A stretch of DNA of 64,000 nt, taken from an archaeon (GTDB lineage: Archaea > Thermoproteota > Thermoprotei_A > Marsarchaeales > Marsarchaeaceae). The position numbers and the translations under genes were made by a program. Below are positions 1 through 64,000 of the stretch, piece by piece. The stretch spans positions 1-64,000 of the forward strand of contig JAJYZJ010000005.1 of the NCBI GenBank assembly GCA_021800035.1. The letters run 5' to 3'. Position 1 is the stretch's first letter; every line of letters starts with the position of its first letter. Under the pieces are notes generated by a model. It worked only from the letters and a program-made list of their open reading frames with translations, was not told the DNA's origin and did not search any database.

Positions 1-528
1 TGGTTCGCCCAGCAACTGATAGCCGAAAGCCGCAATTGCGGTCTGACGACCAGTATCATCTACATAGAAGTGTGCACGGACGGCGTGACCTCTCGCGCGC
101 TGCAGGCGCACCAGCGTGTCACCGAAGACGGAGTTACGCGCTGCACCAATATGCAGAGGATGTATTGGGTTCGCGCTCGTGTGCTCTACAATAACTGATT
201 TTCCCGTTGGTGCGTGAGATCCGTAGGATTCTCCAAGGCTACGAATTGTGCTCCATGCGAGAGCAGCAACATTCTTTGTGTCTAACCGGAAGTTGACATA
301 TCCACCAACACTCACGGATTCGCTCACAAAGGGATTTGGATGCAATTCAATCCACTCAGAAACAGAGCGAGATAGTTCGGAGGGATTAACGCCCTTCAGT
401 TTCGCATCCTGCTGCAGGGGAAGTGCCAAATCACCCAGTTCAACCGAAGGAGGAATTTCGAATTGAGTGCGGATTGCCAGACCGCTTTTGTCAATTGTCT
501 CAGCTATTGATGACTTTAATTTCTGCAT
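1..528 (-). CDS. argS: Arginyl-tRNA synthetase, N-terminal part (cut by window edge)
   Basis: Class I aminoacyl-tRNA synthetase that charges tRNA-Arg in the cytoplasm. The reading frame runs leftward from an ATG at 528 to the window edge without a stop and gives the first 176 residues. Visible are the N-terminal additional domain (about residues 1-95) and the start of the Rossmann catalytic domain with EHTSANPIHPLHIGAARN (HIGH-type ATP-binding motif) and a following FYVDDTGRQ segment, both diagnostic of ArgRS. The C-terminal anticodon-binding domain is outside the window. A TATA-like box lies about 50 nt upstream, so it probably has its own promoter. Confidence 0.95.
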   Translation of the reverse strand, partial: MQKLKSSIAETIDKSGLAIRTQFEIPPSVELGDLALPLQQDAKLKGVNPSELSRSVSEWIELHPNPFVSESVSVGGYVNFRLDTKNVAALAWSTIRSLGESYGSHAPTGKSVIVEHTSANPIHPLHIGAARNSVFGDTLVRLQRARGHAVRAHFYVDDTGRQTAIAAFGYQLLGEP

Positions 529-573
529 GGGATCGTAGGTTCTAACCTGCAATTTCCGCAGCTGTTGGGCTCA

Positions 574-588
574 CCGGCCATATAAGGT
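574..588 (-). promoter_or_regulatory. Probable TATA box / promoter of argS
   Basis: Read on the minus strand this is ACACCTTATATGGCC, ending about 45 nt before the argS ATG. It resembles the AACACTTAT boxes seen upstream of other genes in this window. A second A/T-rich box, TGGTATATAAGAAT, lies further upstream at about 603-616. Assigned by pattern and spacing only. Confidence 0.45.
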
Positions 589-765
589 GTAGTCGGTTCA
601 ATTCTTATATACCAGTCCTCAGGCGAGCGGCCCGCATAGAGGAGCAGAATACAAGCCGGTTTAGCACTACGCTTTCATTCATTTTGCAAACCAAGCTCCA
701 GGAATGTTAACACCTGTATCATTCCCTGTATCGCAACTAGCCCTAAGAGTCAGGGACGAGTCGGT

Positions 766-1824
766 CTAATCTAGCCTGTAATCGTTCCTGTCTACGAGAT
801 TCGTGAATTGACCACCGGTCAGGTAACCATTGAGATTCTTTGCGGCAACCAGCGCCACTTTTTCGAACATTCCACTTACAACACCTGAGTTATGCGGCGA
901 GCCCAGCACGTTAGGTAGGGACAAAAAGTCCTTGGCGGGCCTGAATGGCGCACCGCCTCTCGGCTCATCCCACCAGACATCGAGGCCGGCCCTGAAATTC
1001 GGATTCTTTTTTAGGTGCTCGTATAGGTCATCTTCTACTATAATTTGCGCCCTGCCGACATTAACGAGAATCGCGTTGGGCTTCATGAGCGCAAACTTGC
1101 TGGCGTCCAACAGCCCCCTGCTCTGAAAATTTAGCGGAGCTGCGACGAGAAGAACGTCCGCTTGTTTCAAAAATTCGTCCAAACTCTCAAACCTGTAAAT
1201 CCTGTCTGGGGTACTATCGCCAGTACCGCTGCGGTTGAGACCTATTACCCTCATCCCTATTGCCCTTCCAATCTTGGCTGCGGCAGCGCCGACTCTCCCG
1301 TAGCCCAGTATTCCCAGCGTCTTACCGGAGAGCTCGTCGTTGGCAATCTTCTGGTCGAAGATTCCAAGCTTCATGGATGCACAATTCATACAGATGCGCT
1401 TCGCCAGCGCGAGAACAAGCGCAAAAGCATGCTCAGCCATTGGGCCCGAGTAAGCCCCGGCGTTGCTCAGAATGCTCACGTCCTCCGGAATCGCCTTAAA
1501 CGGCAAACCGTCAACACCCGCAGACACCGTTTGTATAACCTTCAATTTGGGGAGGCGGGTGGCCCACTCGGTCAGGAAATTTGAAACTCCTTTCCCGGGG
1601 CTAGACGAGGATGTGGGTGCTGACGCACTGGAATACGCAACAAGGAGGGCGCTGGTATCAGCGGGGGGATGGTGTGCATCCTCAGCGTATGTTAGTTCGA
1701 TATCATCTTGAAAGACGCTCCGAATGGATGCTCTGAAATTCTCCGAGGCGCGGAAGTCGATATAGACATTGACGCCATCACGTTCTGGGCTCTGGTTCAA
1801 GACTATTCCCTCAAAGGAACGCAC
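766..1824 (-). CDS. D-isomer-specific 2-hydroxyacid dehydrogenase family protein
   Basis: NAD(P)-dependent oxidoreductase interconverting a 2-hydroxyacid and a 2-oxoacid. The cofactor domain has GILGYGRVGAAAAKIG (GxGxxG Rossmann motif, about residue 170). The family's catalytic triad is present: Arg in NVGRAQIIVEDD, Glu in GLDVWWDEP and His in GSPHNSG. Length (352 aa) is slightly above the usual 310-330, so a start a few codons downstream is possible. It overlaps the preceding small gene by 14 nt and is the last gene of the run that begins with the 2-oxoacid:ferredoxin oxidoreductase at 4760. It may therefore work on the same carbon-chain acids. The exact substrate cannot be read from sequence. 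Confidence 0.85.
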   Translation of the reverse strand: MRSFEGIVLNQSPERDGVNVYIDFRASENFRASIRSVFQDDIELTYAEDAHHPPADTSALLVAYSSASAPTSSSSPGKGVSNFLTEWATRLPKLKVIQTVSAGVDGLPFKAIPEDVSILSNAGAYSGPMAEHAFALVLALAKRICMNCASMKLGIFDQKIANDELSGKTLGILGYGRVGAAAAKIGRAIGMRVIGLNRSGTGDSTPDRIYRFESLDEFLKQADVLLVAAPLNFQSRGLLDASKFALMKPNAILVNVGRAQIIVEDDLYEHLKKNPNFRAGLDVWWDEPRGGAPFRPAKDFLSLPNVLGSPHNSGVVSGMFEKVALVAAKNLNGYLTGGQFTNLVDRNDYRLD

Positions 1825-2107
1825 TTTCTTCGTCTACGGATATGAGCCAAGGCTCGAGCGATTCAAGACTGATTTTCCTCTTGTCTTCCCCGCCATAATC
1901 TGCCTCCGCGTCCAAAAGATAAACAGAGTCCCCATCCTTGCGGCAACGAATACGAATCGTGCCAGTGTCATAATGCTCCCTTACTCCAGGTAGCTGGGAA
2001 TTAAACGTGATAGACAGGATTTCTCCATCCTCGTGCATTTCGTAACTCCCCCTTGACTGCTGCACAAAATCCAAGAGCTTCGAGTAGCGGATTCCCCTTT
2101 TGCTCAC
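1811..2107 (-). CDS. Small conserved-looking protein of unknown function
   Basis: 98 aa, starting ATG at 2107. I do not recognise the family. The composition is that of a soluble, mixed alpha/beta protein with many acidic residues and no membrane segment, signal peptide or Cys motif. It sits 9 nt after the ferredoxin oxidoreductase beta subunit and overlaps the hydroxyacid dehydrogenase by 14 nt. This tight packing supports it being a real, co-transcribed gene. A role as accessory protein of the oxidoreductase is a guess from position only. Confidence 0.6.
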   Translation of the reverse strand: MSKRGIRYSKLLDFVQQSRGSYEMHEDGEILSITFNSQLPGVREHYDTGTIRIRCRKDGDSVYLLDAEADYGGEDKRKISLESLEPWLISVDEESAFL

Positions 2108-2116
2108 GGTCTTTCT

Positions 2117-2977
2117 CTAGCTGAACCGGGCCATAACGGAGGCAATCTGCTCTGCCGTAAGGTTCCGTGCATTGTCAACTGGATATATGGACGTGACGTC
2201 TTCGCTCATCAGCTCTTCAAAAGAGGGCCTATCTTCCGTTCTGTAGAACAACCCAAGGGGAATCCTGTCGCTCTCAAGTGCTAGGCGATAGGCGGAGATA
2301 AGGTCACTCGAGTCGTGAGCCGTGCCTTCCAGCTTGTACATCTTCGCTCTCACTTTATCGTATATGTCGTGCCAGGTTACGCATGGGCTCAGCGTATCTA
2401 TCAGAGCAAAGCCTCTGTGTTTTATTGCCTCCTGGATGAGAGAGGACAGCTGCTTTGGGTCGCCGCTGAAACCTCTCGCAACAAATGTTGCCCCTGCTCC
2501 TAGCAATGTGGAGAGTGGATTCAGTGGATATATGATACTGCCGTCTGGGGAGGTCTTTGTGCGCTGGCCCTTCTCCGAAGTCGGCGAGAGCTGGCCCGTT
2601 GTAAGTCCATAGATCTCGTTATTCATAACAATCACTTTGATATCATGATTGCGTCTCGCTGCATGCACCAAGTGATTGAAACCTATACCATATTCGTCCC
2701 CGTCACCCGCCGTAACTATCACGACCATGTCAGGATTCGCCATCTTTATTCCCGTGGCTACCGGCACGGGCCGGCCGTGCAGGCCGTGGTGGCCGAACGT
2801 GCGTATGTAACCCGGAAGATTTGAAGAGCAGCCGATACCGGAACTTATCTGAACGCGCTCAGGCGGTATTTCCAGAGCCGCAAGAGCATTCTTCAGCGCG
2901 GCCAAAACGCCAAAGTCGCCACAACCCGGGCACCAGTCGGGCTTCACATCGCTTTCATAAAGCTTGAGATTAAGCAA
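2117..2977 (-). CDS. 2-oxoacid:ferredoxin oxidoreductase, beta subunit (copy 1)
   Basis: TPP-binding subunit of an enzyme that oxidatively decarboxylates a 2-oxoacid to its acyl-CoA with reduction of ferredoxin. The N-terminus carries DWCPGCGDFGVL (Cys pair used for the 4Fe-4S cluster in this family). The TPP/Mg motif is GDGDEYGIGFNH followed by VMNNEIYGLTTGQ. At 286 aa it is the usual length for the short archaeal beta subunit. It overlaps the upstream gamma-alpha gene by 8 nt, so the two are translationally coupled. It is paralogous to the beta subunit at 14897-15757. Substrate (pyruvate, 2-oxoglutarate or branched-chain oxoacid) is not decidable by eye. Confidence 0.92.
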   Translation of the reverse strand: MLNLKLYESDVKPDWCPGCGDFGVLAALKNALAALEIPPERVQISSGIGCSSNLPGYIRTFGHHGLHGRPVPVATGIKMANPDMVVIVTAGDGDEYGIGFNHLVHAARRNHDIKVIVMNNEIYGLTTGQLSPTSEKGQRTKTSPDGSIIYPLNPLSTLLGAGATFVARGFSGDPKQLSSLIQEAIKHRGFALIDTLSPCVTWHDIYDKVRAKMYKLEGTAHDSSDLISAYRLALESDRIPLGLFYRTEDRPSFEELMSEDVTSIYPVDNARNLTAEQIASVMARFS

Positions 2978-4760
2978 GTTGCTTCATCTCCTCATGTTTA
3001 AGAGCGTTCTTGACAGCGTCCACGACTTCCGCGGGATAAATCGGCTCGCCGTTATATTTCAACAAGTTTTCCTTGATTTCTATTCCTGTCTCCCTCCGGA
3101 GATACTTTGCAAATTGAGCAGTAATATTTTGTTCGACGTTTAGCAACCTACTAGCACCTCTCAGCATCGAGCGGGCATCGGCGGAGAGCGGGAATATATC
3201 GAAAAACTCTAGGCTGTTCACGCTGAAACCAGAGGACTTCAGAACCGGGATGGCTTCACGAATTGGAAGAGCTGAGCTTCCCCATGACACCAAAGTAAGG
3301 TCGGCTTTGTCTGGCCCGTAGAGCTCTGGGGGGCGCATTTCACTGGCCACGCCCTTGAGCTTGCTCATCCTTTTGACGTGTTGCTTTTCCCTCATTTGAA
3401 TGGCTGTCCTCAGCCCGGCTTCTACGTCGCTAAGGTCGTGCCCCCATTCATCGTGCTCGTCAGTCTTTGCAACGTACATCGCTCCAGCAGTGCCCGGGAG
3501 AGCACGAGGAGAAACTCCGTCCTCCGTAAGCGAGTAACGCTTGAACCACACACCATTGGTCATGTCCTTGGTTACCTCACGTACTAGTTTACCCCTGTCT
3601 ATCAGGGTGTTGAAATCCAGCTCGTCAATAGTAGCGTATCCACCGTCACCGATAGCAAAGTCCAAGAGTATAATCACGGGTATCTGGTACCGTTCGGCTA
3701 GGTTGAAAGCACGCCCTGCAAGATAGTAGGCATCCTCTGGGCTACGCGGCGCAATTATCGCACGAGGGAAGTCGTCGTGAGAAATGCCCAGTACCATGTT
3801 CAGGTCCCCCTGAGAGGTTTTGGTCGGGAGCCCCGTACTTGGGCCAGCGCGCATCACGTCGACAACCACGAGTGGGGTCTCTGTCATGGCGGCCTGACCA
3901 ATTGCTTCCTGCATCAAAGAAAATCCTCCTCCGCTCGTCGCACACATCGCCCTCGCCCCTGCGAAGGAGGCGCCTATCGTAGCATTCACCACGCCTATCT
4001 CGTCTTCTCCCAGGAAAACCCTGATTCCCAACTCTCTCGCATTCGCGGTCATCCAGTGAACGATTGGGCTTGCCGGACTCATGGGATAAGCCGCGTAGAA
4101 TCTACACCCTGCATTCACCGCACCAAGTGCAACGGCGTAGCCCGCATGCATAATACTCCTCTTCACCGTGTAATCGAATTTGATCCTCCTCATTGTCTCG
4201 GGAGCGTGTTGCTCCGCAAACGTATAGCCCTCACGGGCTGCGGCTACATTGCTCTCTTGTACATCAGGTTTCTTTGCGAACTGCTCCCCGATAGTGTCCG
4301 CGATGACTTCAAACTTCAATCCCAGTAGTCCGCCCAGAAGGCCAAGCGCCACGGTATTCTTCATGATTGGGCGCTTGTCGTACTTGAGCGCAGTCTTCAC
4401 GAGAGGCGCATCGATACTATTTACCCCGTTGGGAAAATCGTGTGCCTTCACCTGGCTTGAATCGTATATCACGACGCCTCCGGAGTTCACTTCGCTATAG
4501 TGCTCGTCATATGCGAGCTGGGTCAAAGCTATCAGATAATCAATTCCATATCCCAAGGAATAGACCGGCATTTCTCCAGCGTGGATATGAAACCAAACAT
4601 GCCCTCCTCTGATTAGCGACTGATTCCCGTTGTACGTCGAAACATAGGCACCCGAGCGCGAAAGCGTCTTCATCATTATCTCGCCCGCGCTCTGTATGCC
4701 GTCACCGGCGGCCGCCCCCAGCCTCAGCGTGAGGTCAGCCCGCGTGTGATTAGTGCTCAA
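2970..4760 (-). CDS. 2-oxoacid:ferredoxin oxidoreductase, fused gamma-alpha subunit (copy 1)
   Basis: 596 aa fusion of the gamma domain (about residues 8-190) and the alpha domain (about 200-590), the arrangement known from Sulfolobus-type enzymes. The gamma part begins LRLGAAAGDGIQSAGE. The alpha part has YPMSPAS, at the place of the family's YPITPSS motif, then GPSTGLPTKTSQGDL. The Ile-Thr to Met-Ser change in the YPITP motif distinguishes it from the second copy at 15750-17558, which has YPITPAS. It starts at TTG 4760 and is first in a probable operon with the beta subunit, a small protein and a hydroxyacid dehydrogenase. Substrate specificity unknown. Confidence 0.92.
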   Translation of the reverse strand: MSTNHTRADLTLRLGAAAGDGIQSAGEIMMKTLSRSGAYVSTYNGNQSLIRGGHVWFHIHAGEMPVYSLGYGIDYLIALTQLAYDEHYSEVNSGGVVIYDSSQVKAHDFPNGVNSIDAPLVKTALKYDKRPIMKNTVALGLLGGLLGLKFEVIADTIGEQFAKKPDVQESNVAAAREGYTFAEQHAPETMRRIKFDYTVKRSIMHAGYAVALGAVNAGCRFYAAYPMSPASPIVHWMTANARELGIRVFLGEDEIGVVNATIGASFAGARAMCATSGGGFSLMQEAIGQAAMTETPLVVVDVMRAGPSTGLPTKTSQGDLNMVLGISHDDFPRAIIAPRSPEDAYYLAGRAFNLAERYQIPVIILLDFAIGDGGYATIDELDFNTLIDRGKLVREVTKDMTNGVWFKRYSLTEDGVSPRALPGTAGAMYVAKTDEHDEWGHDLSDVEAGLRTAIQMREKQHVKRMSKLKGVASEMRPPELYGPDKADLTLVSWGSSALPIREAIPVLKSSGFSVNSLEFFDIFPLSADARSMLRGASRLLNVEQNITAQFAKYLRRETGIEIKENLLKYNGEPIYPAEVVDAVKNALKHEEMKQLA

Positions 4761-4933
4761 ATAAGTTAATCCACTCCCGCCTTGGTACTTCAGAGTGAGG
4801 CAATTATTTTAGCACTACTAAATAGCTAATGGGGTAGGACGTTCTGGGCAGGCACAGGCTCGTTGGGCCGCTGGATACAGCACGGTAGAGACTGCGTAAG
4901 GCTCCCCACTAATTTCAGCGTTTGAGTTGAAGC

Positions 4934-5551
4934 CTAGTCCAAAATCGCAAGAGCACGTACAGGTGAGCCATCGCCCTTTACCACGCGCAGCGGAACGCAC
5001 AACAGCCTGAAACGTTTTCCGATTAGCCCTCCCAAGTTGTCAGTTAAGTTTTCTATAATCACCTTACCAGAACCTAACAGAATTTTGTGCACTTCGGCGT
5101 CGCCGATTGAGGGGGAGTCGATGCCGATTGCCCGATAGGGATGCCTGACTAGACGTTTGGCAACATCAGCGCTTATTCGAGGAGTCCTGTCCGGGCTCCA
5201 ATCCTTTTCCCAGTACCTGTTTCCGGAAGTGTATAACAGAAGCACGTCGGCCGCTTCACACTCCCCTTCGTTGAGCTGGGCTACCAGCTGAGAGCCAGAT
5301 ACCGGGGCCCTGATCACCAACGCTGTTCCAGATGCACAAAGAGGACCCAGCTCATCTACGCTGGAACCAGACTCCACTACATGTGCCGGGGCATCTATAT
5401 GCGTTCCGGAATGCGTGCCGAGCACAATCCTCTTAAGCGCAAATACATCCTCCTTTACGCGCTTGAACTGCTCTATGCTCGGCTGCGGGTCGCCGGGGAA
5501 GTAACTCATTCCGTTCTGTATCGACATGCTAAGGTCAAGAATTTCTGCCAC
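4934..5551 (-). CDS. Cyclase-family metal-dependent hydrolase (kynurenine formamidase-like)
   Basis: Member of the family that includes arylformamidase (KynB) and bacterial cyclases. The metal-binding motif HSGTHIDAPAH is clear in the N-terminal third, and DLSMSIQNGMSYFPGDP matches the family's opening. I choose GTG 5551 because family members start just before this D-L-S motif; an upstream start at 5599 would add a 16-residue hydrophobic stretch. The remaining 205 aa is the normal family length. The gene is divergent from the ETF gene. A role in tryptophan degradation is possible but no other kyn gene is seen, and many family members have other substrates. Confidence 0.8.
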   Translation of the reverse strand: MAEILDLSMSIQNGMSYFPGDPQPSIEQFKRVKEDVFALKRIVLGTHSGTHIDAPAHVVESGSSVDELGPLCASGTALVIRAPVSGSQLVAQLNEGECEAADVLLLYTSGNRYWEKDWSPDRTPRISADVAKRLVRHPYRAIGIDSPSIGDAEVHKILLGSGKVIIENLTDNLGGLIGKRFRLLCVPLRVVKGDGSPVRALAILD

Positions 5552-5719
5552 TGCGATGACCCACCAAATAGACTGGGAGACTGCCAGTGATAAACTCATT
5601 CATTTTGCCGAATCTGTAACGGGATACGGCATATAGTAGCTCTGCGTCAACGGGACACCCTCCCTAAATACTGCAACATGCGGTGAGCCATATAGGGCCC
5701 TAGTATATCAGATTTCCAG

Positions 5720-7531
5720 ATGAAGACTGTAGTCCTAGTCAAGATGGTTCCCGACGTATCGGAATTCAAGTTTGATATTGAGAAGAAGACCCTTATTCGT
5801 GAGGGCGTCAGGAATTTCATGAATCCCTATGACCGTCGGGCGGTCGAAGCTGGTCTGAGAATTCGCGAGTCGTTGGGCGGGTCAGTGACAGTTCTGAGCA
5901 TGGGTCCACCTGCAGCGGAAGAAGTTCTCCGGGACGCTCTTTCCATGGGAGTAGACGAAGCCGTGCTCCTTACAGATAGAGCCTTCGCAGGCTCAGACAC
6001 GCTCGCAACCGCGAGAGCGCTTTCTCTCGCACTTCGAAGAACAACCTTTGACCTCGTAATCGGAGGCAAGTATAGTGTTGACTCAGAAACTTCGCAACTG
6101 TTGCCCGAGGTCGCAGAGCTGCTTGATGCGAGCCTCGTTACAAACGCAAGAAAGATCGAACCACTCGACAGGAGAAGCCTCCGCGTAGAGCGAGAGGTAG
6201 AGGATGGTTTTGAAACGTTCCGCGTCTCGCTTCCGTTAGTTCTCAGCGTGAACGAGAAAATAAACAAGGCGCGAACACCTACTCTAGCCGACAGAGAGAA
6301 GGCCAAATCACTCCCGCTTTACAAATGGGGATTTCCGATGCTTTCGGCAGACCCTTCTGCTTTCGGTCAAAAGGGGTCACCGACTGAGGTGCTCAGGGTG
6401 TTCGATGCTGCCTATAGCCGCACGCCTCAAGTCTTTGAATTCGAAACAGGAAAGAGGGACTACTTGCTTGCCGCTATCGGGCTGGTCAGAAAACTGCTCT
6501 CGGAAAAGCAGAGCTCGTCTGGGCACCCGCTCGAAGTGATGGGAAGTGGCAGACGCGCCTGGAGTGTGCACTTACCAGGGCAGGCAGAAGAGAGGACTTC
6601 GCTTGAAGTGATTTCAAAGCTCTCCGAACTTGGCTTCTCAACCACCGCCGTGGTCCCTACAGAGATTTCGAATGAAATGATTTTGAAGGCCTCTGAATCA
6701 GGTGCGTCATCACTACTTGAAATCCGGACCAAAGGCAATTCCCACTGGTCGTCAAAACGAATTGCACTGGGGGTTTCGGCCGCGATCGAAAGGAATCCTC
6801 CCTATGTAGTGTGTTTTCCTTCTACGGTTAGAGGGAGAGAAGTTGCAGGTAGGGTAGCGGCAAGACTCGGCCTCGGACTAACGGGGGACGCTGTAGACTT
6901 CAGGCTGAGAGAAGACGGTGAGCTCGTCCAGCAGAAACCCGCTTTTGGCGGAAGCATAATTGCAGAAATACTTTCGAAGACATCACCACAATTAGCCACA
7001 GTCCGCCCCGGCGTATTTGAGATCACGAGTAGAACGGCGGCCGCACTGGATCGGAAGGTTATCGAGCTCGATACAGCGGGCATCGAAGGACTTGAAAGCG
7101 AACCGGAAGCGCGTGAAAGATTGCCAAACCTGGGCGACTTGGACCGGGCGAGCGCTATTCTCGTGGGCGGCTACGGCGTGGGTTCTGCGGAAGAGCTCAC
7201 GAAGCTACGAAAAATGGCGGAAGAAATCGGTATGGCTTTCGGCGCCACCAGAAAAGTCGTGGACCTAGGTTGGGCACCGCCGCAGCTGCAAGTTGGCCTT
7301 ACCGGAAAGTCTGTGGCCCCGGAGCTTTACATAACAGTCGGAGTGTCAGGAGCCATCAATCACGTTATTGGCGCTCGAAGGGCTAAGGTCATTCTTGCAG
7401 TGAACAACCAGCGCAGCGCCCCAATTTTCAAGCACTGTGATGTAGGGATAGTGGGTAACTACCAGGAGGTAATGCCGGAAATCAGTGAGGAGTTAAAACT
7501 AATTGCGGAAAATCTTCCAAAGCGTCGGTGA
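5720..7531 (+). CDS. Electron transfer flavoprotein, fused beta-alpha subunits
   Basis: One 603-aa chain carries the ETF beta subunit (about residues 1-250, opening KTVVLVKMVPD, with NPYDRRAVEAGLR) followed by the alpha subunit (about 270-603). The alpha part has the FAD-binding segment with DLGWAPPQLQVGLTGKSVAPELY and VGVSGAINH near the C-terminus. ETF accepts electrons from acyl-CoA dehydrogenases and related flavoenzymes and passes them to an ETF:quinone oxidoreductase, here probably the FixC-like protein at 25161-26447. Fused ETF genes are known in some archaea. ATG start with an A/T-rich box about 25-30 nt upstream, so perhaps leaderless. It ends 2 nt from the convergent gene at 7534. 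Confidence 0.93.
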   Translation: MKTVVLVKMVPDVSEFKFDIEKKTLIREGVRNFMNPYDRRAVEAGLRIRESLGGSVTVLSMGPPAAEEVLRDALSMGVDEAVLLTDRAFAGSDTLATARALSLALRRTTFDLVIGGKYSVDSETSQLLPEVAELLDASLVTNARKIEPLDRRSLRVEREVEDGFETFRVSLPLVLSVNEKINKARTPTLADREKAKSLPLYKWGFPMLSADPSAFGQKGSPTEVLRVFDAAYSRTPQVFEFETGKRDYLLAAIGLVRKLLSEKQSSSGHPLEVMGSGRRAWSVHLPGQAEERTSLEVISKLSELGFSTTAVVPTEISNEMILKASESGASSLLEIRTKGNSHWSSKRIALGVSAAIERNPPYVVCFPSTVRGREVAGRVAARLGLGLTGDAVDFRLREDGELVQQKPAFGGSIIAEILSKTSPQLATVRPGVFEITSRTAAALDRKVIELDTAGIEGLESEPEARERLPNLGDLDRASAILVGGYGVGSAEELTKLRKMAEEIGMAFGATRKVVDLGWAPPQLQVGLTGKSVAPELYITVGVSGAINHVIGARRAKVILAVNNQRSAPIFKHCDVGIVGNYQEVMPEISEELKLIAENLPKRR

Positions 7532-7533
7532 AT

Positions 7534-8001
7534 TCATGAGGCCTGTTCCTGCTCCTGTTCCCGAATCAGTTCGTCAACCTCAGTAAGGATTTCTTCCATT
7601 TCCCCGGCCCAATCTGCCGATTCTTCATAAATGTATAAAGTGCCATCGTGGCGAAACTGAAGGACTATCTCAGACACGTGACCGCAGTAGCCCCACATGG
7701 ATTCCAAGGAATTATGAAGCCTCACCGCTCTTTCCTCGTCTTCGAGTTCATCAATATCGCTTGAATACGACCTGAGCTGCTCCTCGCTGTAGGTCTTCGC
7801 GTCATACACAAGAACTTTGACCCCCAAATCTTTTGCTACATCAATAAATTTCTTGAAATCCTTATTCTCGGAATTCCAGTGCAGGCAGACCATGCCCTGG
7901 TCTTCGTCCTCGTAATCGCCATTGAAGAGTATCAGCCCGCATTCCAAGGCATAGCTCTTGGCGCTCTCAAGTCTCTGCTCAAGCAGATCGACTAGAGTCA
8001 T
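7534..8001 (-). CDS. Acidic protein of unknown function
   Basis: 155 aa, ATG at 8001, convergent with the ETF gene. I do not recognise the family. The chain is very acidic, especially the last 40 residues (runs of Glu and Gln), and looks soluble, with alternating alpha/beta segments such as VKVLVYDAKTY and TLYIYEE. No Cys cluster, signal peptide or membrane helix. A solvent-facing acidic tail suggests a binding or adaptor protein, but nothing here fixes a function. Confidence 0.65.
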   Translation of the reverse strand: MTLVDLLEQRLESAKSYALECGLILFNGDYEDEDQGMVCLHWNSENKDFKKFIDVAKDLGVKVLVYDAKTYSEEQLRSYSSDIDELEDEERAVRLHNSLESMWGYCGHVSEIVLQFRHDGTLYIYEESADWAGEMEEILTEVDELIREQEQEQAS

Positions 8002-8172
8002 CTGTGGGCGCCTCTCAATTCAGACAAATAAGAGCTCCGGGCGTATCGTAGAGGGTAAAGAAGAGCCAATGGCTCGACAGTTATCCGGGCGGCGACCAGA
8101 CATCAGAAGAGCGCCACCGTTCCAGTGGTTTCCAGACTTCCTCTCCTCGCTAAAGGATTGGAGGTTCCTGCC

Positions 8173-8685
8173 TCAGGGACACATGGCTGATACGCCGTCA
8201 TGGGAGTAGCCCGCAAGAGCTGTCTCCACAGACATGAATTCCGGCATGCTCCGCCCAAATCCTACCTTTACTGAACCGAGCCCTTGAATGTTTATCGCGG
8301 CGTTCAGGTCCCTGTCCATGGCGAGCCAGCATGGCTCTCACTCGAAAGTCCTGTCCGAGAGCGCGAAAGCGGAGTCCTGCCAGCCGCATCTTGAACATGT
8401 TTTCGAAGACTGCTCAAACCTGCGTGTTCTTGTGGTGCTTATACATTTGTATTCGAGGGCTTGAAACTTGTTAGCGCCAGTGTTTTTCTGCTTGAGCTCG
8501 GTGAGCGGCTTGCACGTCCTAAAGTAGTTCAGTCCCTGAGGCTTTCTCTTTCGTTTTGAGCCCAAGTAGCAGAGTGTCCTTGCCTCAAGAAAGTGGTTCC
8601 AGGCGAAACGTCTACTTCCAAAGAGTCTCTCGAGCGGCGCCTTCTGCGGCTCGGTGCTGTAGAGACGCGCCTTGAGTTTCTTCAT
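8173..8685 (-). pseudogene. tnpB: Broken TnpB (IS200/IS605-type OrfB) with internal deletion and stop
   Basis: The minus-strand frame from ATG 8685 shows a TnpB-like N-terminus (KLKARLYSTEPQK then RFAWNHFLEAR), then jumps within about 60 codons to the C-terminal zinc finger SSKTCSRCGWQDSAFALSDRTF. In-frame TGA at 8338-8340 replaces the expected Cys of the second zinc knuckle. After it the same frame continues CWLAMDRDLNAAINIQGLG, the third RuvC motif, ending at 8173. The central region with the first two RuvC acidic residues, roughly 200 residues, is missing. It is therefore a dead remnant of an RNA-guided nuclease gene. No TnpA or clear element ends were seen. Confidence 0.8.
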
Positions 8686-9504
8686 TGTTGCCAGCTTGAT
8701 TGGATTCGATGGGCGCGCAAAACTTCCTGATTGAGCACCCCACCTCCCTATTCCTCCATGACTGAAGGCCGGAGCTTGCGGGGAGCGCGGCTGCCAAACT
8801 TCCAATCGCAGGGTGTGCGACAGCGCCGGCAGAAGCAAGCGTAAAACTCATCGCTTTCATCGATTCTCCCTCGGGTTTTATACCAAGGAATACCACAACT
8901 CTATCTCCCGCGCTCTTACCAACCAGCGCCCCAAGAACAGCGGAATCCGCCATTTCTCCCAGCTCAGCCTCGATGTCTACGACCGGCTTCGCCGCGTGAT
9001 TTTGTGGCAGACACATCCGGTGCTCCAGTATAGCCAGTGGGAGAGAGCAGAGCGCAAATACCGCACTCTCTCTGTTGGTCATGGCGCCAAGTATAGAGTT
9101 CGAAGAAACCAGAGCACTACAGCACCTAAGCCACGTGCTCGCGCCGTTTTGGTACGACACCAATTTGGCAAGGCGTACACGATCTGGAAAGTCGTTACCC
9201 CCCTTCTTCGCATAGACGCTCACGGTCTTCAACTGAAACTCCACGAACGCATCGCCCAGTCGGGATTCTGAATATCGTTCAACATCCATCGCCACCGGGT
9301 TGATGTGCAGTGGGGGTGGCCGACTTTGCTCGCTTCTCTGCAAGGTCCGCGAGGAAGTCTCCCCCAGCATCCCCCCCGGTTTTGTAGTTCAGACCTAGAA
9401 TCCACGCTGGGGTGCGACCCATAAGCCAATGAGCGCGATGGATATTCCCTAGCGTCACCAATACTCCACAATTTTAGAAATCGCTTCTCAGCAATCACGC
9501 TCAA
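8686..9504. other. Decayed or non-coding region next to the tnpB remnant
   Basis: No gene here that I trust. The minus strand has an open frame from about 9370 to 8612 whose middle part (about 9300-8740) has protein-like composition, with hydrophobic stretches such as SNSILGAMTNRES and LGALVGKSAGDRVVVFLGIKPEG. Its C-terminus runs into the tnpB remnant in another frame. Other minus-strand frames at 9229-9504 could hold its missing N-terminus after a frameshift. This looks more like an old gene broken by insertion than an intact one. I could not name the family. Confidence 0.25.
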
Positions 9505-9610
9505 GCATCCTTTGCTGCTCAGGAGTAAGCTCCAAGTCTCTTATCTCAAGAAGTTCGACCGAACCACTAAGGTCGTTCGATAGGAGTTTCTTCTGAACTG
9601 AAGCGGCGTC

Positions 9611-9620
9611 AATGTTATAT
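9611..9620 (+). promoter_or_regulatory. Probable TATA box of the GNAT gene
   Basis: AATGTTATAT, ending 31 nt before the TTG start at 9651, which leaves a leader of roughly 10 nt. Spacing agrees with the other predicted boxes in this window. Confidence 0.4.
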
Positions 9621-9650
9621 GCACAACTACTTTAGTTTGCCAGATCAGAA

Positions 9651-10133
9651 TTGAGAGTGTCCGAGGCGAACGCAGAGGACTTGGCTGGCTATTTTCAGCT
9701 CCTTTCGGAACAGGGCTCGGACGTAACTAATCTACGCAAGCTCGGATTGCCGGTCACCCTGAGGGATTACGAGGAAAAGAAAACTAACCTTCCGACCTGG
9801 CTGCACATCCTAGTGGCCTTGGAGGGAAAAGAGGTAATAGGCGCATCCACATTGACGGGAGCCCAGAACCTCAAACTGGAAGACGCGGCGATAATTGCTG
9901 ATTTGAGGGTCGCTTCAGGGCTTAGACGGTCGGGCGTGGGATCAGAACTCATGAGAGCCACGTTGGACCATGCCAAGGCGCATGGGATAGTCCGAGCCGT
10001 TGCAATAGTAAGCGAGATGAATATCGCTGGAGTCAGGCTGTTCCAGAAGTTCGGTTTCAAGGCATATGGTGTACTCAAAGATTTCTATGATGAAGGGGAG
10101 AATGCAATCAATTTTGAAAGGTACCTGGCGTGA
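9651..10133 (+). CDS. GNAT-family N-acetyltransferase
   Basis: 160 aa protein with the acetyl-CoA binding signature of the GNAT fold: beta strand IIADLRVASGLRRSGVGSELMRATLDHAK, in which the R/Q-x-x-G-x-G/A element is LRRSGVGS, followed by FQKFGFKAYG near the C-terminus. It transfers an acetyl group from acetyl-CoA to an amine; the acceptor (protein, antibiotic, small molecule) is unknown. Start is TTG 9651 or GTG 9657; the predicted TATA box supports either. It stands alone, followed by the Hjc-like gene on the same strand. Confidence 0.8.
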   Translation: MRVSEANAEDLAGYFQLLSEQGSDVTNLRKLGLPVTLRDYEEKKTNLPTWLHILVALEGKEVIGASTLTGAQNLKLEDAAIIADLRVASGLRRSGVGSELMRATLDHAKAHGIVRAVAIVSEMNIAGVRLFQKFGFKAYGVLKDFYDEGENAINFERYLA

Positions 10134-10239
10134 GAAGCAATGTGCTCGACTTCGGGGTTAAAGCTGAACTCTGAAACGTCACCACGTGTTCCGAATTTGA
10201 GAGGCCGCCCAAACCGGCCCTATATCGGGCTGATGCAAA

Positions 10240-10617
10240 CTGCCAAATAGAAACTATCGTAAGGGTCGGGCGCGAGAATACAGGGTTAAAGCCAAGCTGC
10301 TCAAATCCGGTGCACTCTGGGTCGTGAGAAGTTACGCGTCAAAAGGATTGTTTGACCTCACCGCAGTGTTCCCTGACAGGGTTAGCCTGATTCAGGTGAA
10401 AAAGTCATACATATCTACCGAAGAAAGACATGAGTTAGAGGAATTTGCGAAACGCCTCAAAAGTAAGTTCATCAGCGTAGAGCTCTGGAGTTCAGCGAAC
10501 GGCCGGTTCGAGATTGAGAAATTGTCAGCGGATGCTAAAACGAGTGTGGGGAAGGGTAATCTTGGCAAAAGGAAAAGACGAGATGCACATCATGCGCCTA
10601 AGAAAGGGCATTTCTAG
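10240..10617 (+). CDS. hjc: Hjc-like Holliday junction resolvase / PD-(D/E)xK nuclease
   Basis: Small archaeal nuclease-fold protein. The frame shows KGRAREYRVKAKLL, then VVRSYASKGLFDLTAV, then VSLIQVKKS. This follows the order of the Hjc active site: N-terminal Glu, Asp of FDL, and (E/Q)xK, here QVK with Gln in place of the usual Glu. The first standard start, GTG 10324, lies inside the nuclease fold and would remove the first helix and its Glu. The frame is open back to TGA 10231 with no ATG/GTG/TTG, and CTG 10240 is the best candidate giving a 125-aa protein. Function by family: cutting of four-way DNA junctions. Start is uncertain. Confidence 0.7.
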   Translation: MPNRNYRKGRAREYRVKAKLLKSGALWVVRSYASKGLFDLTAVFPDRVSLIQVKKSYISTEERHELEEFAKRLKSKFISVELWSSANGRFEIEKLSADAKTSVGKGNLGKRKRRDAHHAPKKGHF

Positions 10618-10696
10618 AAGAATTGTTGAGCCCGGACCACCCGAGCACGTTAAGTGCTTGTACTACACTTTCCTAGCTCGTGGGGGAGAGCATTGA
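10562..10696 (+). CDS. Possible small basic protein between the nuclease and the glycosylase
   Basis: 44 codons from TTG 10562, overlapping the end of the Hjc-like gene in another frame and ending at TGA 10694-10696, which overlaps the TTG start of the glycosylase by 3 nt. The predicted peptide is Arg/Lys rich at its start and has no known motif. Only the start-stop overlap with the next gene argues for it. It may be chance. Confidence 0.22.
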   Translation: MAKGKDEMHIMRLRKGISRRIVEPGPPEHVKCLYYTFLARGGEH

Positions 10697-11598
10697 ACAG
10701 TTCGGAATACCCGCTCGAGAGACAATTCGACCTTGCATCGACACTGATTTCAGCGCAAGCTTTTCAGTGGCGCGAATTCAATGGTATTTGGGTCGGCGCC
10801 GTCGCTGACACGGTCGTGGCAATCCGTCAGACTCCAAGCTCAATCATAGTCGAAGACTACTGCGCTGATAACTGGAGCCCCCAAGAATATTTTCGCATGA
10901 AGGACAATCTGGAAGACATCAACCAAGATATCAGAAACGACCCATTAATTGACACTCTACTGGCCGCAAAAGCCGACATCGCACTAACCTCTCAGGACCC
11001 CTGGCAATGCACACTCATGTTCCTGTGCTCGACCAATAACAACGCAAAGCGGATTTCGAATATGGTGCTCAGCCTAAACAGAATGTTCGGAGTTGCGGTA
11101 GAAACGCCATACGGTCAGATTTACAAATTTCCTTCTCCTCGTTCGCTTTCTTCAGCATCAGTGCATCAACTGGAAACCTGTGGTTTGGGTTACAGAGCAA
11201 AATTTGTGAGAGATTTTGCGTCGATAGTATACCAAGGTGCCCTAGACTTTAAGGACCTGAAGAAGGCTAATTACAAAGATGCGGTTGCCCAGCTTGTGGA
11301 ATTGCCCGGGATTGGACCCAAGGTCGCAGACTGTATTTCACTTCTTTCGCTCGACAAGCTCGAAGCCTTCCCGATGGATATCTGGATTCGGCGCGTCGTC
11401 TCAAGAAGGTATTACCGCCTGTTAGAAAAGTCAGATGTAAGACGCTTGCTCGACGAAAGTAAAACAGTCAGCCCTCAACTTTACCGGCGCGTTACGTTGG
11501 CAATGCGTAGTCATTTTGGCAGATTTGCTGGGTATGCGCAAAATACTCTCTATTACAATGCCAAAAGACTTGTGAGCGAAAGAACTATTGCAGCCTGA
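10693..11598 (+). CDS. ogg: 8-oxoguanine DNA glycosylase (OGG1-type, HhH-GPD)
   Basis: Base excision repair enzyme removing oxidised guanine. The N-terminal domain has the OGG-type SAQAFQWREFNGIWVG; the central part has DPWQCTLMFLCSTNNNAKRI; the helix-hairpin-helix is VELPGIGPKVADCISL, where the Lys of GPKVADC is the family's catalytic Lys, followed by the essential Asp in FPMDIWIRR. 301 aa from TTG 10693, a normal length. I prefer this start because GGGGGAG lies 4 nt upstream; GTG 10654 would add 13 residues. Likely acts with the Hjc-like nuclease next to it in DNA repair. It overlaps or abuts the SPOUT gene downstream. Confidence 0.88.
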   Translation: MNSSEYPLERQFDLASTLISAQAFQWREFNGIWVGAVADTVVAIRQTPSSIIVEDYCADNWSPQEYFRMKDNLEDINQDIRNDPLIDTLLAAKADIALTSQDPWQCTLMFLCSTNNNAKRISNMVLSLNRMFGVAVETPYGQIYKFPSPRSLSSASVHQLETCGLGYRAKFVRDFASIVYQGALDFKDLKKANYKDAVAQLVELPGIGPKVADCISLLSLDKLEAFPMDIWIRRVVSRRYYRLLEKSDVRRLLDESKTVSPQLYRRVTLAMRSHFGRFAGYAQNTLYYNAKRLVSERTIAA

Positions 11599-11674
11599 CA
11601 AACCCCTTAGCACACTCTATCCAAGTGGAACTGAGCCGGCAGATAGCGAGAAAGCTCTATTGCCCGCACAACAT

Positions 11675-12481
11675 ATGATCCCGCTCTCCAAGACCGTCTG
11701 CGTCATCCCGCTTTCTTCGGTCTGGTTCGGCGCTCACCTCAGAGAGAAAACGCTTCGGGTGGCCAGCATTCTCCGCACCTGTGGCATCTTCAGAATCCCT
11801 ACGCTCTACTTGCTCGATGATATAGGAGAACGTGCGACTCGAGACGAAGTCAAAGAAATTGCAGATTACCTGCTGCTACCACCTTATCTGAAAAAACACA
11901 TCAAGCTCAGTGATACACTGAGGTACGTTGGCATTGCGCCACCCATTAAGACGCCTTTGCACCAAGTAAAATTTGATAGTGAACCAGCCTTAGGAGAAGT
12001 GCGAGCGGGTATTGTTGTTTCAGCAGATTCCAATCGGACGCTTGTGGACGTAGGTCTACGCGATTATTGCGAACTCACAGGCGCGGACCAAATCAGAGCT
12101 GGTACTCGCGTCATCGTTCAAGTCATTAGTCCAAAATCGCATTCAAACCATCGTCCCAGAGCCAAAATAATTACGACGCCAAGAGGGATGTATCTGGGAA
12201 CGGAGTTAAGGATGGTTCCGACCAATGACCTCTCATGGGTTGACCCCAATTGGTACAAAGTGGAACTAACGCGGCATGGCTCGGGGCACTGGTCAGAACT
12301 GCCAAGAAACGAGAACAGGTGGATCGCGATTTTTGTAGGAAATCAGAGAGACGATCCTTCCGCGATATGCTCGGTAAGCTTCGACAAGCGCGTTTGCCTG
12401 ATGCATTATCAAGGCGTGGAAACAATTCGATCTGAGGAAGCAATCTTTATTGCGCTGTCCCAGCTTTCCGGGTTGAACTAG
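11675..12481 (+). CDS. SPOUT-type RNA methyltransferase of the archaeal COG2106 family
   Basis: Predicted S-adenosylmethionine-dependent RNA methyltransferase with a knotted SPOUT fold and an inserted OB-like RNA-binding domain. Recognisable family features are LREKTLRVASILRTCGIFRI, PPYLKKHIKLSDTLRYVGIAPP, and the C-terminal EEAIFIALSQLSGLN. ATG 11675 gives 268 aa, the usual length and a usual N-terminus; the frame is open upstream to TTG/ATG-type starts at 11588, which would overlap the glycosylase by 11 nt. The rRNA target is not predictable from this sequence. Part of a same-strand run from 10240. Confidence 0.82.
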   Translation: MIPLSKTVCVIPLSSVWFGAHLREKTLRVASILRTCGIFRIPTLYLLDDIGERATRDEVKEIADYLLLPPYLKKHIKLSDTLRYVGIAPPIKTPLHQVKFDSEPALGEVRAGIVVSADSNRTLVDVGLRDYCELTGADQIRAGTRVIVQVISPKSHSNHRPRAKIITTPRGMYLGTELRMVPTNDLSWVDPNWYKVELTRHGSGHWSELPRNENRWIAIFVGNQRDDPSAICSVSFDKRVCLMHYQGVETIRSEEAIFIALSQLSGLN

Positions 12482-12744
12482 TTGGACGTGCCGCCCTGCC
12501 ACACTTCCTCCACTCTTGAGGAAGAGAGGCTCGCAAGGGATCAACCAATAATCTTTGCGCCACATCAAGGTCCGCGCCGCAGGCAATACGCAATTAAGAT
12601 CAGCGACTCCCAGAATATTTATGCGCTGCCATGCAAGAATAATCCGTTGCTAGCCTCACGTTGCTCCGTAAGCATGTTTCTCAATCATTGCGACAGTACG
12701 AGACCTAGAGAATCTGGTTTGCACTATGATTATTCCCTAAAAAT

Positions 12745-14484
12745 TTGTCGGAGGATTTTATAGAATTGGATCGGTTGAGGATGTTTGCATACCTGTTTAT
12801 TGTTATCTTGTACCTGGCTGCAGTCGGACTCGTAGCGGAGGCAAATGTAGTCGCAGGAATTATTTTTGCGTTCATTGTCCCTGCGGCCTACATAGGCCTA
12901 CGCCTCTCAAGAAGTAGAGGCTTGAAACTCAGGATTCCAATTATTGCTACAGGAGAGGGAGTATCTACAGCATTCAGGACGAATGCTCCTGAAAGAGAAA
13001 TAGGTGCAATCCTGCAGGTAGCTGAAGAGATCGGTGTTAAGGCCACAGCAACCTACAAAAAAGGAGAATACGGAGGAACCGCCTATGATGTCGTTCTGGC
13101 CAAGGACACAATAAGAGGAAAGGGCGACGCAAAGAAGGAACTATCCTTCGCATCCCAGAGTGTGGTTTCCATACTTGTTTCAAAAGGGTACTCTGTGATT
13201 CCGCTAGCGAGAAGAGACGTTATTTCTGGCAAGTCTGAAGGAGAAAGGTCAATTGTTGCTCGAGAAGGATACCCCATGTGCATCATCTACCCACCCGATA
13301 ATTTCGATGCTGCAATGGCAGAGTCGTTGAGGTCACGGGGAGTCAAAGCATTCATTTCGGACAACCAAACAAATGAATTGGCCTACCTTGGAATTTGTGA
13401 AAAGGCGGGGCAAAAGCCCGCTGTGTTCAGCTTCTCCCAGAATTTTGGAGTGAAGCTGTTTGCCGACAAATCTTCCTATGGCTTCTTGGCTGACGTGGCA
13501 AAAGTCTGCTACCAGATGGGTCCGGAAGCCACGACATTCCTCTCTTCTGTTCTTGCAAAGGCAAAAGAGAGCGACACAAGCCTCGACCCATTCGCACTTC
13601 GCAATATTCTTCAGGCGGAGCTCAATTCAGAAAAGTATTCCGGTGCGCTTAGGGATAGAGTTCTTGTCTTCGCAGAGAGCCTCGTAACTGATGGGACCTG
13701 GAGGGGACTTGTTGCCGAACCGCGTGTCGACCTGTCGGCTATCCTCTCCCGTGATATATTGGTGGACATAAGCTCCGTATCTACTGAATCCGCTCGTATG
13801 TTTGTGGCATACGTGGTCGCCGACTGGTTTGAGAGACTCGGCTGCGTTGCACTGGTTGACGGCGAGATGTTTGCGGATGATGTGCTGCATCGCATGCTAA
13901 TCGACGTTCGGGTGAACCAGAAGTTGTGCATTCTTTTGGCCTCACGCCGTTTCGCAAAATCATTTGTGAGAGAAGCCGAAACGATAGTGATGATAAAACC
14001 CGACCAAGCCTTCTATAGATCACTTTACGATTACTTTCCAAAAGAACAGGTCTCAGAAATCCGCAACAAGAGTCCAGAAGGTATCAGGGCGCTCAAACCC
14101 AGCAGCCTTGAAGAATTTGCCCTGTCAGTCCAAGGAGAAAGCGCAAGTGCCGAGGACTATCGCAAAAGACTTTCCGAAACTTCACCCACTTTAGAAGTTC
14201 CTGAACTATCGAAATCCTACCTTGCGGTAGTGTTCGACCGGCAGAGTCTCAAGGCGGTCGTGGCCACCATGAAATACATACAGGGTTACGGGACAGTTGA
14301 ACTGGAGAGCGCAATACAAGCTCTTGATCTCGGACAAAAATCACAGGAGGTATTCTCCAAATTGGTGCGACTGGGCTACGTACGCAAGTTTGTAAAGGCC
14401 GGGATTTCGTTCTGTGAACTAACAGAAAAAGGGGAAGAGGAACTGCAGTCCACTCAGGTTTTATCCAAACAAGGCTCTGCCTAA
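12745..14484 (+). CDS. Large membrane-anchored protein, possible degenerate HerA/VirD4-like ATPase
   Basis: 579 aa. Two hydrophobic helices at about residues 13-55 anchor it; the rest is cytoplasmic. I do not recognise a named family. The middle part reads like the distal half of a HerA/FtsK-type P-loop ATPase: strand DILVDISSV (about 338-346), helix, strand CVALVDGEMFAD (about 368-379, place of Walker B), strand LCILLASRRF (about 394-403), strand ETIVMIK. No Walker A lysine motif is visible, so nucleotide hydrolysis is doubtful. The last 90 residues look like a winged helix. Start could be TTG 12745 or ATG 12781. The fold comparison is my inference. Confidence 0.8.
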   Translation: MSEDFIELDRLRMFAYLFIVILYLAAVGLVAEANVVAGIIFAFIVPAAYIGLRLSRSRGLKLRIPIIATGEGVSTAFRTNAPEREIGAILQVAEEIGVKATATYKKGEYGGTAYDVVLAKDTIRGKGDAKKELSFASQSVVSILVSKGYSVIPLARRDVISGKSEGERSIVAREGYPMCIIYPPDNFDAAMAESLRSRGVKAFISDNQTNELAYLGICEKAGQKPAVFSFSQNFGVKLFADKSSYGFLADVAKVCYQMGPEATTFLSSVLAKAKESDTSLDPFALRNILQAELNSEKYSGALRDRVLVFAESLVTDGTWRGLVAEPRVDLSAILSRDILVDISSVSTESARMFVAYVVADWFERLGCVALVDGEMFADDVLHRMLIDVRVNQKLCILLASRRFAKSFVREAETIVMIKPDQAFYRSLYDYFPKEQVSEIRNKSPEGIRALKPSSLEEFALSVQGESASAEDYRKRLSETSPTLEVPELSKSYLAVVFDRQSLKAVVATMKYIQGYGTVELESAIQALDLGQKSQEVFSKLVRLGYVRKFVKAGISFCELTEKGEEELQSTQVLSKQGSA

Positions 14485-14702
14485 TATCTTGCTGGACGAG
14501 TCACCGCTGAAAGAATGCCAAGCAGTCCAATCGACAGGATCATCCCAATCGAACCTGCAAGGAACCACGAGGATGTCAGCAGCGCAAAGATATTGGGGTA
14601 GAACGCTGAAAAGTAACCCGCTGCCAAGAAGACTGCTAGTCCTGCAGCGTAACCAAGAGCTGCGAAGAAGACCAGAACCATTCCTCTCTGCATGATATGC
14701 AC
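14481..14702 (-). CDS. Small two-helix membrane protein
   Basis: 73 aa with two clear hydrophobic helices (about residues 8-30 and 40-66) and a short polar C-terminus TRPARY. No known motif. It converges on the membrane protein gene at 12745-14484 and overlaps its end by 4 nt. Alternative ATG at 14693 would remove three residues. Function unknown; the hydrophobic pattern argues that it is a real protein. Confidence 0.55.
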   Translation of the reverse strand: MHIMQRGMVLVFFAALGYAAGLAVFLAAGYFSAFYPNIFALLTSSWFLAGSIGMILSIGLLGILSAVTRPARY

Positions 14703-14896
14703 CGGAGGTATACTCCGCCCAAACGATTTAGCGCCCGTGCAGAAATTACTTTCAGCAGAAAACGAAGGGATTTGCGCGCAGCCATCTCATGAGCTGGAGT
14801 TCCCTGCTAGCCTTTTGAACGCGAGGCATTCCGAAAGTATTCCTCGACTTCACAGGTCGGGTGTCTACTTTCCGCGAAATTTTGTAACTTCCGTTT

Positions 14897-15757
14897 CTAA
14901 GCAAATTTCCGCAGGAGTTTCTTGTACGACTCTAGGTTCTTTTCCGGACTAATGTCCTGCAGGGCCATCGGTTCGGACCCCGGGAGCAGGACATTCCGCT
15001 CAAACGAGGCGCCTTCCCCCCTGTAGAGCAAACCAGTAGGAATCCTTCCAGACACAATGGTTTCGAGGATATGCTGGAACGACTTTGATCTATTAGTATT
15101 GTCGAAATCTGGGTCTGCGTTGAGATCCACGACCGCTTTCCTCCACTCTGCGTAAGTGTCGTTGTACGTGACACATGGACTAAGAACGTCCAAGAAAGCG
15201 AATCCTTTGCCTTGAGACTCGTGCTCTATTGCCTCCTTAATCAATCGCACAAGCTGGGTCTGGTTGCCCGAAAAACCTCTCGCGACGAAAGTCGAAGAGC
15301 GAAGCGACAGTGCCATGAGCACTGGCTCAAATGGTATCTCCTTTGTGCCTTCAAAACCTATCTGCGCCGTGGGCGAAGGTTGACCCTTGGTCAAGCCATA
15401 GGTGCCGTTATTCATCACCAGGTAAACTATACTCGGATTTCGTCTTAAGGCATGCAGGAAGTGGTTTCCACCTATTGCGTATCCGTCGCCGTCCCCTCCA
15501 GCAGCAATAACGGTCAGACGTGGATTGGCAAGCTTGACTGCCGTCGCCGTTGTAAGCAACCTCCCGTGGAGGGAGTGGTAGCCGTAGACTTGAATATCAT
15601 TATGGATATGTCCAGAGCAACCGATTCCTCCCACGATGATTGTGTCCTTGGGCGGAATCCTTAGTTCCGCAAGAGCCTTCTTAAGTGCTGCCAGAACTCC
15701 AAAGTCACCACAACCCGGACACCATATTGGCGTGGCTACGGGGAATGTCTCAGGCAT
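14897..15757 (-). CDS. 2-oxoacid:ferredoxin oxidoreductase, beta subunit (copy 2)
   Basis: TPP-binding subunit of a second ferredoxin-linked 2-oxoacid oxidoreductase. Motifs: PIWCPGCGDFGVL (cluster Cys), GGDGDGYAIGGNHFLHA and VMNNGTYGLTKGQPSPTA (TPP/Mg), and DVLSPCVTYND. I use ATG 15757, which gives 286 aa, the length of copy 1, and an 8-nt overlap with the alpha gene as in copy 1; the longer frame to 15841 would run deep into that gene. Sequence around the TPP site differs clearly from copy 1 (TSEKGQ against TAQIGFEGT), so the two probably have different substrates. Confidence 0.92.
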   Translation of the reverse strand: MPETFPVATPIWCPGCGDFGVLAALKKALAELRIPPKDTIIVGGIGCSGHIHNDIQVYGYHSLHGRLLTTATAVKLANPRLTVIAAGGDGDGYAIGGNHFLHALRRNPSIVYLVMNNGTYGLTKGQPSPTAQIGFEGTKEIPFEPVLMALSLRSSTFVARGFSGNQTQLVRLIKEAIEHESQGKGFAFLDVLSPCVTYNDTYAEWRKAVVDLNADPDFDNTNRSKSFQHILETIVSGRIPTGLLYRGEGASFERNVLLPGSEPMALQDISPEKNLESYKKLLRKFA

Positions 15758-17558
15758 TTCGCGAATTGCCTCCAGTCTTTGGCCCCAATTCTTCAAGCAC
15801 CCTTTGGGCAATTTCGCTGGGCCTGAAACTGTGCCCATCAAACCGGTTTATTCCAAATATCTTATTCGCGAACCCCACTTCTCTTCTTATGAGCCCTGCC
15901 AACTGCCCTGAAAGGTTGCACTCGACGACGAATGCCGTGTCTACGCTGTCCAGAAACTGAACCAGTTCGTCTTCGTGTAGAGGATGCAATGAACGCACTA
16001 GCAGAAACTTTGTGGGCACATTTTTCGTGGCAAGGATGTCCATGGCCTCTAGGATCGGGCCCACGTTCGACCCAAACGAAACGAATCCTATTTTCGCGTC
16101 CGGGCTGCCGTAGAACCTGCCTCGAGGCATCTCGGTCTTCGCAAGTTCCGCCTTCAGCATTCGCTTGCGCATCATCTTTTCTCGGTTTTCTGTATTAACG
16201 GATACCATCCCCCACTCGTTGTGTTCATTGCCAGTGATCTGCGAGAAGCCACCTGACATCCCGGGTATAGTTCGCCTTGAAACGCCGTCGGAAGAAAACT
16301 CATACCTCTTATACACAGGTAATGAATCGAGCTCAGTCTGGGAAAGCAGCTTCCCACGCTCTACGCGTACCTTGCTCAGATCAAATGGGGGTACTGACTG
16401 CGAGTTCTGAGCCAGCGCCTGATCAATCAGAATGAAAACAGGCATCTGATACTTCTCTGCAAGGTTTAGAGCATCGACCGTGAGATAGAAACAGTCGGTC
16501 ACATCGGCTGGCGCTATCACTAGACGTGGAAAGTCGCCATGGCCAGCAAAAACTACGTGATTGAGGTCAGATTGCTCATGCTTCGTTGGCATGCCGGTGC
16601 TAGGTCCCGAACGCTGGACGTCGACTATCACTACCGGGATTTCGGCTTCGGCGGCTTGACCCAATCCCTCAGTCATAAGGTCTTGACCGGGTCCCGACGT
16701 GGCCGTCATGGATCGCACACCTGCAACAGCAGCGCCGATTGCCATGTTTATAGCCGAAATCTCGTCTTCTGCCTGAACTGCCGCCCCCCCAAACTTCGGG
16801 AGATTGACACTTAGGTAATCAAGAACTTCGCTCGCCGGAGTTATCGGGTAGCCCGCATAGAATCTTCCTCCACCCACGATGAAGCCGATGCCGATGGCTT
16901 CATCGCCCACAACCTGAAGGCTGTCATTCTCAGCGCCCTCCGGCATTGAGTAATGAGCCGCAACCCCAATCTCGTCCGCGAGCCGGAATCCAATCTGCAG
17001 CGCGGCCATGTTGCCCTCAAGGACCTCGCCACCCTTACGCTGGTAGCGCTCCTTCACTACTCGTTCCACAAGCTCCTGCTTCAGGCCGAGCGCGCGAGAG
17101 AGTATCGCGAAACTGATTGTGTTTTTAAGAAGCGTCTTCTTTAGTTGAGTGCCCGCCAAGTCTGAAAGCTTGGATTGATAGACCTGAACGCGGGGAGGCA
17201 GCTGCTTTTTAAGCGGACCCCTTGAGGAGTCAAAGATTACAACACCGTCCGCCTCTAACAGCGGAGAGCCGACCTCAACGGCTTCCTCGTCGAATGCGAC
17301 GAGCGCGTCCAGCGCATCTCCGGAGCACAGCACCCTATTCACAGACCCTCTCAGAACACCGTCCGCATGTCCACCCCGAATTCTGGAGAGAACATTACGC
17401 GCGTCGTAGGTGTGCAGCCCAATCAGCTTAAGGCACCTGGCCAGAAGACTGATTACTGTTAATGTACCGTCCCCTCCCTGTCCCCCAACCATCACCCTAA
17501 TCTCGTTAACCCTTTTCGGCTGAATCGGCCTTGTTTCTCTCTCTAACGTGGTTGTCAA
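15750..17558 (-). CDS. 2-oxoacid:ferredoxin oxidoreductase, fused gamma-alpha subunit (copy 2)
   Basis: 602 aa. Gamma domain at about residues 18-195, opening IRVMVGGQGGDGTLT, with SRIRGGHADGVLRG; alpha domain from about 215, with YAGYPITPASEVLDYL and GPSTGMPTKHEQSDLNHV. The YPITPAS form is close to the canonical motif, unlike copy 1. It would make acyl-CoA and reduced ferredoxin from a 2-oxoacid. TTG start at 17558, divergent from the FrhB-NuoI fusion 381 nt away, which could be the acceptor side of the same ferredoxin pool. Two-gene operon with its beta subunit. Confidence 0.92.
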   Translation of the reverse strand: MTTTLERETRPIQPKRVNEIRVMVGGQGGDGTLTVISLLARCLKLIGLHTYDARNVLSRIRGGHADGVLRGSVNRVLCSGDALDALVAFDEEAVEVGSPLLEADGVVIFDSSRGPLKKQLPPRVQVYQSKLSDLAGTQLKKTLLKNTISFAILSRALGLKQELVERVVKERYQRKGGEVLEGNMAALQIGFRLADEIGVAAHYSMPEGAENDSLQVVGDEAIGIGFIVGGGRFYAGYPITPASEVLDYLSVNLPKFGGAAVQAEDEISAINMAIGAAVAGVRSMTATSGPGQDLMTEGLGQAAEAEIPVVIVDVQRSGPSTGMPTKHEQSDLNHVVFAGHGDFPRLVIAPADVTDCFYLTVDALNLAEKYQMPVFILIDQALAQNSQSVPPFDLSKVRVERGKLLSQTELDSLPVYKRYEFSSDGVSRRTIPGMSGGFSQITGNEHNEWGMVSVNTENREKMMRKRMLKAELAKTEMPRGRFYGSPDAKIGFVSFGSNVGPILEAMDILATKNVPTKFLLVRSLHPLHEDELVQFLDSVDTAFVVECNLSGQLAGLIRREVGFANKIFGINRFDGHSFRPSEIAQRVLEELGPKTGGNSRNA

Positions 17559-17939
17559 ATTTATTTCCTCGTGGGGGTTTACTTAACCAAGCATAGGTCA
17601 TCTATTTAAATTCTGCATGACAGTTGTGTTGCTATGGTCGAGCTGCCGCCAACCTAAGTGAGCCCGAAATCCTGCAGAAGTCGATTGCTGAGATAAACTC
17701 GACGGCCTCGAACCGAACCAATTTGAAACTGGCATTTAGTAGATGCCACTCGAACATCAGCTGTAACGCCTTCAGGTATGCTCACATATTCCATTAAAAT
17801 CTGGACTGGTTCCATTGAAGTCCTTTCAAAACTAAGAGCCAGCTGGCACTAGCCGATGCTCTCCAACGTTATGTCAATACGGGGGGTTGTCGGAACACTT
17901 ATTACAGCGATTTGACACAAATTTCATTGGTGGCGTGTA
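17559..17939. other. Intergenic region between divergent redox genes
   Basis: 381 nt without a credible ORF. It should hold two promoters: A/T-rich stretches at about 17581-17612 (read leftward, ATTTAAATAG and TTAAGTAAAC) for the oxidoreductase copy 2, and an AACACTTAT box at 17894-17902 for the gene at 17940. I see nothing else in the middle part. Confidence 0.5.
17894..17902 (+). promoter_or_regulatory. TATA-like box AACACTTAT of the FrhB-NuoI gene
   Basis: AACACTTAT followed by TAC. It starts 46 nt before the TTG at 17940. Identical nonamers lie at 19654, 44858 and 53621, each 42-47 nt before a start codon. Confidence 0.5.
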
Positions 17940-19541
17940 TTGGCATCCGAGTCCACTGAAAAGAAGCCCGAACCGCAACAGTTTCCGAAGCTGGGCTTCG
18001 AAGACAGGATGCGACTCGTGACTTTGCCAAAGGATTCTCTGGGGTTTGGCGAGCTCAAGTATAACGTGACCGACAAGGGTACGTGCTGCAGATGTGGCGC
18101 CTGCGTTGCAGTCTGTCCCGTAAACGTGCTTGATATAGACCATGTAGACTCGGGTGTACCCGTAAACACCGGCAAGTGCATAACTTGTTCGCTGTGCACG
18201 TGGGTATGCACAGGTATTAACAAGTGGGAAGGACCGATAGAGAAACCCATCGGCGAATACATTGATATCTTCGTAGCTACTGATCCAAGCAAAGGCGAAC
18301 GGGTGCAGGACGGCGGAGTAACTACTGGTCTTGTCCAGTATGCATTGAAAAAGGGAATCATTGACGGGGCGGTGCTCGTGGACAGAGACGAGAATTGGGT
18401 CACTGAGCCCAAGATCGTCACTTCACCGGATGAGGTCCCAAAATACGGCTCGAGCACCTATTGGCTCGTGCCACTCTTTCCTCAGGTTACCAAAGCGATA
18501 ACAGACTTGCACCTGTCCAAGTTGGCGGTTGTCGACGTACCGTGCGGAATTGCTACCGCAAGATGGGTAGAGCGAATTCCGAAGTATAGAGGAAAAATCG
18601 CGCTAAAAATCGGACTATTCTGTTATGAGAGCTATTACCGCGAAGAGTTCATGGAGCACGTTGTGGAAATTGCAAAGACCGCCCCTGAACACATCAAAAA
18701 AATTGACATCAAGAAGGGAAAGATGGTAATCGTCAACGACAGGGGCGAAAACATGGGAGCGGATTTGGAGGAGTTCTCAAAGTATACTTGGGATAGCTGT
18801 TGGACTTGCCACGATCTTACAGGGGAATGGAGCGATATTACGGTAGGTGCGATTGGAAATCCAAAAGAAGGGACAAACGTAGTCATCGTAAGAACAGAGG
18901 TCGGCAGGAAATTCATTGAACAGGCACTGGCCGACGGGGTAATTCTCAGGCTTCCGGATAAAGTAAAAATAAAGACGCTCTCGAAGATAGCCGCGCGGAA
19001 GAAGCAGCGCTCTATGCCACCAGAGGTAGAGTCAAAGATCGGCATGTCGGTATATGAGCGACCAGACGATGTCAATCCCCTTGAGGCGTTCTTTATCCCC
19101 TTCATGGTTACGATAAAACAGCTAGCAAGGAAACCAGTTACAGTCGAATATCCCAAGGTGAGGCTGAACCCGTCAGAGAGGTTCATGGGAAGGCACAGAC
19201 TCGATATGGACCTGTGCACTGGCTGCTCCATTTGCGCTAGAGTGTGCATCGACTCCAGTATCGAGATGGTTAGGACGGAGACAGGCAAGGAGTTCCCTAG
19301 CGTTGATATGGCCACCTGCTCCTTCTGCGGGCTTTGTGTCGATTACTGCCCCCGCTACGCTATAACCATGACCAAAGAGTTCGAATTGTCCGGGTATAAT
19401 CGACATGAAATGTGGTACACTCCGATTCAACTTTCAGATACGAAGGAGGAAGAAAGCTATGGCAAGGAAATATTTCCTACGCCCCACAGGAACGTGGAAG
19501 TTTCCGTGCCACTGGTTGCATCCGACGCTTCAGAGGATTGA
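17940..19541 (+). CDS. FrhB/FpoF-like flavin protein fused to a NuoI-like ferredoxin subunit
   Basis: 533 aa with four 4Fe-4S motifs. Order: N-terminal ferredoxin pair (Cys 49/52/55/59 with CP; Cys 80/83/86/90), then an FrhB/F420-dehydrogenase beta-type domain (about 105-370; VQDGGVTTGLVQYALKKGIIDGAV, VVDVPCGIATARW, SCWTCHDLTGEWSDITVGAIG), then a NuoI-like domain (about 385-500; RKPVTVEYPKVRL, ERFMGRHRLDMDLCTGC, Cys 426/429/432/436 and 460/463/466/470, CP). The last part matches the TYKY/NuoI subunit of complex I, including FEL shortly after the last cluster. This would make a one-chain electron-input arm taking electrons from F420H2 or ferredoxin into a complex I-like enzyme. In cluster 3 the usual CP is CI. 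TTG start chosen from the track of motifs and the box at 17894. Confidence 0.85.
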   Translation: MASESTEKKPEPQQFPKLGFEDRMRLVTLPKDSLGFGELKYNVTDKGTCCRCGACVAVCPVNVLDIDHVDSGVPVNTGKCITCSLCTWVCTGINKWEGPIEKPIGEYIDIFVATDPSKGERVQDGGVTTGLVQYALKKGIIDGAVLVDRDENWVTEPKIVTSPDEVPKYGSSTYWLVPLFPQVTKAITDLHLSKLAVVDVPCGIATARWVERIPKYRGKIALKIGLFCYESYYREEFMEHVVEIAKTAPEHIKKIDIKKGKMVIVNDRGENMGADLEEFSKYTWDSCWTCHDLTGEWSDITVGAIGNPKEGTNVVIVRTEVGRKFIEQALADGVILRLPDKVKIKTLSKIAARKKQRSMPPEVESKIGMSVYERPDDVNPLEAFFIPFMVTIKQLARKPVTVEYPKVRLNPSERFMGRHRLDMDLCTGCSICARVCIDSSIEMVRTETGKEFPSVDMATCSFCGLCVDYCPRYAITMTKEFELSGYNRHEMWYTPIQLSDTKEEESYGKEIFPTPHRNVEVSVPLVASDASED

Positions 19542-19612
19542 GCCACAGTTTGCCGTTGACATCTCCACACTTGCACGGATACAACCGACATCCCATCAAC
19601 GATTTCGACTAA

Positions 19613-19622
19613 TTTCTTTTTT
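19613..19622 (+). terminator. T-rich terminator-like run after the FrhB-NuoI gene
   Basis: TTTCTTTTTT about 70 nt after the stop at 19541 and just before the next gene's promoter. Archaeal termination commonly uses such T-runs without a hairpin. Confidence 0.35.
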
Positions 19623-19653
19623 GGGGCGCGCGGCCCCGAACGAGTTCCCCTGC

Positions 19654-19662
19654 AACACTTAT
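19654..19662 (+). promoter_or_regulatory. TATA-like box AACACTTAT of the Fe-S carrier gene
   Basis: AACACTTAT followed by AACAAACC, starting 42 nt before the TTG at 19696. Same element and spacing as three other genes in the window. Confidence 0.5.
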
Positions 19663-19695
19663 AACAAACCACGTCCTTATACTTGCTGAAAGGGT

Positions 19696-20079
19696 TTGGC
19701 AGCACTTCAGGAAGAACGCACGGTTGAACTGACAGAGGCGGCGGCAAAGCGCGTGGCCGAAATACTGAAGCAAAGCAACAAATCGGACCACTCTTTGAGA
19801 ATTTTCGTGCGCGGTGGAGGCTGCTCCGGCTTCTCTTATGGCATGAGCGTCGAGAAGAGCCCAACCCCGGACGACATCGTAGTTGAGGATAAAGGGGTAA
19901 AGGTGCTGGTGGACAAATATTCTGCCGAGTATTTGCATGGCTCAACCGTAGATTATGTGGAGTCTTTGCAGTCATCCGGCTTTAAAATAGAAAACCCAAA
20001 CGCGGTCCAAAGTTGCGGCTGTGGTCAGTCGTTCAGGACCACTGCAAAGCCTGGAACTCCGCGGGCCTGCAGCCACTGA
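19696..20079 (+). CDS. A-type iron-sulfur carrier protein (IscA/ErpA/HesB family)
   Basis: 127 aa protein that carries or delivers Fe-S clusters to target proteins. The three family Cys are visible: one in RGGGCSGFSYGM and two in the C-terminal QSCGCGQSF. Opening VELTEAAAKRVAEILKQ is typical. The tail after the CxC motif, about 15 residues with TPRACSH, is somewhat longer than usual and has one more Cys. Start TTG 19696 with its own box. The neighbour upstream needs four 4Fe-4S clusters, so a supply role for it is plausible. Confidence 0.9.
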   Translation: MAALQEERTVELTEAAAKRVAEILKQSNKSDHSLRIFVRGGGCSGFSYGMSVEKSPTPDDIVVEDKGVKVLVDKYSAEYLHGSTVDYVESLQSSGFKIENPNAVQSCGCGQSFRTTAKPGTPRACSH

Positions 20080-20152
20080 ACGCCTTTAGTCCTGCGAGGC
20101 AGGGCCGCACTAGGGCCTCGCGATGAAAGGTTGACCGCGTAGGCAATTTCAA

Positions 20153-20548
20153 GTGCCGAGTTGGGCGAGTCTACACCAGCATTCTCTCTTTAACCTTCTT
20201 TCGGTGTTTCTCCTTGGCTCGGCGATTTGTCTTGGTGCGGGAGGCTATCTCCTTTGGATGTACTCACTCGTGCCTTTGAGCCTGTCCGCTGTCACCGTGC
20301 TCACGGTGTGTGTCCTTGTCACTCTGTCCTGGTTTGTCCAGCGTGGCTCGTCAGTAGCGCTGAATCTTTCGACCGCACTTGGCGTTCTTTCGGTCATTGT
20401 CTCCCTCATAATACCTGCTCATGCCGCCGCCCTAGACCAGTTTGGCTCGTCCCCGCTTCTCACGATACTGGGTGCCCTGCAACTACTCGGATTCTATGCG
20501 TTTCCAATCGCCTTCATCCTTATCAGGATAGCATTGCGCTTGAGCTAG
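20153..20548 (+). CDS. Four-helix integral membrane protein of unknown function
   Basis: 131 aa, GTG start. Four hydrophobic helices at about residues 13-36, 40-62, 70-92 and 103-128, short loops, no conserved polar motif that I recognise. Follows the Fe-S carrier on the same strand with a 73-nt gap. Function unknown. Confidence 0.55.
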   Translation: MPSWASLHQHSLFNLLSVFLLGSAICLGAGGYLLWMYSLVPLSLSAVTVLTVCVLVTLSWFVQRGSSVALNLSTALGVLSVIVSLIIPAHAAALDQFGSSPLLTILGALQLLGFYAFPIAFILIRIALRLS

Positions 20549-20872
20549 CAACCTTCCACACAGAAAAGCTATGTGACGACTTTTGGGAGCATAAAGGCGA
20601 CATAAAGCAGCCACCACTATGGCGGCTCTTGTGCCCATGTCTTTCGCTTTGGTCAAAAGGAACCACTAACGAGAGCGGCAAGCCCGAGAATAAGCCGGAA
20701 TCGCGTTGTGCGGTTGGAGCCAGCTTCCTCAAAAAGGTCCCGTGCAAGTTAGTCTTCTTTCTTTGAATGCCCACAGAATTGGTTCTACTGTCATCTTACG
20801 CACATGCCGTAAGGCCTCACTATCTGAAGGAGAGTCTGAAGTGGCATCTTCTCCATACTGCCAGGATTCCAC
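20549..20872. other. Gap between convergent genes without recognisable content
   Basis: 324 nt between two converging membrane-protein genes. The open frames here have unlikely composition and no family resemblance. A T-rich stretch near 20750-20765 may serve termination of the upstream gene. I see no RNA gene. Confidence 0.4.
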
Positions 20873-21388
20873 CTATGGTGGATACTGCATCATAACAGCA
20901 AAGAGAACAACCATCGCCATGAGGCCCAAGTTTATCAAAGAAAGACTTCTTGAAAAACGCCTCAGATTTGCGAGGAGAGCTTCCAGTCTCTTACGTTCAT
21001 CATCAGCTTGAGACGAACCTCGCAATAAGGTAGCAGTTCTCGAAATGCGCCTTCCGAGAATCAAGTTATTGGCGTATACTCCGAGTATCATAGCTCCAAC
21101 TAGTATAACCTTAGAGACGATAAGATTCCTTAACAATCCGTGGACAGGAGTTGGATAATACCAAGACAGATTATATGCTCCAGTGATCACAAGCACTAAT
21201 AGCGATATGTTTGATATCCTAGCGAATCGGCGACTGGCCAAAATCATTGCTTGAGATACAGCCTCAGGAGGAAGAGAGCTGCCCCTCAGTGATGGAATGA
21301 GTGCGAACCAGATAAAGTAAGAGCCACCGACGAATACTATTGCGCTGAATATGTGCACATAAAGCGAAACGAGCTGGAGCCAGTACAT
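20873..21388 (-). CDS. CopD-like integral membrane protein
   Basis: 171 aa with four membrane helices (about residues 5-28, 55-75, 88-110, 145-168). The start MYWLQLVSLYVHIFSAIVFVGGSYF, with a His in helix 1 followed by FVGG, resembles the CopD/copper-resistance D and related DUF2269-like heme or metal membrane proteins; a second His (PVHGLL) sits before helix 3. Role probably copper or redox related in the membrane, but this rests on a short resemblance. Divergent from the amidohydrolase. Confidence 0.65.
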   Translation of the reverse strand: MYWLQLVSLYVHIFSAIVFVGGSYFIWFALIPSLRGSSLPPEAVSQAMILASRRFARISNISLLVLVITGAYNLSWYYPTPVHGLLRNLIVSKVILVGAMILGVYANNLILGRRISRTATLLRGSSQADDERKRLEALLANLRRFSRSLSLINLGLMAMVVLFAVMMQYPP

Positions 21389-21439
21389 TCGACATCGTGC
21401 TGAATGCCTGAATATTTAGCTTTTGAGTTGGCGTTACAT

Positions 21440-21467
21440 CTCAATTCTCAGTTCTCAATTCTCAATT
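21440..21467. repeat. Four tandem copies of a 7-bp unit CTCAATT
   Basis: CTCAATT CTCAGTT CTCAATT CTCAATT: four adjacent copies with one mismatch in the second, just upstream of the amidohydrolase start. The only short tandem repeat I noticed in the window. It may vary in copy number by slippage and change leader length. Confidence 0.75.
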
Positions 21468-21486
21468 CAATGACAAAGGAGTTCTT

Positions 21487-22347
21487 ATGTTACTCTCGCA
21501 AGCAGCTGGAAATCGATCAAAATTGTTTGACTTGCACGTGCACGTCCCCGACGACCAGATGTACTCCGTCATGGGAAATCACATAGTTGAGGCGTCTGCA
21601 GCGTATTTTCGGGCAAAGGTTGTCAAGCAGGCCCTATCCCAAGTTGAGGATGAACTTCGTGCCGCTGGGGTGACTGGTTATGCTTTGCTCCCTGTACCTA
21701 GGTCAGGTTTCGACGCAAACAGAGCTAATGAAATCAGTGCGAAATATCTTGCGCAAAGCGAAATGGCAGTGGGTTTCGCTGCAGTCAACCCAGACAGGGA
21801 CCCTTCTGCGACTATGAGGAAAGCTCTGGACGACCAACTTGAGGGACTGAAGATACACCCTACGCTTCAGGAGTGTTATCCCTCAGACGAAAGGCTGCAA
21901 CCAGTCTACGAGTTGCTCAGCGACAGCAGGGGCGTGGTCGTAGTGCACACGGGAACCTCTGGAATCGGAGGAGGGCTCAAAGGCGGTGGTGGCATGAAAA
22001 TAGAGTACTCACGGCCAATCTACATCGACGAGGTAGCAGCTAAATTTCCGGAGGTCAAATTTGTCATGGCCCACTTCGGCTGGCCCTGGACTGAAGAGGC
22101 CATCGCCATCTCATTACAAAAGGCGAACGTCTATCTAGACCTTTCTGGCTGGAGCCCCAAATACATACCGCAAGAGCTATGGAAGTACGCAAATTCGCTC
22201 TTGCAGGACAAGATTCTTTTCGGCAGTGACTATCCTTTTGTCAACCCGTTACGCTGGAAATCGGAGTTCGACATGATAGAACTGAAGCCCGAAGTCAAGG
22301 AAAAAATACTGTATAAGAACGCAGCGAGGCTCTTTGACCTGGCCTGA
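21487..22347 (+). CDS. Amidohydrolase-2 family metal-dependent hydrolase/decarboxylase
   Basis: 286 aa TIM-barrel protein of the ACMSD-like amidohydrolase group. Metal/active-site residues in order: FDLHVHVPD (HxH at the first strand), VVVHTGTSG, VKFVMAHFGWPW, and FGSDYPFVNP near the C-terminus with its Asp. The ATG at 21487 is preceded by AGGAG at 5-7 nt, one of the clearer ribosome binding sites in the window. Substrate unknown; relatives decarboxylate or hydrolyse small aromatic or lactone compounds. Lies alone between the CopD-like gene and the DNA polymerase. Confidence 0.82.
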   Translation: MLLSQAAGNRSKLFDLHVHVPDDQMYSVMGNHIVEASAAYFRAKVVKQALSQVEDELRAAGVTGYALLPVPRSGFDANRANEISAKYLAQSEMAVGFAAVNPDRDPSATMRKALDDQLEGLKIHPTLQECYPSDERLQPVYELLSDSRGVVVVHTGTSGIGGGLKGGGGMKIEYSRPIYIDEVAAKFPEVKFVMAHFGWPWTEEAIAISLQKANVYLDLSGWSPKYIPQELWKYANSLLQDKILFGSDYPFVNPLRWKSEFDMIELKPEVKEKILYKNAARLFDLA

Positions 22348-22471
22348 TGAGTGGAGTTGAGCAATCGAGGCCCAGCAGTACGTATAAGACTATGAGGCCA
22401 TGATTGCGCACTCCCGCAATAGGCCGATGTAGGCGGAAAGCCACTCGTTCGTCACCCTAAATTGCGAGCCA

Positions 22472-23584
22472 GTGCTTAACATCTGGCTTGCGTTGGCGTC
22501 ATGGAAGGGCAGAGTGATCGTCCACGTCGACATGAATGCTTTTTACCCTTCTTGTGAACAGCTGGTGAATCCAGAACTCCTGGGGAAGCCGGTGATAGTC
22601 GTGATGAGCCCTGAAGACGGGGAAAGAATCACACGGGGTGCGGTTGCCTCTTGTTCTTACGAAGCCAGACAGTTTGGCGTCAGGTCCGGAATGTCATATT
22701 CGCGTGCGCTACAGCTCTGCCCGCACGGAATCTACAAGAGAACAAACTTCGAATTATATGAAAGGATTTCATCAGAAGTGATGAATACCCTAGTAGCGTA
22801 TGCCGACGTTCTGGAACAGGCAAGTATAGACGAAGCATACCTAGATTCTACGAGGAGAGCTGTAGAGTATGAATCGATGGAGGACCTAGGTCGGTCGATT
22901 AAGGCAGCCGTAAAGAACAAGGTAGGACTTGTGTGCAGTGTCGGAATCGCTCCGACCAAAGCCAGCGCAAAGATGGCTTCGGATGCGAAGAAACCAGACG
23001 GTCTTACGATATGGCCCCCTGATGAACTTGCAAGCATACTTGCTCCTCTGGAAGTCAGCCGTGTTGCCGGGATTGGACCCAAGACCCAGAAAGCGCTTTC
23101 GGAGATGCATATAACTACTCTGGGTGAGCTCGCAACAACATCGGTGTTCAAACTAGTTGACCGGTTCGGCAAGACGGGACTTTGGATGTGGAAGGTGGCA
23201 AACGGCGAAGACGATGAAAGGGTTTCCAGAAACAGCGATTACAAGTCTATAAGTACTGAACACACTCTTGATCAGGAAACGCAGGATGCAAGAATTATCA
23301 AGTCCGCCATTTCAAAGATGGTGCCAGAGCTCTATCTCAGGCTCGGTGAACTGGGACTCTCTTACAGGACCGTAGGAGTAAAGGTGGTATATAGCGACTT
23401 CAAAGTAGTAACGCGTGACATTTCGTTCAATAATCCGAAGGTCGACCACGAGTCCATTGTCTCAGGGGTTGAGACTCTGCTCGACAGAATAGACTACCAC
23501 CTGCCGATTCGAAAAGTTGGACTCCGCCTTTCTTCCCTCTCAGAGAGAGGACCTCGCCAGACCCGCATTGAAGACTGGCTCTAG
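22472..23584 (+). CDS. dinB: Y-family translesion DNA polymerase (Dpo4/DinB)
   Basis: 370 aa error-tolerant polymerase for bypass of DNA damage. Catalytic motifs: HVDMNAFYPSCEQ (first Asp), YEARQFGVRSGM, YADVLEQASIDEAYLD (Asp-Glu pair), then the thumb helix-hairpin-helix VAGIGPKTQKALSEM, the little finger domain, and a C-terminal RQTRIEDWL that looks like a PCNA-binding peptide (Q-x-x-I-x-x-W/F-L type). The real start may be TTG 22493 or GTG 22514, since the family usually begins just before the first catalytic strand. Convergent with RadA, another DNA repair gene. Confidence 0.93.
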   Translation: MLNIWLALASWKGRVIVHVDMNAFYPSCEQLVNPELLGKPVIVVMSPEDGERITRGAVASCSYEARQFGVRSGMSYSRALQLCPHGIYKRTNFELYERISSEVMNTLVAYADVLEQASIDEAYLDSTRRAVEYESMEDLGRSIKAAVKNKVGLVCSVGIAPTKASAKMASDAKKPDGLTIWPPDELASILAPLEVSRVAGIGPKTQKALSEMHITTLGELATTSVFKLVDRFGKTGLWMWKVANGEDDERVSRNSDYKSISTEHTLDQETQDARIIKSAISKMVPELYLRLGELGLSYRTVGVKVVYSDFKVVTRDISFNNPKVDHESIVSGVETLLDRIDYHLPIRKVGLRLSSLSERGPRQTRIEDWL

Positions 23585-23677
23585 AGTTGCGGAATACCAT
23601 GTGAAAACTAGCAAAATAATTGGAGCTGGTCACGAAACAGTTATCGAAGTTGCAAGGAAGAGCTGCTTACGCGTTGG

Positions 23678-24709
23678 TTACTCTGGAGGATCCCTTATGC
23701 CCTGACCCGTGATCTCAAAAACTGCTTCACCCGGCTCAAGGTAAGAGCTGTCCACCAGCCTCGCAATCCTCTTTTGACCTTTGCTCTTTCGAAGATATAT
23801 TCTGTTATTGGGAGCGTGGCCGAGCACGTTCCCTCCTACCGCCCTTGTTGGGTCGCCATAAAACATATCAGGTGTAGCCATCACCTGATTTGTGACCACA
23901 ACCGCCAGATTGTAAATCTCGGCCAGCCTTATCAGACTGTGCAGATGGATGTTGAGCTTCTGCTGGCGTGGGGCCAAGTTCTCCCTACCGGGATATTCTG
24001 ACCTAAAGAAGCTCGTAACGCTATCTATGACAATCAACTTGACGTTGTGCTCCTGAATAAAATCCTTGGCCCCTTCAAGTATTGCTATCTGGTGGTCACT
24101 ATTCAGAGCGCGGATCCAGAATACATTCTGGAGCGCTTTTTCGGGGTCAAGCGAAGACGCTTCAGCGATTCCTCTTACTCTCGCGGGAACAAAGGTACCT
24201 TCAGTGTCTACATAAAAGCTGGTGCCCCCAAGCCCACCCTTCTCTACGGGCAGTTGAGCGTTTACTGAAAGCTGGAACGCTATCTGCGTTTTTCCTGCGC
24301 CATATTCACCGAAAAACTCGGTTGCCGACTTGGTTTCTACTCCTCCTCCAAGCAGCTTGTCCAGATTCTTACTACCTGTCGTGATTCTCTTTATATCCTT
24401 CATTTCCTGTTCGAGCTCGTAGGCGGTCTTGATTGTGAACTTGAGCTCGGCTCTCGCCGAGTTTATGATTTTCTGCGACAACGTCTGCGGAAGCCCTGTA
24501 ATACCGGCTAGTTCAGTTGCATTAGCAACAGCTATCGATTCATAGGTCTTGTAACCATGTTCAACGAGCTTAGCGGCTGTCGCATTACCCACTCCGGGAA
24601 GTTCAGTGAGCTTTTCCTCGAGGGAGCTGTTACCGGAGACAACGTCTTCCTCATCGTGGAGCTCGGGCTCCGCACCATTTGACTCTTCAACCTTCTCTCT
24701 TCTCGGCAT
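23678..24709 (-). CDS. radA: DNA repair and recombination protein RadA
   Basis: Archaeal RecA/Rad51 recombinase that forms filaments on single-stranded DNA and promotes strand exchange. 343 aa. Acidic N-terminal extension (1-25), helix-hairpin-helix domain (LTELPGVGNATAAKLVEHGY, about 33-95), ATPase core with Walker A GEYGAGKTQIAFQ and Walker B VKLIVIDSVTSFFR, and L2 region with MFYGDPTRAVGGNVLGH. ATG at 24709; an A/T-rich box (GTTAAATAG on the minus strand, about 24756-24765) lies about 50 nt upstream. All catalytic elements are intact. Confidence 0.97.
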   Translation of the reverse strand: MPRREKVEESNGAEPELHDEEDVVSGNSSLEEKLTELPGVGNATAAKLVEHGYKTYESIAVANATELAGITGLPQTLSQKIINSARAELKFTIKTAYELEQEMKDIKRITTGSKNLDKLLGGGVETKSATEFFGEYGAGKTQIAFQLSVNAQLPVEKGGLGGTSFYVDTEGTFVPARVRGIAEASSLDPEKALQNVFWIRALNSDHQIAILEGAKDFIQEHNVKLIVIDSVTSFFRSEYPGRENLAPRQQKLNIHLHSLIRLAEIYNLAVVVTNQVMATPDMFYGDPTRAVGGNVLGHAPNNRIYLRKSKGQKRIARLVDSSYLEPGEAVFEITGQGIRDPPE

Positions 24710-24930
24710 GAACTTATCGCATCTACCAGCTTGTGCGGCTATGCTTACCTGCTGCGGGCTATTTAACGGCTTTTAGTGTACGGTGCACACTGCGCTTGGG
24801 CCAACAAACACGTGAATACCTACCTCTTTCACCTGACGGCGTCTCCCGCTAGAATCGGTATTCTCCGGGGCAAGGAGCGCCAGTCGCATGCAAAGCTCGT
24901 CCCGTCAATTTCGAGCGACGAAAAGCGAGA

Positions 24931-25003
24931 TAGCCCCGGCCGGATTCGGACCGGCGTCAGAGGATCCAGAGTCCCCTATCCTTGGCCACTAGACGACGGG
25001 GCT
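24931..25003 (-). tRNA. tRNA-Gln (anticodon CUG)
   Basis: 73 nt that fold to a full cloverleaf: 7-bp acceptor stem (AGCCCCG/CGGGGCT, discriminator A), 4-bp D stem with G-U pairs, 5-bp anticodon stem with loop CTCTGGA (anticodon CUG, Gln), 4-nt variable loop and 5-bp T stem. No intron and no encoded CCA. The T loop is TCCGAAT instead of the near-universal TTCGAAT, so position 55 is C. Lies between radA and the FixC-like gene on the same strand. Confidence 0.93.
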
Positions 25004-25160
25004 TCATGAGTACAAGCCTTGTTTTGTTTTAAGTTTTGCTCACTACGGCGATGCGCACTAGACCGATCGAGCCATAAAAGCGACAAGGGAGGAGACGGAC
25101 GTTCTTGCTTGTAGACAAGGATGCTGTGTTATTGCCCTGTCGGCTTCCGCCCAGGAATTC

Positions 25161-26447
25161 TCAGATATTTCTTATCAAACTAAAGAGGTCTGCAATCATT
25201 CTCATCGTCGATACTTTACCCTTTATTGACTTTCTTGCCAGTCCTAACAAATGGTTCTTCTTTCTGCCATCTACAAAGTAAGCGTCGTGGAGAAAGCCAT
25301 TCATAATTTCAGGATAGACAGAATAAAGGCGAGTGTTTCTGAAGAATTTTGAATAACCTTTGTAGCTTAGAAGGTCGGTGAGTACAAAGCTTTGCTTTAG
25401 TCTCGTCAGATAATTTGACATGAAGGCAGACGAGGTATTTTTGGCTTTTACAGCCTCAGCCGCAAGCTCTCCTGCGACTGAACCAGAACCTACTGCAAAA
25501 TCCATCCCCCGAAGGTTGAAGCCAGTGTTGAGTACCATTGCCGCAGCAGAACCTGCAACAAGATATCCTCCGGCGTAAAGGGGCGGCATGCTCTCGAACC
25601 CTCCTTCAGCGACTAGGCAAGTGCTATACTCCTCAACCGTCCCTCCTTCTACGAGGCCAGAAATCAGGGGGTGCGATTTGAATAGTTCAATCGCCTCGGA
25701 AATCTCAACCCCCTTCAATACTGCATCCTCCATATTCAATATGAGACCTAAAGAAAGACTATCACTATTCGTATAGAGGAATCCTCCTCCCTCCACTCCC
25801 TTTGGTAGGCCGAGTAGAGTATACTCAACCCCCGAACGACCAGAAAGCCTGAATCGCCGAGAGATTTCCTCCTCAGAAAGCCTTATCACTTCTTTGATAC
25901 CGATTCCAACGGTTTTTCCCTGCCACTCATCGTGCAAACCAATATCCCTTGAGAGCAGCGAGTTGAATCCATCGCATTGTATTACGACCTTAGAACGAAA
26001 TTCATCTCCGCTGGACATTACACCGGAAATCTTGCCTTGCGAACGGATGAGCCCATCAACCCTAACACCTAGGGCTACAGTGGCTCCTGCGGACTCTGCT
26101 TTGGAGACGAGCCAAGGGTCGAGCTTAGACCTGAGGACCGAAGCACAGTTATAGGGAGATCGAGACATGCCGGGATCAAAGAAATCCACGCATGTGCTTC
26201 TTTGCTCATCCAACAACCCGAGAACGTAACGATCTATATACCTCTCAACTGGACTCTCCTGCGATCCGAAGTCGGGAAAATACCTGTTCATCACGTGAGT
26301 GTAAAGCAATCCACCGGAAACCGTCTTCGTTCCAGGCTTCTGACCACGTTCCAAAAGTAATACACCCACTCCTGCCCTAGCCGCCGCGAGGGCAGCCGCG
26401 GCTCCCGCGGGGCCCGCACCCACAACTATTACGTCAAATTCCTCCAA
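25161..26447 (-). CDS. fixC: FixC-like electron transfer flavoprotein:quinone oxidoreductase
   Basis: 428 aa FAD-dependent oxidoreductase. N-terminal dinucleotide motif DVIVVGAGPAGAAAALAAARAG, then the family signature GTKTVSGGLLYTHVMNRYFPDF, VVIQCDGFNSLLSR, and the second FAD contact AGGYLVAGSAAAMVLNTGF. Takes electrons from ETF (fused gene at 5720) and gives them to membrane quinone. In most genomes a small ferredoxin-like FixX follows; none is found here. TTG start at 26447 with a box (CCATTAAAAGG on the minus strand, about 26475-26485) about 30 nt upstream. Could also be annotated as geranylgeranyl reductase family, but the GTKTVSGG segment favours FixC. Confidence 0.87.
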   Translation of the reverse strand: MEEFDVIVVGAGPAGAAAALAAARAGVGVLLLERGQKPGTKTVSGGLLYTHVMNRYFPDFGSQESPVERYIDRYVLGLLDEQRSTCVDFFDPGMSRSPYNCASVLRSKLDPWLVSKAESAGATVALGVRVDGLIRSQGKISGVMSSGDEFRSKVVIQCDGFNSLLSRDIGLHDEWQGKTVGIGIKEVIRLSEEEISRRFRLSGRSGVEYTLLGLPKGVEGGGFLYTNSDSLSLGLILNMEDAVLKGVEISEAIELFKSHPLISGLVEGGTVEEYSTCLVAEGGFESMPPLYAGGYLVAGSAAAMVLNTGFNLRGMDFAVGSGSVAGELAAEAVKAKNTSSAFMSNYLTRLKQSFVLTDLLSYKGYSKFFRNTRLYSVYPEIMNGFLHDAYFVDGRKKNHLLGLARKSIKGKVSTMRMIADLFSLIRNI

Positions 26448-27318
26448 CTTGGTCAGGCTATGCTTTGAAAACTCCTTTTAATGGTTTTCATGGCATACTG
26501 ACGTTCTAGCCCCTTCTACAAAATGTGGTCTCCATAGTGGTCAGCACAAACGTCACGCAGGGCTTTTCGGTCACCTGCACAGCTCGGCCAAACGGCGCTC
26601 GACATCGTGCCACTTAGCTACGTGTGTGGCCCATGATACGAATTGACCATTTTGTGCCAAGTGGCTACCCGAATACTCGCCCCTTGAATCCGCATACGTG
26701 CTCTAAATCAATGGACAAAGGAGCTAAGCGAAAAGGAAGATCGACCACATCACCCCCTACTTCGGCCTTCCCTTCTCGGCTCGAGCCCTATGACGGAGTG
26801 CGTAAAGCAGAGACGTGGGCCATTACGCGGCTAACTTACGGTCGAGAATGGAACACTAGGGCTGTGTCCGAGGGCAGTCCGCTGGCCGCGCGAGCAGCTC
26901 GACCATGCATTTGGAATTGTTCAACAAACCGGTGCGGATTGGCCGAGCTCAGGGAAGTTCCTGTAAAAGGTATTCACGCGGAGAGATTGCGCCTTGTTTT
27001 CTGGCTGACGCAAGTTTTCGGTTAAAGCAGCATAAACCGTGCTCCCTCAATCGGTTACGAGTAAAAGGTTGACTCGCCGCTCCACAAGTCACAAAGCGCT
27101 AGATTACAGCTTCCAAGTCAAGATGGAAGCTGTTGCCATAGTTAGCCCCCAAAGCAGGCTGGGCCGCCCCAAAATGCCATTGGAACTGCGCTGAAAGTGC
27201 CTTGCTTACCCTTTAGAAGCCTCAGGGCCAAAGTAGTAACTCAACATCTGTAAGTTTTGAGAGATTTTCCCGAATCACAGGGTTTTTTAGTGGGCAAATG
27301 TGGGAAAGTTGAGGAAAC
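26448..27318. other. 871-nt gap without a convincing gene
   Basis: The longest gene-free stretch in the window. One open frame at 26624-27025 (+) encodes a Pro/Arg/Ser-rich chain without secondary-structure pattern or family motif and is not convincing. A perfect 10-bp inverted repeat lies at 27106-27133. T-run and A/T-rich sequence at 27281-27290 probably belong to the mutase promoter. I looked for RNase P RNA (GAGGAAAGUCC-type core), SRP RNA and tRNA features and did not find them. An unknown RNA or a decayed gene is possible. Confidence 0.4.
27106..27133. repeat. Perfect 10-bp hairpin in the long gap
   Basis: ACAGCTTCCA, 8-nt loop, TGGAAGCTGT. All ten pairs are Watson-Crick. It is about 185 nt upstream of the mutase start, and no T-run follows directly, so a simple terminator is less likely than an RNA structure or protein binding site. 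Confidence 0.6.
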
Positions 27319-28995
27319 GTGGTAGAAGAACCGTCTGGGGCCAATCACACAAATCTACCGGGAAAAGCTACATTTCCTGCTCCGCAGGTATCATTAAACG
27401 AACTTGCATCGGCTAGGTACATGGGAACTCATTCAGATATCCCGGTAAAGGAATCCTACGACCAGCTTGACCTGTCCACATATGACCTCGCAAACAGATT
27501 GGGTGAGCCAGGAAAGCCTCCATTCACCCGGGGTATACATCCTGCCATGTATCGCGCAAGGATGTGGACGTTACGGCAGTTTTCAGGATTCGGCACTCCG
27601 GAAATGACTAACGCAAGGTTCAGATACCTTCTCTCGCAAGGCGAAACTGGTCTTAGCGTCGCCTTCGACATGCCCACACTGATGGGCTATGATCCAGACG
27701 ACGAGATGGCGCTCGGGGAAGTAGGCCGTGAGGGTGTGAGCGTTTCATCGCTGGTTGACATGGAGGAACTTTTCAAGGGAATAGAGCTAGACAGGATTTC
27801 TGTTTCGATGACAATCAACGGTCCTGCAATTGTATTGCTCGCCCTCTATATCGCAGCTGCGGAGAGACAAGGAGTCCCCGAAGCGGCTCTCAGTGGGACT
27901 ATACAGAATGACATATTGAAGGAGTATATTGCACAGAAAGAATACATCTTCCCCCCAGAGCCCAGTATTAAGCTCGTCATCGATACTTTCGAGTATTGCG
28001 CAGCGAAAATGCCAAAATACAACTTCATCAGCGTCAGCGGCTACCATATCCGGGAAGCCGGAGCCAATGCTGTACAGGAACTCGCATTCACTCTGGCAGA
28101 CGGGATCACTTATGTCGAAGCTGCACTAAAGAGGGGCCTGCCCATCGACTCCTTTGCGCCCAGAATGTCGTTTTTCTTTGACTCGCACATCGACTTCTTC
28201 GAAGAAATCGCAAAGTTTCGCGCAGCGCGAAGAATGTGGTACGGGCTAATGAAAAACAGATTTCACGCCAAAGACCCTAGGTCCATGAAGCTTCGATTCC
28301 ACACGCAGACAGCTGGTGTTTCTCTCACTGCTCAACAGCCCCAGAACAATGCAGTAAGGGTGGCCTATGAAGCCCTTGCGGCTGTTCTCGGTGGCACACA
28401 GAGCCTCCACACGAACGCGATGGATGAGGCGCTGGCACTCCCTACCGAGGAAGCCGCAAAAGTGGCGGTCAGGACGCAACAAATCCTAGCGCTAGAGACC
28501 AACGTCGCAAATACTGCCGATCCACTTGGTGGCTCATATTTCGTAGAGAAGCTGACTGATGAGATAGAAGCTAGAGCATGGGCGTTGATTAACGAGATTG
28601 ACGAACGCGGGGGGGTTGTGAAATGCATCAAGAATGGCTTTTTCCAGAGACAGATTTCTGACTCCGCCTACGCCTTCCAGAAGTCACTCGAAGAAAAGAG
28701 GAGGTTCCAAGTGGGAGTGAATTGTTTCCGTGACTCTGAGCCCACCCCAATACCTATCCTTAAGATAGATCCGGAAATAGAGAAGAAACAGGTTGCGAGA
28801 GTTAAGAAGCTAAGGTCTGAAAGGGACGGCGACTTGGTCGCTGAAAAGCTCAAGCAGCTGGAGGCTGCTGCGGGTTCAAATGAGAACCTTGTGCCCTATA
28901 TCCTTGAGTGCGTGAAGAGCTATTCTACTGTAGGCGAAATTGTCCGCTCGCTCAAAAAAGTTTACGGGGGATATGCCGAGCCGAGCGTATTCTAG
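27319..28995 (+). CDS. B12-dependent acyl-CoA mutase large subunit, isobutyryl-CoA mutase-like residues
   Basis: 558 aa TIM-barrel subunit of the methylmalonyl-CoA mutase family, without the fused B12 domain. Strong family segments: [78 protein letters not shown]. By alignment with Propionibacterium MutB, its Tyr89 corresponds to Phe88 here and Arg207 to Gln206; Phe/Gln at these places is the pair described for isobutyryl-CoA mutase. Ala115 stands where 2-hydroxyisobutyryl-CoA mutase has Asp. So methylmalonyl-CoA may not be the substrate. GTG start; operon with the B12 subunit and MeaB GTPase. Confidence 0.92.
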
Positions 28996-29005
28996 AGGAA
29001 AGGCC

Positions 29006-29458
29006 ATGTCCCAACCGAGCATGATAGAAAACCGGCGCACCGCTCCGAAGCTGCGCGTATTACTTGCCAAGCCCGGGTTGGATGGCCATGACAGGGGGGT
29101 GAAGGTGATTGCAAGAGCCTTGAGTGACGCGGGCATGGAAGTAATTTACCTCGGATTGCGACAGACTGCAAAGCAGATCGCTGCCGCAGCTGTGCAGGAA
29201 GATGTCGACATAGTCGCGATAAGTATCCTATCAGGTGCGCATATGACTATAATCCCAGAACTGCTTGAGGATTTGCGGGTCTCAGGAGCCCCGGACATCC
29301 CAGTGGTAGTGGGGGGGATAATCCCGGATGATGATGCTGCTTCACTGCTAAATCTCGGCGTAAAAGGAGTGCTTGGACCTGGCGCATCAATCCCCGAACT
29401 TGTCGCTATGGTCGCTGGCGCCGCGAAGAGGCGGGTAGCTTCCGGTGCCGCGCTCTAG
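29006..29458 (+). CDS. B12-binding small subunit of the acyl-CoA mutase
   Basis: 150 aa cobalamin-binding domain that pairs with the large subunit just upstream. It shows [21 protein letters not shown] (the D-x-H-x-x-G motif whose His coordinates cobalt), SILSGAHM and [18 protein letters not shown] 29006 is chosen because GAGGAAAGG lies directly upstream; the longer frame to 28940 overlaps the large subunit. The first 15 residues are a flexible extension. It ends 2 nt before the MeaB gene. Confidence 0.93.
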
Positions 29459-29460
29459 CC

Positions 29461-30438
29461 ATGTCTGACCAAATAACCAGTCTGCTTGAGAGCACTGCAA
29501 GGAAAGATGTCCGGGCGCTTTCCAGACTTATTTCGATGGCAGAGAATGACGAAGACGCGGCAGGACGAATCTCCTTTCTCCTAGCCAAGATGACTTACGC
29601 CCACCCTCAAATTGTAGGAGTGGCTGGTGCTCCCGGAGTAGGTAAAAGCACTCTCATTCGTTCAATTTGCCTTGAGCTCAGAAAGAGAGGTTTGAGCGTG
29701 GGTGTGCTTGCAATAGACCCTACTAGCCCCCTTACCGGCGGCGCGGTCCTAGGAGACCGCTCGAGGATGAGCGAGCTCGCAACGGACGAAGGAGTGTACA
29801 TAAGAAGCATGGGTGCGAGGGGTCAGCTGGGAGGAATCTCGCGCGCAACCAGAGATGCGATAAGGCTTCTTTCTGTATTTGGTTCCGACGTAATCATAAT
29901 TGAGACGACCGGCGTGGGCCAGAATGAACTAGATGTTGTGAATGCTGTTCACACAGTGATATCCGTGATCATGCCGGCTTCGGGGGATTCCGTTCAGCTC
30001 TTGGAATCTGGTGTCACAGAAATCGCGGATATTATTATTATAAACAAATCCGACCTGTTGGGGGCTGACACGCTTGCATCTGAAGTGAGGGGCGCCCTTC
30101 AGCTCAGAGCGAAGAAGGACGGGTGGACACCACCACTAATCAAGACAATCGCGACGAGCGGGATGGGCGTGGCCGAGATCGTGGACACAACACGCGAGCA
30201 CTTTAGCTTTCTTGAGAAGAGTGGCAGCAAGGTCGAGAGGGAAAGGAGGGCCTACGTTGCGGAAGTGAATCTCCTGCTCAGGCAGCGAGTTCTTTCAATC
30301 ATTACAGCAGAGTTAGAAAATGGAGCTGAATTCAGAAAGGCTTTGCAGTCGGCCTTTGAAGTTAGAAGGAGTCCCTATGAATTAGTCGATATGCTTCTCT
30401 CCCGGCTCTTAGCCCGAACAGAAATATCCAGCCACTGA
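29461..30438 (+). CDS. meaB: MeaB/ArgK-type GTPase, chaperone of the B12 mutase
   Basis: 325 aa G3E-family GTPase that gates cofactor loading and protects B12 acyl-CoA mutases from inactivation. G1 motif GVAGAPGVGKSTLIRS, then VLAIDPTSPLTGGAVLGDRSRM, base-III Glu in VIIIETTGVGQNE, and G4 IIINKSDLL. Directly follows the B12 subunit with a 2-nt gap, so all three genes are one transcript. Length and motifs normal; ATG start. Confidence 0.95.
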   Translation: MSDQITSLLESTARKDVRALSRLISMAENDEDAAGRISFLLAKMTYAHPQIVGVAGAPGVGKSTLIRSICLELRKRGLSVGVLAIDPTSPLTGGAVLGDRSRMSELATDEGVYIRSMGARGQLGGISRATRDAIRLLSVFGSDVIIIETTGVGQNELDVVNAVHTVISVIMPASGDSVQLLESGVTEIADIIIINKSDLLGADTLASEVRGALQLRAKKDGWTPPLIKTIATSGMGVAEIVDTTREHFSFLEKSGSKVERERRAYVAEVNLLLRQRVLSIITAELENGAEFRKALQSAFEVRRSPYELVDMLLSRLLARTEISSH

Positions 30439-30450
30439 AATATTCTGATG

Positions 30451-31347
30451 TCAGTTGTTTCTGAGTATCATTTTCAGGACGTCTCGGAATGGCGTGAGCC
30501 TGACGCCAAAAGCGGCGACAAGTTCCGATGGGCTGGATATGAAATCTGAAATCAGCACGTCAAGTTCGTCTGTACTCAGTTCTGTACCGTATCGCCTCTC
30601 GTTAACCGGGCGCATCGAGTCCTGAAGCGCAAATTCCAGATTGATGGGTTTTAGCTTAAGTGGTTTGCCAGCTACTTCTGCATAAGTTTTGAGAAACTCC
30701 GAAAATGTAACTACTTCTGGTCCGACCAGGTCAAATGTTCTGTTCCAGACTGAATTTAGTGATAAGCTCTTAGCGTATATAGAAGCAACGTCGTCAACCG
30801 ATATTGGCTGGATTCTATAACGCCCGCTACCGTAGACAGGTATCTCCTCGCCTTTAGTCAACCTCTCAAGTACGAGACCTGAAAATTCGTCCCCCTTTCC
30901 AATAATGTATGACGGCCTAAAGATCAGATTCTTTCCCATGAAGCCCTGGATAATACGCTCACACTCCGCTTTGGCCAAGAAATATGATTGCGTGCTACCC
31001 TTGTTCGTTCCGAGACCGCTGTTATACGCAAGCATCTTGACCCCAGCCTTCTCTGCAGCGGCTACTAGCGCCCGGGTAGGCTGAATCATACTACTGCTGA
31101 AAGGACTATCCAGGGTTTGTGAACTCGTGCCCACGAGGTGGAAGAGTGCATCGCAACCTGCAAGAGCTTGTTCCAGCGTCTCCTGGGATGAATAGTCTAC
31201 GAGAGCAGCCCTCGCCCCGGCAGTTACCACATTGTGAATCCCTGACTGCGAGCGTAGGAGCCCCACCACCTCAAACCCGCAGCTTGATAGCTCTCGCAAT
31301 ACCCTGCTTCCAACAAATCCAGAGACACCGGCTACCGCAATCTTCAT
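30451..31347 (-). CDS. NAD(P)-binding SDR/epimerase-like protein (NDUFA9-like)
   Basis: 298 aa extended/atypical short-chain dehydrogenase. Rossmann motif VAGVSGFVGSRVLREL at the N-terminus; YNSGLGTNKGSTQSYFLAKAECERI in the catalytic-helix position, in which the Tyr-x-x-x-Lys is replaced by SYFLAKAE (Tyr and Lys present with spacing Y-F-L-A-K), and FRPSYIIGKGDEF. This pattern fits the NmrA/NDUFA9-like group often found near respiratory or membrane-lipid genes. Converges on MeaB with a 12-nt gap. Substrate unknown. Confidence 0.82.
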   Translation of the reverse strand: MKIAVAGVSGFVGSRVLRELSSCGFEVVGLLRSQSGIHNVVTAGARAALVDYSSQETLEQALAGCDALFHLVGTSSQTLDSPFSSSMIQPTRALVAAAEKAGVKMLAYNSGLGTNKGSTQSYFLAKAECERIIQGFMGKNLIFRPSYIIGKGDEFSGLVLERLTKGEEIPVYGSGRYRIQPISVDDVASIYAKSLSLNSVWNRTFDLVGPEVVTFSEFLKTYAEVAGKPLKLKPINLEFALQDSMRPVNERRYGTELSTDELDVLISDFISSPSELVAAFGVRLTPFRDVLKMILRNN

Positions 31348-31411
31348 AGCTTGGAATCCCCTTATCTACTCAGAATCCCCCTGCACAAAGTCTTTGTGAT
31401 TCGACACCGAA

Positions 31412-31717
31412 GTGAATCCAATGTCTAGTATAATAGGGAAGCTCGACGCAGACCAAAAGTCAATACTGTCCGAGCTTCGAGCGAGATTGATGGAGCTTGA
31501 CAAAGACGTCCTTGAGCAGGTTAGGCAGCACAGAATAGTCTATTCTAAGGGTTTTTTCATGCGAGACTTTGGGGAAATCACATTCGAAGGGGGAAGGATT
31601 CGATTTTCGGCACTGGGACCAAAATCAGCCACACAGTATCCTCAAGTTCTGGTAGAAAACGAATCGGAGCTAGATGCCGCCGTGGAAATGGCAATACGCG
31701 CATTGCATGATGTCTGA
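31412..31717 (+). CDS. Small soluble protein of unknown function
   Basis: 101 aa from GTG 31412 (ATG 31421 also possible). Opening helices rich in Leu/Glu, then a central beta segment with GFFMRDFGEITFEGGRIRFSAL, and a final helix. It has some likeness to the small DUF5655-type proteins, but I would not rely on this. No Cys or membrane segment. Divergent from the SDR gene and convergent with pyruvate kinase. Confidence 0.6.
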   Translation: MNPMSSIIGKLDADQKSILSELRARLMELDKDVLEQVRQHRIVYSKGFFMRDFGEITFEGGRIRFSALGPKSATQYPQVLVENESELDAAVEMAIRALHDV

Positions 31718-31776
31718 CGAATGTACCAACGGAACTTAAAGGATAAAGACTATACCCGTGTCGCATCAATGCCAGT

Positions 31777-33195
31777 CTACGAGGCTCGAGAGTCCCCAAT
31801 ATCCTGAACGCGTATCATGTTTGTGGTTCCTGGCCTGCCAGTTGGAAAGCCGGCAACAACAACGACCCTGTCTCCGTCCGAAGCAAATCCAAACCGGCGG
31901 ACTCTTTTCTCAACTTCCTCTCGAGAAATTTCGGTCCTGCTTTCAGGCATAAGGCGAGACTCGACACCCCACACTAGGCACAGCTGCCGTACTGTGGACT
32001 GCACAGGAGAAAAGCTACATATTGGTATGTGCGTCCTATTCTTAGAAACCACTCTTGCAGTGGCGCCGGACCAGGTATACGCTACTATACATTTTGCCTT
32101 TGTGGCCGCCGCCACCTGGCAGGCTGCTGCGGCTGTCGCCTCCTGAACGTTTTCTCCATCTACCGGATGGTAAAGCGAGCGACCAAATTCATGCTCGACC
32201 GTCTTACTCACTCTTGCAAGCGTTTCTACCGCCTCTTTGTAGTAAGGCCCGACCGCGGTCTCTTCTGAAAGCATGAGTGCATCCGTGCCGTCCAGTATTG
32301 CGTTAGCTATGTCACTCACTTCTGCCCTAGTCGGGGTTGGTTCGTGTAGCATGTTCAGCAATATCTGGGTTGCAGTTATCACCGGCTTACCTAGGCGATT
32401 GGCTTCATGAATAATCTTCTTCTGCACCATGGGCACTTTTTCGGGGCCGAGTTCGACTCCCAAGTCGCCCCGCGCTACCATTACTGCGTCTGAAGCCGAA
32501 ATAATGTCTTTGTAATGTTCGGCAGCTTCAACTTTCTCAATCTTGGAAATTACGCTTGCATCGCCGCCTGCTCTGCGTATCTCATTCTTAGCCTGATGCA
32601 TATCCTCTGGTGTGCTCACGAATGACACTGCGACATAGTCCACTGAATTCTCGACTCCGATTTTTATGAGTTCCAGGTCTTTCTGCGTGAGGGCGGGCAC
32701 TTTGGATGCCAGTCTTGGGATATTGATTCCCTTGCCCGTAGCAACGAATCCTCCCATTTCCACCTCACACTTTACACTATTCTGTCCTACCGAATTAACT
32801 CGCAGCCTTACAGTTCCATCCGCAAGGTAGATCTTTGATTCCTCATGAACAATCCGAGGAAGTTGGGTGAAACTCACCGGAATTATATCCGAGCTTCCCG
32901 TCAGGGCCTCTGTGGATAATGTTACCGTGGCCCCTTTGTTTAACATGACTGGCCGATTTCCCATGTTTCCTATCCTCAGCTTCGGGCCGGGGAGATCCTG
33001 CAGAATGGCTACTTCTCGCCCCATTTGCGAAGACACGCGGCGGACCAGACGGATATGCTCAATCTGTTCTTCACCTGTACCATGAGAGAAGTTCAATCTA
33101 GCTACATCCATTCCAGCTCGTATGAGCTCCTTTATGGCCTTGACACTTGAAGTGGCAGGACCAATAGTACAGACTATTTTCGTGAACCTGTGCAC
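31777..33195 (-). CDS. pyk: Pyruvate kinase
   Basis: 472 aa glycolytic enzyme making pyruvate and ATP from phosphoenolpyruvate. Family elements: TKIVCTIGPATSS, DVARLNFSHGT, DLPGPKLRIG, the signature ISKIEKVEAAEHY (catalytic Lys and Mg-binding Glu), VARGDLGVELG, and ATQILLNMLHEPTPTRAEVSD. The C-terminal allosteric domain is complete. It begins 37 nt after trpA on the same strand, so it may be transcribed with the trp operon or from a short promoter between them. Confidence 0.96.
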   Translation of the reverse strand: MHRFTKIVCTIGPATSSVKAIKELIRAGMDVARLNFSHGTGEEQIEHIRLVRRVSSQMGREVAILQDLPGPKLRIGNMGNRPVMLNKGATVTLSTEALTGSSDIIPVSFTQLPRIVHEESKIYLADGTVRLRVNSVGQNSVKCEVEMGGFVATGKGINIPRLASKVPALTQKDLELIKIGVENSVDYVAVSFVSTPEDMHQAKNEIRRAGGDASVISKIEKVEAAEHYKDIISASDAVMVARGDLGVELGPEKVPMVQKKIIHEANRLGKPVITATQILLNMLHEPTPTRAEVSDIANAILDGTDALMLSEETAVGPYYKEAVETLARVSKTVEHEFGRSLYHPVDGENVQEATAAAACQVAAATKAKCIVAYTWSGATARVVSKNRTHIPICSFSPVQSTVRQLCLVWGVESRLMPESRTEISREEVEKRVRRFGFASDGDRVVVVAGFPTGRPGTTNMIRVQDIGDSRAS

Positions 33196-33232
33196 AGCTC
33201 TATGAGAAGCAGCTTACCTTAAACCTTCACGC

Positions 33233-34018
33233 CTAGGCTATGAGCGTGGCGGCTTTCAACTCTCGTGTATATGACCTTAGCTCATCTAGGGCCGACTCAC
33301 GCTCCGAATTTGCAAGCCTCGACACGAGCGCACTTCCCACAATCACTCCATCAACTCCCAGCTTGATAGCCTGCTTGACTGTCTCGGGTCTTGAAATGCC
33401 GAACCCGAGCGCAACTGGTATGGTCACTCTATTTTTTACGCGACTCACGAATTCTTGGGCATAATCCGGAAGAGAGCTTCGTTCACCGGTCACGCCATAA
33501 ACCGATACCAAGTAGACAAAGCCAGAACATTTTTCGACAATTCTATCAATCCTGCTCGAAGAGGTTGCCGGAGAAACCAGGAAGACAGTTTCGAGTGATT
33601 GAGCCCTAGCCGCAACCAGCCATTCATCGGATAGTTCGACAGGAAGATCCGGTACTATTACGCCCGTAACTCCACTTCTAGAAGCCGCTCTTGCGAATGC
33701 CGGAAGGCCCATGCGGAGCATAGGGTTCAAGTAGGTCATAACATAGATTGGCACCCTCACACTCTTGGTTAATTCACCAGCGAGCTCTAGTACGTCTGCT
33801 GGTTTCGTTCCAGCTGAAAGCGCTCGAACTGATGCAGCTTGTATTGTTGGGCCGTCTGCGATTGGATCGGAAAAAGGGATACCTAATTCGAGCGCGTCTG
33901 CGCCCCCCTCAATCACGGAGAGCGCGGCATCATAACAGAACGATGGATTAGGGTCGCCACCCATCAGATACGCGATCAGCGCTCTTTTGCCATCGCTGAA
34001 CGCGCGTGAGCTGGTCAA
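33233..34018 (-). CDS. trpA: Tryptophan synthase alpha chain
   Basis: 261 aa TIM barrel that cleaves indole-3-glycerol phosphate to indole and glyceraldehyde 3-phosphate. [17 protein letters not shown] holds the catalytic Glu and Asp region; [12 protein letters not shown] and the phosphate-binding [10 protein letters not shown] and [10 protein letters not shown] are present. Last gene of the trp run; overlaps trpB by 4 nt. Confidence 0.96.
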
Positions 34019-35208
34019 AGTATTTCGCCTCTAAAAGCTGCGACGCTTTCGACGTCCTTGTCGCCCCTGCCAGAAAGAGTGACAACCATAACCGAATCTT
34101 TTGAGGCCTCGGCAGCGTGCTTGATAACATAGGCCAAGGCGTGGCTCGACTCAAGAGCCGGAATGATTCCTTCCAGCCTGCAAAGTTCCACGAAAGCAGC
34201 CACAGCTTCCTCGTCAGTTGCAGTTTCATACTTCGCCCTTCCAGTCGCCTTTAGATAGGCATGTTGCGGGCCGACACCAGAATAATCAAGGCCTGCCGCG
34301 ATGCTGTGAGTAGTCCGAATCTGTCCGTAATCATCCTGAAGGACCATGGTCCTCATCCCTTGAAGAACCCCGGGCAAACCAGCTATGAGTGGAGCTGCAT
34401 GCATGCCACTTTCCAGGCCTTGTCCCCCAGCCTGGACGCCCACTAACTGTACCTCTGTATTTGAAATGAATGGAGCAAACGTACCCATCGCATTACTACC
34501 TCCGCCGACGCAAGCCACGATGGTATCCGGAAGTCTACCAATTTGCTCTTCCGATTGTGTCCTGATTTCCTTTCCTATTACGCTCTGCAAGTCCCTGACT
34601 ATGGTGGGATAAGGATGCGGACCCACCACAGAACCTAGGAGATAATATGTGGTCCTAACATTCGTAATCCAGTCGCGCAGTGCCTCGTTGATGGCATCCT
34701 TCAAGGTCTTGGAGCCAGATTCAACCGGATGCACTTCAGCGCCGAGCAACTTCATCCTGTAAACATTCAGTCGCTGGCGAGCCATATCATGAGTGCCCAT
34801 GTAAATTTCGGCTTTTATTCCAAGGAGTGCAGCCGCCATTGCTGTAGCAACGCCGTGCTGTCCTGCCCCTGTCTCAGCAATTATCCTAGTCTTTCCCATC
34901 ACCTTGGCGAGCAGCGCCTGACCAACAGCATTGTTCATCTTATGCGCTCCTCCGTGTACTAGGTCTTCACGCTTGAGGTATACCTGAGCCCCACCCAGCT
35001 TTTTGCTGAGGTTTGAAGCGAAGTAGAGTGGTGTTGGTCTCCCAGCATAATCTCTAAGAAGCGACGAAAGTGTAGATTGGAATTCTCGGTCTTCACTATA
35101 CCTCTGGTAGGCCCTCCAAAGCTCGTCGAGTGCCTCCTTTAGTGTTTCAGGAGCATACTGCCCACCGAATTCGCCAAACCACCCAGCTTTGTGTTCGGGT
35201 TCAGTCAA
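34015..35208 (-). CDS. trpB: Tryptophan synthase beta chain
   Basis: 397 aa PLP enzyme condensing indole with serine. The PLP Lys is in [13 protein letters not shown] (Met where most have Ile or Thr), followed by [23 protein letters not shown] for the phosphate, and [11 protein letters not shown] at the C-terminus. Length matches TrpB1, the form that pairs with TrpA. Overlaps trpF by 8 nt and trpA by 4 nt. Confidence 0.97.
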
Positions 35209-35824
35209 TCTGTCTCACCATCTGAACGAACTTACGCACCTTTTCGGCGTCCTTGATACCTGGAGACGACTCAACGCCACTTGACACGTCAACTCCGTAG
35301 GGCTCGACCATGCGTATAGCTTCTTGAACGTTGGTGGGGTTCAGACCTCCGGACAGAACAACACAGGAAAAGTTTTTCGATATCGCTTTAGAGAGCCGCC
35401 AGTCGTGTATGCGGCCCGTGCCGCCGTGCATTCCTTCTGCATAGGTGTCTAAACAGACGGTGTCGAATAGCGTATATGGCCGAACGACTTCCTCAGGGGG
35501 CATAGAACTACCAACTCTGAGAACTGGCATTATTTTGAGACGGGGGTAGCGATCTCGAATCTCCACAAGCCTTTCGGGTCTTGCATGGAGCTGGAGGTTC
35601 ATTGTAGGCGGACTTTCGAGGCGAGCGAGAGCGTCTTCGTTGGTTACGAGCACAGACTGGGTCATAAACGGCACGGCTGCGAAGAGCTCGTCAAGCATGG
35701 GTGATGAAACTTCTCTCGGTGAATCCGGGAAGCCGTGAACTACTCCCACTGCATCGGCACCTGCAAGCGCAGAACTGACTATATCCGATTTTCGCGTATG
35801 TCCGCAAATCTTTACTTTAACCAC
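35201..35824 (-). CDS. trpF: Phosphoribosylanthranilate isomerase
   Basis: 207 aa TIM barrel for the third step of tryptophan synthesis. [13 protein letters not shown] at the start holds the catalytic Cys (usual form KICG-x-T/N); [12 protein letters not shown] supplies the Asp near the middle; [12 protein letters not shown] and [13 protein letters not shown] bind phosphate. Overlaps trpC and trpB by 8 nt each. Confidence 0.95.
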
Positions 35825-36587
35825 ACGAGGCCAACTCCTTAAGTTTTCTCCCAGGATGAGGGGACTCCATTAATGAAGAACCTATCAGGAACGCGTCTGC
35901 ACCCGCTCGAAAGTCTCTCAGAATGTCTGCGCATTCCGAATAGCCGCTTTCGGCGACAACCAATCTGTCGCGAGGCAAATTTGGCGCAATTCTGAAAAAG
36001 TGGTTGGTATCAAGTGAAAGATCCTTAAGATTCCGGTTGTTTACCCCGATATAGTCACTCTCAGAGCTTACAGAAGAGTCCATCAAGGAAGGCGAATGAA
36101 ATTCTACCAGCGTCTCGAGGCCCAAGCCATGAGAATAGTCGACCATTTCCTCCAAAGGCAAGTCAGACAACCCTAAGTGGAATAACTCAGAAATCAGGAG
36201 AACGATATCTGCGCCAGATGCGAACGCGGCATCAATCTGACGCTCAGACACTATAAAATCTTTGAAAAGCAGGGGGCATCTCGTGCTTTCCGCAACCTCC
36301 TGAAATAGAGATATTGAGCCGTCGAAGTGCGCCCTCTGAGTGAGCACCGACAAACCTGCCGCCCCCGACGCAACCAGCTCATTTGCGAGAGCCGGTTGAA
36401 TCGCCTCCCTGAGATGGCCTCGCGAGGGAGACTTTGCCTTCAATTCTGCAATTATGGCCGGTCGACGTTTGCTCATATGGCTCCGAAGACTGAGTCTCTC
36501 ACGCCTAACCCGTCTCTCAACATTATAATAGCCATTTTCAAGATCCTGCCTTACGCTCGCGCATACAGCTGCAAGAAATTCAGGCAT
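35817..36587 (-). CDS. trpC: Indole-3-glycerol phosphate synthase
   Basis: 256 aa TIM barrel. IAELKAKSPSRG carries the catalytic Lys; LFKDFIVSERQIDAAFASGAD, IGVNNRNLKDLSLD and VVAESGYSE follow in the usual order. Overlaps trpD and trpF by 8 nt. Complete, ATG start. Confidence 0.96.
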   Translation of the reverse strand: MPEFLAAVCASVRQDLENGYYNVERRVRRERLSLRSHMSKRRPAIIAELKAKSPSRGHLREAIQPALANELVASGAAGLSVLTQRAHFDGSISLFQEVAESTRCPLLFKDFIVSERQIDAAFASGADIVLLISELFHLGLSDLPLEEMVDYSHGLGLETLVEFHSPSLMDSSVSSESDYIGVNNRNLKDLSLDTNHFFRIAPNLPRDRLVVAESGYSECADILRDFRAGADAFLIGSSLMESPHPGRKLKELASCG

Positions 36588-37638
36588 GTTTCTCTAACTC
36601 CTCTAGTTTCTGTTTATTACCCTCACTCGAGTCCACCACTTTCTGCAAAGTTTCGACTGATCTTCCACTCGATATGACACTACGTGCCACCTCAACGCCT
36701 TCGGATATTGAGGCAGCAAGCCCGCCGAGTTCGAACCCTAGGCCGGTATTCGCCAACGCCAATGACACCATTGGCTCGTCCAGACGGCACCTGCCGCTAA
36801 GAATACGATACACAGACAACGCGTTCCCCGAAAAGATACCCTGTTTAAGTTGGCCAATGGGGATGCGGTTCAGACCAAAATCTTCCGGCTGGAGTCTGAG
36901 CCGAGTAAATGAGTTCTCCTCTATTTTAACGGCTAGTGTTGGCCCGCAGACAGAGACTTCGTCCATCCCCTCCATACCAAAAATCACATACGATTTCTTA
37001 GTACCTAGTTCCCTGAGTGCAGCCGATACAGTCCCGAGCGCTCGTTCATCCGCCACACCGAGCAGCTGATGGGTTGCCCCGGCGGGATTCGTAAGTGGCC
37101 CAAGAAGGTTAAAAATTGTTTTCGTCCCAAGTTCCCTGCGGATCATTCCGACGCTTTTCATAGCTGGATGAAACACTGGCGCATAGAGGAAGCCGAATCC
37201 CGCAGAGATGATGCATCTTTCTACAACTTCTGGCGAGGCAAAAATGTTAACTCCAAGCGCTTCCAGCAAGTCCGCGCTTCCACTCTTGCTGCTCACGGCC
37301 CTGTTGCCATGCTTTGCCACCCTCAGGCCACCAGCAGATAGTAAAATTGCGGAAGTCGTGCTTACATTAAACGTGCCAGTACCATCACCACCAGTGCCGG
37401 CAGTATCAACGATCGGACCCGGTAAACCCACGCGAATCTGGAGGGAGTACTTCCGCATTGACCGCGAGAAACTCGCAATTTCTGTGCCCGTCTCGGGTTT
37501 CGCCTTGAGAGCAATGAGCAAACCTCCGATTTGCGCAGGTGTGGCAGAGCCCGAAACAATTTCCTCCATAACAGCATTGACCTGTTCCTGACTGAGCTCG
37601 TGACCTGCAAGTACAGTTACGAGCGCCTCACGTATCAC
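36580..37638 (-). CDS. trpD: Anthranilate phosphoribosyltransferase
   Basis: 352 aa. PRPP loop VDTAGTGGDGTGTFNVSTTSA, then KHGNRAVSSKSGSADLLEALG and FLYAPVFHPAMKSVGMIRRELG, all typical. Second enzyme of the tryptophan pathway. Overlaps trpG by 4 nt and trpC by 8 nt. A glycine-rich, complete chain with no anomalies. Confidence 0.96.
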   Translation of the reverse strand: MIREALVTVLAGHELSQEQVNAVMEEIVSGSATPAQIGGLLIALKAKPETGTEIASFSRSMRKYSLQIRVGLPGPIVDTAGTGGDGTGTFNVSTTSAILLSAGGLRVAKHGNRAVSSKSGSADLLEALGVNIFASPEVVERCIISAGFGFLYAPVFHPAMKSVGMIRRELGTKTIFNLLGPLTNPAGATHQLLGVADERALGTVSAALRELGTKKSYVIFGMEGMDEVSVCGPTLAVKIEENSFTRLRLQPEDFGLNRIPIGQLKQGIFSGNALSVYRILSGRCRLDEPMVSLALANTGLGFELGGLAASISEGVEVARSVISSGRSVETLQKVVDSSEGNKQKLEELEKHA

Positions 37639-38216
37639 TTTTTACACACCCTCGTGAAGTTATTCAGTATTCTTTGCCCGACTGGTGTCAGCACAGATTC
37701 TGGATGGAATTGCACTCCGTAAACGGGCCTCTTACTGTGCTCGACGGCCATCAGTTCCCCGTCATCAATGCAAGTGGCAGTAGGGCGCAGCTCTGAAACA
37801 CGTTTGTCGAGTGTCCCCACGAAGGAGTGATACCTGCCAGCATAAAACCTTCTTGGAACGCCATCAAAAAGAGACCCGTCTTTGTGTTCAATCAGGCTAC
37901 TCTTGCCGTGTCTGAGGTTCACGGCCGGACGAATTTGCCCCCCAAAGTAATAGATGATTTCCTGATGGCCCAAGCATACGCCCAGCACAGGCTTCTCTAA
38001 TGATTGCTCTTTGATTATGGCCGGACCCATACCTGTCCTTGCTGGATCTCGCGGATCACCTGGACCCGGGGAAATTACATAGCCATCGTAATCTGGGATA
38101 GCCCTTAGCTCGATTCGGTCATTTCGGATCACGCAGACTTCGGCGCCGGCCATGCTAAGGCCCTGGTAGAGGTTGTAGACAAACGAGTCGTAATTATCTA
38201 TTAAGAGGAGCCTCAT
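37635..38216 (-). CDS. trpG: Anthranilate synthase glutaminase subunit
   Basis: 193 aa class I glutamine amidotransferase supplying ammonia to TrpE. Catalytic Cys in VLGVCLGHQEI, His-x-Glu in GVQFHPESVLTP, oxyanion part SPGPGDPRD. Starts directly after the trpE stop (0-nt gap) and overlaps trpD by 4 nt. Could also serve aminodeoxychorismate synthase, but its position fixes the trp role. Confidence 0.95.
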   Translation of the reverse strand: MRLLLIDNYDSFVYNLYQGLSMAGAEVCVIRNDRIELRAIPDYDGYVISPGPGDPRDPARTGMGPAIIKEQSLEKPVLGVCLGHQEIIYYFGGQIRPAVNLRHGKSSLIEHKDGSLFDGVPRRFYAGRYHSFVGTLDKRVSELRPTATCIDDGELMAVEHSKRPVYGVQFHPESVLTPVGQRILNNFTRVCKK

Positions 38217-39383
38217 CTATTCAACCCCCTCAATCGCCAAGGGGTTTGCTCTCAAGGCGGTGAGCAGCGCGTTAGCTTTATGCTGAGTTTCCATGAACTC
38301 CTGCTCGGGGTCAGAATCAGCAACGACTCCCGCGCCAACACCAAGATAGCAGTCGTTCCCAATCGCCGAAAGTGAGCGTATATTAATGGCGAAATCTGCA
38401 CTTCTTGTTCCTCTGACTATACCCACGGCTCCAGCATATGGCCCGCGGGCACAAGGCTCTAGTTCATCGATTATTTCCATAGCTCTTATCTTCGGTGCTC
38501 CTGATACCGTTCCGGCGGGAAACACCGAGCGAAAAGCATCCAGGGCATCCACTCCGTCAAGGAGCCTTCCAGTTACCTTGGACACTATATGCTGCACATG
38601 GCTGTAGCTGATAACCTTGCGATAAAGGGGCACACGAACCGTGCCTATTTTGCAGACTCTGCCCAAGTCGTTCCGGGCTAAGTCGACCAACATGACGTGC
38701 TCGGCTGCATCCTTCTCGCTCGCCAAGAGCTCAAGCCTGAGTTTTCGATCCTCCTCTTGGTCGCCCGTTATCTGCCTCGTCCCTGCAATCGGGAAAGTCG
38801 CCGCGCTCTCGCCCCTCACATCGATAAGTGTTTCTGGTGAAGAACCAATAATTCTTCTCTCCGCAAACTTGAGATAATACATGTAGGCAGACGGATTGAG
38901 TGCGACCAATCTTGCAAACACACTACCCCAGTCACCCGAAGTACTGAAACGCATTTTTCGAGCGGGGACGACCTGAAAGACATCGCCGGACCTGACATAC
39001 CTTTTTGCCCTTGTCACCGCGGATTCGTAACCAGTTCTACCCAAACTATCGGAGACGAATTTGGACTCTGGTAGCTCTATCGTGGCGTTGCGCGCGTCGT
39101 CGACAAACCGATTCAGAGATGTGTTTGACTCGACAAGGCTGGAAAAAGATGCGAATTCAACGTCAAAGAATGGAGAAGGAGGCTTGTATGGCAGCTTTTC
39201 CATCATGGATGCGGCTGAATAACTCACGTATCCCACACATGCAGCGTTTCCGCCCAAAAGTGACATTATCTTCTGCGAAACTTCAGACCAATCATGAATG
39301 CTGCTCGCGTTGGCTGAACATGAGCCACTATCCTCCACCGAATAAGATACTTTAACACTCCGACCTACCAACTTTGCGAACAA
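38217..39383 (-). CDS. trpE: Anthranilate synthase chorismate-binding subunit
   Basis: 388 aa from TTG 39383, short for TrpE. Catalytic core intact: SGDVFQVVPARKMRF, GSSPETLIDV, FPIAGTRQITGDQEEDRKL, EHVMLVDLARNDLGRV, FPAGTVSGAPKIRAMEIID, GAVGIV, and GAGVVADSDPEQEF. The frame is open for 33 more codons upstream with protein-like sequence (HYIPLRSILEEINAS) that fits the TrpE N-terminal strand-helix, ending at a TAA at 39483-39485, but it contains no ATG, GTG or TTG. The true start is therefore unclear (see findings). First gene of the trpEGDCFBA operon. Confidence 0.94.
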   Translation of the reverse strand: MFAKLVGRSVKVSYSVEDSGSCSANASSIHDWSEVSQKIMSLLGGNAACVGYVSYSAASMMEKLPYKPPSPFFDVEFASFSSLVESNTSLNRFVDDARNATIELPESKFVSDSLGRTGYESAVTRAKRYVRSGDVFQVVPARKMRFSTSGDWGSVFARLVALNPSAYMYYLKFAERRIIGSSPETLIDVRGESAATFPIAGTRQITGDQEEDRKLRLELLASEKDAAEHVMLVDLARNDLGRVCKIGTVRVPLYRKVISYSHVQHIVSKVTGRLLDGVDALDAFRSVFPAGTVSGAPKIRAMEIIDELEPCARGPYAGAVGIVRGTRSADFAINIRSLSAIGNDCYLGVGAGVVADSDPEQEFMETQHKANALLTALRANPLAIEGVE

Positions 39384-39713
39384 AAAGCCGAACTCGGAAG
39401 CATTTATCTCTTCTAGAATTGACCTAAGCGGGATGTAGTGCGCCTCCGCGTGGGAAAAGGTTCCAAACCCGATCGCCCACTTTTATCGCCGGCAATCTTC
39501 CGACGGCTTCATATTTAAGTCTTCTTGGTTTGGGTCGCACTTTTTTTGGGTTACTACACTGCGGCCTCGCGACTCTGCGTTTTTTGTTTACCAGAAGCAG
39601 TATATGAATTGCTGCTGAGTTCACAGAACCTCTGGAGGCGGCAGGGATTCGTCCCTTCCACTCTTCGTGCGAGCCAACGCACCAGTTGCGCTGCGGGAAG
39701 CGTGAGTGAGCGA
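39384..39713. other. Gap upstream of trpE with promoter and three small hairpins
   Basis: 330 nt. Part next to trpE (39384-39482) is probably the coding N-terminus of trpE. A TATA-like box lies at 39511-39520. T-runs on the plus strand occur at about 39540-39547 and 39580-39586. From 39643 to 39702 there are three consecutive hairpins: AGGGA-TTCG-TCCCT, GTGCG-AGCCAA-CGCAC and CGCT-GCGGGA-AGCG. The minus strand over this part has a D-arm-like GCGCAACTGGTGCG, but no cloverleaf with a T loop can be made. Confidence 0.4.
39511..39520 (-). promoter_or_regulatory. Probable TATA box of the trp operon
   Basis: ACTTAAATAT on the minus strand. Its end is 38 nt before an ATC codon (39473) in the trpE frame and 31 nt before a GTG (39480) in another frame. 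This spacing suggests that translation starts upstream of TTG 39383. Confidence 0.45.
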
Positions 39714-39998
39714 TCAGAGTTTTTCAATTAATGCCTCTATGGTTTCCTTGTCCTTGGCCCACTCGTCCTTGCGATGTATCTTGTACTTTTGCACCACTTT
39801 CCAGTCGCCATTTCGGAATTGCCAGAGGTAGACAGTAAGGGCTTTTTTTCCCCAGCCCTCACTTAGAACCGCTGCCTTCCACCATTTTTCCGTTTTATAA
39901 ATTGTTTTGCCGGCGAGCTGCTTCAGATTCTCATCTACAGGGTAATTCTCAGCTTGCTCTTCCTTGCTAGAGGGCCCTGAAAATTGGCCTTCACTCAT
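39714..39998 (-). CDS. Small soluble protein of unknown function
   Basis: 94 aa from ATG 39998. The upstream frame to 40073 lacks family-like sequence. Core: KTIYKTEKWWKAAVLSEGWG, then a beta segment TVYLWQFRNGDWKVVQKYKI, then a charged helix. Rich in Trp, Lys and Glu; no Cys or membrane helix. I do not recognise the family. It follows galT on the same strand at a 128-nt distance. Confidence 0.6.
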   Translation of the reverse strand: MSEGQFSGPSSKEEQAENYPVDENLKQLAGKTIYKTEKWWKAAVLSEGWGKKALTVYLWQFRNGDWKVVQKYKIHRKDEWAKDKETIEALIEKL

Positions 39999-40126
39999 GT
40001 GTGAGTCGCAACTAGCACGTAACGAACACGAATATACGTCTTTGCGTTCCCCTCTTAAGGCTGCCAAGCTCAATCAACAATCTGCCTTCCACCTCGCAGT
40101 AAAAATCGTCAACGAAATTCGATGTC

Positions 40127-41050
40127 TCAGGAGTTGAATGTCTGTGCCTGACAAGAGTTTGCCGCACCTCTAAGTGTAGCAGCCATCTCTTCCGGCAACA
40201 AGTCAAGTAAATGCGTATCAGCGCTCCTTTCGAGGCCCGTGCTGAATCGCACTCTAGAGCGATCGGTAAATGCAGGAATCAACTCAGCGTGCGCATGAAA
40301 GTTCGCTCGTGGTTTGGGGGAATTATGCAGAGTTAGAGTAACTGGGGTTAGCGGGCCAAATAAGCGGTCAATAGTCAACATTGAAAACCGAATGGCTCTC
40401 ACGAAACTGCTCAGTTCTTTTTCACTAATCTCCCATAGTTCGGGCGTATGCGATGACACAACATGCACCTCGTAGGGCCACCGAGGTGCATATGGAACAT
40501 ATGCAGTCGCGTTCACGTCAGAGAAAACACATCTTGCAGAAGCCGTGAGCTCGACGCTGCAGACGGGACATGCCTTTGACCGGAATGCCCGTTGTTCCAG
40601 TTGCAGCCTTTTTGGGACAAATGGAAGTGCGTATACCTGAGAGTGCGGATGCGAGACCGTGACGCCTTGTTTTCCGCCACGATTCCTGAAGAAGTGAACA
40701 TATTCAACTCCCTCCTTCTCAGATAGCTCGCGCATTCTGCTCAGTGCGACATCGAAGACGATGAGAGCTTGGTCCTCTGACATGTAAGCCAGATCATCAT
40801 CGTGTTTCCTTGATTCGATAACTATCTCACTCACACCGCGTGCTGGCGCAGAATCCACTCCTTTCGCTGGACTGACATCAAGTGACAGAGGCGGGTAGCG
40901 ATTTCTCAAAATCTGAACCTCTTTTCGTGCGTCAATCTCCGGAGCGCCAGGACAGAATGGGCACATCTCTGGAGATACCGGCCTGCTAGCTCGGTTGGGT
41001 GCAACGATAACCCACTCGCCGGAGAGCCTGTCCCTTCTCAGCTCGTTCAA
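40127..41050 (-). CDS. galT: Galactose-1-phosphate uridylyltransferase-like protein
   Basis: 307 aa of the HIT superfamily GalT branch. Opening LRRDRLSGEWVIVAPNRASRP and CPFCPGAPE (Zn-type Cys pair) are typical; catalytic segment GVTVSHPHSQVYALPFVP has the H-x-H-S-Q form; second half has CPVCSVE and the C-terminal FHAHAELIPAF. Exchanges UDP-glucose and galactose-1-phosphate, or a related nucleotidyl transfer. Overlaps the HD-domain gene upstream by 4 nt, so the two proteins are made together. Confidence 0.9.
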   Translation of the reverse strand: MNELRRDRLSGEWVIVAPNRASRPVSPEMCPFCPGAPEIDARKEVQILRNRYPPLSLDVSPAKGVDSAPARGVSEIVIESRKHDDDLAYMSEDQALIVFDVALSRMRELSEKEGVEYVHFFRNRGGKQGVTVSHPHSQVYALPFVPKRLQLEQRAFRSKACPVCSVELTASARCVFSDVNATAYVPYAPRWPYEVHVVSSHTPELWEISEKELSSFVRAIRFSMLTIDRLFGPLTPVTLTLHNSPKPRANFHAHAELIPAFTDRSRVRFSTGLERSADTHLLDLLPEEMAATLRGAANSCQAQTFNS

Positions 41051-41652
41051 GAGTCAAGAACCTCAAGCACGCCAGTCCGGATCCGCTCCAGGAGCGGATC
41101 CAGAGTCAAATCTGCAAAATTCTTTTTGAACTGGACGAATGTTGACCTACTGCCGAGAGTCGCACTCAGCTCTCTTGCACGTATAAGGGCTTCAAGTTTG
41201 TCTGAAAAGTGGACAATCTTAGACTCCAAGGTTTTGCCGTCAGAATATTCTTGCCACAGGCTTTCGTATTTCCGCGCAGATTTCTGCGGAAGTAGTGAAA
41301 ATATATTCCTCACGAAAGATTCCTCCACGGCGAGTTTTTTGCTTCGACCCAGAGCTTGCGTTGCTTCCAAGTCCCAGTCGCCCATGTAAGCCTCTCCAAT
41401 ATCATGAAGCAACGCCATTTGGATCGCTCTCTCGGCATTTATCCCGTCCCTCAAGGCGTCGCAGATAAGTGAAGTTATTAGAGCCGTCCCGAATGAGTGG
41501 TCGGCGACACTTTCGTCTGGAAGCCCACGGACTCTCCATCCAGTCCTTGCCGTTGCCTTTAACCTCCCAGCAACTGACAGAAAGGTGAGCCATTTTTGAA
41601 TCCCTCCCTTTTCAATTGGCTTACCCAATACAAAAAGAACTTCCTGCGACAA
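41047..41652 (-). CDS. HD-domain phosphohydrolase (YfbR-like)
   Basis: 201 aa metal-dependent HD hydrolase. Metal ligands: His in ESVADHSFGTALITSLIC, His-Asp in QMALLHDIGEAYMGD, and a later Asp in IVHFSDKLEALIRAREL. This pattern is that of the YfbR/HDDC2 5'-deoxynucleotidase group. Likely dephosphorylates nucleotides. TTG/ATG-type start at 41652; stop overlaps the galT start by 4 nt. Confidence 0.85.
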   Translation of the reverse strand: MSQEVLFVLGKPIEKGGIQKWLTFLSVAGRLKATARTGWRVRGLPDESVADHSFGTALITSLICDALRDGINAERAIQMALLHDIGEAYMGDWDLEATQALGRSKKLAVEESFVRNIFSLLPQKSARKYESLWQEYSDGKTLESKIVHFSDKLEALIRARELSATLGSRSTFVQFKKNFADLTLDPLLERIRTGVLEVLDS

Positions 41653-41829
41653 ATATCAGCCTTTCCTCGCACTGCATCCGCACCCTCGCAGAGCTTCTGA
41701 TCCGTCTTTACTCAATGAGGCGACGGTTATTCCCTCGTAACGTGAGCGTGATTACACCCCGGTCTCGATTACGCGAGTACTAGCGCTTGGCGCGCACCCA
41801 ACTGGGAAGTAGAGATTGAAGCAGGGATA

Positions 41830-42579
41830 TCACTTCTGGAAGACCGTTTTTGAATACGCGCTCCTGAAGCCAAGCTTCTCATAGAACTCAACCACACGGT
41901 CAGAGCCAAAAGTTTGGAGTACCAAGACAGAACCCGAGCCCTGCGAATCGTGTAGAACTTGCGCAAGCATACTGGAGGCCACGCCCCTACGCCTGAACTG
42001 AGGAACCGTGCCCACGCAGTAAATACCAGTTACGTCCCCAAACACAAATGAGGCCGTCACTCCCGCAAATTGTTCATCCACCTCCACGTGATAAAAAGTC
42101 GTATGGTCCGCCCTGTAAGCAACCTGAACTGCACGCCGCACCGGCTCCATGAGCGCTCTCGAGCCATAAAACGCATCCAGATATGCCAGTGTCCACTTGT
42201 CAAGTCGAGCTTCCCCTGTTTTATTTACTGAAAAATCACTTGACTTCAGCATGTCAGGACGAACCAGTTCCATCACTTCCAGAGAATCGGTGCTTCGATA
42301 GCCCTCGTTCTCCATTAATTTCCGGTGCACGTCAAAATCAGCCGTATTCGAAATTATGGCGCTTGGTCGCTTGAGAAGTGACCAGCTCCTTACTATCGAG
42401 TCTCTGATTTGAGAGAGGTCGCCCGATTCGGGGTGTATGAAACCCAAATGATTGAACAAAGGTTCCTCAAAATCATCTGAATAGAGAACATACCCAGCGC
42501 CCACATCTTCGAGCTTTGCCCAAAATGACCACCACTTTGCTTCGTTTGTTTCAAACACAGCCTGCTTGTTCTCATTCAT
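41830..42579 (-). CDS. GNAT-family N-acetyltransferase (long form)
   Basis: 249 aa. The N-terminal 110 residues form a poorly conserved half; the C-terminal half has the acetyl-CoA motif VGTVPQFRRRGVASSMLAQVLHD and the terminal RVVEFYEKLGFRSAY. Two-lobed GNAT proteins of this size often act on small molecules. ATG at 42579, 15 nt after cysS on the same strand, so co-transcription is likely, though no functional link is known. Confidence 0.82.
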   Translation of the reverse strand: MNENKQAVFETNEAKWWSFWAKLEDVGAGYVLYSDDFEEPLFNHLGFIHPESGDLSQIRDSIVRSWSLLKRPSAIISNTADFDVHRKLMENEGYRSTDSLEVMELVRPDMLKSSDFSVNKTGEARLDKWTLAYLDAFYGSRALMEPVRRAVQVAYRADHTTFYHVEVDEQFAGVTASFVFGDVTGIYCVGTVPQFRRRGVASSMLAQVLHDSQGSGSVLVLQTFGSDRVVEFYEKLGFRSAYSKTVFQK

Positions 42580-42594
42580 GAGGTGAGACTCGCG

Positions 42595-43848
42595 CTACTT
42601 GCACAGTTGGGTACAACTTTCGGTCCCCTTGTTCGAACTTTCCATACCAAGGAAATCCACACCAGTGATGCTGGAGACCAAGCCAAGTGAAAGCACTGCA
42701 CGGACTTGCTTGTTTTGGGGGAGGCTCCCCATGGATTTCGAAAGATGCTCCACCCTACGCCAAAGCAAAGGTGTGTTCAGGTCATCAAGTAGTGGGCCAA
42801 GTAGTTCTACAGATAGCTTGTCTCTTGGTAGGAGCCCACCTTTTTGTCCATAGCTCACTCCAGATACTTCTTCCGAAATCTTTTCACGAAGGTCAAGAAG
42901 TCTCTGATGCGCCGATTCCAGCTCCAACTCGTCAAAGATGGAATCAACCCTGTAGTGGCTTTGAAAGATATAAAACCTCAAAGTATCTGCACCGTATTTG
43001 TCGAGAACGTCCCTCAAGCGTACGACATTCCCTTCGGATTTTGACATCTTTTTCCCCTCGGTAGTTAGTAAGCCCGTGTGCACCCAGTATCTAACAAAGG
43101 GGCTCACCCCGGTCAGGCTTTCAGCCTGCGCAATTTCGGCCTCATGATGAGGGTAGATTAGTTCGTGCGCCCCTCCATGGATGTCGTATTGAGCACCAAA
43201 ATTCGTTATGCTAATTGCGGTATCCTCAATATGCCAGCCAGGTTTCCCTCTCCCCCATTCGGTTGACCAGCCAGGCTCGTCGTCTTCTCCTTCCCGCCAC
43301 AGAAGAAAATCCAAAGGAGATTTCTTGCCCGTAGCCAAATCTACAGGCTTGAGCGCGAGTTCTACCTTTGATTCGTGCGACAATCTGCCGTAGCTTGGAA
43401 ACGAATTCACGTCGAAATATACGTTTGAGCCAGAGACGTATGCGTGTCCGTTCTTTATGAGCGTTCGCACTTGCTCGACCATTATATCGACATAATCCGA
43501 CGCCTTCTCGTAGCTAGTCACGGTGTGCACGCCAAGCCGTTTCATGTCTTCCAGAAAGGACGATGTATAAAATTTGACGTATTCAGATATGCTTTTACCG
43601 CTCGCTTTGGCTCCGTAGAAAATCTTGTCGTCTACATCGGTGATATTCATCACAAAGGTTACCGAATACCCCAAATGGGTTAGCAGGCGCGCCAGCAAAT
43701 CATACGCCGTGTATGTTTTTGCATGACCAACATGAAGATGGTCCTGTACGGTTGGGCCACAAACAAACATTTTCACCTTGTGCGACTCTAGAGCCGAGAA
43801 AATCTCTGCTCGACGGCTAAGCGTATTATACAGTCTGAGAACTGGCAC
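42595..43848 (-). CDS. cysS: Cysteinyl-tRNA synthetase
   Basis: 417 aa class I synthetase. CGPTVQDHLHVGHAKTYTAYD has the zinc Cys and the HIGH-type motif; GWHIEDTAIS, GGAHELIYPHHEAEIAQAES give the remaining metal site region; KKMSKSEGN is the second ATP motif. The WHIEC Cys common in bacteria is Asp here (WHIED). The C-terminal anticodon domain is short. Starts at 43848; an upstream box (CCTTTTAAGATGG on the minus strand, about 43892-43904) is likely the promoter. Confidence 0.96.
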   Translation of the reverse strand: MPVLRLYNTLSRRAEIFSALESHKVKMFVCGPTVQDHLHVGHAKTYTAYDLLARLLTHLGYSVTFVMNITDVDDKIFYGAKASGKSISEYVKFYTSSFLEDMKRLGVHTVTSYEKASDYVDIMVEQVRTLIKNGHAYVSGSNVYFDVNSFPSYGRLSHESKVELALKPVDLATGKKSPLDFLLWREGEDDEPGWSTEWGRGKPGWHIEDTAISITNFGAQYDIHGGAHELIYPHHEAEIAQAESLTGVSPFVRYWVHTGLLTTEGKKMSKSEGNVVRLRDVLDKYGADTLRFYIFQSHYRVDSIFDELELESAHQRLLDLREKISEEVSGVSYGQKGGLLPRDKLSVELLGPLLDDLNTPLLWRRVEHLSKSMGSLPQNKQVRAVLSLGLVSSITGVDFLGMESSNKGTESCTQLCK

Positions 43849-44019
43849 GAATATCTACATCCCTAGGGGAGAAGATCCAGCAAAAAAGTCCAGCCCATCT
43901 TAAAAGGACATCTCAGCGGATAGAATTTCAATACGCCCTGACTAAGTGTCCCAGGTCGGCGGCTCCTGCGTCCAGAAAAACCTAAAAGCGAACCCGGGAG
44001 TATCCCCCACGATGAGGAG

Positions 44020-44310
44020 TTGGGACAGAATCCAATTTTTCGTAGTATCGAAGAAGTGCTCTCAAATGCACGCTCTCTCGAGCTTGATGAGGGAATACGC
44101 ATCCACCTTTACAAAAGGCCCAACTCCTTTGTGTTTGTCACGCGGCCCGCTGGAAGATTTGTCGTTGCAAAGTACAGAGCGAAGAGAGGGGCAGGTGGCA
44201 GGCTAGTTCCCGGAGACCAATCAGAGTTTTCAGAGGCAGGCGATGAGGATGAATTGCGTTCGCTTTTGGGAAGGTTTTTGCGCGGGCCATTCATAGCCCA
44301 GCGATATTAG
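44020..44310 (+). CDS. Small basic protein of unknown function
   Basis: 96 aa from TTG 44020, which is preceded by GATGAGGAG, a good ribosome binding site. Segments EGIRIHLYKRPNSFVFVTRPAGRFVVAKYRAKRGAGG look like beta strands with a basic turn; the C-terminus is acidic then helical. No known family. Converges with the PTPS gene, 17 nt apart. An AACCTAAAAG box at about 43979-43988 would place transcription start near the TTG. Confidence 0.55.
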   Translation: MGQNPIFRSIEEVLSNARSLELDEGIRIHLYKRPNSFVFVTRPAGRFVVAKYRAKRGAGGRLVPGDQSEFSEAGDEDELRSLLGRFLRGPFIAQRY

Positions 44311-44327
44311 AATTTTCCATGATTTGG

Positions 44328-44813
44328 CTATAGTTCGAGCCTGACTCGCGCGCCGAACTCGGGCGTCTCCTTTACCTCTACCGTAATCGCTACTGCAGTA
44401 GCTCGCTGCAGGAGCTTGTTTCGGAGCAATTCGGCTATATAATGAGCCAGATTTTCCGCGGTCACGTTTTGGAGCCTGAGAACTACTGCCGCATTGCGAG
44501 GAAAAACATATTCTTCTCCGTACTCACAAACCACTCGTACCTCTTTTGAGCCTTCAGAGTCTCCCCTTAGCTTTACGAGCGGATTAGCGCCAGGCAGGAG
44601 CACTTTGTGGTCTAGCGGTTCGCAAGCCTCAAGCAGTGCTCCCTTTAGGTCCAGGAAATTAATCACCATTCCCGCTGGTCCTATCTCTCCTTCGATCTCT
44701 GCTCCCGCAGTGTAGTTGTGACCGTGCAGATTCTCGCGAAACTCGTCCGAGTAAATGAAGTGAGCTGCAGAGAAACGCACCCCCTCCACGGCTACGCATG
44801 CTTGACCAGCCAA
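44328..44813 (-). CDS. queD: 6-pyruvoyl-tetrahydropterin synthase / QueD family protein
   Basis: 161 aa. Zn-binding His residues in VRFSAAHFIY and NLHGHNYTAGAEIEG; DLKGALLEACEPLDHKVLLPG and a C-terminal VEVKETPEFGARV contain the family's conserved Asp-His and Glu. Acts on dihydroneopterin triphosphate in the path to archaeosine/queuosine or methanopterin. MptA, the enzyme that would supply its substrate, is encoded 1.2 kb away on the other strand. The insertion around GSKEVRVVCEYGEEYVFP is longer than in bacterial QueD and is typical of archaeal members. No clear decision between QueD and a PTPS variant. Confidence 0.85.
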   Translation of the reverse strand: MAGQACVAVEGVRFSAAHFIYSDEFRENLHGHNYTAGAEIEGEIGPAGMVINFLDLKGALLEACEPLDHKVLLPGANPLVKLRGDSEGSKEVRVVCEYGEEYVFPRNAAVVLRLQNVTAENLAHYIAELLRNKLLQRATAVAITVEVKETPEFGARVRLEL

Positions 44814-44857
44814 AGATCCTAGACACCCTTCAACCTTTTGTCAGTCTTGTTAAGGCA

Positions 44858-44866
44858 AACACTTAT
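44858..44866 (+). promoter_or_regulatory. TATA-like box AACACTTAT of the DUF1464 gene
   Basis: Starts 47 nt before the TTG start at 44905. Same nonamer as at 17894, 19654 and 53621. Confidence 0.5.
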
Positions 44867-44904
44867 GGGTTTGCATCATCTGGCAAGGCCACCCGTGTTC
44901 CGAA

Positions 44905-45975
44905 TTGGTAACGACCATCGGTATCGATCAGGGCAGCCTTACCTACGACATCGTGGGACTGGAACAGAAAGATCGCATCCGACCAGTGCTTGAAAAGTCG
45001 TTCACTACGAGATTTGTCAAAGAAAGACCTAACATCGTGCTTGAGACCGTGCTTTCGTTGACTCCCGCTCCTGACGCTGTGGTTCTTCCCTCAGGGTTCG
45101 GAACCCGGCTGACAAAGGTTGAAGAAATAAGCAAAGATCAGCTGTTTGAAATCTCCCTAAAAAAGGGTCAGGAACCTTCTTCACTGGCCAGGGTGATTGA
45201 AGCATTTCGTGGTAAACTGCCGAACGTCTACGTTCTTCCGTCAGTTCGCCTACTTCCGACAGTCCCCAGACACCGGCGGCTCAACCGGATAGACATGGGC
45301 ACTTCAGACAAAGTGTGCACAGCTGCCCTAGCGATTTATACCCAGGTAGCAAGAAGACAAATTGGGCTTCCAGAGACAAGTTTGGTGCTTGCGGAGCTGG
45401 GGTCTTCCTTCAATGCTTTTGTTGCAGTTGAGGCTGGCAGAATCGTGGATGGTATTGGAGGCACGAACAGCTGGCTGGGCATGCGCGCTCGGGGCTCCAT
45501 TGACGGTGAAGTTGCAGCACTGATGTCATCGTTTTCAAAATCAGATGCCTACGAAGGGGGAGCGCTGTTCACGACCTCGCTCGAAAATGGGGACGCCTCG
45601 CCGGAGGAGCTCGCGAGTTATTCGGAGTCTGGAAGTATAAGAGCCCAGCTGGCGAGTGACGCATTCATAGAAGGCATAATACGGGATGTAGGAGGTCTGG
45701 TATCCGCTTGCAAACTGAAACCAAAAGATATTTTTATTTCTGGAAGAGTCTCACGAGTTCAGTATTTCAGAGAAAGATTGCATAAGGCACTGTCAGCGTA
45801 TGCACCTGTGAGCGAACTTGAGACCTTTTCGTCTACAGCGAAAGAGGGTGCGGTTGGGGCGGCATTGGTAGCAAACGGCTTGGTCGGAGGCAAATTCAAG
45901 GATATAGTAAGCGTGTTGCGAATCAGGGAGGCAAATGGATCCATACTCGACGATGTATACCTCGGACACCCGTAA
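44905..45975 (+). CDS. DUF1464 family protein (predicted acyl/butyrate kinase, ASKHA fold)
   Basis: 356 aa archaeal protein of the DUF1464/COG2441 group, which has been predicted as a butyrate-kinase-like enzyme. The opening TTIGIDQGSLTYDIVGLE is the phosphate-1 loop of the acetate/sugar kinase fold. LVLAELGSSFNAFVAVEAGRIVDGIGG supplies the second phosphate element and KDIFISGRVSR the adenosine-loop strand. The kinase activity is a prediction for the family, not demonstrated here. TTG start with box at 44858. It lies between two pterin genes and upstream of MptA on the same strand. Confidence 0.8.
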   Translation: MVTTIGIDQGSLTYDIVGLEQKDRIRPVLEKSFTTRFVKERPNIVLETVLSLTPAPDAVVLPSGFGTRLTKVEEISKDQLFEISLKKGQEPSSLARVIEAFRGKLPNVYVLPSVRLLPTVPRHRRLNRIDMGTSDKVCTAALAIYTQVARRQIGLPETSLVLAELGSSFNAFVAVEAGRIVDGIGGTNSWLGMRARGSIDGEVAALMSSFSKSDAYEGGALFTTSLENGDASPEELASYSESGSIRAQLASDAFIEGIIRDVGGLVSACKLKPKDIFISGRVSRVQYFRERLHKALSAYAPVSELETFSSTAKEGAVGAALVANGLVGGKFKDIVSVLRIREANGSILDDVYLGHP

Positions 45976-46040
45976 ATAGAACAAAAGCACACCAAACCAG
46001 GCCCCAAATAACGCTTATGCGGGGGACGCTCGCCAGATAA

Positions 46041-47027
46041 TTGATGCGTGACAAAGAGCGGCCTCTTGATGTCCAGTCGCAAAAGCCCAGATTTCCGTTA
46101 CGGATTGAAAAGGCAGGTATTGTAAATGTCATCAAGGAGGTTGTCTTTAACTCTTCGGGGCGTCCATACAACGTTGTTGCCTCATTCGATGTCTTTACCG
46201 ATTTACCTGAATGGCAGAGAGGAATGCATATGAGTAGACCCGGTGAGGCGATTATGGACATTCTCGAGAGTTCCTCCAGCCTTCCAATAAAGACATTTGA
46301 AGGGCTCTGCGAAGAGATCTCCAAACGCACACTGGAGGTCTCTGAGTCCTCAAGCTATGCTGAGACTAGGCTCAGAGGCGCGATGGTTCTGCGTTCAAGA
46401 TCGAAAATAAATGACAGGGTGACGACCGAGCCCATAAAAGTTATTTCGTCTGCAAAGGCTCAGCGCGCGCCTCCTGTAACACAGCACTCAATCGGCGTCA
46501 TTGTGTCTGGAATGACTGTATGCCCCTGCGCCCTTGAGATGATACGAGACTACAGCAAGGACCTACTTGGCGCTGTGCTTGGTTCACGCAAAACGCAAGA
46601 CCAAAGCGACCTGATCGACCGCGCTCTTAATGAACTTCCTCTTGCCTCACATGTCCAGAGGGGGACGGCAAAGCTGGTTGGTTATGGAGCCAAGCCTGGC
46701 GCGCTTGACGTGTATGACCTTGTAGACATAGCAGAAAGAGCAATGAGTAGTCCGACCCAAGCCGTGCTGAAAAGGGTTGATGAGGCGAGCCTGGTAAGAA
46801 CTGCGTTCTCAAGGCCAAGATTTGTCGAAGATGTTGTTAGAGAAATGGGTATGGAAGTCGCAAGGACCTATGGCGGAAAAGTGTCGCAGGATACCAGCTT
46901 CCTCTTTGTGCAAAGAAACTTCGAAAGCATTCACAAGCATGACGTAAAAGCGATTCTCAAAGCCTCGCTTGGCGAACTGGTTGAACAGCTGTCACTCATC
47001 GAGAAGCCTAACGCCATTCACGAATGA
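46041..47027 (+). CDS. mptA: GTP cyclohydrolase MptA (FolE2-type)
   Basis: 328 aa metal-dependent GTP cyclohydrolase making a dihydroneopterin derivative for methanopterin, folate or archaeosine synthesis. Family features: FDVFTDLPEWQRGMHMSRPGEAI, ETRLRGAMVL, and VIVSGMTVCPCALEMI with the metal-binding Cys. Start TTG 46041 or ATG 46044 gives the same product within a residue. AACGCTTAT at 46010-46018 is the likely promoter. Its last 36 nt overlap the convergent gene at 46992. Works together with the PTPS protein at 44328. Confidence 0.93.
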   Translation: MMRDKERPLDVQSQKPRFPLRIEKAGIVNVIKEVVFNSSGRPYNVVASFDVFTDLPEWQRGMHMSRPGEAIMDILESSSSLPIKTFEGLCEEISKRTLEVSESSSYAETRLRGAMVLRSRSKINDRVTTEPIKVISSAKAQRAPPVTQHSIGVIVSGMTVCPCALEMIRDYSKDLLGAVLGSRKTQDQSDLIDRALNELPLASHVQRGTAKLVGYGAKPGALDVYDLVDIAERAMSSPTQAVLKRVDEASLVRTAFSRPRFVEDVVREMGMEVARTYGGKVSQDTSFLFVQRNFESIHKHDVKAILKASLGELVEQLSLIEKPNAIHE

Positions 47028-47315
47028 TGCGAGCAGATCCTTGCTCTCCTCATCGTCTATTTGTTTCAGGAGTAAATGTTTTACCCAGATCAGGTCGAAT
47101 CGTAGCTCACCATCGTATCCCTTTTCCCTGTAATACTGATGAAGTGCATCAGTGATTGCCAACTTGACCTGTTCGGCCCCCATGCCATAAGAGACAGACT
47201 TCGCTAGGCGTTCGGCCCATTCATCAGTGAATCTTAAAGATTTACCTTCCTCGACAAGGACGCCGTACTTGATTAGCCTTGCAAGCGCCTCGTCAAGAAA
47301 GTAATCCGCAGCCAA
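46992..47315 (-). CDS. Small protein of unknown function
   Basis: 107 aa from TTG 47315. Mostly helical, with DEALARLIKYGVLVEEGKSLRFT resembling a winged-helix unit and a second helical part ending FVNGVRLLDE. Tail-to-tail overlap of 36 nt with mptA. Could be a small DNA-binding protein; I do not know a family. Confidence 0.55.
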   Translation of the reverse strand: MAADYFLDEALARLIKYGVLVEEGKSLRFTDEWAERLAKSVSYGMGAEQVKLAITDALHQYYREKGYDGELRFDLIWVKHLLLKQIDDEESKDLLASFVNGVRLLDE

Positions 47316-47436
47316 TCTGATCGATATCCAAATTCTCTGAATACCTAGCTATGGATTCTACAAACACTAAAACACTAACGATGCTCGGACTGAGAGTTTT
47401 GCCTTCGGCCCAAAAAAAGAACTGCCTTGGAGAAAT

Positions 47437-47790
47437 TTACTCCTTTCCCAATGTGATTTTGATTGCGGAAATATTTCTCGGCTTGCCCTCAAGCTCGACA
47501 GTTTCTGTCGTTATCGAAATGTCGTTAATTACGGCATTCTTCATAAAGTTTCTTCGCAGAATCTCGGCAGTATCCACCGCTCTAGTGATAGCCCTGCCTC
47601 TCGCCTTAATGTGCACCTGCTTCGAGCCACGTTCAAAGTGCGTGAGTACTGCGGTTACATAACTCATCGGCGGCTTTTGACCAACAAGCACGGTGTCCGG
47701 CTGCGCCAAACTTGGCGTGCGCGGACTGTCGGTAGGCGATTTCTTTTCATTAGAGTCCGAGGATTGTTCCACGGAGGTGGACGGGTCCAC
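47437..47790 (-). CDS. albA: Chromatin protein Alba
   Basis: 117 aa DNA/RNA-binding chromatin protein. The Alba fold begins at DTVLVGQKPPMSYVTAVLTHF; KARGRAITRAVDTAEILRRNF is the helix with nucleic-acid contacts; the last strands are INDISITTETVEL and NISAIKITLG. The Lys that is acetylated in Sulfolobus Alba (V-x-I/G-x-K region) aligns with VGQK. A 30-residue Ser/Thr/Pro-rich N-terminal tail precedes the fold, longer than usual. GTG start at 47790; AACACTTAA on the minus strand (47854-47862) may be the promoter, leaving a longer leader than elsewhere. Confidence 0.92.
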   Translation of the reverse strand: MDPSTSVEQSSDSNEKKSPTDSPRTPSLAQPDTVLVGQKPPMSYVTAVLTHFERGSKQVHIKARGRAITRAVDTAEILRRNFMKNAVINDISITTETVELEGKPRNISAIKITLGKE

Positions 47791-48054
47791 ACTTCTAGGG
47801 TTTCGTGGTCGTTTGGTGGGCAGATTAATCGGATTGAGGAGGAGCGGATGTTCTTAAGTGTTTTCGAGAGTTCGAACTCGTCTGCGCCACAGGTGCTAAG
47901 ACGTAGAGCGTGCGTTTAGGCCACGTTCGGAAGGAAGCGACGCGCTCAGTAGTCATCGACTCGAAGTCGGAATCGTGAAACGAATCTGTTCGTTGAGGTT
48001 TCATCAACCCTTAAGTATGCGGTCCTTATCCATGCGTCTTGCGCCACATGTGAG

Positions 48055-48765
48055 ATGCCGAAGAGTTTGTTCAATTCAAATTATAGAGCTGTCATATTCG
48101 ACCTTGACGGCACGCTAATCGATAGCCTAGAGTCGTTCGCCGCTGCACAAATCAAGGCGCTCGTAGAGAATGGAATAGACAGATACTCTGCAGCAGAACT
48201 CACAAACGACGTGAGAACGCCCTTCGATCGACGCCTCCGGGCCCTGAAACCAGAACTGGAAGAAGAAAAAATACGGAAAATACTGGCTGACTACGTCAGA
48301 GTTTACAATACTGAAACTTTCAAGCTTGCAACTCCTATGGAGGGAGCCAAACACCTGCTGAACACGCTGGAGCAAAATTCGGTAAAAGCAGGTGTAGTGA
48401 CATCACGTTCTCTCCTGGAAGCTGCTATTGTTCCTACATTGGAACGCGTTGGGCTACTTAGCTACATAAACAGCATTATAACCCCAAGCGATGTAGCAAA
48501 GCCGAAACCGGAGCCATATGGACATCTCCTTTCTCTTAAAAGGCTGAGTGTCTCTGCCAACTGTGCCGCGGGCGTTGGTGACTCCCCAGAGGATATCATC
48601 GCCTCTAAGAAAGCCGGTATTCTTGCGGTTGCGTTTACGTCGGGCTTCTATAGTCGCTCTGAGCTCAAGTCATTCAATCCTGACGCATATGCTAGCTCCC
48701 TGAGCGAGGTTCTACCCATAGTTGCAGGTGGCTGCACGGCCGATAAGCAGGCCACAGGAAGGTGA
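48055..48765 (+). CDS. HAD-family hydrolase (phosphoglycolate phosphatase-like)
   Basis: 236 aa. HAD motif I AVIFDLDGTLIDS, motif II VVTSRSLLEAA, motif III Lys in DVAKPKPEP, and motif IV GVGDSPEDIIASKKAG. An alpha-helical cap lies between motifs I and II. Likely a phosphatase of small phosphorylated metabolites. Starts at ATG 48055 with a CTTAAGTA box 38 nt upstream; followed after 7 nt by lipA, so the two probably share a transcript. Confidence 0.87.
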   Translation: MPKSLFNSNYRAVIFDLDGTLIDSLESFAAAQIKALVENGIDRYSAAELTNDVRTPFDRRLRALKPELEEEKIRKILADYVRVYNTETFKLATPMEGAKHLLNTLEQNSVKAGVVTSRSLLEAAIVPTLERVGLLSYINSIITPSDVAKPKPEPYGHLLSLKRLSVSANCAAGVGDSPEDIIASKKAGILAVAFTSGFYSRSELKSFNPDAYASSLSEVLPIVAGGCTADKQATGR

Positions 48766-48772
48766 GCTTAAG

Positions 48773-49702
48773 ATGCAACCCTCAGATTTGCATAAAGCGA
48801 TGAAACCTGATTGGCTCAAAGTGAGGCCTCCAGCAGGAAAGAGCTATCTCGAAATAAAGAAATTAAAGGCGGACCTGTCGCTACACACGGTCTGCGAAGA
48901 AGCGCACTGCCCCAACATTGGCGAATGCTGGGGAGGCGGGACCGCAACGTTCATGCTCCTTGGCGACCTGTGTACGAGACATTGCAGATTCTGCGCTGTG
49001 AAGAGCGGAAAACCTAGAGGAATTGTAGACCCTTTGGAACCGCAAAAGGTTGCGCATGCCATAAGGCAAATGGGATTAAGCTACGCTGTGATCACTTCAG
49101 TAGATCGCGATGATTTGGCTGACGGTGGAGCCTCGGTTTTTGCGTCCACGATCAAGGCAGTACGTTCCCTGTGTCCTCGTACCAGGGTAGAAGTGCTCAT
49201 TCCGGACTTTCAAGGAAACCTAGAGAGCCTTGATAAAGTGGTTTCCGCTGGCCCTGACGTAATCGCTCATAATATTGAAACCGTCCGCAGGTTGAGCCCG
49301 AGCGTAAGGGACCCACGGGCGTCTTATGATCAGACTCTCAGAGTGCTTCGGGCCATCAAATCCAAGGACGGCATGATGCCCACCAAATCCTCCATAATGC
49401 TGGGCCTAGGTGAAAGCACGGAGGAAGTCGAGGAGACTATGGCCGACCTTAGAGGCGCCTCGGTTGACTTTCTCACACTCGGCCAATATCTGCAGCCCTC
49501 AAGGGGACACATTCAGTTGGTGGAATACGTCTCTCCTGAAAGATTCGAAAAATACCGCGAGATTGGGATTCGGCTCGGCTTTAGATATGTAGCGGCTGGG
49601 CCACTGGTAAGAAGCTCATACAGGGCCGGGGAATACTATCTCTCAACCATAATCGGCCAAATTCGCACTGGCGAGCGCACCGCACTGCGAGCGGGATCCT
49701 GA
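48773..49702 (+). CDS. lipA: Lipoyl synthase
   Basis: Radical-SAM enzyme that inserts sulfur into octanoyl groups on E2-type proteins. 309 aa from ATG 48773, with GGTGAG upstream. Auxiliary-cluster Cys in TVCEEAHCPNIGECW; radical-SAM motif CTRHCRFCAV; SAM contacts in NIETVRRLSPSVRD; C-terminal RSSYRAGEYY, with the Arg-Ser-Ser-Tyr used as ligand of the auxiliary cluster. All eight cluster residues are present. Next to the lipoate-dependent E2 gene. Confidence 0.96.
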   Translation: MQPSDLHKAMKPDWLKVRPPAGKSYLEIKKLKADLSLHTVCEEAHCPNIGECWGGGTATFMLLGDLCTRHCRFCAVKSGKPRGIVDPLEPQKVAHAIRQMGLSYAVITSVDRDDLADGGASVFASTIKAVRSLCPRTRVEVLIPDFQGNLESLDKVVSAGPDVIAHNIETVRRLSPSVRDPRASYDQTLRVLRAIKSKDGMMPTKSSIMLGLGESTEEVEETMADLRGASVDFLTLGQYLQPSRGHIQLVEYVSPERFEKYREIGIRLGFRYVAAGPLVRSSYRAGEYYLSTIIGQIRTGERTALRAGS

Positions 49703-49732
49703 GACACCCTTGTAGAAATAAAAGCACCTAGG

Positions 49733-49742
49733 AACAACTTAT
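49733..49742 (+). promoter_or_regulatory. TATA-like box AACAACTTAT
   Basis: Lies 34 nt before GTG 49776 and 161 nt before the E2 ATG. Spacing to the GTG is the same as at other genes in the window. Confidence 0.45.
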
Positions 49743-49775
49743 ATTCGCTCTCTATACCTTCAATAGAAGAACCGC

Positions 49776-49910
49776 GTGGTTGACCTAGGAGTTAGGAAGG
49801 GCGGCAGCCGGCTATCTCAGGACCCCGTCGTCCTAGGAAGAGGGAGCAGCTCTCGACCCGGAGGCAAGACTAGGGAGCGCGGTCGGCAAGGGCCAGAAGA
49901 CAATGTATGA
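49776..49910 (+). CDS. Possible 44-aa basic leader peptide before the E2 gene
   Basis: GTG-started frame of 44 codons. Its stop (TGA 49908-49910) overlaps the E2 ATG region by 8 nt, a coupled arrangement. The peptide is rich in Gly, Arg and Ser and has no motif that I know. The promoter box at 49733 has the usual spacing to this GTG but not to E2. Not proven to be translated. Confidence 0.35.
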   Translation: MVDLGVRKGGSRLSQDPVVLGRGSSSRPGGKTRERGRQGPEDNV

Positions 49911-51189
49911 GTTCAAAATACCTGACATCGGAGAAGGTGTAACTGATGGAGAAATTGTCAAATGGCTTGTTAAGCCAGGGGATATGGTATCAGAAGATCA
50001 GCCACTTCTAGAGATAATGACCGACAAGGTAAATGCGGTAATACCATCCCCCGTTGCCGGTAAAGTCGACCAGATAATGGGTAAAGAGGGCGAGAAGGTA
50101 AAGGTCGGCCAAGTTGTTCTCACGATTGCAACCGCAGCATCGGGCACAAAGTCTTCTGTGGGTATTCCTCCTCAAAATACTCGGCCAGTTGATGACGGAG
50201 GCCGACCACAAGCCGAGAGGACGGAGGCGCAGTCAGGCCAGCAGGGAGGAGTTTTGGGGGCGCGGGTGCTCGCTCCTCCCTCAGTCAGAAAGCTAGCCCG
50301 CGAATTAGGCGTGGACCTGAATTCAGTTGCGGGTTCGGGACCAGGGGGGCGTATAACAGAGTCTGACGTGCGTAACTATTCGAATACTTCTTCTGCGGGC
50401 ACCCCTGCAGCGGCAGTGTCGCCACCCGCTAACGAGAGTCCCGTCAAGGGTTCAGCGCAGCCCAGCCAAACTGCATCCGAAGTAACTGAAGAAAGAATCC
50501 CGCTCCGTGGGCTGAGACGCTCAGTTGCGGAAAAGATGGTCAAATCTGCGTTTACAGCCCCTCATGTAACCCACTTCGACGAAGCAGATGTAACGGAGTT
50601 GGTCAAGCTTCGGGAGCTTTTCAGGCCGCTCGCGGAAACTAAGGGTGTGAAGCTGACTTTTATTCCTTTTATCATTAAAATGCTTAGCGTCGCACTAAAG
50701 GAATATCCTTACCTTAATGCAACGCTCGAGGACTCTTCCCAAGAGATTATTCTGCACAAATACTATAACATCGGGATTGCCACTTCTGTAGAAGGAGGTC
50801 TCGTCGTTCCAGTTGTCAAGCACGCCGACCAGAAGACAATCTTCGAAATCGCCTCAGAAGTTGCTCGATTAAGTGACCAAGCCAGGTCTGGGAAGCTGAC
50901 ACTGTCAGATGTGCAAGGAGGCACGTTCACAGTAACAAGTATAGGCAATATCGGAGGGGTATTCGCGACTCCAATAATAAATCACCCAGAAGTGGCAATA
51001 CTTGGCATATACAAAATCGCAAAGAGACCAGTGTATTCTAGTGGGGGGCAACTTGAAGCTAGGGACATACTGAACTTTTCAGTTACCTTTGACCATCGGG
51101 TCCTTGACGGAGCAGTAGCTGCCACGTTTGCCCAGAGATTTAAACAGTTACTGGCGGACCCCCAACAGCTGGTGGCGTACCTCATCTGA
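49903..51189 (+). CDS. Dihydrolipoamide acyltransferase E2 of a 2-oxoacid dehydrogenase complex
   Basis: 428 aa core subunit. Lipoyl domain (1-78) with the lipoylated Lys42 in IMTDKVNAVIPSP; Ala/Pro/Ser-rich linker; peripheral-subunit-binding domain LAPPSVRKLARELGVDLNSVAGSGPGGRIT (about 122-155); a second linker; catalytic domain (about 205-428) with the active-site DHRVLDGAVAATF near the C-terminus. Transfers the acyl group from E1 to CoA. Branched-chain against pyruvate type cannot be settled by eye. Followed by E3 after 19 nt. Confidence 0.95.
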   Translation: MYEFKIPDIGEGVTDGEIVKWLVKPGDMVSEDQPLLEIMTDKVNAVIPSPVAGKVDQIMGKEGEKVKVGQVVLTIATAASGTKSSVGIPPQNTRPVDDGGRPQAERTEAQSGQQGGVLGARVLAPPSVRKLARELGVDLNSVAGSGPGGRITESDVRNYSNTSSAGTPAAAVSPPANESPVKGSAQPSQTASEVTEERIPLRGLRRSVAEKMVKSAFTAPHVTHFDEADVTELVKLRELFRPLAETKGVKLTFIPFIIKMLSVALKEYPYLNATLEDSSQEIILHKYYNIGIATSVEGGLVVPVVKHADQKTIFEIASEVARLSDQARSGKLTLSDVQGGTFTVTSIGNIGGVFATPIINHPEVAILGIYKIAKRPVYSSGGQLEARDILNFSVTFDHRVLDGAVAATFAQRFKQLLADPQQLVAYLI

Positions 51190-51208
51190 ATCGGTGGTAT
51201 TCAGCTTT

Positions 51209-52621
51209 ATGGAAAACCCTGACGCAGTAGTTATCGGTGGTGGTCCAGGTGGATATGTTGCCGCGATTCGCCTCGGCCAGCTTGGAAAGAAAGTCGTGCT
51301 TATTGAAAAAAATAAACTTGGCGGTGAATGCCTGAATTACGGTTGCATACCAACGAAGACCATGATTGGGACGACGAAGATGGCAGACAGGTCCGTCCAT
51401 CTTGCTGGGAAAGGATTACAGGGCGAAATATCTGTTCAGTTACCAGAACTCGTAGAATGGAAAAACCAGGTTGTAAAAAAACTGGTTGACGGAGTTAGCA
51501 ACCTCTTGAAATCGAACGGCGCCGAGGTAGTGTTTGGGGAGGCCAGTATCACTGAGAAGCATAAAGTAGAAGTGGTAACGAAAACCGGAACCACTGAATC
51601 GCTGCAGGCATCGAGCATAATCGTAGCGACTGGCTCGTCGCCAGTGGAACTTCCGATGTTAAGATTCGACCACAAGAGAGTATTGAACAACTGGGATGTC
51701 TTGGACCTGCGAGCCGTTCCCAAGAGATTGCTTGTTGTCGGGGGCGGTGTGGTAGGGCTGGAATTTGCATTCATGTATGCCAAAATGGGTTCCGCGATAA
51801 CTGTAGTCGAAATGATGGACCAGCTTCTCCCCGGCATGGATAAGGAGGTGTCAGAAGTCGTGCTTCGTTCAGCTAGGGCGCATGGCATGGACGTACAGCT
51901 GAAGTCAAAAGTCCTAGGCGGTAAAACTCAAGGTGATATGCTGGAAGTTGAATATGAGACCGAGAAGGGCAAAGTCACTGAATCATTCAGTTGTGCACTG
52001 ATCTCAGTCGGTAGAAAGCCCAACACAAAGGGAATCGGCCTTGAGGCGGCGGGCGTAACTACGGACCCAAGAGGTTTTATCCCAGTTAACTCCAGACTGA
52101 TGACTTCCGCCGCCGAAATTTACGCCATAGGTGACGTTACACCTGGCCCCATGCTTGCGCACAAAGCGATGAGGCAGGGTGTTGTCGTTGCCGAAGTGGT
52201 AGCTGGTCTCGATTCGGTGTTTGATAATAAAGTGATCCCAGATACCACGTTCACCGATCCGGAAGTGGCTAATGTGGGCCTGAGCCTATCAGCTGCTACT
52301 TCAGCGGGATTCAAAGCGGGGTCGGCCAAGTTTCCCTTCGCAGCACTCGGGCGAGCGATTAGCGAAGACGAAACTAATGGTTTCGTAAAGATTGTCTATG
52401 AGGAGCCAACCAAGGCGGTACTTGGGGCGCAGATTGTTGGTCCAAACGCATCTGATATCATTAGCGAAATGACACTCGCAATAGAGATGGGCGCCACGCT
52501 CGAAGATTTATCCGCCACCATTCACCCTCACCCGACCCATCCAGAAGCTATACTCGAAGCTGCTGAAGCCGCAGAAGGAAAGTCCATTCATATGGTGAAC
52601 AGGAGACGCAGCCCACAATAG
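51209..52621 (+). CDS. lpdA: Dihydrolipoamide dehydrogenase (E3)
   Basis: 470 aa flavoprotein that reoxidises the lipoyl group with NAD+. FAD motif DAVVIGGGPGGYVAAIRLGQLG, redox disulfide GGECLNYGCIPTK, NAD motif LLVVGGGVVGLEFAFMYAKMG, AEIYAIGDVTPGPMLAHKA, and C-terminal catalytic HPHPTHPEAI. I use ATG 51209; the frame is open upstream to 51128 inside E2, but the motif starts seven residues after 51209. Same operon as E2. Confidence 0.96.
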   Translation: MENPDAVVIGGGPGGYVAAIRLGQLGKKVVLIEKNKLGGECLNYGCIPTKTMIGTTKMADRSVHLAGKGLQGEISVQLPELVEWKNQVVKKLVDGVSNLLKSNGAEVVFGEASITEKHKVEVVTKTGTTESLQASSIIVATGSSPVELPMLRFDHKRVLNNWDVLDLRAVPKRLLVVGGGVVGLEFAFMYAKMGSAITVVEMMDQLLPGMDKEVSEVVLRSARAHGMDVQLKSKVLGGKTQGDMLEVEYETEKGKVTESFSCALISVGRKPNTKGIGLEAAGVTTDPRGFIPVNSRLMTSAAEIYAIGDVTPGPMLAHKAMRQGVVVAEVVAGLDSVFDNKVIPDTTFTDPEVANVGLSLSAATSAGFKAGSAKFPFAALGRAISEDETNGFVKIVYEEPTKAVLGAQIVGPNASDIISEMTLAIEMGATLEDLSATIHPHPTHPEAILEAAEAAEGKSIHMVNRRRSPQ

Positions 52622-52629
52622 TACGCGAC

Positions 52630-53283
52630 ATGGGTATTGTGGACTACGCTGTTGCCTGGAACCTGCAGAAAGAACTCGTTGAGAGCAAAGCCGCGGGCAA
52701 CGAGGAGCGCGACTTCCTTATTTTGTTGGAGCATCCACATGTGATAACTGTTGGTCGGAAAGGTAATATGGACAACGTGCTCGACCCACGCGTACCAGTA
52801 TACCGCGTAGAGCGGGGAGGCGATGCCACCTACCATGGCCCAGGTCAACTGGTAGCCTACCCCATAGTCAGTTTAGTTCGCACAAATTTCGCCCTGCGCG
52901 ACTTTGTCAGAGCCCTAGAACGAATAATAATAGAGACACTCTCCACTTTTTCGATAACGTCCTCAGCTATTGAAGGAAAAACCGGAGTTTGGGTTGGGAA
53001 CAAGAAGATTGCCTCAATTGGTTTAGCGGTGGATCGCTGGATCACTTATCACGGGTTGGCACTGAATGTGAACACAGATCTCGCGTACTTCGGGATGATT
53101 CGGCCCTGCGGATTTTCCGCAGAAACAATGACCTCCGTCGAGAAGATTACCGGGAAATCGCTGGATATGAGACGTGTCAAGGATTCTCTGGTCAGGGCTT
53201 ATGCTCGTGTAATGGGCGCTCGAATGGAAGCCGAGTCGGAGTGGAGAGATTACTCAATTGAGCCAGAGAGTCTGGTGGATTGA
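52630..53283 (+). CDS. lipB: Octanoyl-[acyl carrier]-protein transferase LipB
   Basis: 217 aa ligase-like transferase that places octanoate on E2 for LipA to convert. Motifs: GDATYHGPGQLVAYPIVSL, Lys-containing TGVWVGNKKIASIGLAV, and IRPCGFSAETMTSVE with the catalytic Cys. ATG 52630 lies 9 nt after the E3 stop. Together with LipA it would give self-made lipoate. The acyl donor in archaea, which lack standard acyl carrier protein, is uncertain. Confidence 0.92.
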   Translation: MGIVDYAVAWNLQKELVESKAAGNEERDFLILLEHPHVITVGRKGNMDNVLDPRVPVYRVERGGDATYHGPGQLVAYPIVSLVRTNFALRDFVRALERIIIETLSTFSITSSAIEGKTGVWVGNKKIASIGLAVDRWITYHGLALNVNTDLAYFGMIRPCGFSAETMTSVEKITGKSLDMRRVKDSLVRAYARVMGARMEAESEWRDYSIEPESLVD

Positions 53284-53599
53284 GCGCGAGTTCCTCGACA
53301 GGAACTTGGTCGTAATCGGAGTGCAACCTTCGGTCAAAATCTTGGAGGGCACCCAGCTCACTGACGCTGGTCTAAAGGTAGCAGCCGACATACGAAATTC
53401 ACTGTTTGTCGAAGATTACTTTGGCGGGCTTGTTGACCCTAACCGCCCTCACGAACTGCACTTCCAGTACCCCACGCAGAAGGTCATTGTCAGTGGCTCA
53501 GTGGTTAGAGTGGCAATACCTGCCGGGATGCTGAAGAGTCGCAGAGACTACGTAACCATCAAAAAGAATGAAGACGGAACTATCCTGATAGTTCCGTGA
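53258..53599 (+). CDS. Small protein of unknown function
   Basis: 113 aa if started at TTG 53258, overlapping lipB by 26 nt; TTG 53307 gives a shorter form that begins LVVIGVQPS. The central part has VIVSGSVVRVAIPAGMLKSRRDYVTIKK, typical of a small beta-rich domain. No known motif. Possibly co-transcribed with lipB. Confidence 0.5.
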   Translation: MSQRVWWIEREFLDRNLVVIGVQPSVKILEGTQLTDAGLKVAADIRNSLFVEDYFGGLVDPNRPHELHFQYPTQKVIVSGSVVRVAIPAGMLKSRRDYVTIKKNEDGTILIVP

Positions 53600-53620
53600 G
53601 TAACAACCTAGCGGGCCAGT

Positions 53621-53629
53621 AACACTTAT
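53621..53629 (+). promoter_or_regulatory. TATA-like box AACACTTAT of the surface-protein gene
   Basis: Starts 42 nt before GTG 53663. Same nonamer as at 17894, 19654 and 44858. Confidence 0.5.
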
Positions 53630-53662
53630 CGTAAAGACGCCCAGTTTGGGCATGGCTGAGAC

Positions 53663-54211
53663 GTGCGCAAGACGCAAGTATACGCTGGTATCGGGTTGCT
53701 GCTAATGGCGACCCTCATGTTCTTCCTAATTCTCCCCATTGTGACGGGATACGCCACTCATGTTTACGTCTCCAGTGGTGCCCAAGGCTCCCTGACGTTG
53801 CAGCCGGGCGAGGCCCAAAATGTGACTTACACTTCGCCTTATGAATACTTACTGCTTGGTTATAATGAGACGCCGCAGGCACTTCAGACCACGATCTTCG
53901 TGGGTAACGGGACGATTCGGCCCGGCTATACTTCGGCAGGCAACGAGACTTACGAAATCAGTTTTGACCTGGGCAAACCCGGACCAGTAAGCCTTACTGC
54001 AGAGTTTGAAAATAACGGCACGGTGCCTGTTACCACAGACTATATCCTTGCCCCCGCGACCATCAATCTACCTGCCATAGGAGCGGTGTTCTATGCATCT
54101 ATCGGACTCTTTGTGGCGGGAGTGATTGTCGTGGTCTGGGGAGCGCTTCGGAAACAGTCACTTCCGTCAGAAGAGTCAGGGGCTCAGTCAAACGGGCCCC
54201 ACACGAAGTAA
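53663..54211 (+). CDS. Membrane-anchored extracellular protein with N-glycosylation sites
   Basis: 182 aa. An N-terminal hydrophobic helix (about 7-29) and a C-terminal helix (about 140-162) flank an outside domain; a short polar tail stays in the cytoplasm. The outside part has at least five Asn-x-Ser/Thr sites (NVT, NET, NGT, NET, NGT), typical of glycosylated archaeal surface proteins. Beta-rich domain of unknown function; no enzyme motif. GTG start with its own box; same strand as the SprT-like gene 14 nt downstream. Confidence 0.7.
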   Translation: MRKTQVYAGIGLLLMATLMFFLILPIVTGYATHVYVSSGAQGSLTLQPGEAQNVTYTSPYEYLLLGYNETPQALQTTIFVGNGTIRPGYTSAGNETYEISFDLGKPGPVSLTAEFENNGTVPVTTDYILAPATINLPAIGAVFYASIGLFVAGVIVVVWGALRKQSLPSEESGAQSNGPHTK

Positions 54212-54225
54212 GCAGCGATTCAATA

Positions 54226-54615
54226 TTGTCGAACAATGAATTGCAGCAGCAATTGTTGGCCTGCCTCAACGTATTCCCCGAACTAGAAGGTACACCAATC
54301 AAGATATACTATAAGAGACTCGAGAACTGCGTACTCGGTCAAACGAGGGTAAAGAGAATTGTTGTAGGTCAAAAAAAGAAACGCCTAGTGTGGCAACCAG
54401 TCGTGGAGATTTCTTGGTCCCTTGGTGAGCTGCCGTCTGAAACGAGAATCGCGACATTAAGGCAGGTAATCATTCACGAGCTGGTGCATATAAGTAGGGC
54501 TCATCTCTCCCGACCAAAAAGTAACAACCACGAGAGTGACTTTGACATCGAAGTAATCGAGCGCTTTGGAAAGCTTGCGGCTTCTCAGGAAAAAGTTGCC
54601 GCCAAGACTGAGTGA
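54226..54615 (+). CDS. SprT-like zinc metalloprotease-fold protein
   Basis: 129 aa. The zincin helix IIHELVHISRAHLSRPKSNNHESDF holds HELVH followed by a further His at the usual distance, so the metal site of the SprT/Spartan or related YgjP-like fold is intact. TTG start at 54226, 14 nt after the membrane protein. In eukaryotes such proteins cut DNA-protein crosslinks; a comparable role here is only suggested by family. Confidence 0.75.
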   Translation: MSNNELQQQLLACLNVFPELEGTPIKIYYKRLENCVLGQTRVKRIVVGQKKKRLVWQPVVEISWSLGELPSETRIATLRQVIIHELVHISRAHLSRPKSNNHESDFDIEVIERFGKLAASQEKVAAKTE

Positions 54616-54816
54616 AAAGGGAGGCCGCGGAGAATCCATTGCTCCGTATCCGCATATCGTCGGCTGCTTCTATAGTTTGACGAAGTAATTGAGCAGAATA
54701 TCCGAAATTCCACGTAATGCTCTGACAGCCCTGGAATCTCAACCGCCTAACAAGGGCTCACGCATGAATGAAAAGGCCTAATTACGCCCTCGGTCCTTCG
54801 CAAGAAACGCGTAAAC

Positions 54817-55479
54817 TTGGACCTCAAGTGCCAGATACTGAGCTGGGGAGACGTAAACCGACTTGCCAAAGCCATGACTCTGCGCGTTATGCAGAGTGAC
54901 TTTCACCCAGATGTCATAATCGCAATCAGCAGAGGCGGAGTCGTGCCAGCGCGTATTGCATGCGACATAATGGGGATTACCGACCTGCTAGCGGTAAAAA
55001 TCGATCACTGGTTCGAAACTGGCGAGCATTCGGAAAAGGCTTCAGTAAGATTTCCTCTGTGTGCTGATCTAACCGGGAAGAATGCGCTCATTGTGGACGA
55101 CATTACCGATACCGGAAGCAGCCTTGAGACGGCACTCACCCACGTCAGGTCCAAGAACCCCAAAGACGTCAAGAGCGCAACAATGATGCACATACCAACG
55201 AGCGCATACTCACCTGACTATACTGGGCTCAGTGTCAAAGAGTGGGCGTGGTTTGTTTTTCCATGGAACATTAATGAGGATGTGCGCAATCTCACGGTTA
55301 AACTGCTGAGGGCTCACCCCGAATTGAGGGGCGGTCCAAAGGATCTCGCGCAGTGGTTCCGTAGATTTTACGGCATCAGAGTGTCGTCAAAACGATTCAA
55401 GGAGTCGGCGAATCTTCTGTGCGAAAGGAGAGTGGCCGCCTGGGATGATGGGCGCTTGAAACTGCTCCGCGAAAAATAA
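54817..55479 (+). CDS. Phosphoribosyltransferase (type I PRTase, purine-like)
   Basis: 220 aa with the PRPP motif NALIVDDITDTGSSLETAL and the preceding VIIAISRGGVVPARIACDIMG. A C-terminal extension of about 70 residues follows the core. Resembles archaeal proteins annotated as hypoxanthine/xanthine phosphoribosyltransferase. Probably purine salvage, base not determined. TTG start; CCTAATTACG box at about 54777-54786. Convergent with alaX. Confidence 0.85.
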   Translation: MDLKCQILSWGDVNRLAKAMTLRVMQSDFHPDVIIAISRGGVVPARIACDIMGITDLLAVKIDHWFETGEHSEKASVRFPLCADLTGKNALIVDDITDTGSSLETALTHVRSKNPKDVKSATMMHIPTSAYSPDYTGLSVKEWAWFVFPWNINEDVRNLTVKLLRAHPELRGGPKDLAQWFRRFYGIRVSSKRFKESANLLCERRVAAWDDGRLKLLREK

Positions 55480-55494
55480 CAGAGCGCGCTGCGA

Positions 55495-56253
55495 TTAGCC
55501 TGCGTCGAAATTCACCCGGAAACCGCCATCGATATGAGTCTGAGAAAGTATCCTGAAACGTCCTATCTCCTTAGTGTTCTTGAGGTGGGTCCCCCCGCAG
55601 GGTATAGACTCGAATCCGTCTATCTGTACAACTCTGTAAGTATCTGATTCTGGCAATCTCTCAATATTAGGAGCACCACTCAGATCAACAAGGTCTTCCT
55701 TTCTGACGAACGATATATTAACTTCAAACCCTCGATCTACGTAGTCGTTTGCCAGTTCTTCTGCTAAGGATAGCTCCTTTTCAGTTGGAGGTGAGCCAGA
55801 GTAATCGACATAAGCCACCGGCTCACCGAGCCAGGATGAAAGTGTTCTGTAAATTCGGCCAGTGGCGGCGTTGATACAGTGGTCGAACATATGTGCGGAA
55901 GTATGTCTCTTCATGAACTTGTATCTAGGCTCCCAATCAATCGAGCCGTTCACCGTCTCGCCCATCTGCATTTCCGTTCCATTTTCCAGCTTGACATAAT
56001 GCACAATCACGCCCTGAACATCCATCACTTTCTTTACAATTGCACTGAATCCGCCAGCCCTGATACTGCCTGTATCGGTAGGCTGCCCACCGCCCTTCGG
56101 GTGAAAGAGCGTCCTATCCAATACGACATAGTAGCTCCTCCCTTGCTCCTTTGCGGCAGCTACCAACTTTGCGTTGAAACTGGTCGAATAGGAGTCTCGA
56201 AAATAGAGTCTCTCTGTCGGGGGTATGCCCCTGATCAATTGGGTGAGCTGCAT
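55495..56253 (-). CDS. alaX: Alanyl-tRNA editing protein AlaX
   Basis: 252 aa freestanding editing domain that removes wrongly attached amino acids from tRNA-Ala. Zinc ligands: His-x-x-x-His in FMKRHTSAHMFDH, and Cys-x-x-x-His in IPCGGTHLKNTKEIG; the Gly-rich LFHPKGGGQPTDTGSI lies before. Medium-size AlaX type with an N-terminal OB-like part. Starts ATG 56253. Confidence 0.92.
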   Translation of the reverse strand: MQLTQLIRGIPPTERLYFRDSYSTSFNAKLVAAAKEQGRSYYVVLDRTLFHPKGGGQPTDTGSIRAGGFSAIVKKVMDVQGVIVHYVKLENGTEMQMGETVNGSIDWEPRYKFMKRHTSAHMFDHCINAATGRIYRTLSSWLGEPVAYVDYSGSPPTEKELSLAEELANDYVDRGFEVNISFVRKEDLVDLSGAPNIERLPESDTYRVVQIDGFESIPCGGTHLKNTKEIGRFRILSQTHIDGGFRVNFDAG

Positions 56254-56445
56254 AACAAACGAACTCTTCTTCGGCCCCCATTCTTAAGAAGTCATTGGTG
56301 TCGAAATCGCTCGTTTGGTTCGCCAGTCCCTTGAGGTCGTCTTTTTAGATTCTAGTCCCCTTGTGAATTTGCTAAAGGTATGGTAAAAATGAATTTAACG
56401 GCTAGCATTGCGGCTAACGGAGCCGCTCCCAGTAACTCGTAAGGT

Positions 56446-58539
56446 CTAGTAGCTGAGGGAATTCCTAATTGCCTTAGCAATCCTCTGCGCATTTACAGTA
56501 TAATTGTCTTCAAGCTTTGCAAGAGGGTCTACTACATCGTAACCGGTCACTCTAATAATTGGCGCCTTCAGCGAGAGCATTGCTTTCTGTGCCACATAGG
56601 CCGAAATCTCTGCGCCAACACCCGCTGTGCGAGGGGCCTCATGAACTACAATCAGCCGTCCCGTCTTTTCAACTGAAGAAACCACCGCTCTGAAATCGAT
56701 AGGCGAGATGGTTCTCAAATCGATCACTTCCGCCTGGAAACTCTGAGCGGCTTCCATGACAGGGTAAACCATAGCGCCGTACGTAACTATTGTAACATCA
56801 TTTCCTTCCTTTACTACCCTAGCCTTACCCAGTGGTACAGTGTATTCTCCCTCTGGAACATTTTCTCTAGGAGAATCATAGTGTTTTTTGGGTTCCATGA
56901 AAATCACAGGGTTGTCGTCTCGAACAGACGCAGCAAACAAACCCTTCGCATCGTAAGGATTTGACGGGACCACGACCTTCAAGCCAGGAGTGTGCACAAA
57001 GTAAGCTTCTGGAGAATCTGAGTGGTGCTCTAGTGAGTGGAGTCCTCCGCCATAGGGGAATCGTATTACCCCCCTCAATGCGTACCTTCCGCGCGTCCTG
57101 TTGCGCATTCTGGCAATATGGCTGAATATCTGATCGTATGCCGCTAGCGTGAATCCTTCGAACTGAAATTCAGCAACCGGAATCCTTCCGCCTATTGCCA
57201 GTCCAACGAATATTCCGGCGATAGCCGCTTCCGACAAGGGCGTATCGAACACCCTTTCTCCGAACTCCTCGCTCAGGCCCCGTGTCACCTGAAACACGCC
57301 ACCGTTTCGCGCAACGTCCTCGCCGTACACAACAATTCTTGGGTCGCGTTCCATTTCTTGCTTTATCGCAAGATTCAGCGCGTTTCGAATATTAAGCTCC
57401 TTCAAACTACCCCCTTGTGGCGGCTGGACCGCAGACTCTTCCTTTACGGAAGGGTACCTTCCGAATGCTTCTTCCATTTGTTCCGCAAGTGGATAGGTCA
57501 ATGATGAATACATATAACTAAAAATATCCTCAGGCTCCGGAGCTGGAATCGCCCTGAATTTTTCTACCGCGACCCTGATTTCTTCTCGGACTTCTGCTCG
57601 CGCCCTTTCGATTTCTTCGGGGGATATCAGCTTCTCCTTCAACATGTATTTCTCAAGCCTGGCTATGGGGTCTTTGGTCTGCCAGAGCCGAAGTTCTTCC
57701 TGGGGCTGGAGCTTGAATGAGACTAACTCTGCTGTCGTATGATAGCTCATGCGATATGTAACGTATTCGATCAGCACCGGTCGACCACTCCTTGCCAGCT
57801 CAGCCGCGTAGCTCGTCGCTGAGTAACTGGCCAAGGGGTCATTACCATCCACATACATGCCATCTACGCCGTAGGCAAGAGCCTTCTGGGCTATCGTCCC
57901 CGAATGAGTTTGCGCCGAACGCGGTACGGAAATCGCGTATTGATTGTTCTCCACTCCAAGGATGAATGGTAATCCGTAGACGCCTGCGATGTTCAGTGCT
58001 TCGTGAAAGTCTCCCCTAGATGTTCCACCGTCCCCAGTCATTGTAAACACAAGGGAACCAGACTTGTTCCATTTTTCAACCATAGCCAAACCAGCAGCGT
58101 GCGGTATCTGAGTAGATACGGGTATTCCGAATGGAAGCATCCGCAAACCGGGAGGTGGACTCAAGCCGCGCTCATCGCCGCCCCAATACTGGAAGAGCTT
58201 CTCTGGAGCATAGCCCTTGGCAATCATTCCTGCGCCATCACGGTACATTGGCACGTACCAATCGCTTTCCTTAAGTGCGAGTATTGAAGCAACCTGCGCG
58301 CCCTCCTGTCCACGGTGCGGGGCATATGTCCCTATTTCTCGAACACTTGAAAGCGTTGTCGCCCTTTCGTCGAATGCTCTCCCAAGTAGCATTAATCTGT
58401 GCATGCGCAGGATAACCTCCTTGGGGATGTTAACGGGATTTAGGGCCGAGCCGTCATCAGAAATGGTTCTGTAGAGCTCAATCCCGCCCAGTTCTTCTTC
58501 GTTAATGAGCCTGATTTTTCTGCTTGTTTGGACTGTCAA
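56446..58539 (-). CDS. 2-oxoacid dehydrogenase E1, alpha and beta subunits fused
   Basis: 697 aa from TTG 58539. The alpha half (about 20-365) has the TPP motif TMTGDGGTSRGDFHEAL with NNQYAIS 27 residues later and YRMSYHTTAE; the beta half starts near residue 377 (LKELNIRNALNLAI) with YGEDVARNGGVFQVT, RFPYGGG, and HEAPRTAGVGAEI. It decarboxylates 2-oxoacids and passes the acyl to E2. The open frame reaches back to 58719, but the added 60 residues show no homology and a possible promoter (AGGCTTATC, 58588-58596 minus) lies inside, so the TTG start is preferred. Separate E1 genes are usual; here they are one chain. Confidence 0.92.
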   Translation of the reverse strand: MTVQTSRKIRLINEEELGGIELYRTISDDGSALNPVNIPKEVILRMHRLMLLGRAFDERATTLSSVREIGTYAPHRGQEGAQVASILALKESDWYVPMYRDGAGMIAKGYAPEKLFQYWGGDERGLSPPPGLRMLPFGIPVSTQIPHAAGLAMVEKWNKSGSLVFTMTGDGGTSRGDFHEALNIAGVYGLPFILGVENNQYAISVPRSAQTHSGTIAQKALAYGVDGMYVDGNDPLASYSATSYAAELARSGRPVLIEYVTYRMSYHTTAELVSFKLQPQEELRLWQTKDPIARLEKYMLKEKLISPEEIERARAEVREEIRVAVEKFRAIPAPEPEDIFSYMYSSLTYPLAEQMEEAFGRYPSVKEESAVQPPQGGSLKELNIRNALNLAIKQEMERDPRIVVYGEDVARNGGVFQVTRGLSEEFGERVFDTPLSEAAIAGIFVGLAIGGRIPVAEFQFEGFTLAAYDQIFSHIARMRNRTRGRYALRGVIRFPYGGGLHSLEHHSDSPEAYFVHTPGLKVVVPSNPYDAKGLFAASVRDDNPVIFMEPKKHYDSPRENVPEGEYTVPLGKARVVKEGNDVTIVTYGAMVYPVMEAAQSFQAEVIDLRTISPIDFRAVVSSVEKTGRLIVVHEAPRTAGVGAEISAYVAQKAMLSLKAPIIRVTGYDVVDPLAKLEDNYTVNAQRIAKAIRNSLSY

Positions 58540-58867
58540 CCTTCGAGAGCCACCTGGAGAGCCAAGATTGGTCACAAGGTGCAGAGAGATAAGCCTGATT
58601 GAAACCGCTGCTCTAATCAAGAGACCTCGCCCCAGTTTAGCCCAAGGCTCTGACTGCCGCGAGCTTTCCAAGGCTGTTATGCCGCCATGGATCGGAAGGA
58701 TCTCGCAGTAACATATCACGAAAACCGATTCTGTTTGGACACTAGCGAATGCCTTAATGCAAACAGATAACCGTCACCGAAGCCCCTATGACACAGGTTA
58801 CACCGCCGCAGGTAACGTCGGTCTTAATCAAGAAATTTGACATATTATCCAAGGTGCGATCCCGCAC

Positions 58868-59515
58868 ATGGCAAGCAGTTTAGTAAATAACTGGGACCGG
58901 AGGGAGACTAAAACCTTCGGCCAGTCGCTGAGGGAAGCGGTGAGCCCGCCGGGCCCGCTAAAGCCGAGGCTTGAAAACGCAACAAGGGCGATTCAGGCCC
59001 AGTCGCAAAAACTGGACCAGATCTCCCACAGACTGTCAGACAAAGAGAAGGCCACCTTCCGCAAGGTGGTTGATGCTTATCAGAAGCACGACCAAGCGAG
59101 GGCGACAGTCTACGCCAACGAAGTAAGCGAAATACGGAAGATGAGCCAGATAATTTCACAGGCAAAGCTTGCGCTTGAAGCGATAGTCACACGTATCTCG
59201 ACTGTCGTGGATCTCGGAGGATTGGTCGTAAGCTTAGCTCCGGCAATAAACGTGCTCAACGCTGTCAAATCTGGTATCACAGGCCTGATGCCCGAAGCGG
59301 CAAGAGAAATCAGCGACATCAACGACGTTCTGAGTGGAATCATGATGGAAGCCCAAGGAGGCTCTTACAGCTTCGCCACATTCATGTCCTCTGGTGAAGA
59401 GTCAGAGCAGGTCCTGAAGGAGGCTGCAGCCATCGCAGAAACTAGCACTAAGGACAGATTGCCAGACCTACCATCATACACCGGCCCCAGTCCACTCCCG
59501 ACTGGAAAGGAGTGA
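58868..59515 (+). CDS. cdvB: ESCRT-III (CdvB/Snf7)-like protein
   Basis: 215 aa. The helical core PLKPRLENATRAIQAQSQKLDQ, ARATVYANEVSEIRKMSQIISQAKLALEAIVTRISTVVDLG and LMPEAAREISDINDVLSGIM matches archaeal CdvB/ESCRT-III paralogues, which polymerise on membranes for cell division or vesicle release. The C-terminus ends in a Pro-rich tail (LPDLPSYTGPSPLP) that may be the Vps4/CdvC contact. No cdvA or cdvC gene in the window. Strong evidence for a TACK-group host. ATG start; hairpin terminator follows. Confidence 0.85.
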   Translation: MASSLVNNWDRRETKTFGQSLREAVSPPGPLKPRLENATRAIQAQSQKLDQISHRLSDKEKATFRKVVDAYQKHDQARATVYANEVSEIRKMSQIISQAKLALEAIVTRISTVVDLGGLVVSLAPAINVLNAVKSGITGLMPEAAREISDINDVLSGIMMEAQGGSYSFATFMSSGEESEQVLKEAAAIAETSTKDRLPDLPSYTGPSPLPTGKE

Positions 59516-59517
59516 AG

Positions 59518-59557
59518 GGAGAAGGGGTCCTCCCCCCCTTCTCCTCCCTACTCTTTT
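59518..59557 (+). terminator. Hairpin plus T-rich terminator after the CdvB-like gene
   Basis: GGAGAAGGGG (59518-59527) pairs with CCCCTTCTCC (59535-59544) around a 7-nt loop, followed by CTCTTTTAAT. A second T-run, TTTTTT, lies at 59571-59576. Unusually strong hairpin for an archaeal terminator. Confidence 0.6.
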
Positions 59558-59681
59558 AATCGCGCGGTTGTTTTTTCGCGAAGTATTCGTTCCTTATTCT
59601 TCTGCGGCTTTCGGATTGGAAATAGACAAAACGTCTGACCAATGACAAATCGGATTTATTACTTACTTCCCGCATCCAGCT

Positions 59682-60695
59682 GTGTCTAATTACCAAAAGC
59701 TGGCTGGTTATGTAATAGAAAACTATGCATCAGACCTTCTTAAGCAGCTTTCAACTATATCGGATTATTCGCCAAACATCGATTACGAGTCGTGCACTAT
59801 TATAGGCATAGGCGGAAGCGGAATAGTTGGAGCCTATTGGAAAATCCTGGCCGAGCCTGACTGGAAGAAACCGATATCGACCGCGAATTATGAAAAGCCC
59901 TCTTTCCCTGAGTGGGCGGCGGATATCGTCATCGCAGTTAGTTACAGTGGCTCTACTTACGAGACGATTCAGCTATTCAAAAGTATAGCCAAGTACGCGA
60001 AGGTCACCTGTGCAATAAGCGGTCAAGGAGAGCTCCTTGATATAGCCCATGCTCTTGGTTCCCAAGTCAGACTTGTTACCGGAGCTCCCGCGCCAAGGTT
60101 TGGCCTTGCCATGATGCTCGGAGCGACAGCTTCACTATTTTGTTCGCTAGTGGGAGACCTCCCGGTCAGATTGAAACTGGAGAATGCGGCCAGAAAATTG
60201 CGGGAAAGGTTGGATGACAGCGCAACAAAAAGTCTCGTAAAAAGCATTGTGGACTTTGTAGGAAGCTCCTACCCCGTAGTTTACGGTTCGGGTTATCTGC
60301 TGCCAGTTGCCTACCGCTGGAAGACTCAGTTCAATGAAAATGCCAAGGTTCCTGCCTTCTGTGGCGAGCTTCCAGAATGTAACCACAATGAGATCAACGC
60401 CTGGGAATCTGAAAAGGCTAGACGAGATTTCTGCGGCATCATGCTAAACGGTGAGTGCTCAGAGTCGGAGACAGCCATTTTCCAAGATACGTACCGAGAT
60501 GCTTCAGGCTTGCGAGTATTAAAGATAGGACTTCCTGCTGCCGATAAAGTTGAGGAAACGCTGATGCTAACCGCTGTCGGAGACCTCGCCTCAATCGCTT
60601 TGGCTCAGAAGCTGGGTAACGACCCACTGAAAGTGGATGTCATCGAGAAAGCGAAAAAGGTGCAAAGAGAGATGCTCGATTCAATAGGGAATTGA
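59682..60695 (+). CDS. Bifunctional phosphoglucose/phosphomannose isomerase
   Basis: 337 aa archaeal SIS-domain isomerase. First SIS domain with IIGIGGSGIVGAYW and IAVSYSGSTYETIQL; second domain with VYGSGYLLPVAYRWKTQFNENAK; catalytic ELPECNHNEINAW with Glu and His. Converts glucose-6-phosphate or mannose-6-phosphate to fructose-6-phosphate. GTG start at 59682. Confidence 0.94.
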   Translation: MSNYQKLAGYVIENYASDLLKQLSTISDYSPNIDYESCTIIGIGGSGIVGAYWKILAEPDWKKPISTANYEKPSFPEWAADIVIAVSYSGSTYETIQLFKSIAKYAKVTCAISGQGELLDIAHALGSQVRLVTGAPAPRFGLAMMLGATASLFCSLVGDLPVRLKLENAARKLRERLDDSATKSLVKSIVDFVGSSYPVVYGSGYLLPVAYRWKTQFNENAKVPAFCGELPECNHNEINAWESEKARRDFCGIMLNGECSESETAIFQDTYRDASGLRVLKIGLPAADKVEETLMLTAVGDLASIALAQKLGNDPLKVDVIEKAKKVQREMLDSIGN

Positions 60696-60696
60696 A

Positions 60697-60966
60697 ATGG
60701 GTCGTAAATCAAGCCGTCAAAATGATTTACAAACACCGCCTAGACGGTTTATAGTCGAAGTCACCTATACCAAAGTGCAGGGGTTGGACGAAAGCACGCT
60801 AAGGGGACTGGTACCCCCTGAATTGGAGACGAATTTCACTCGGGAAAGGATATCGTTGAAGTCAGCGAAAATCGACGAAATAATCGTCGTGGGTCGGAAG
60901 CTTTTCGACAGCCTCGACCGGGCAGGAGCGAAACCTCTTCTTATGGTTTCACTCGACATGCACTAA
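60697..60966 (+). CDS. Small protein of unknown function
   Basis: 89 aa starting 1 nt after the isomerase stop, so certainly in the same transcript if real. Basic first 15 residues, then a beta-alpha unit with RRFIVEVTYTKVQGLDEST and KIDEIIVVGRKLFDSLDRAG. No known family. Ends convergent with nuoCD. Confidence 0.55.
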   Translation: MGRKSSRQNDLQTPPRRFIVEVTYTKVQGLDESTLRGLVPPELETNFTRERISLKSAKIDEIIVVGRKLFDSLDRAGAKPLLMVSLDMH

Positions 60967-61007
60967 CACGCGTGAAGCCTAATACACAACCAGACAGGGA
61001 TCTAGAT

Positions 61008-62711
61008 CTACCGGTCAATTTCCCCGAGAACTGGATCCCACGTACCAAGTATAACAAGCGCGTCTTGCAGCTTTTCGCCTACCATTTGCCTCTTTGCAAC
61101 ATAAAGATTGATGAACGCAGCGCTCTTTATTTTCATTCTAACTGCACGCGGAGAACCATCGCTCACAAGGAAATAGCTTCCTTCGCCACGTGGAGTCTCT
61201 ATACGACTGGATGATTCTCCAGGAGGAATGCTGAGTAGTGATGCTTTAGCCTGGTAGGGACCGCTTGGGAGGCCATGCAGGGCCTGACGAACAATCGAGA
61301 TGGACTGTTTGATCTCTTCGACCCGCATCATGAAGCGGGCCAGATTGTCGCCATCATTACTCACAACTACGTCAAAATCGAAATGATCGTAAACTGAATA
61401 CGGGTCATCACGTCTGACGTCGAACTGCACCCCCGACGCCCTTAGCCCGGGTCCCACTGCCCCCCAATCGATTGCATTTTGTGGACTCAGCACTCCCACA
61501 CCCTTGAACCGTCCCAGGAACACAGGATTTCTCTCGTATATCGCCGAGAACTCCGCAAGATGACTCTCAATCAGGTTCAGGGCGTTATTTGCTCGTTCAC
61601 TAAATCCCTTGGGCAAATCCCTATTGACTCCGCCAAATCTAAAGTAATTCGGAAGCATCCGGGCCCCGGCCACCATCTCGTTCAGGTCAAGAATGAGCTC
61701 ACGATCTCTCAGTCCCCAGACGAATCCTGTGAGTTGACCAACGGTGTCTCCGCTCGTAGCCAGGAACATAAGGTGACTCTGGATTCTGTCCAGCTCGGCC
61801 ATAATCACCCTGATGTATTCCGCCCTCTGAGGGGGTTCAATTCCTTCAAGTTCCTCGACTGCACGCACATACGCCCACTCCCAGTTAATTGGCGATACGT
61901 AGTTCGTCCTGTCGGGATAGGGTAACATCTGAATCCAAGTATTGTTCTCTCCCAGCTTCTCATGGTTTCTGTGCAGATAGCCCATGACAATATCGGCGTC
62001 ATACACCATCTCCCCGTTCAGGCGCAATCTGACCATTAGCGGGCCGTGCGTGGAGGGATGATGTGGACCAAAGTTTACTGTGAGCACACTTTCTGAAACA
62101 TCCGGATCCTCTTCGAGCCACTTCTTCGGAAGCGCAATCTTCCCCTCGTTTGTGCGCCACAAGGCTGGCGGACCCGCCGCCCCAAGCGCGGGATTGATTG
62201 GGCTTCCCCGCCTGTCGTAGATCTTCCGCAAGGGATGAGTTTTCCAATCTTCCCTTAACAAAATACGTCTCTGATCGGGGTGGCCAGTGAAATCGATTCC
62301 AAAAAGATCATACACCTCTCTCTCAAACCACTCCGCTGCCGGATAGACGCCAGTACTCGTGGAGAACGGCACGAGTTCATCTTTCTGGCTGTGCGGAATG
62401 TTGACCTTCAGAAGCAGTTCCATATGCTTCTGGATCGACCAAAAGTTATACACCAAGTCGAAAGAGCTTCTGAGGTCCACTGCAGTCATGTAGTTGAAAT
62501 GGTCGAAGCCCGCCTCATTCCTCAAAAATGCCAAAACGTGCAGGAAAGTTGCCGGCAGACACTGCCCAACGAGTCGCCTGCGCCTTGCCGGCTTGAGGCT
62601 CATGAAGTCATTAGGTAGCGCTCCGAGTAAGGCACGGACCATCTCTTTTTCGGCTTGAAGAGGATCAGGTGGCGGAGCAACAGGTGGCTTGAGCTGCGGT
62701 TTTGAAGCCAA
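61008..62711 (-). CDS. nuoCD: NADH-quinone oxidoreductase-like subunits C and D, fused
   Basis: 567 aa. NuoC domain at about 20-180 (HFNYMTAVDLRSSFDLVYNF, WFEREVYDLFGIDFTGHPDQRRILLREDW) joined to NuoD at about 205-567 (TVNFGPHHPSTHGPLMVRL, NYVSPINWEWAYVRAVEEL, FRFGGVNRDLP, PRGEGSYFLVSDGSPRAVRMK). NuoD carries the quinone-site His and Tyr region of complex I. Fused C-D is known in some bacteria; archaeal complexes usually have separate genes. It follows nuoB by 6 nt. No nuoH, J-N genes follow, so the rest of the complex must be elsewhere. Confidence 0.96.
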   Translation of the reverse strand: MASKPQLKPPVAPPPDPLQAEKEMVRALLGALPNDFMSLKPARRRRLVGQCLPATFLHVLAFLRNEAGFDHFNYMTAVDLRSSFDLVYNFWSIQKHMELLLKVNIPHSQKDELVPFSTSTGVYPAAEWFEREVYDLFGIDFTGHPDQRRILLREDWKTHPLRKIYDRRGSPINPALGAAGPPALWRTNEGKIALPKKWLEEDPDVSESVLTVNFGPHHPSTHGPLMVRLRLNGEMVYDADIVMGYLHRNHEKLGENNTWIQMLPYPDRTNYVSPINWEWAYVRAVEELEGIEPPQRAEYIRVIMAELDRIQSHLMFLATSGDTVGQLTGFVWGLRDRELILDLNEMVAGARMLPNYFRFGGVNRDLPKGFSERANNALNLIESHLAEFSAIYERNPVFLGRFKGVGVLSPQNAIDWGAVGPGLRASGVQFDVRRDDPYSVYDHFDFDVVVSNDGDNLARFMMRVEEIKQSISIVRQALHGLPSGPYQAKASLLSIPPGESSSRIETPRGEGSYFLVSDGSPRAVRMKIKSAAFINLYVAKRQMVGEKLQDALVILGTWDPVLGEIDR

Positions 62712-62717
62712 GCATGA

Positions 62718-63230
62718 TCACGCCGTAGTCTGTACCCCTTCAGCTGTCTCAGGTTTGGCGCCCCCAGGGGTTAGTCCAGCCTGATAATAGGAGTCAATCA
62801 TTTCCTGAATTCGGGTGAGGCCGTATACCAGCGCCTCGGGGCGGGGAGGGCAACCCGGCACGTAGACATCAACAGGAATCATATCATCCACTCCGTCCAC
62901 AACGTCGTATAAATCACGGAAAGGACCACCGGATGTTGCACATGCACCCATGCTTACGACGAACTTTGGTTCAGTCATCTGTTCATATAGACGCCTTACG
63001 ACTGGGGCCATTTTCTTTGTGACTGTCCCGGCTACAATCATAACGTCTGCCTGCCTAGGGGAGGCCCTCTGCATTAGCATACCAAGCCGTTCTGCATCTG
63101 TCTTCGAGGCTCCGGTCTGCATGAGCTCAATTGCGCAGCATGCTATTCCGAATGCCAGCGGCCAGAGGGAATTCTTCCTTCCCCATTTGACCACTGTGAC
63201 GACGCCCCTCAGATCGTCAAGTTCAGCCAT
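62718..63230 (-). CDS. nuoB: NADH-quinone oxidoreductase-like subunit B
   Basis: 170 aa from ATG 63230 (GTG 63245 would add five). All four Cys ligands of cluster N2 are present: [24 protein letters not shown], and [16 protein letters not shown] subunit of complex I, next to the quinone site. An A/T-rich box (GACTTAAAGC on the minus strand, 63253-63262) is centred about 27 nt before the ATG, so the transcript may be leaderless. The C-terminal tail is Gly/Thr rich. No nuoA upstream: the next gene is pdxT. Confidence 0.95.
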
Positions 63231-63366
63231 ATGAGGTACTCGCACTCGGTTCAGCTTTAAGTCTTATGGGGCATTTTTCGACACTGAACAATTTTCAGTC
63301 TCGAAGCCGTGAGCGACGCGTGGATAGAGCCTCATAAACAAGTGCTGTTTCAGTTCAAAGTGGCAA

Positions 63367-63975
63367 CTATCTCAGGTATTCCCGCAGAAAATAAGAATGC
63401 AATCTATTGTCTCCTGAGAGTTCAGGGTGAAATGAGGTTGCAAGAAGATTGCCCTGTGATACGCAAGCTGGTTCGCCGTCGAGTTCCGCGAGGCTCTTCA
63501 CTCCATCACCTATCTTCCTTACAACTGGCGCTCTGATGAAAACTCCGCGATAAGGCTCGGGCCCGAGCACTGAAATCGAAATCATCTTCTCAAAAGATTC
63601 TCCCTGTCTCCCGTAATGATTGCGTTCGACTTCAATGTCCAGAACTCCAAGCAGCGGTTGCTTCTTCTCCGTTACAACCCTATCTCGGGAACCTTTCGAT
63701 AACAAAATCATTCCCGCACAGGTACCGAGAACTGGCAATCCGTCAAGAATTCTTTCTTTAAGTTCTGAAAAGAGTTCGGACCTGCTAGCAAGTCCTCCCA
63801 TCACCGTGCTCTCGCCGCCAGGTAACGATATCGCAGAAAGTGATCCGAGATCCTCTTTCTTTTTTACAACTCGCACATTACCACTCGAGGTGCACTCCTC
63901 GAGAGCTTGCTTCCAAGCCGAGACGTGTTCCTCCAAATCTCCTTGCAGGCCCAAGACCCCAATAGTAATCGTCAC
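63367..63975 (-). CDS. pdxT: Pyridoxal 5'-phosphate synthase glutaminase subunit
   Basis: 202 aa glutamine amidotransferase supplying ammonia to PdxS for vitamin B6 synthesis. GVLGLQGDLEEHVSA, LPGGESTVMGGL, catalytic Cys in VLGTCAGMILL, and SFHPELSGDNRLH with His-x-Glu. GTG start at 63975 overlaps the stop of the gene on its right by 3 nt, which I read as pdxS. Confidence 0.96.
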   Translation of the reverse strand: MTITIGVLGLQGDLEEHVSAWKQALEECTSSGNVRVVKKKEDLGSLSAISLPGGESTVMGGLASRSELFSELKERILDGLPVLGTCAGMILLSKGSRDRVVTEKKQPLLGVLDIEVERNHYGRQGESFEKMISISVLGPEPYRGVFIRAPVVRKIGDGVKSLAELDGEPACVSQGNLLATSFHPELSGDNRLHSYFLREYLR

Positions 63976-64000
63976 TGCGGCCCACGCTCCTGCATTTTGA
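63972..64000 (-). CDS. pdxS: Tail of a gene cut by the window edge, probably pdxS
   Basis: Eight codons ending in TGA 63972-63974: K-M-Q-E-R-G-P-Q. PdxS proteins often end with a similar L/M-x-x-R-G motif, and pdxS normally precedes pdxT with a short overlap. Identification rests on position and this short tail only. Confidence 0.45.

Follow-up and report, generated by a model that had tools for sequence, protein, structure and literature searches.

A predicted FpoF-NuoI fusion protein in the Marsarchaeota as the probable F420H2-input module of a complex I-like enzyme

In the 64,000-nucleotide stretch of archaeal DNA analysed here (the window), one gene on the forward strand (17940..19541) encodes a 533-residue chain in which an F420H2-oxidase half of the FpoF/FrhB type (aa 42-357) precedes a NuoI half (aa 388-500), both full length as judged from sequence. 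The host family belongs to the heat- and acid-loving Marsarchaeota, and in this family an electron-entry module appears to be permanently attached to a proton pump. We consider it probable (roughly 0.78) that the fusion is the fixed F420H2-input module of a proton-pumping quinone reductase of the Fpo/Fqo kind without NuoEFG; assembly into the complex, F420H2 as the donor, the direction of electron flow and proton pumping are features that we infer. The N-terminal half would act as FpoF, passing hydride from F420H2 to FAD, and electrons would leave FAD through an FrhB-type [4Fe-4S] cluster and then two N-terminal clusters. The C-terminal half would replace NuoI, delivering electrons onto N6a and N6b and then to N2 in NuoB. 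Quinone reduction would take place at the NuoB/NuoD site, and proton pumping would fall to the A-H-J-K-L-M-N arm, which is encoded separately. Since the fusion would bind FpoF and the complex in a 1:1 ratio, the head would be unable to leave as a soluble ferredoxin:F420 oxidoreductase, and no headless ferredoxin-oxidising complex would be left behind.

The frame opens at a TTG codon, with the ATG at codon 23 as an alternative start. Its start codon is uncertain, as the first canonical start at locus L040 is the ATG equivalent to Met23. Along the forward strand, an N-terminal ferredoxin domain (aa 43-92; 18066..18215) with Cys 49/52/55/59 and 80/83/86/90 is followed by the FrhB/FpoF F420H2-oxidase domain (aa 113-335; 18276..18944) with Q123-D-G-G, Cys 202/228/287/290 and IKKGK. 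A poorly conserved linker (aa 358-387; 19011..19100) leads to the NuoI domain (aa 388-500; 19101..19439), which holds Cys 426/429/432/436 for N6a and Cys 460/463/466/470 for N6b. Pfam placed Fer4 pairs at both termini and, between them, FrhB_FdhB_N (aa 113-180, 59 bits) and FrhB_FdhB_C (aa 193-335, 110 bits), so that both FrhB_FdhB domains occur with an N-terminal 2[4Fe-4S] ferredoxin. The NCBIfam FrhB/FpoF models matched aa 42-359 at 179 and 160 bits, the latter being the FpoF model (aa 42-356), whose equivalog cut-off of 444 lies above this score. Solved structures matching aa 39-365 are F420 enzymes (F420-reducing hydrogenase beta, F420-dependent sulfite reductase and related chains), and those matching aa 387-499 are complex I subunit I from chloroplast, cyanobacterial and bacterial enzymes. 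Pfam, NCBIfam and structure matches therefore agree with an earlier sequence-only reading of this DNA, which had described the 533-aa frame, the N-terminal 4Fe-4S pair, the FrhB-like domain and a NuoI-like domain with two motifs.

That reading would have failed had the C-terminal part been a generic ferredoxin. TIGR01971 (NuoI) matched aa 388-497 with 109.1 bits in the whole protein and 106.1 bits for the C-terminal part alone, narrowly missing its curated cut-off of 113.05 bits by 4-7 bits. NuoI was nonetheless the top-scoring family for this part, at 106 bits against about 44 for ferredoxin-type models (44-48 bits across models; PorD 44). The two CxxCxxCxxxC motifs thus sit within a NuoI framework that outscores generic ferredoxin, and the half retains 22 of 25 positions conserved in stand-alone NuoI, some of them outside the Cys motifs. 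A predicted structure of the fusion, built from a four-row alignment, had a mean pLDDT of 37 and a pTM of 0.36.

The cofactor ligands follow the same division. Twenty of the 21 cysteines fall in the five sets given above, each suited to a [4Fe-4S] cluster. The two N-terminal ferredoxin sets were assigned to clusters 2 and 3 in the Fsr numbering. Cluster 1, formed by Cys 202/228/287/290 and overlooked in the earlier reading, is the FrhB-type cluster known from the Frh and Fsr structures (PMC3591093, PMC10229431), and its ligands align with the solved FrhB and Fsr chains. The QDGG motif for FAD is intact, and the IKKGK segment (aa 257-261) aligns with the FrhB IGKGK loop, proposed to meet F420, with GK kept (motif roles from PMC3591093, PMC3930138). 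Five substitutions, P91T, A170G, G199D, Q203G and W312T, are present in all fusions at positions that are near-invariant in 39 stand-alone relatives; for A170, G199, Q203 and W312 this near-invariance comes from the FpoF relatives sampled here and is not a published defining feature. Some of the five lie in or near FAD or cluster loops, suggesting that the electron donor may have changed. The changes lower the claim that the N-terminal half works like FpoF, though they do not exclude it, and because they occur in every fusion we hold F420H2 input at the probability given above.

The main rival is ferredoxin input. Here the chain would still belong to the complex, but its main physiological donor would be reduced ferredoxin, which would hand over electrons at the N-terminal clusters, and the FrhB half would reduce F420 as a side exit or balance the ferredoxin and F420 pools. 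We regard this as unlikely, and kept it foremost among the alternatives because the gene that runs divergently from the fusion, and is conserved there, encodes a 2-oxoacid:acceptor oxidoreductase. The alpha chain of this enzyme, with gamma and alpha domains fused (15750..17558, reverse strand), occupies that position in three genera; the beta chain lies at 14897..15841 on the same strand. Ferredoxin input would also accommodate the altered FrhB-family positions, and in Methanosarcina mazei soluble FpoF shows ferredoxin:F420 activity, while Fpo without FpoF has been proposed to use ferredoxin (PMC9012536, PMC12918732). However, the fusion retains QDGG, the four cysteines of cluster 1 and the GK in the loop on the F420 side, F420 genes co-occur with it, and the FrhB domain would be superfluous in a ferredoxin-driven complex. 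Slightly less probable still is a two-way hub in which the fused chain would accept electrons from F420H2 as well as from ferredoxin reduced by the adjacent 2-oxoacid oxidoreductase. In such a hub the altered FAD-site residues would tune the chain, and two donors would be served without NuoEFG and without bifurcation. On its other side the fusion gene is adjoined, again in three genera, by a gene for a HesB/IscA-type Fe-S cluster biosynthesis protein (19696..20079, forward strand).

The remainder of the complex is encoded elsewhere in the genome. The nuo genes lie in three places, namely nuoB-nuoCD, nuoA-H-J-K-L-M-N and the fusion, and together account for all core subunits (A, B, C, D, H, I, J, K, L, M and N), with I supplied by the fusion. 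The nuoB-nuoCD pair (61008-63245, reverse strand) is in the same window as the fusion gene. NuoB (62718..63245) has the four N2 cysteines, at 36, 37, 102 and 132. The NuoCD fusion (61008..62711) has HPSTHG and NYVS, which we take to be motifs of quinone-type D subunits, and its single cysteine and lack of a CxxC pair indicate that it has no [NiFe] site. The membrane arm is on a separate contig (C47; locus L044, 5858-12930), where H ends at 11516 and J starts at 11515 with I absent between them. H and J are closed up without I in four further family genomes as well (G001, G002, G004 and G005). A separate nuoI elsewhere would have undone the earlier reading, but the fusion was the sole NuoI found in the genome (the next-best TIGR01971 match scored 28 bits), and profile searches of five family genomes found no separate NuoI. 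The fusion was also the sole PF04432 (FrhB-family) protein found, NuoF was not found in the genome search, and the absence of NuoE and NuoG is taken from PMC12542729. With genome completeness at about 85%, a gene missing from this assembly alone weighs little, and the agreement of five genomes weighs more. These results support the earlier proposal that FpoF and NuoI were joined as an input module for a complex without NuoEFG. Of the F420 genes, CofD and NpdG are present, and ten luciferase-family matches are possibly F420-dependent.

This evidence also bears on whether the chain acts at the complex at all. It is very improbable that it is a soluble FpoF-like oxidoreductase whose NuoI half is a mere extra ferredoxin domain, with the membrane complex running without I. 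The fusion gene does stand apart from the other nuo genes, and FrhB domains fused to other acceptors exist (Fsr; PMC10229431). However, the conserved NuoI positions retained outside as well as inside the Cys motifs, and the failure to find another NuoI in the five family genomes, argue against a soluble role, and without N6a and N6b the remaining complex would be left with N2 alone.

The fused frame itself is well established. Orthologues of the whole chain, uninterrupted and 75-77% identical, occur in Marsarchaeota G2 ECH_B_1 and G1 BE_D. A second member of the window's genus also has the fusion, in a gene cut by contig ends, and a fifth genome holds its N-terminus up to a contig end. Although the source assembly is fragmented (130 contigs), the frame is unbroken and 511-542 aa long in independent assemblies of three genera, which excludes chance or misassembly, and an assembly or frame error joining two genes, such as a chimera, was rejected as having practically no likelihood. 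Compared with the same-genus relative, dN/dS was about 0.04 in both halves (0.023/0.53 for FpoF, 0.011/0.30 for NuoI), showing that purifying selection acts on the FpoF half and the NuoI half. Between genera, 12 of 30 linker residues are kept, compared with 99-100 of 113 in the NuoI half.

We surveyed 398 genomes of the phylum and 229 of the class. Within this sample of one phylum, matches spanning both halves were confined to the host family (f1), and the arrangement first noted in a single genome recurs in family genomes of three genera. Elsewhere in the phylum separate genes, in some cases neighbours, encode FpoF and NuoI, and stand-alone FpoF is common in other families, in many of them away from nuo genes. 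Families f54, f41 and f27 of the Thermoproteota have the same two proteins and CofD, but unfused. In f41 (locus L117) the gene order is B-C-D-I-F with NuoI and FpoF adjacent, and at L098, L119 and L128 FpoF lies next to or opposite nuo genes; FpoF beside nuo genes in these other families supports the F420H2-input reading. As the adjacent separate genes run from I to F, the reverse of the fusion, the fused gene is not a simple read-through of that order.

In a tree of stand-alone FpoF relatives, the FpoF half of the fusion is sister to the FpoF of family f54 (SH-aLRT 99). One f54 locus (L093) has FpoF near an F420:NADP reductase-like gene, its identity read from sequence, and another (L095) has NuoI in the usual H-I-J place. 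The NuoI half falls into a group with the NuoI proteins of the FpoF-bearing families f27 and f37, a placement with moderate support (88/84). Four genomes of an order-mate family, f2, have stand-alone NuoI and no FpoF, and CofD was not detected in them; within the order, the fusion-bearing genomes have CofD, and this co-occurrence supports F420H2 input. Family f2 was considered as the pre-fusion state and rejected, since the NuoI tree clusters its NuoI with the class members f8 and f9, away from the fusion. This indicates that f2 has a different complex I type and that f54, with the sister FpoF, is the better reference.

Fused genes usually encode products that touch, which points to subunit I as the place where complex I contacts the F420H2-oxidising head. 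The closest known systems, Fpo of Methanosarcina and Fqo of Archaeoglobus, likewise have an FpoF-type head, a NuoI-type subunit and a core without NuoEFG. In those systems, however, FpoF and FpoI are separate proteins, whereas here F and I form one chain and C and D are fused, and the host is an aerobic TACK lineage, unlike the Fpo and Fqo hosts. In Methanosarcina acetivorans fpoF lies away from its operon (PMC12918732). In group I Fsr, whose structure is solved, an N-terminal ferredoxin and an F420H2-oxidase are similarly followed in one chain by an acceptor that holds another two [4Fe-4S] clusters (PMC10229431). As acceptor Fsr has a siroheme-containing sulfite reductase domain, while the fusion would have a complex I subunit. 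The order of cofactors would be the same, N6a and N6b closing the series ahead of N2 in NuoB, and Fsr is a solved precedent in support of F420H2 input.

The accessible part of Prokofeva et al. 2025 (PMC12542729) describes eleven Nuo-like genes without E, F and G in all Tardisphaerales, the same lineage, along with fpoF homologues and F420 genes in Ca. Martarchaeaceae, for which F420 use was proposed; a single fpoF-nuoI gene is not mentioned in that part. Passages found in a survey of archaeal fusion families name no fusions of this complex other than B-C and B-C-D (PMC11237513). A text search of the literature, with most subscription journals outside its scope, found no report of an FpoF-FpoI/NuoI fusion. 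The novelty claimed in the sequence-only reading therefore narrows: only the fusion seems undescribed, as an FpoF homologue in the family has already been published (PMC12542729). An undetachable head would allow the two proposed roles of FpoF, complex-bound and as a soluble ferredoxin:F420 enzyme, to be told apart. The fusion also supports the view that F420H2 feeds respiration directly in a TACK lineage that is aerobic and acidophilic, and suggests that complex I-like enzymes can fuse an input module too, besides the B, C and D subunits.

Several other genes were observed. In G005 (Marsarchaeota G2), locus L062 has a second, divergent NuoH-like gene (99.7 bits) near a NuoM-like gene, a pair possibly belonging to a group 4 hydrogenase-type complex. 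The window encodes a second 2-oxoacid:acceptor oxidoreductase with fused gamma and alpha domains (2117-4760, reverse strand), a fused EtfBA of 603 aa with two ETF domains and an ETF_alpha domain (5720-7531, forward) and an FAD-dependent oxidoreductase like geranylgeranyl reductase/FixC (25161-26447, reverse). Genes at 48722-53283 read as lipoyl synthase, E2, E3 and LipB, and a 757-aa chain (56446-58719, reverse) joins E1 dehydrogenase alpha and beta (E1_dh, Transket_pyr, Transketolase_C). By eye, the region 8338-9370 (reverse) contains fragments like a decayed TnpB-type transposase, with a zinc-ribbon-like CSRCGW, and fragments of an aconitase-X-like protein in frames overlapping the TnpB-like ones.
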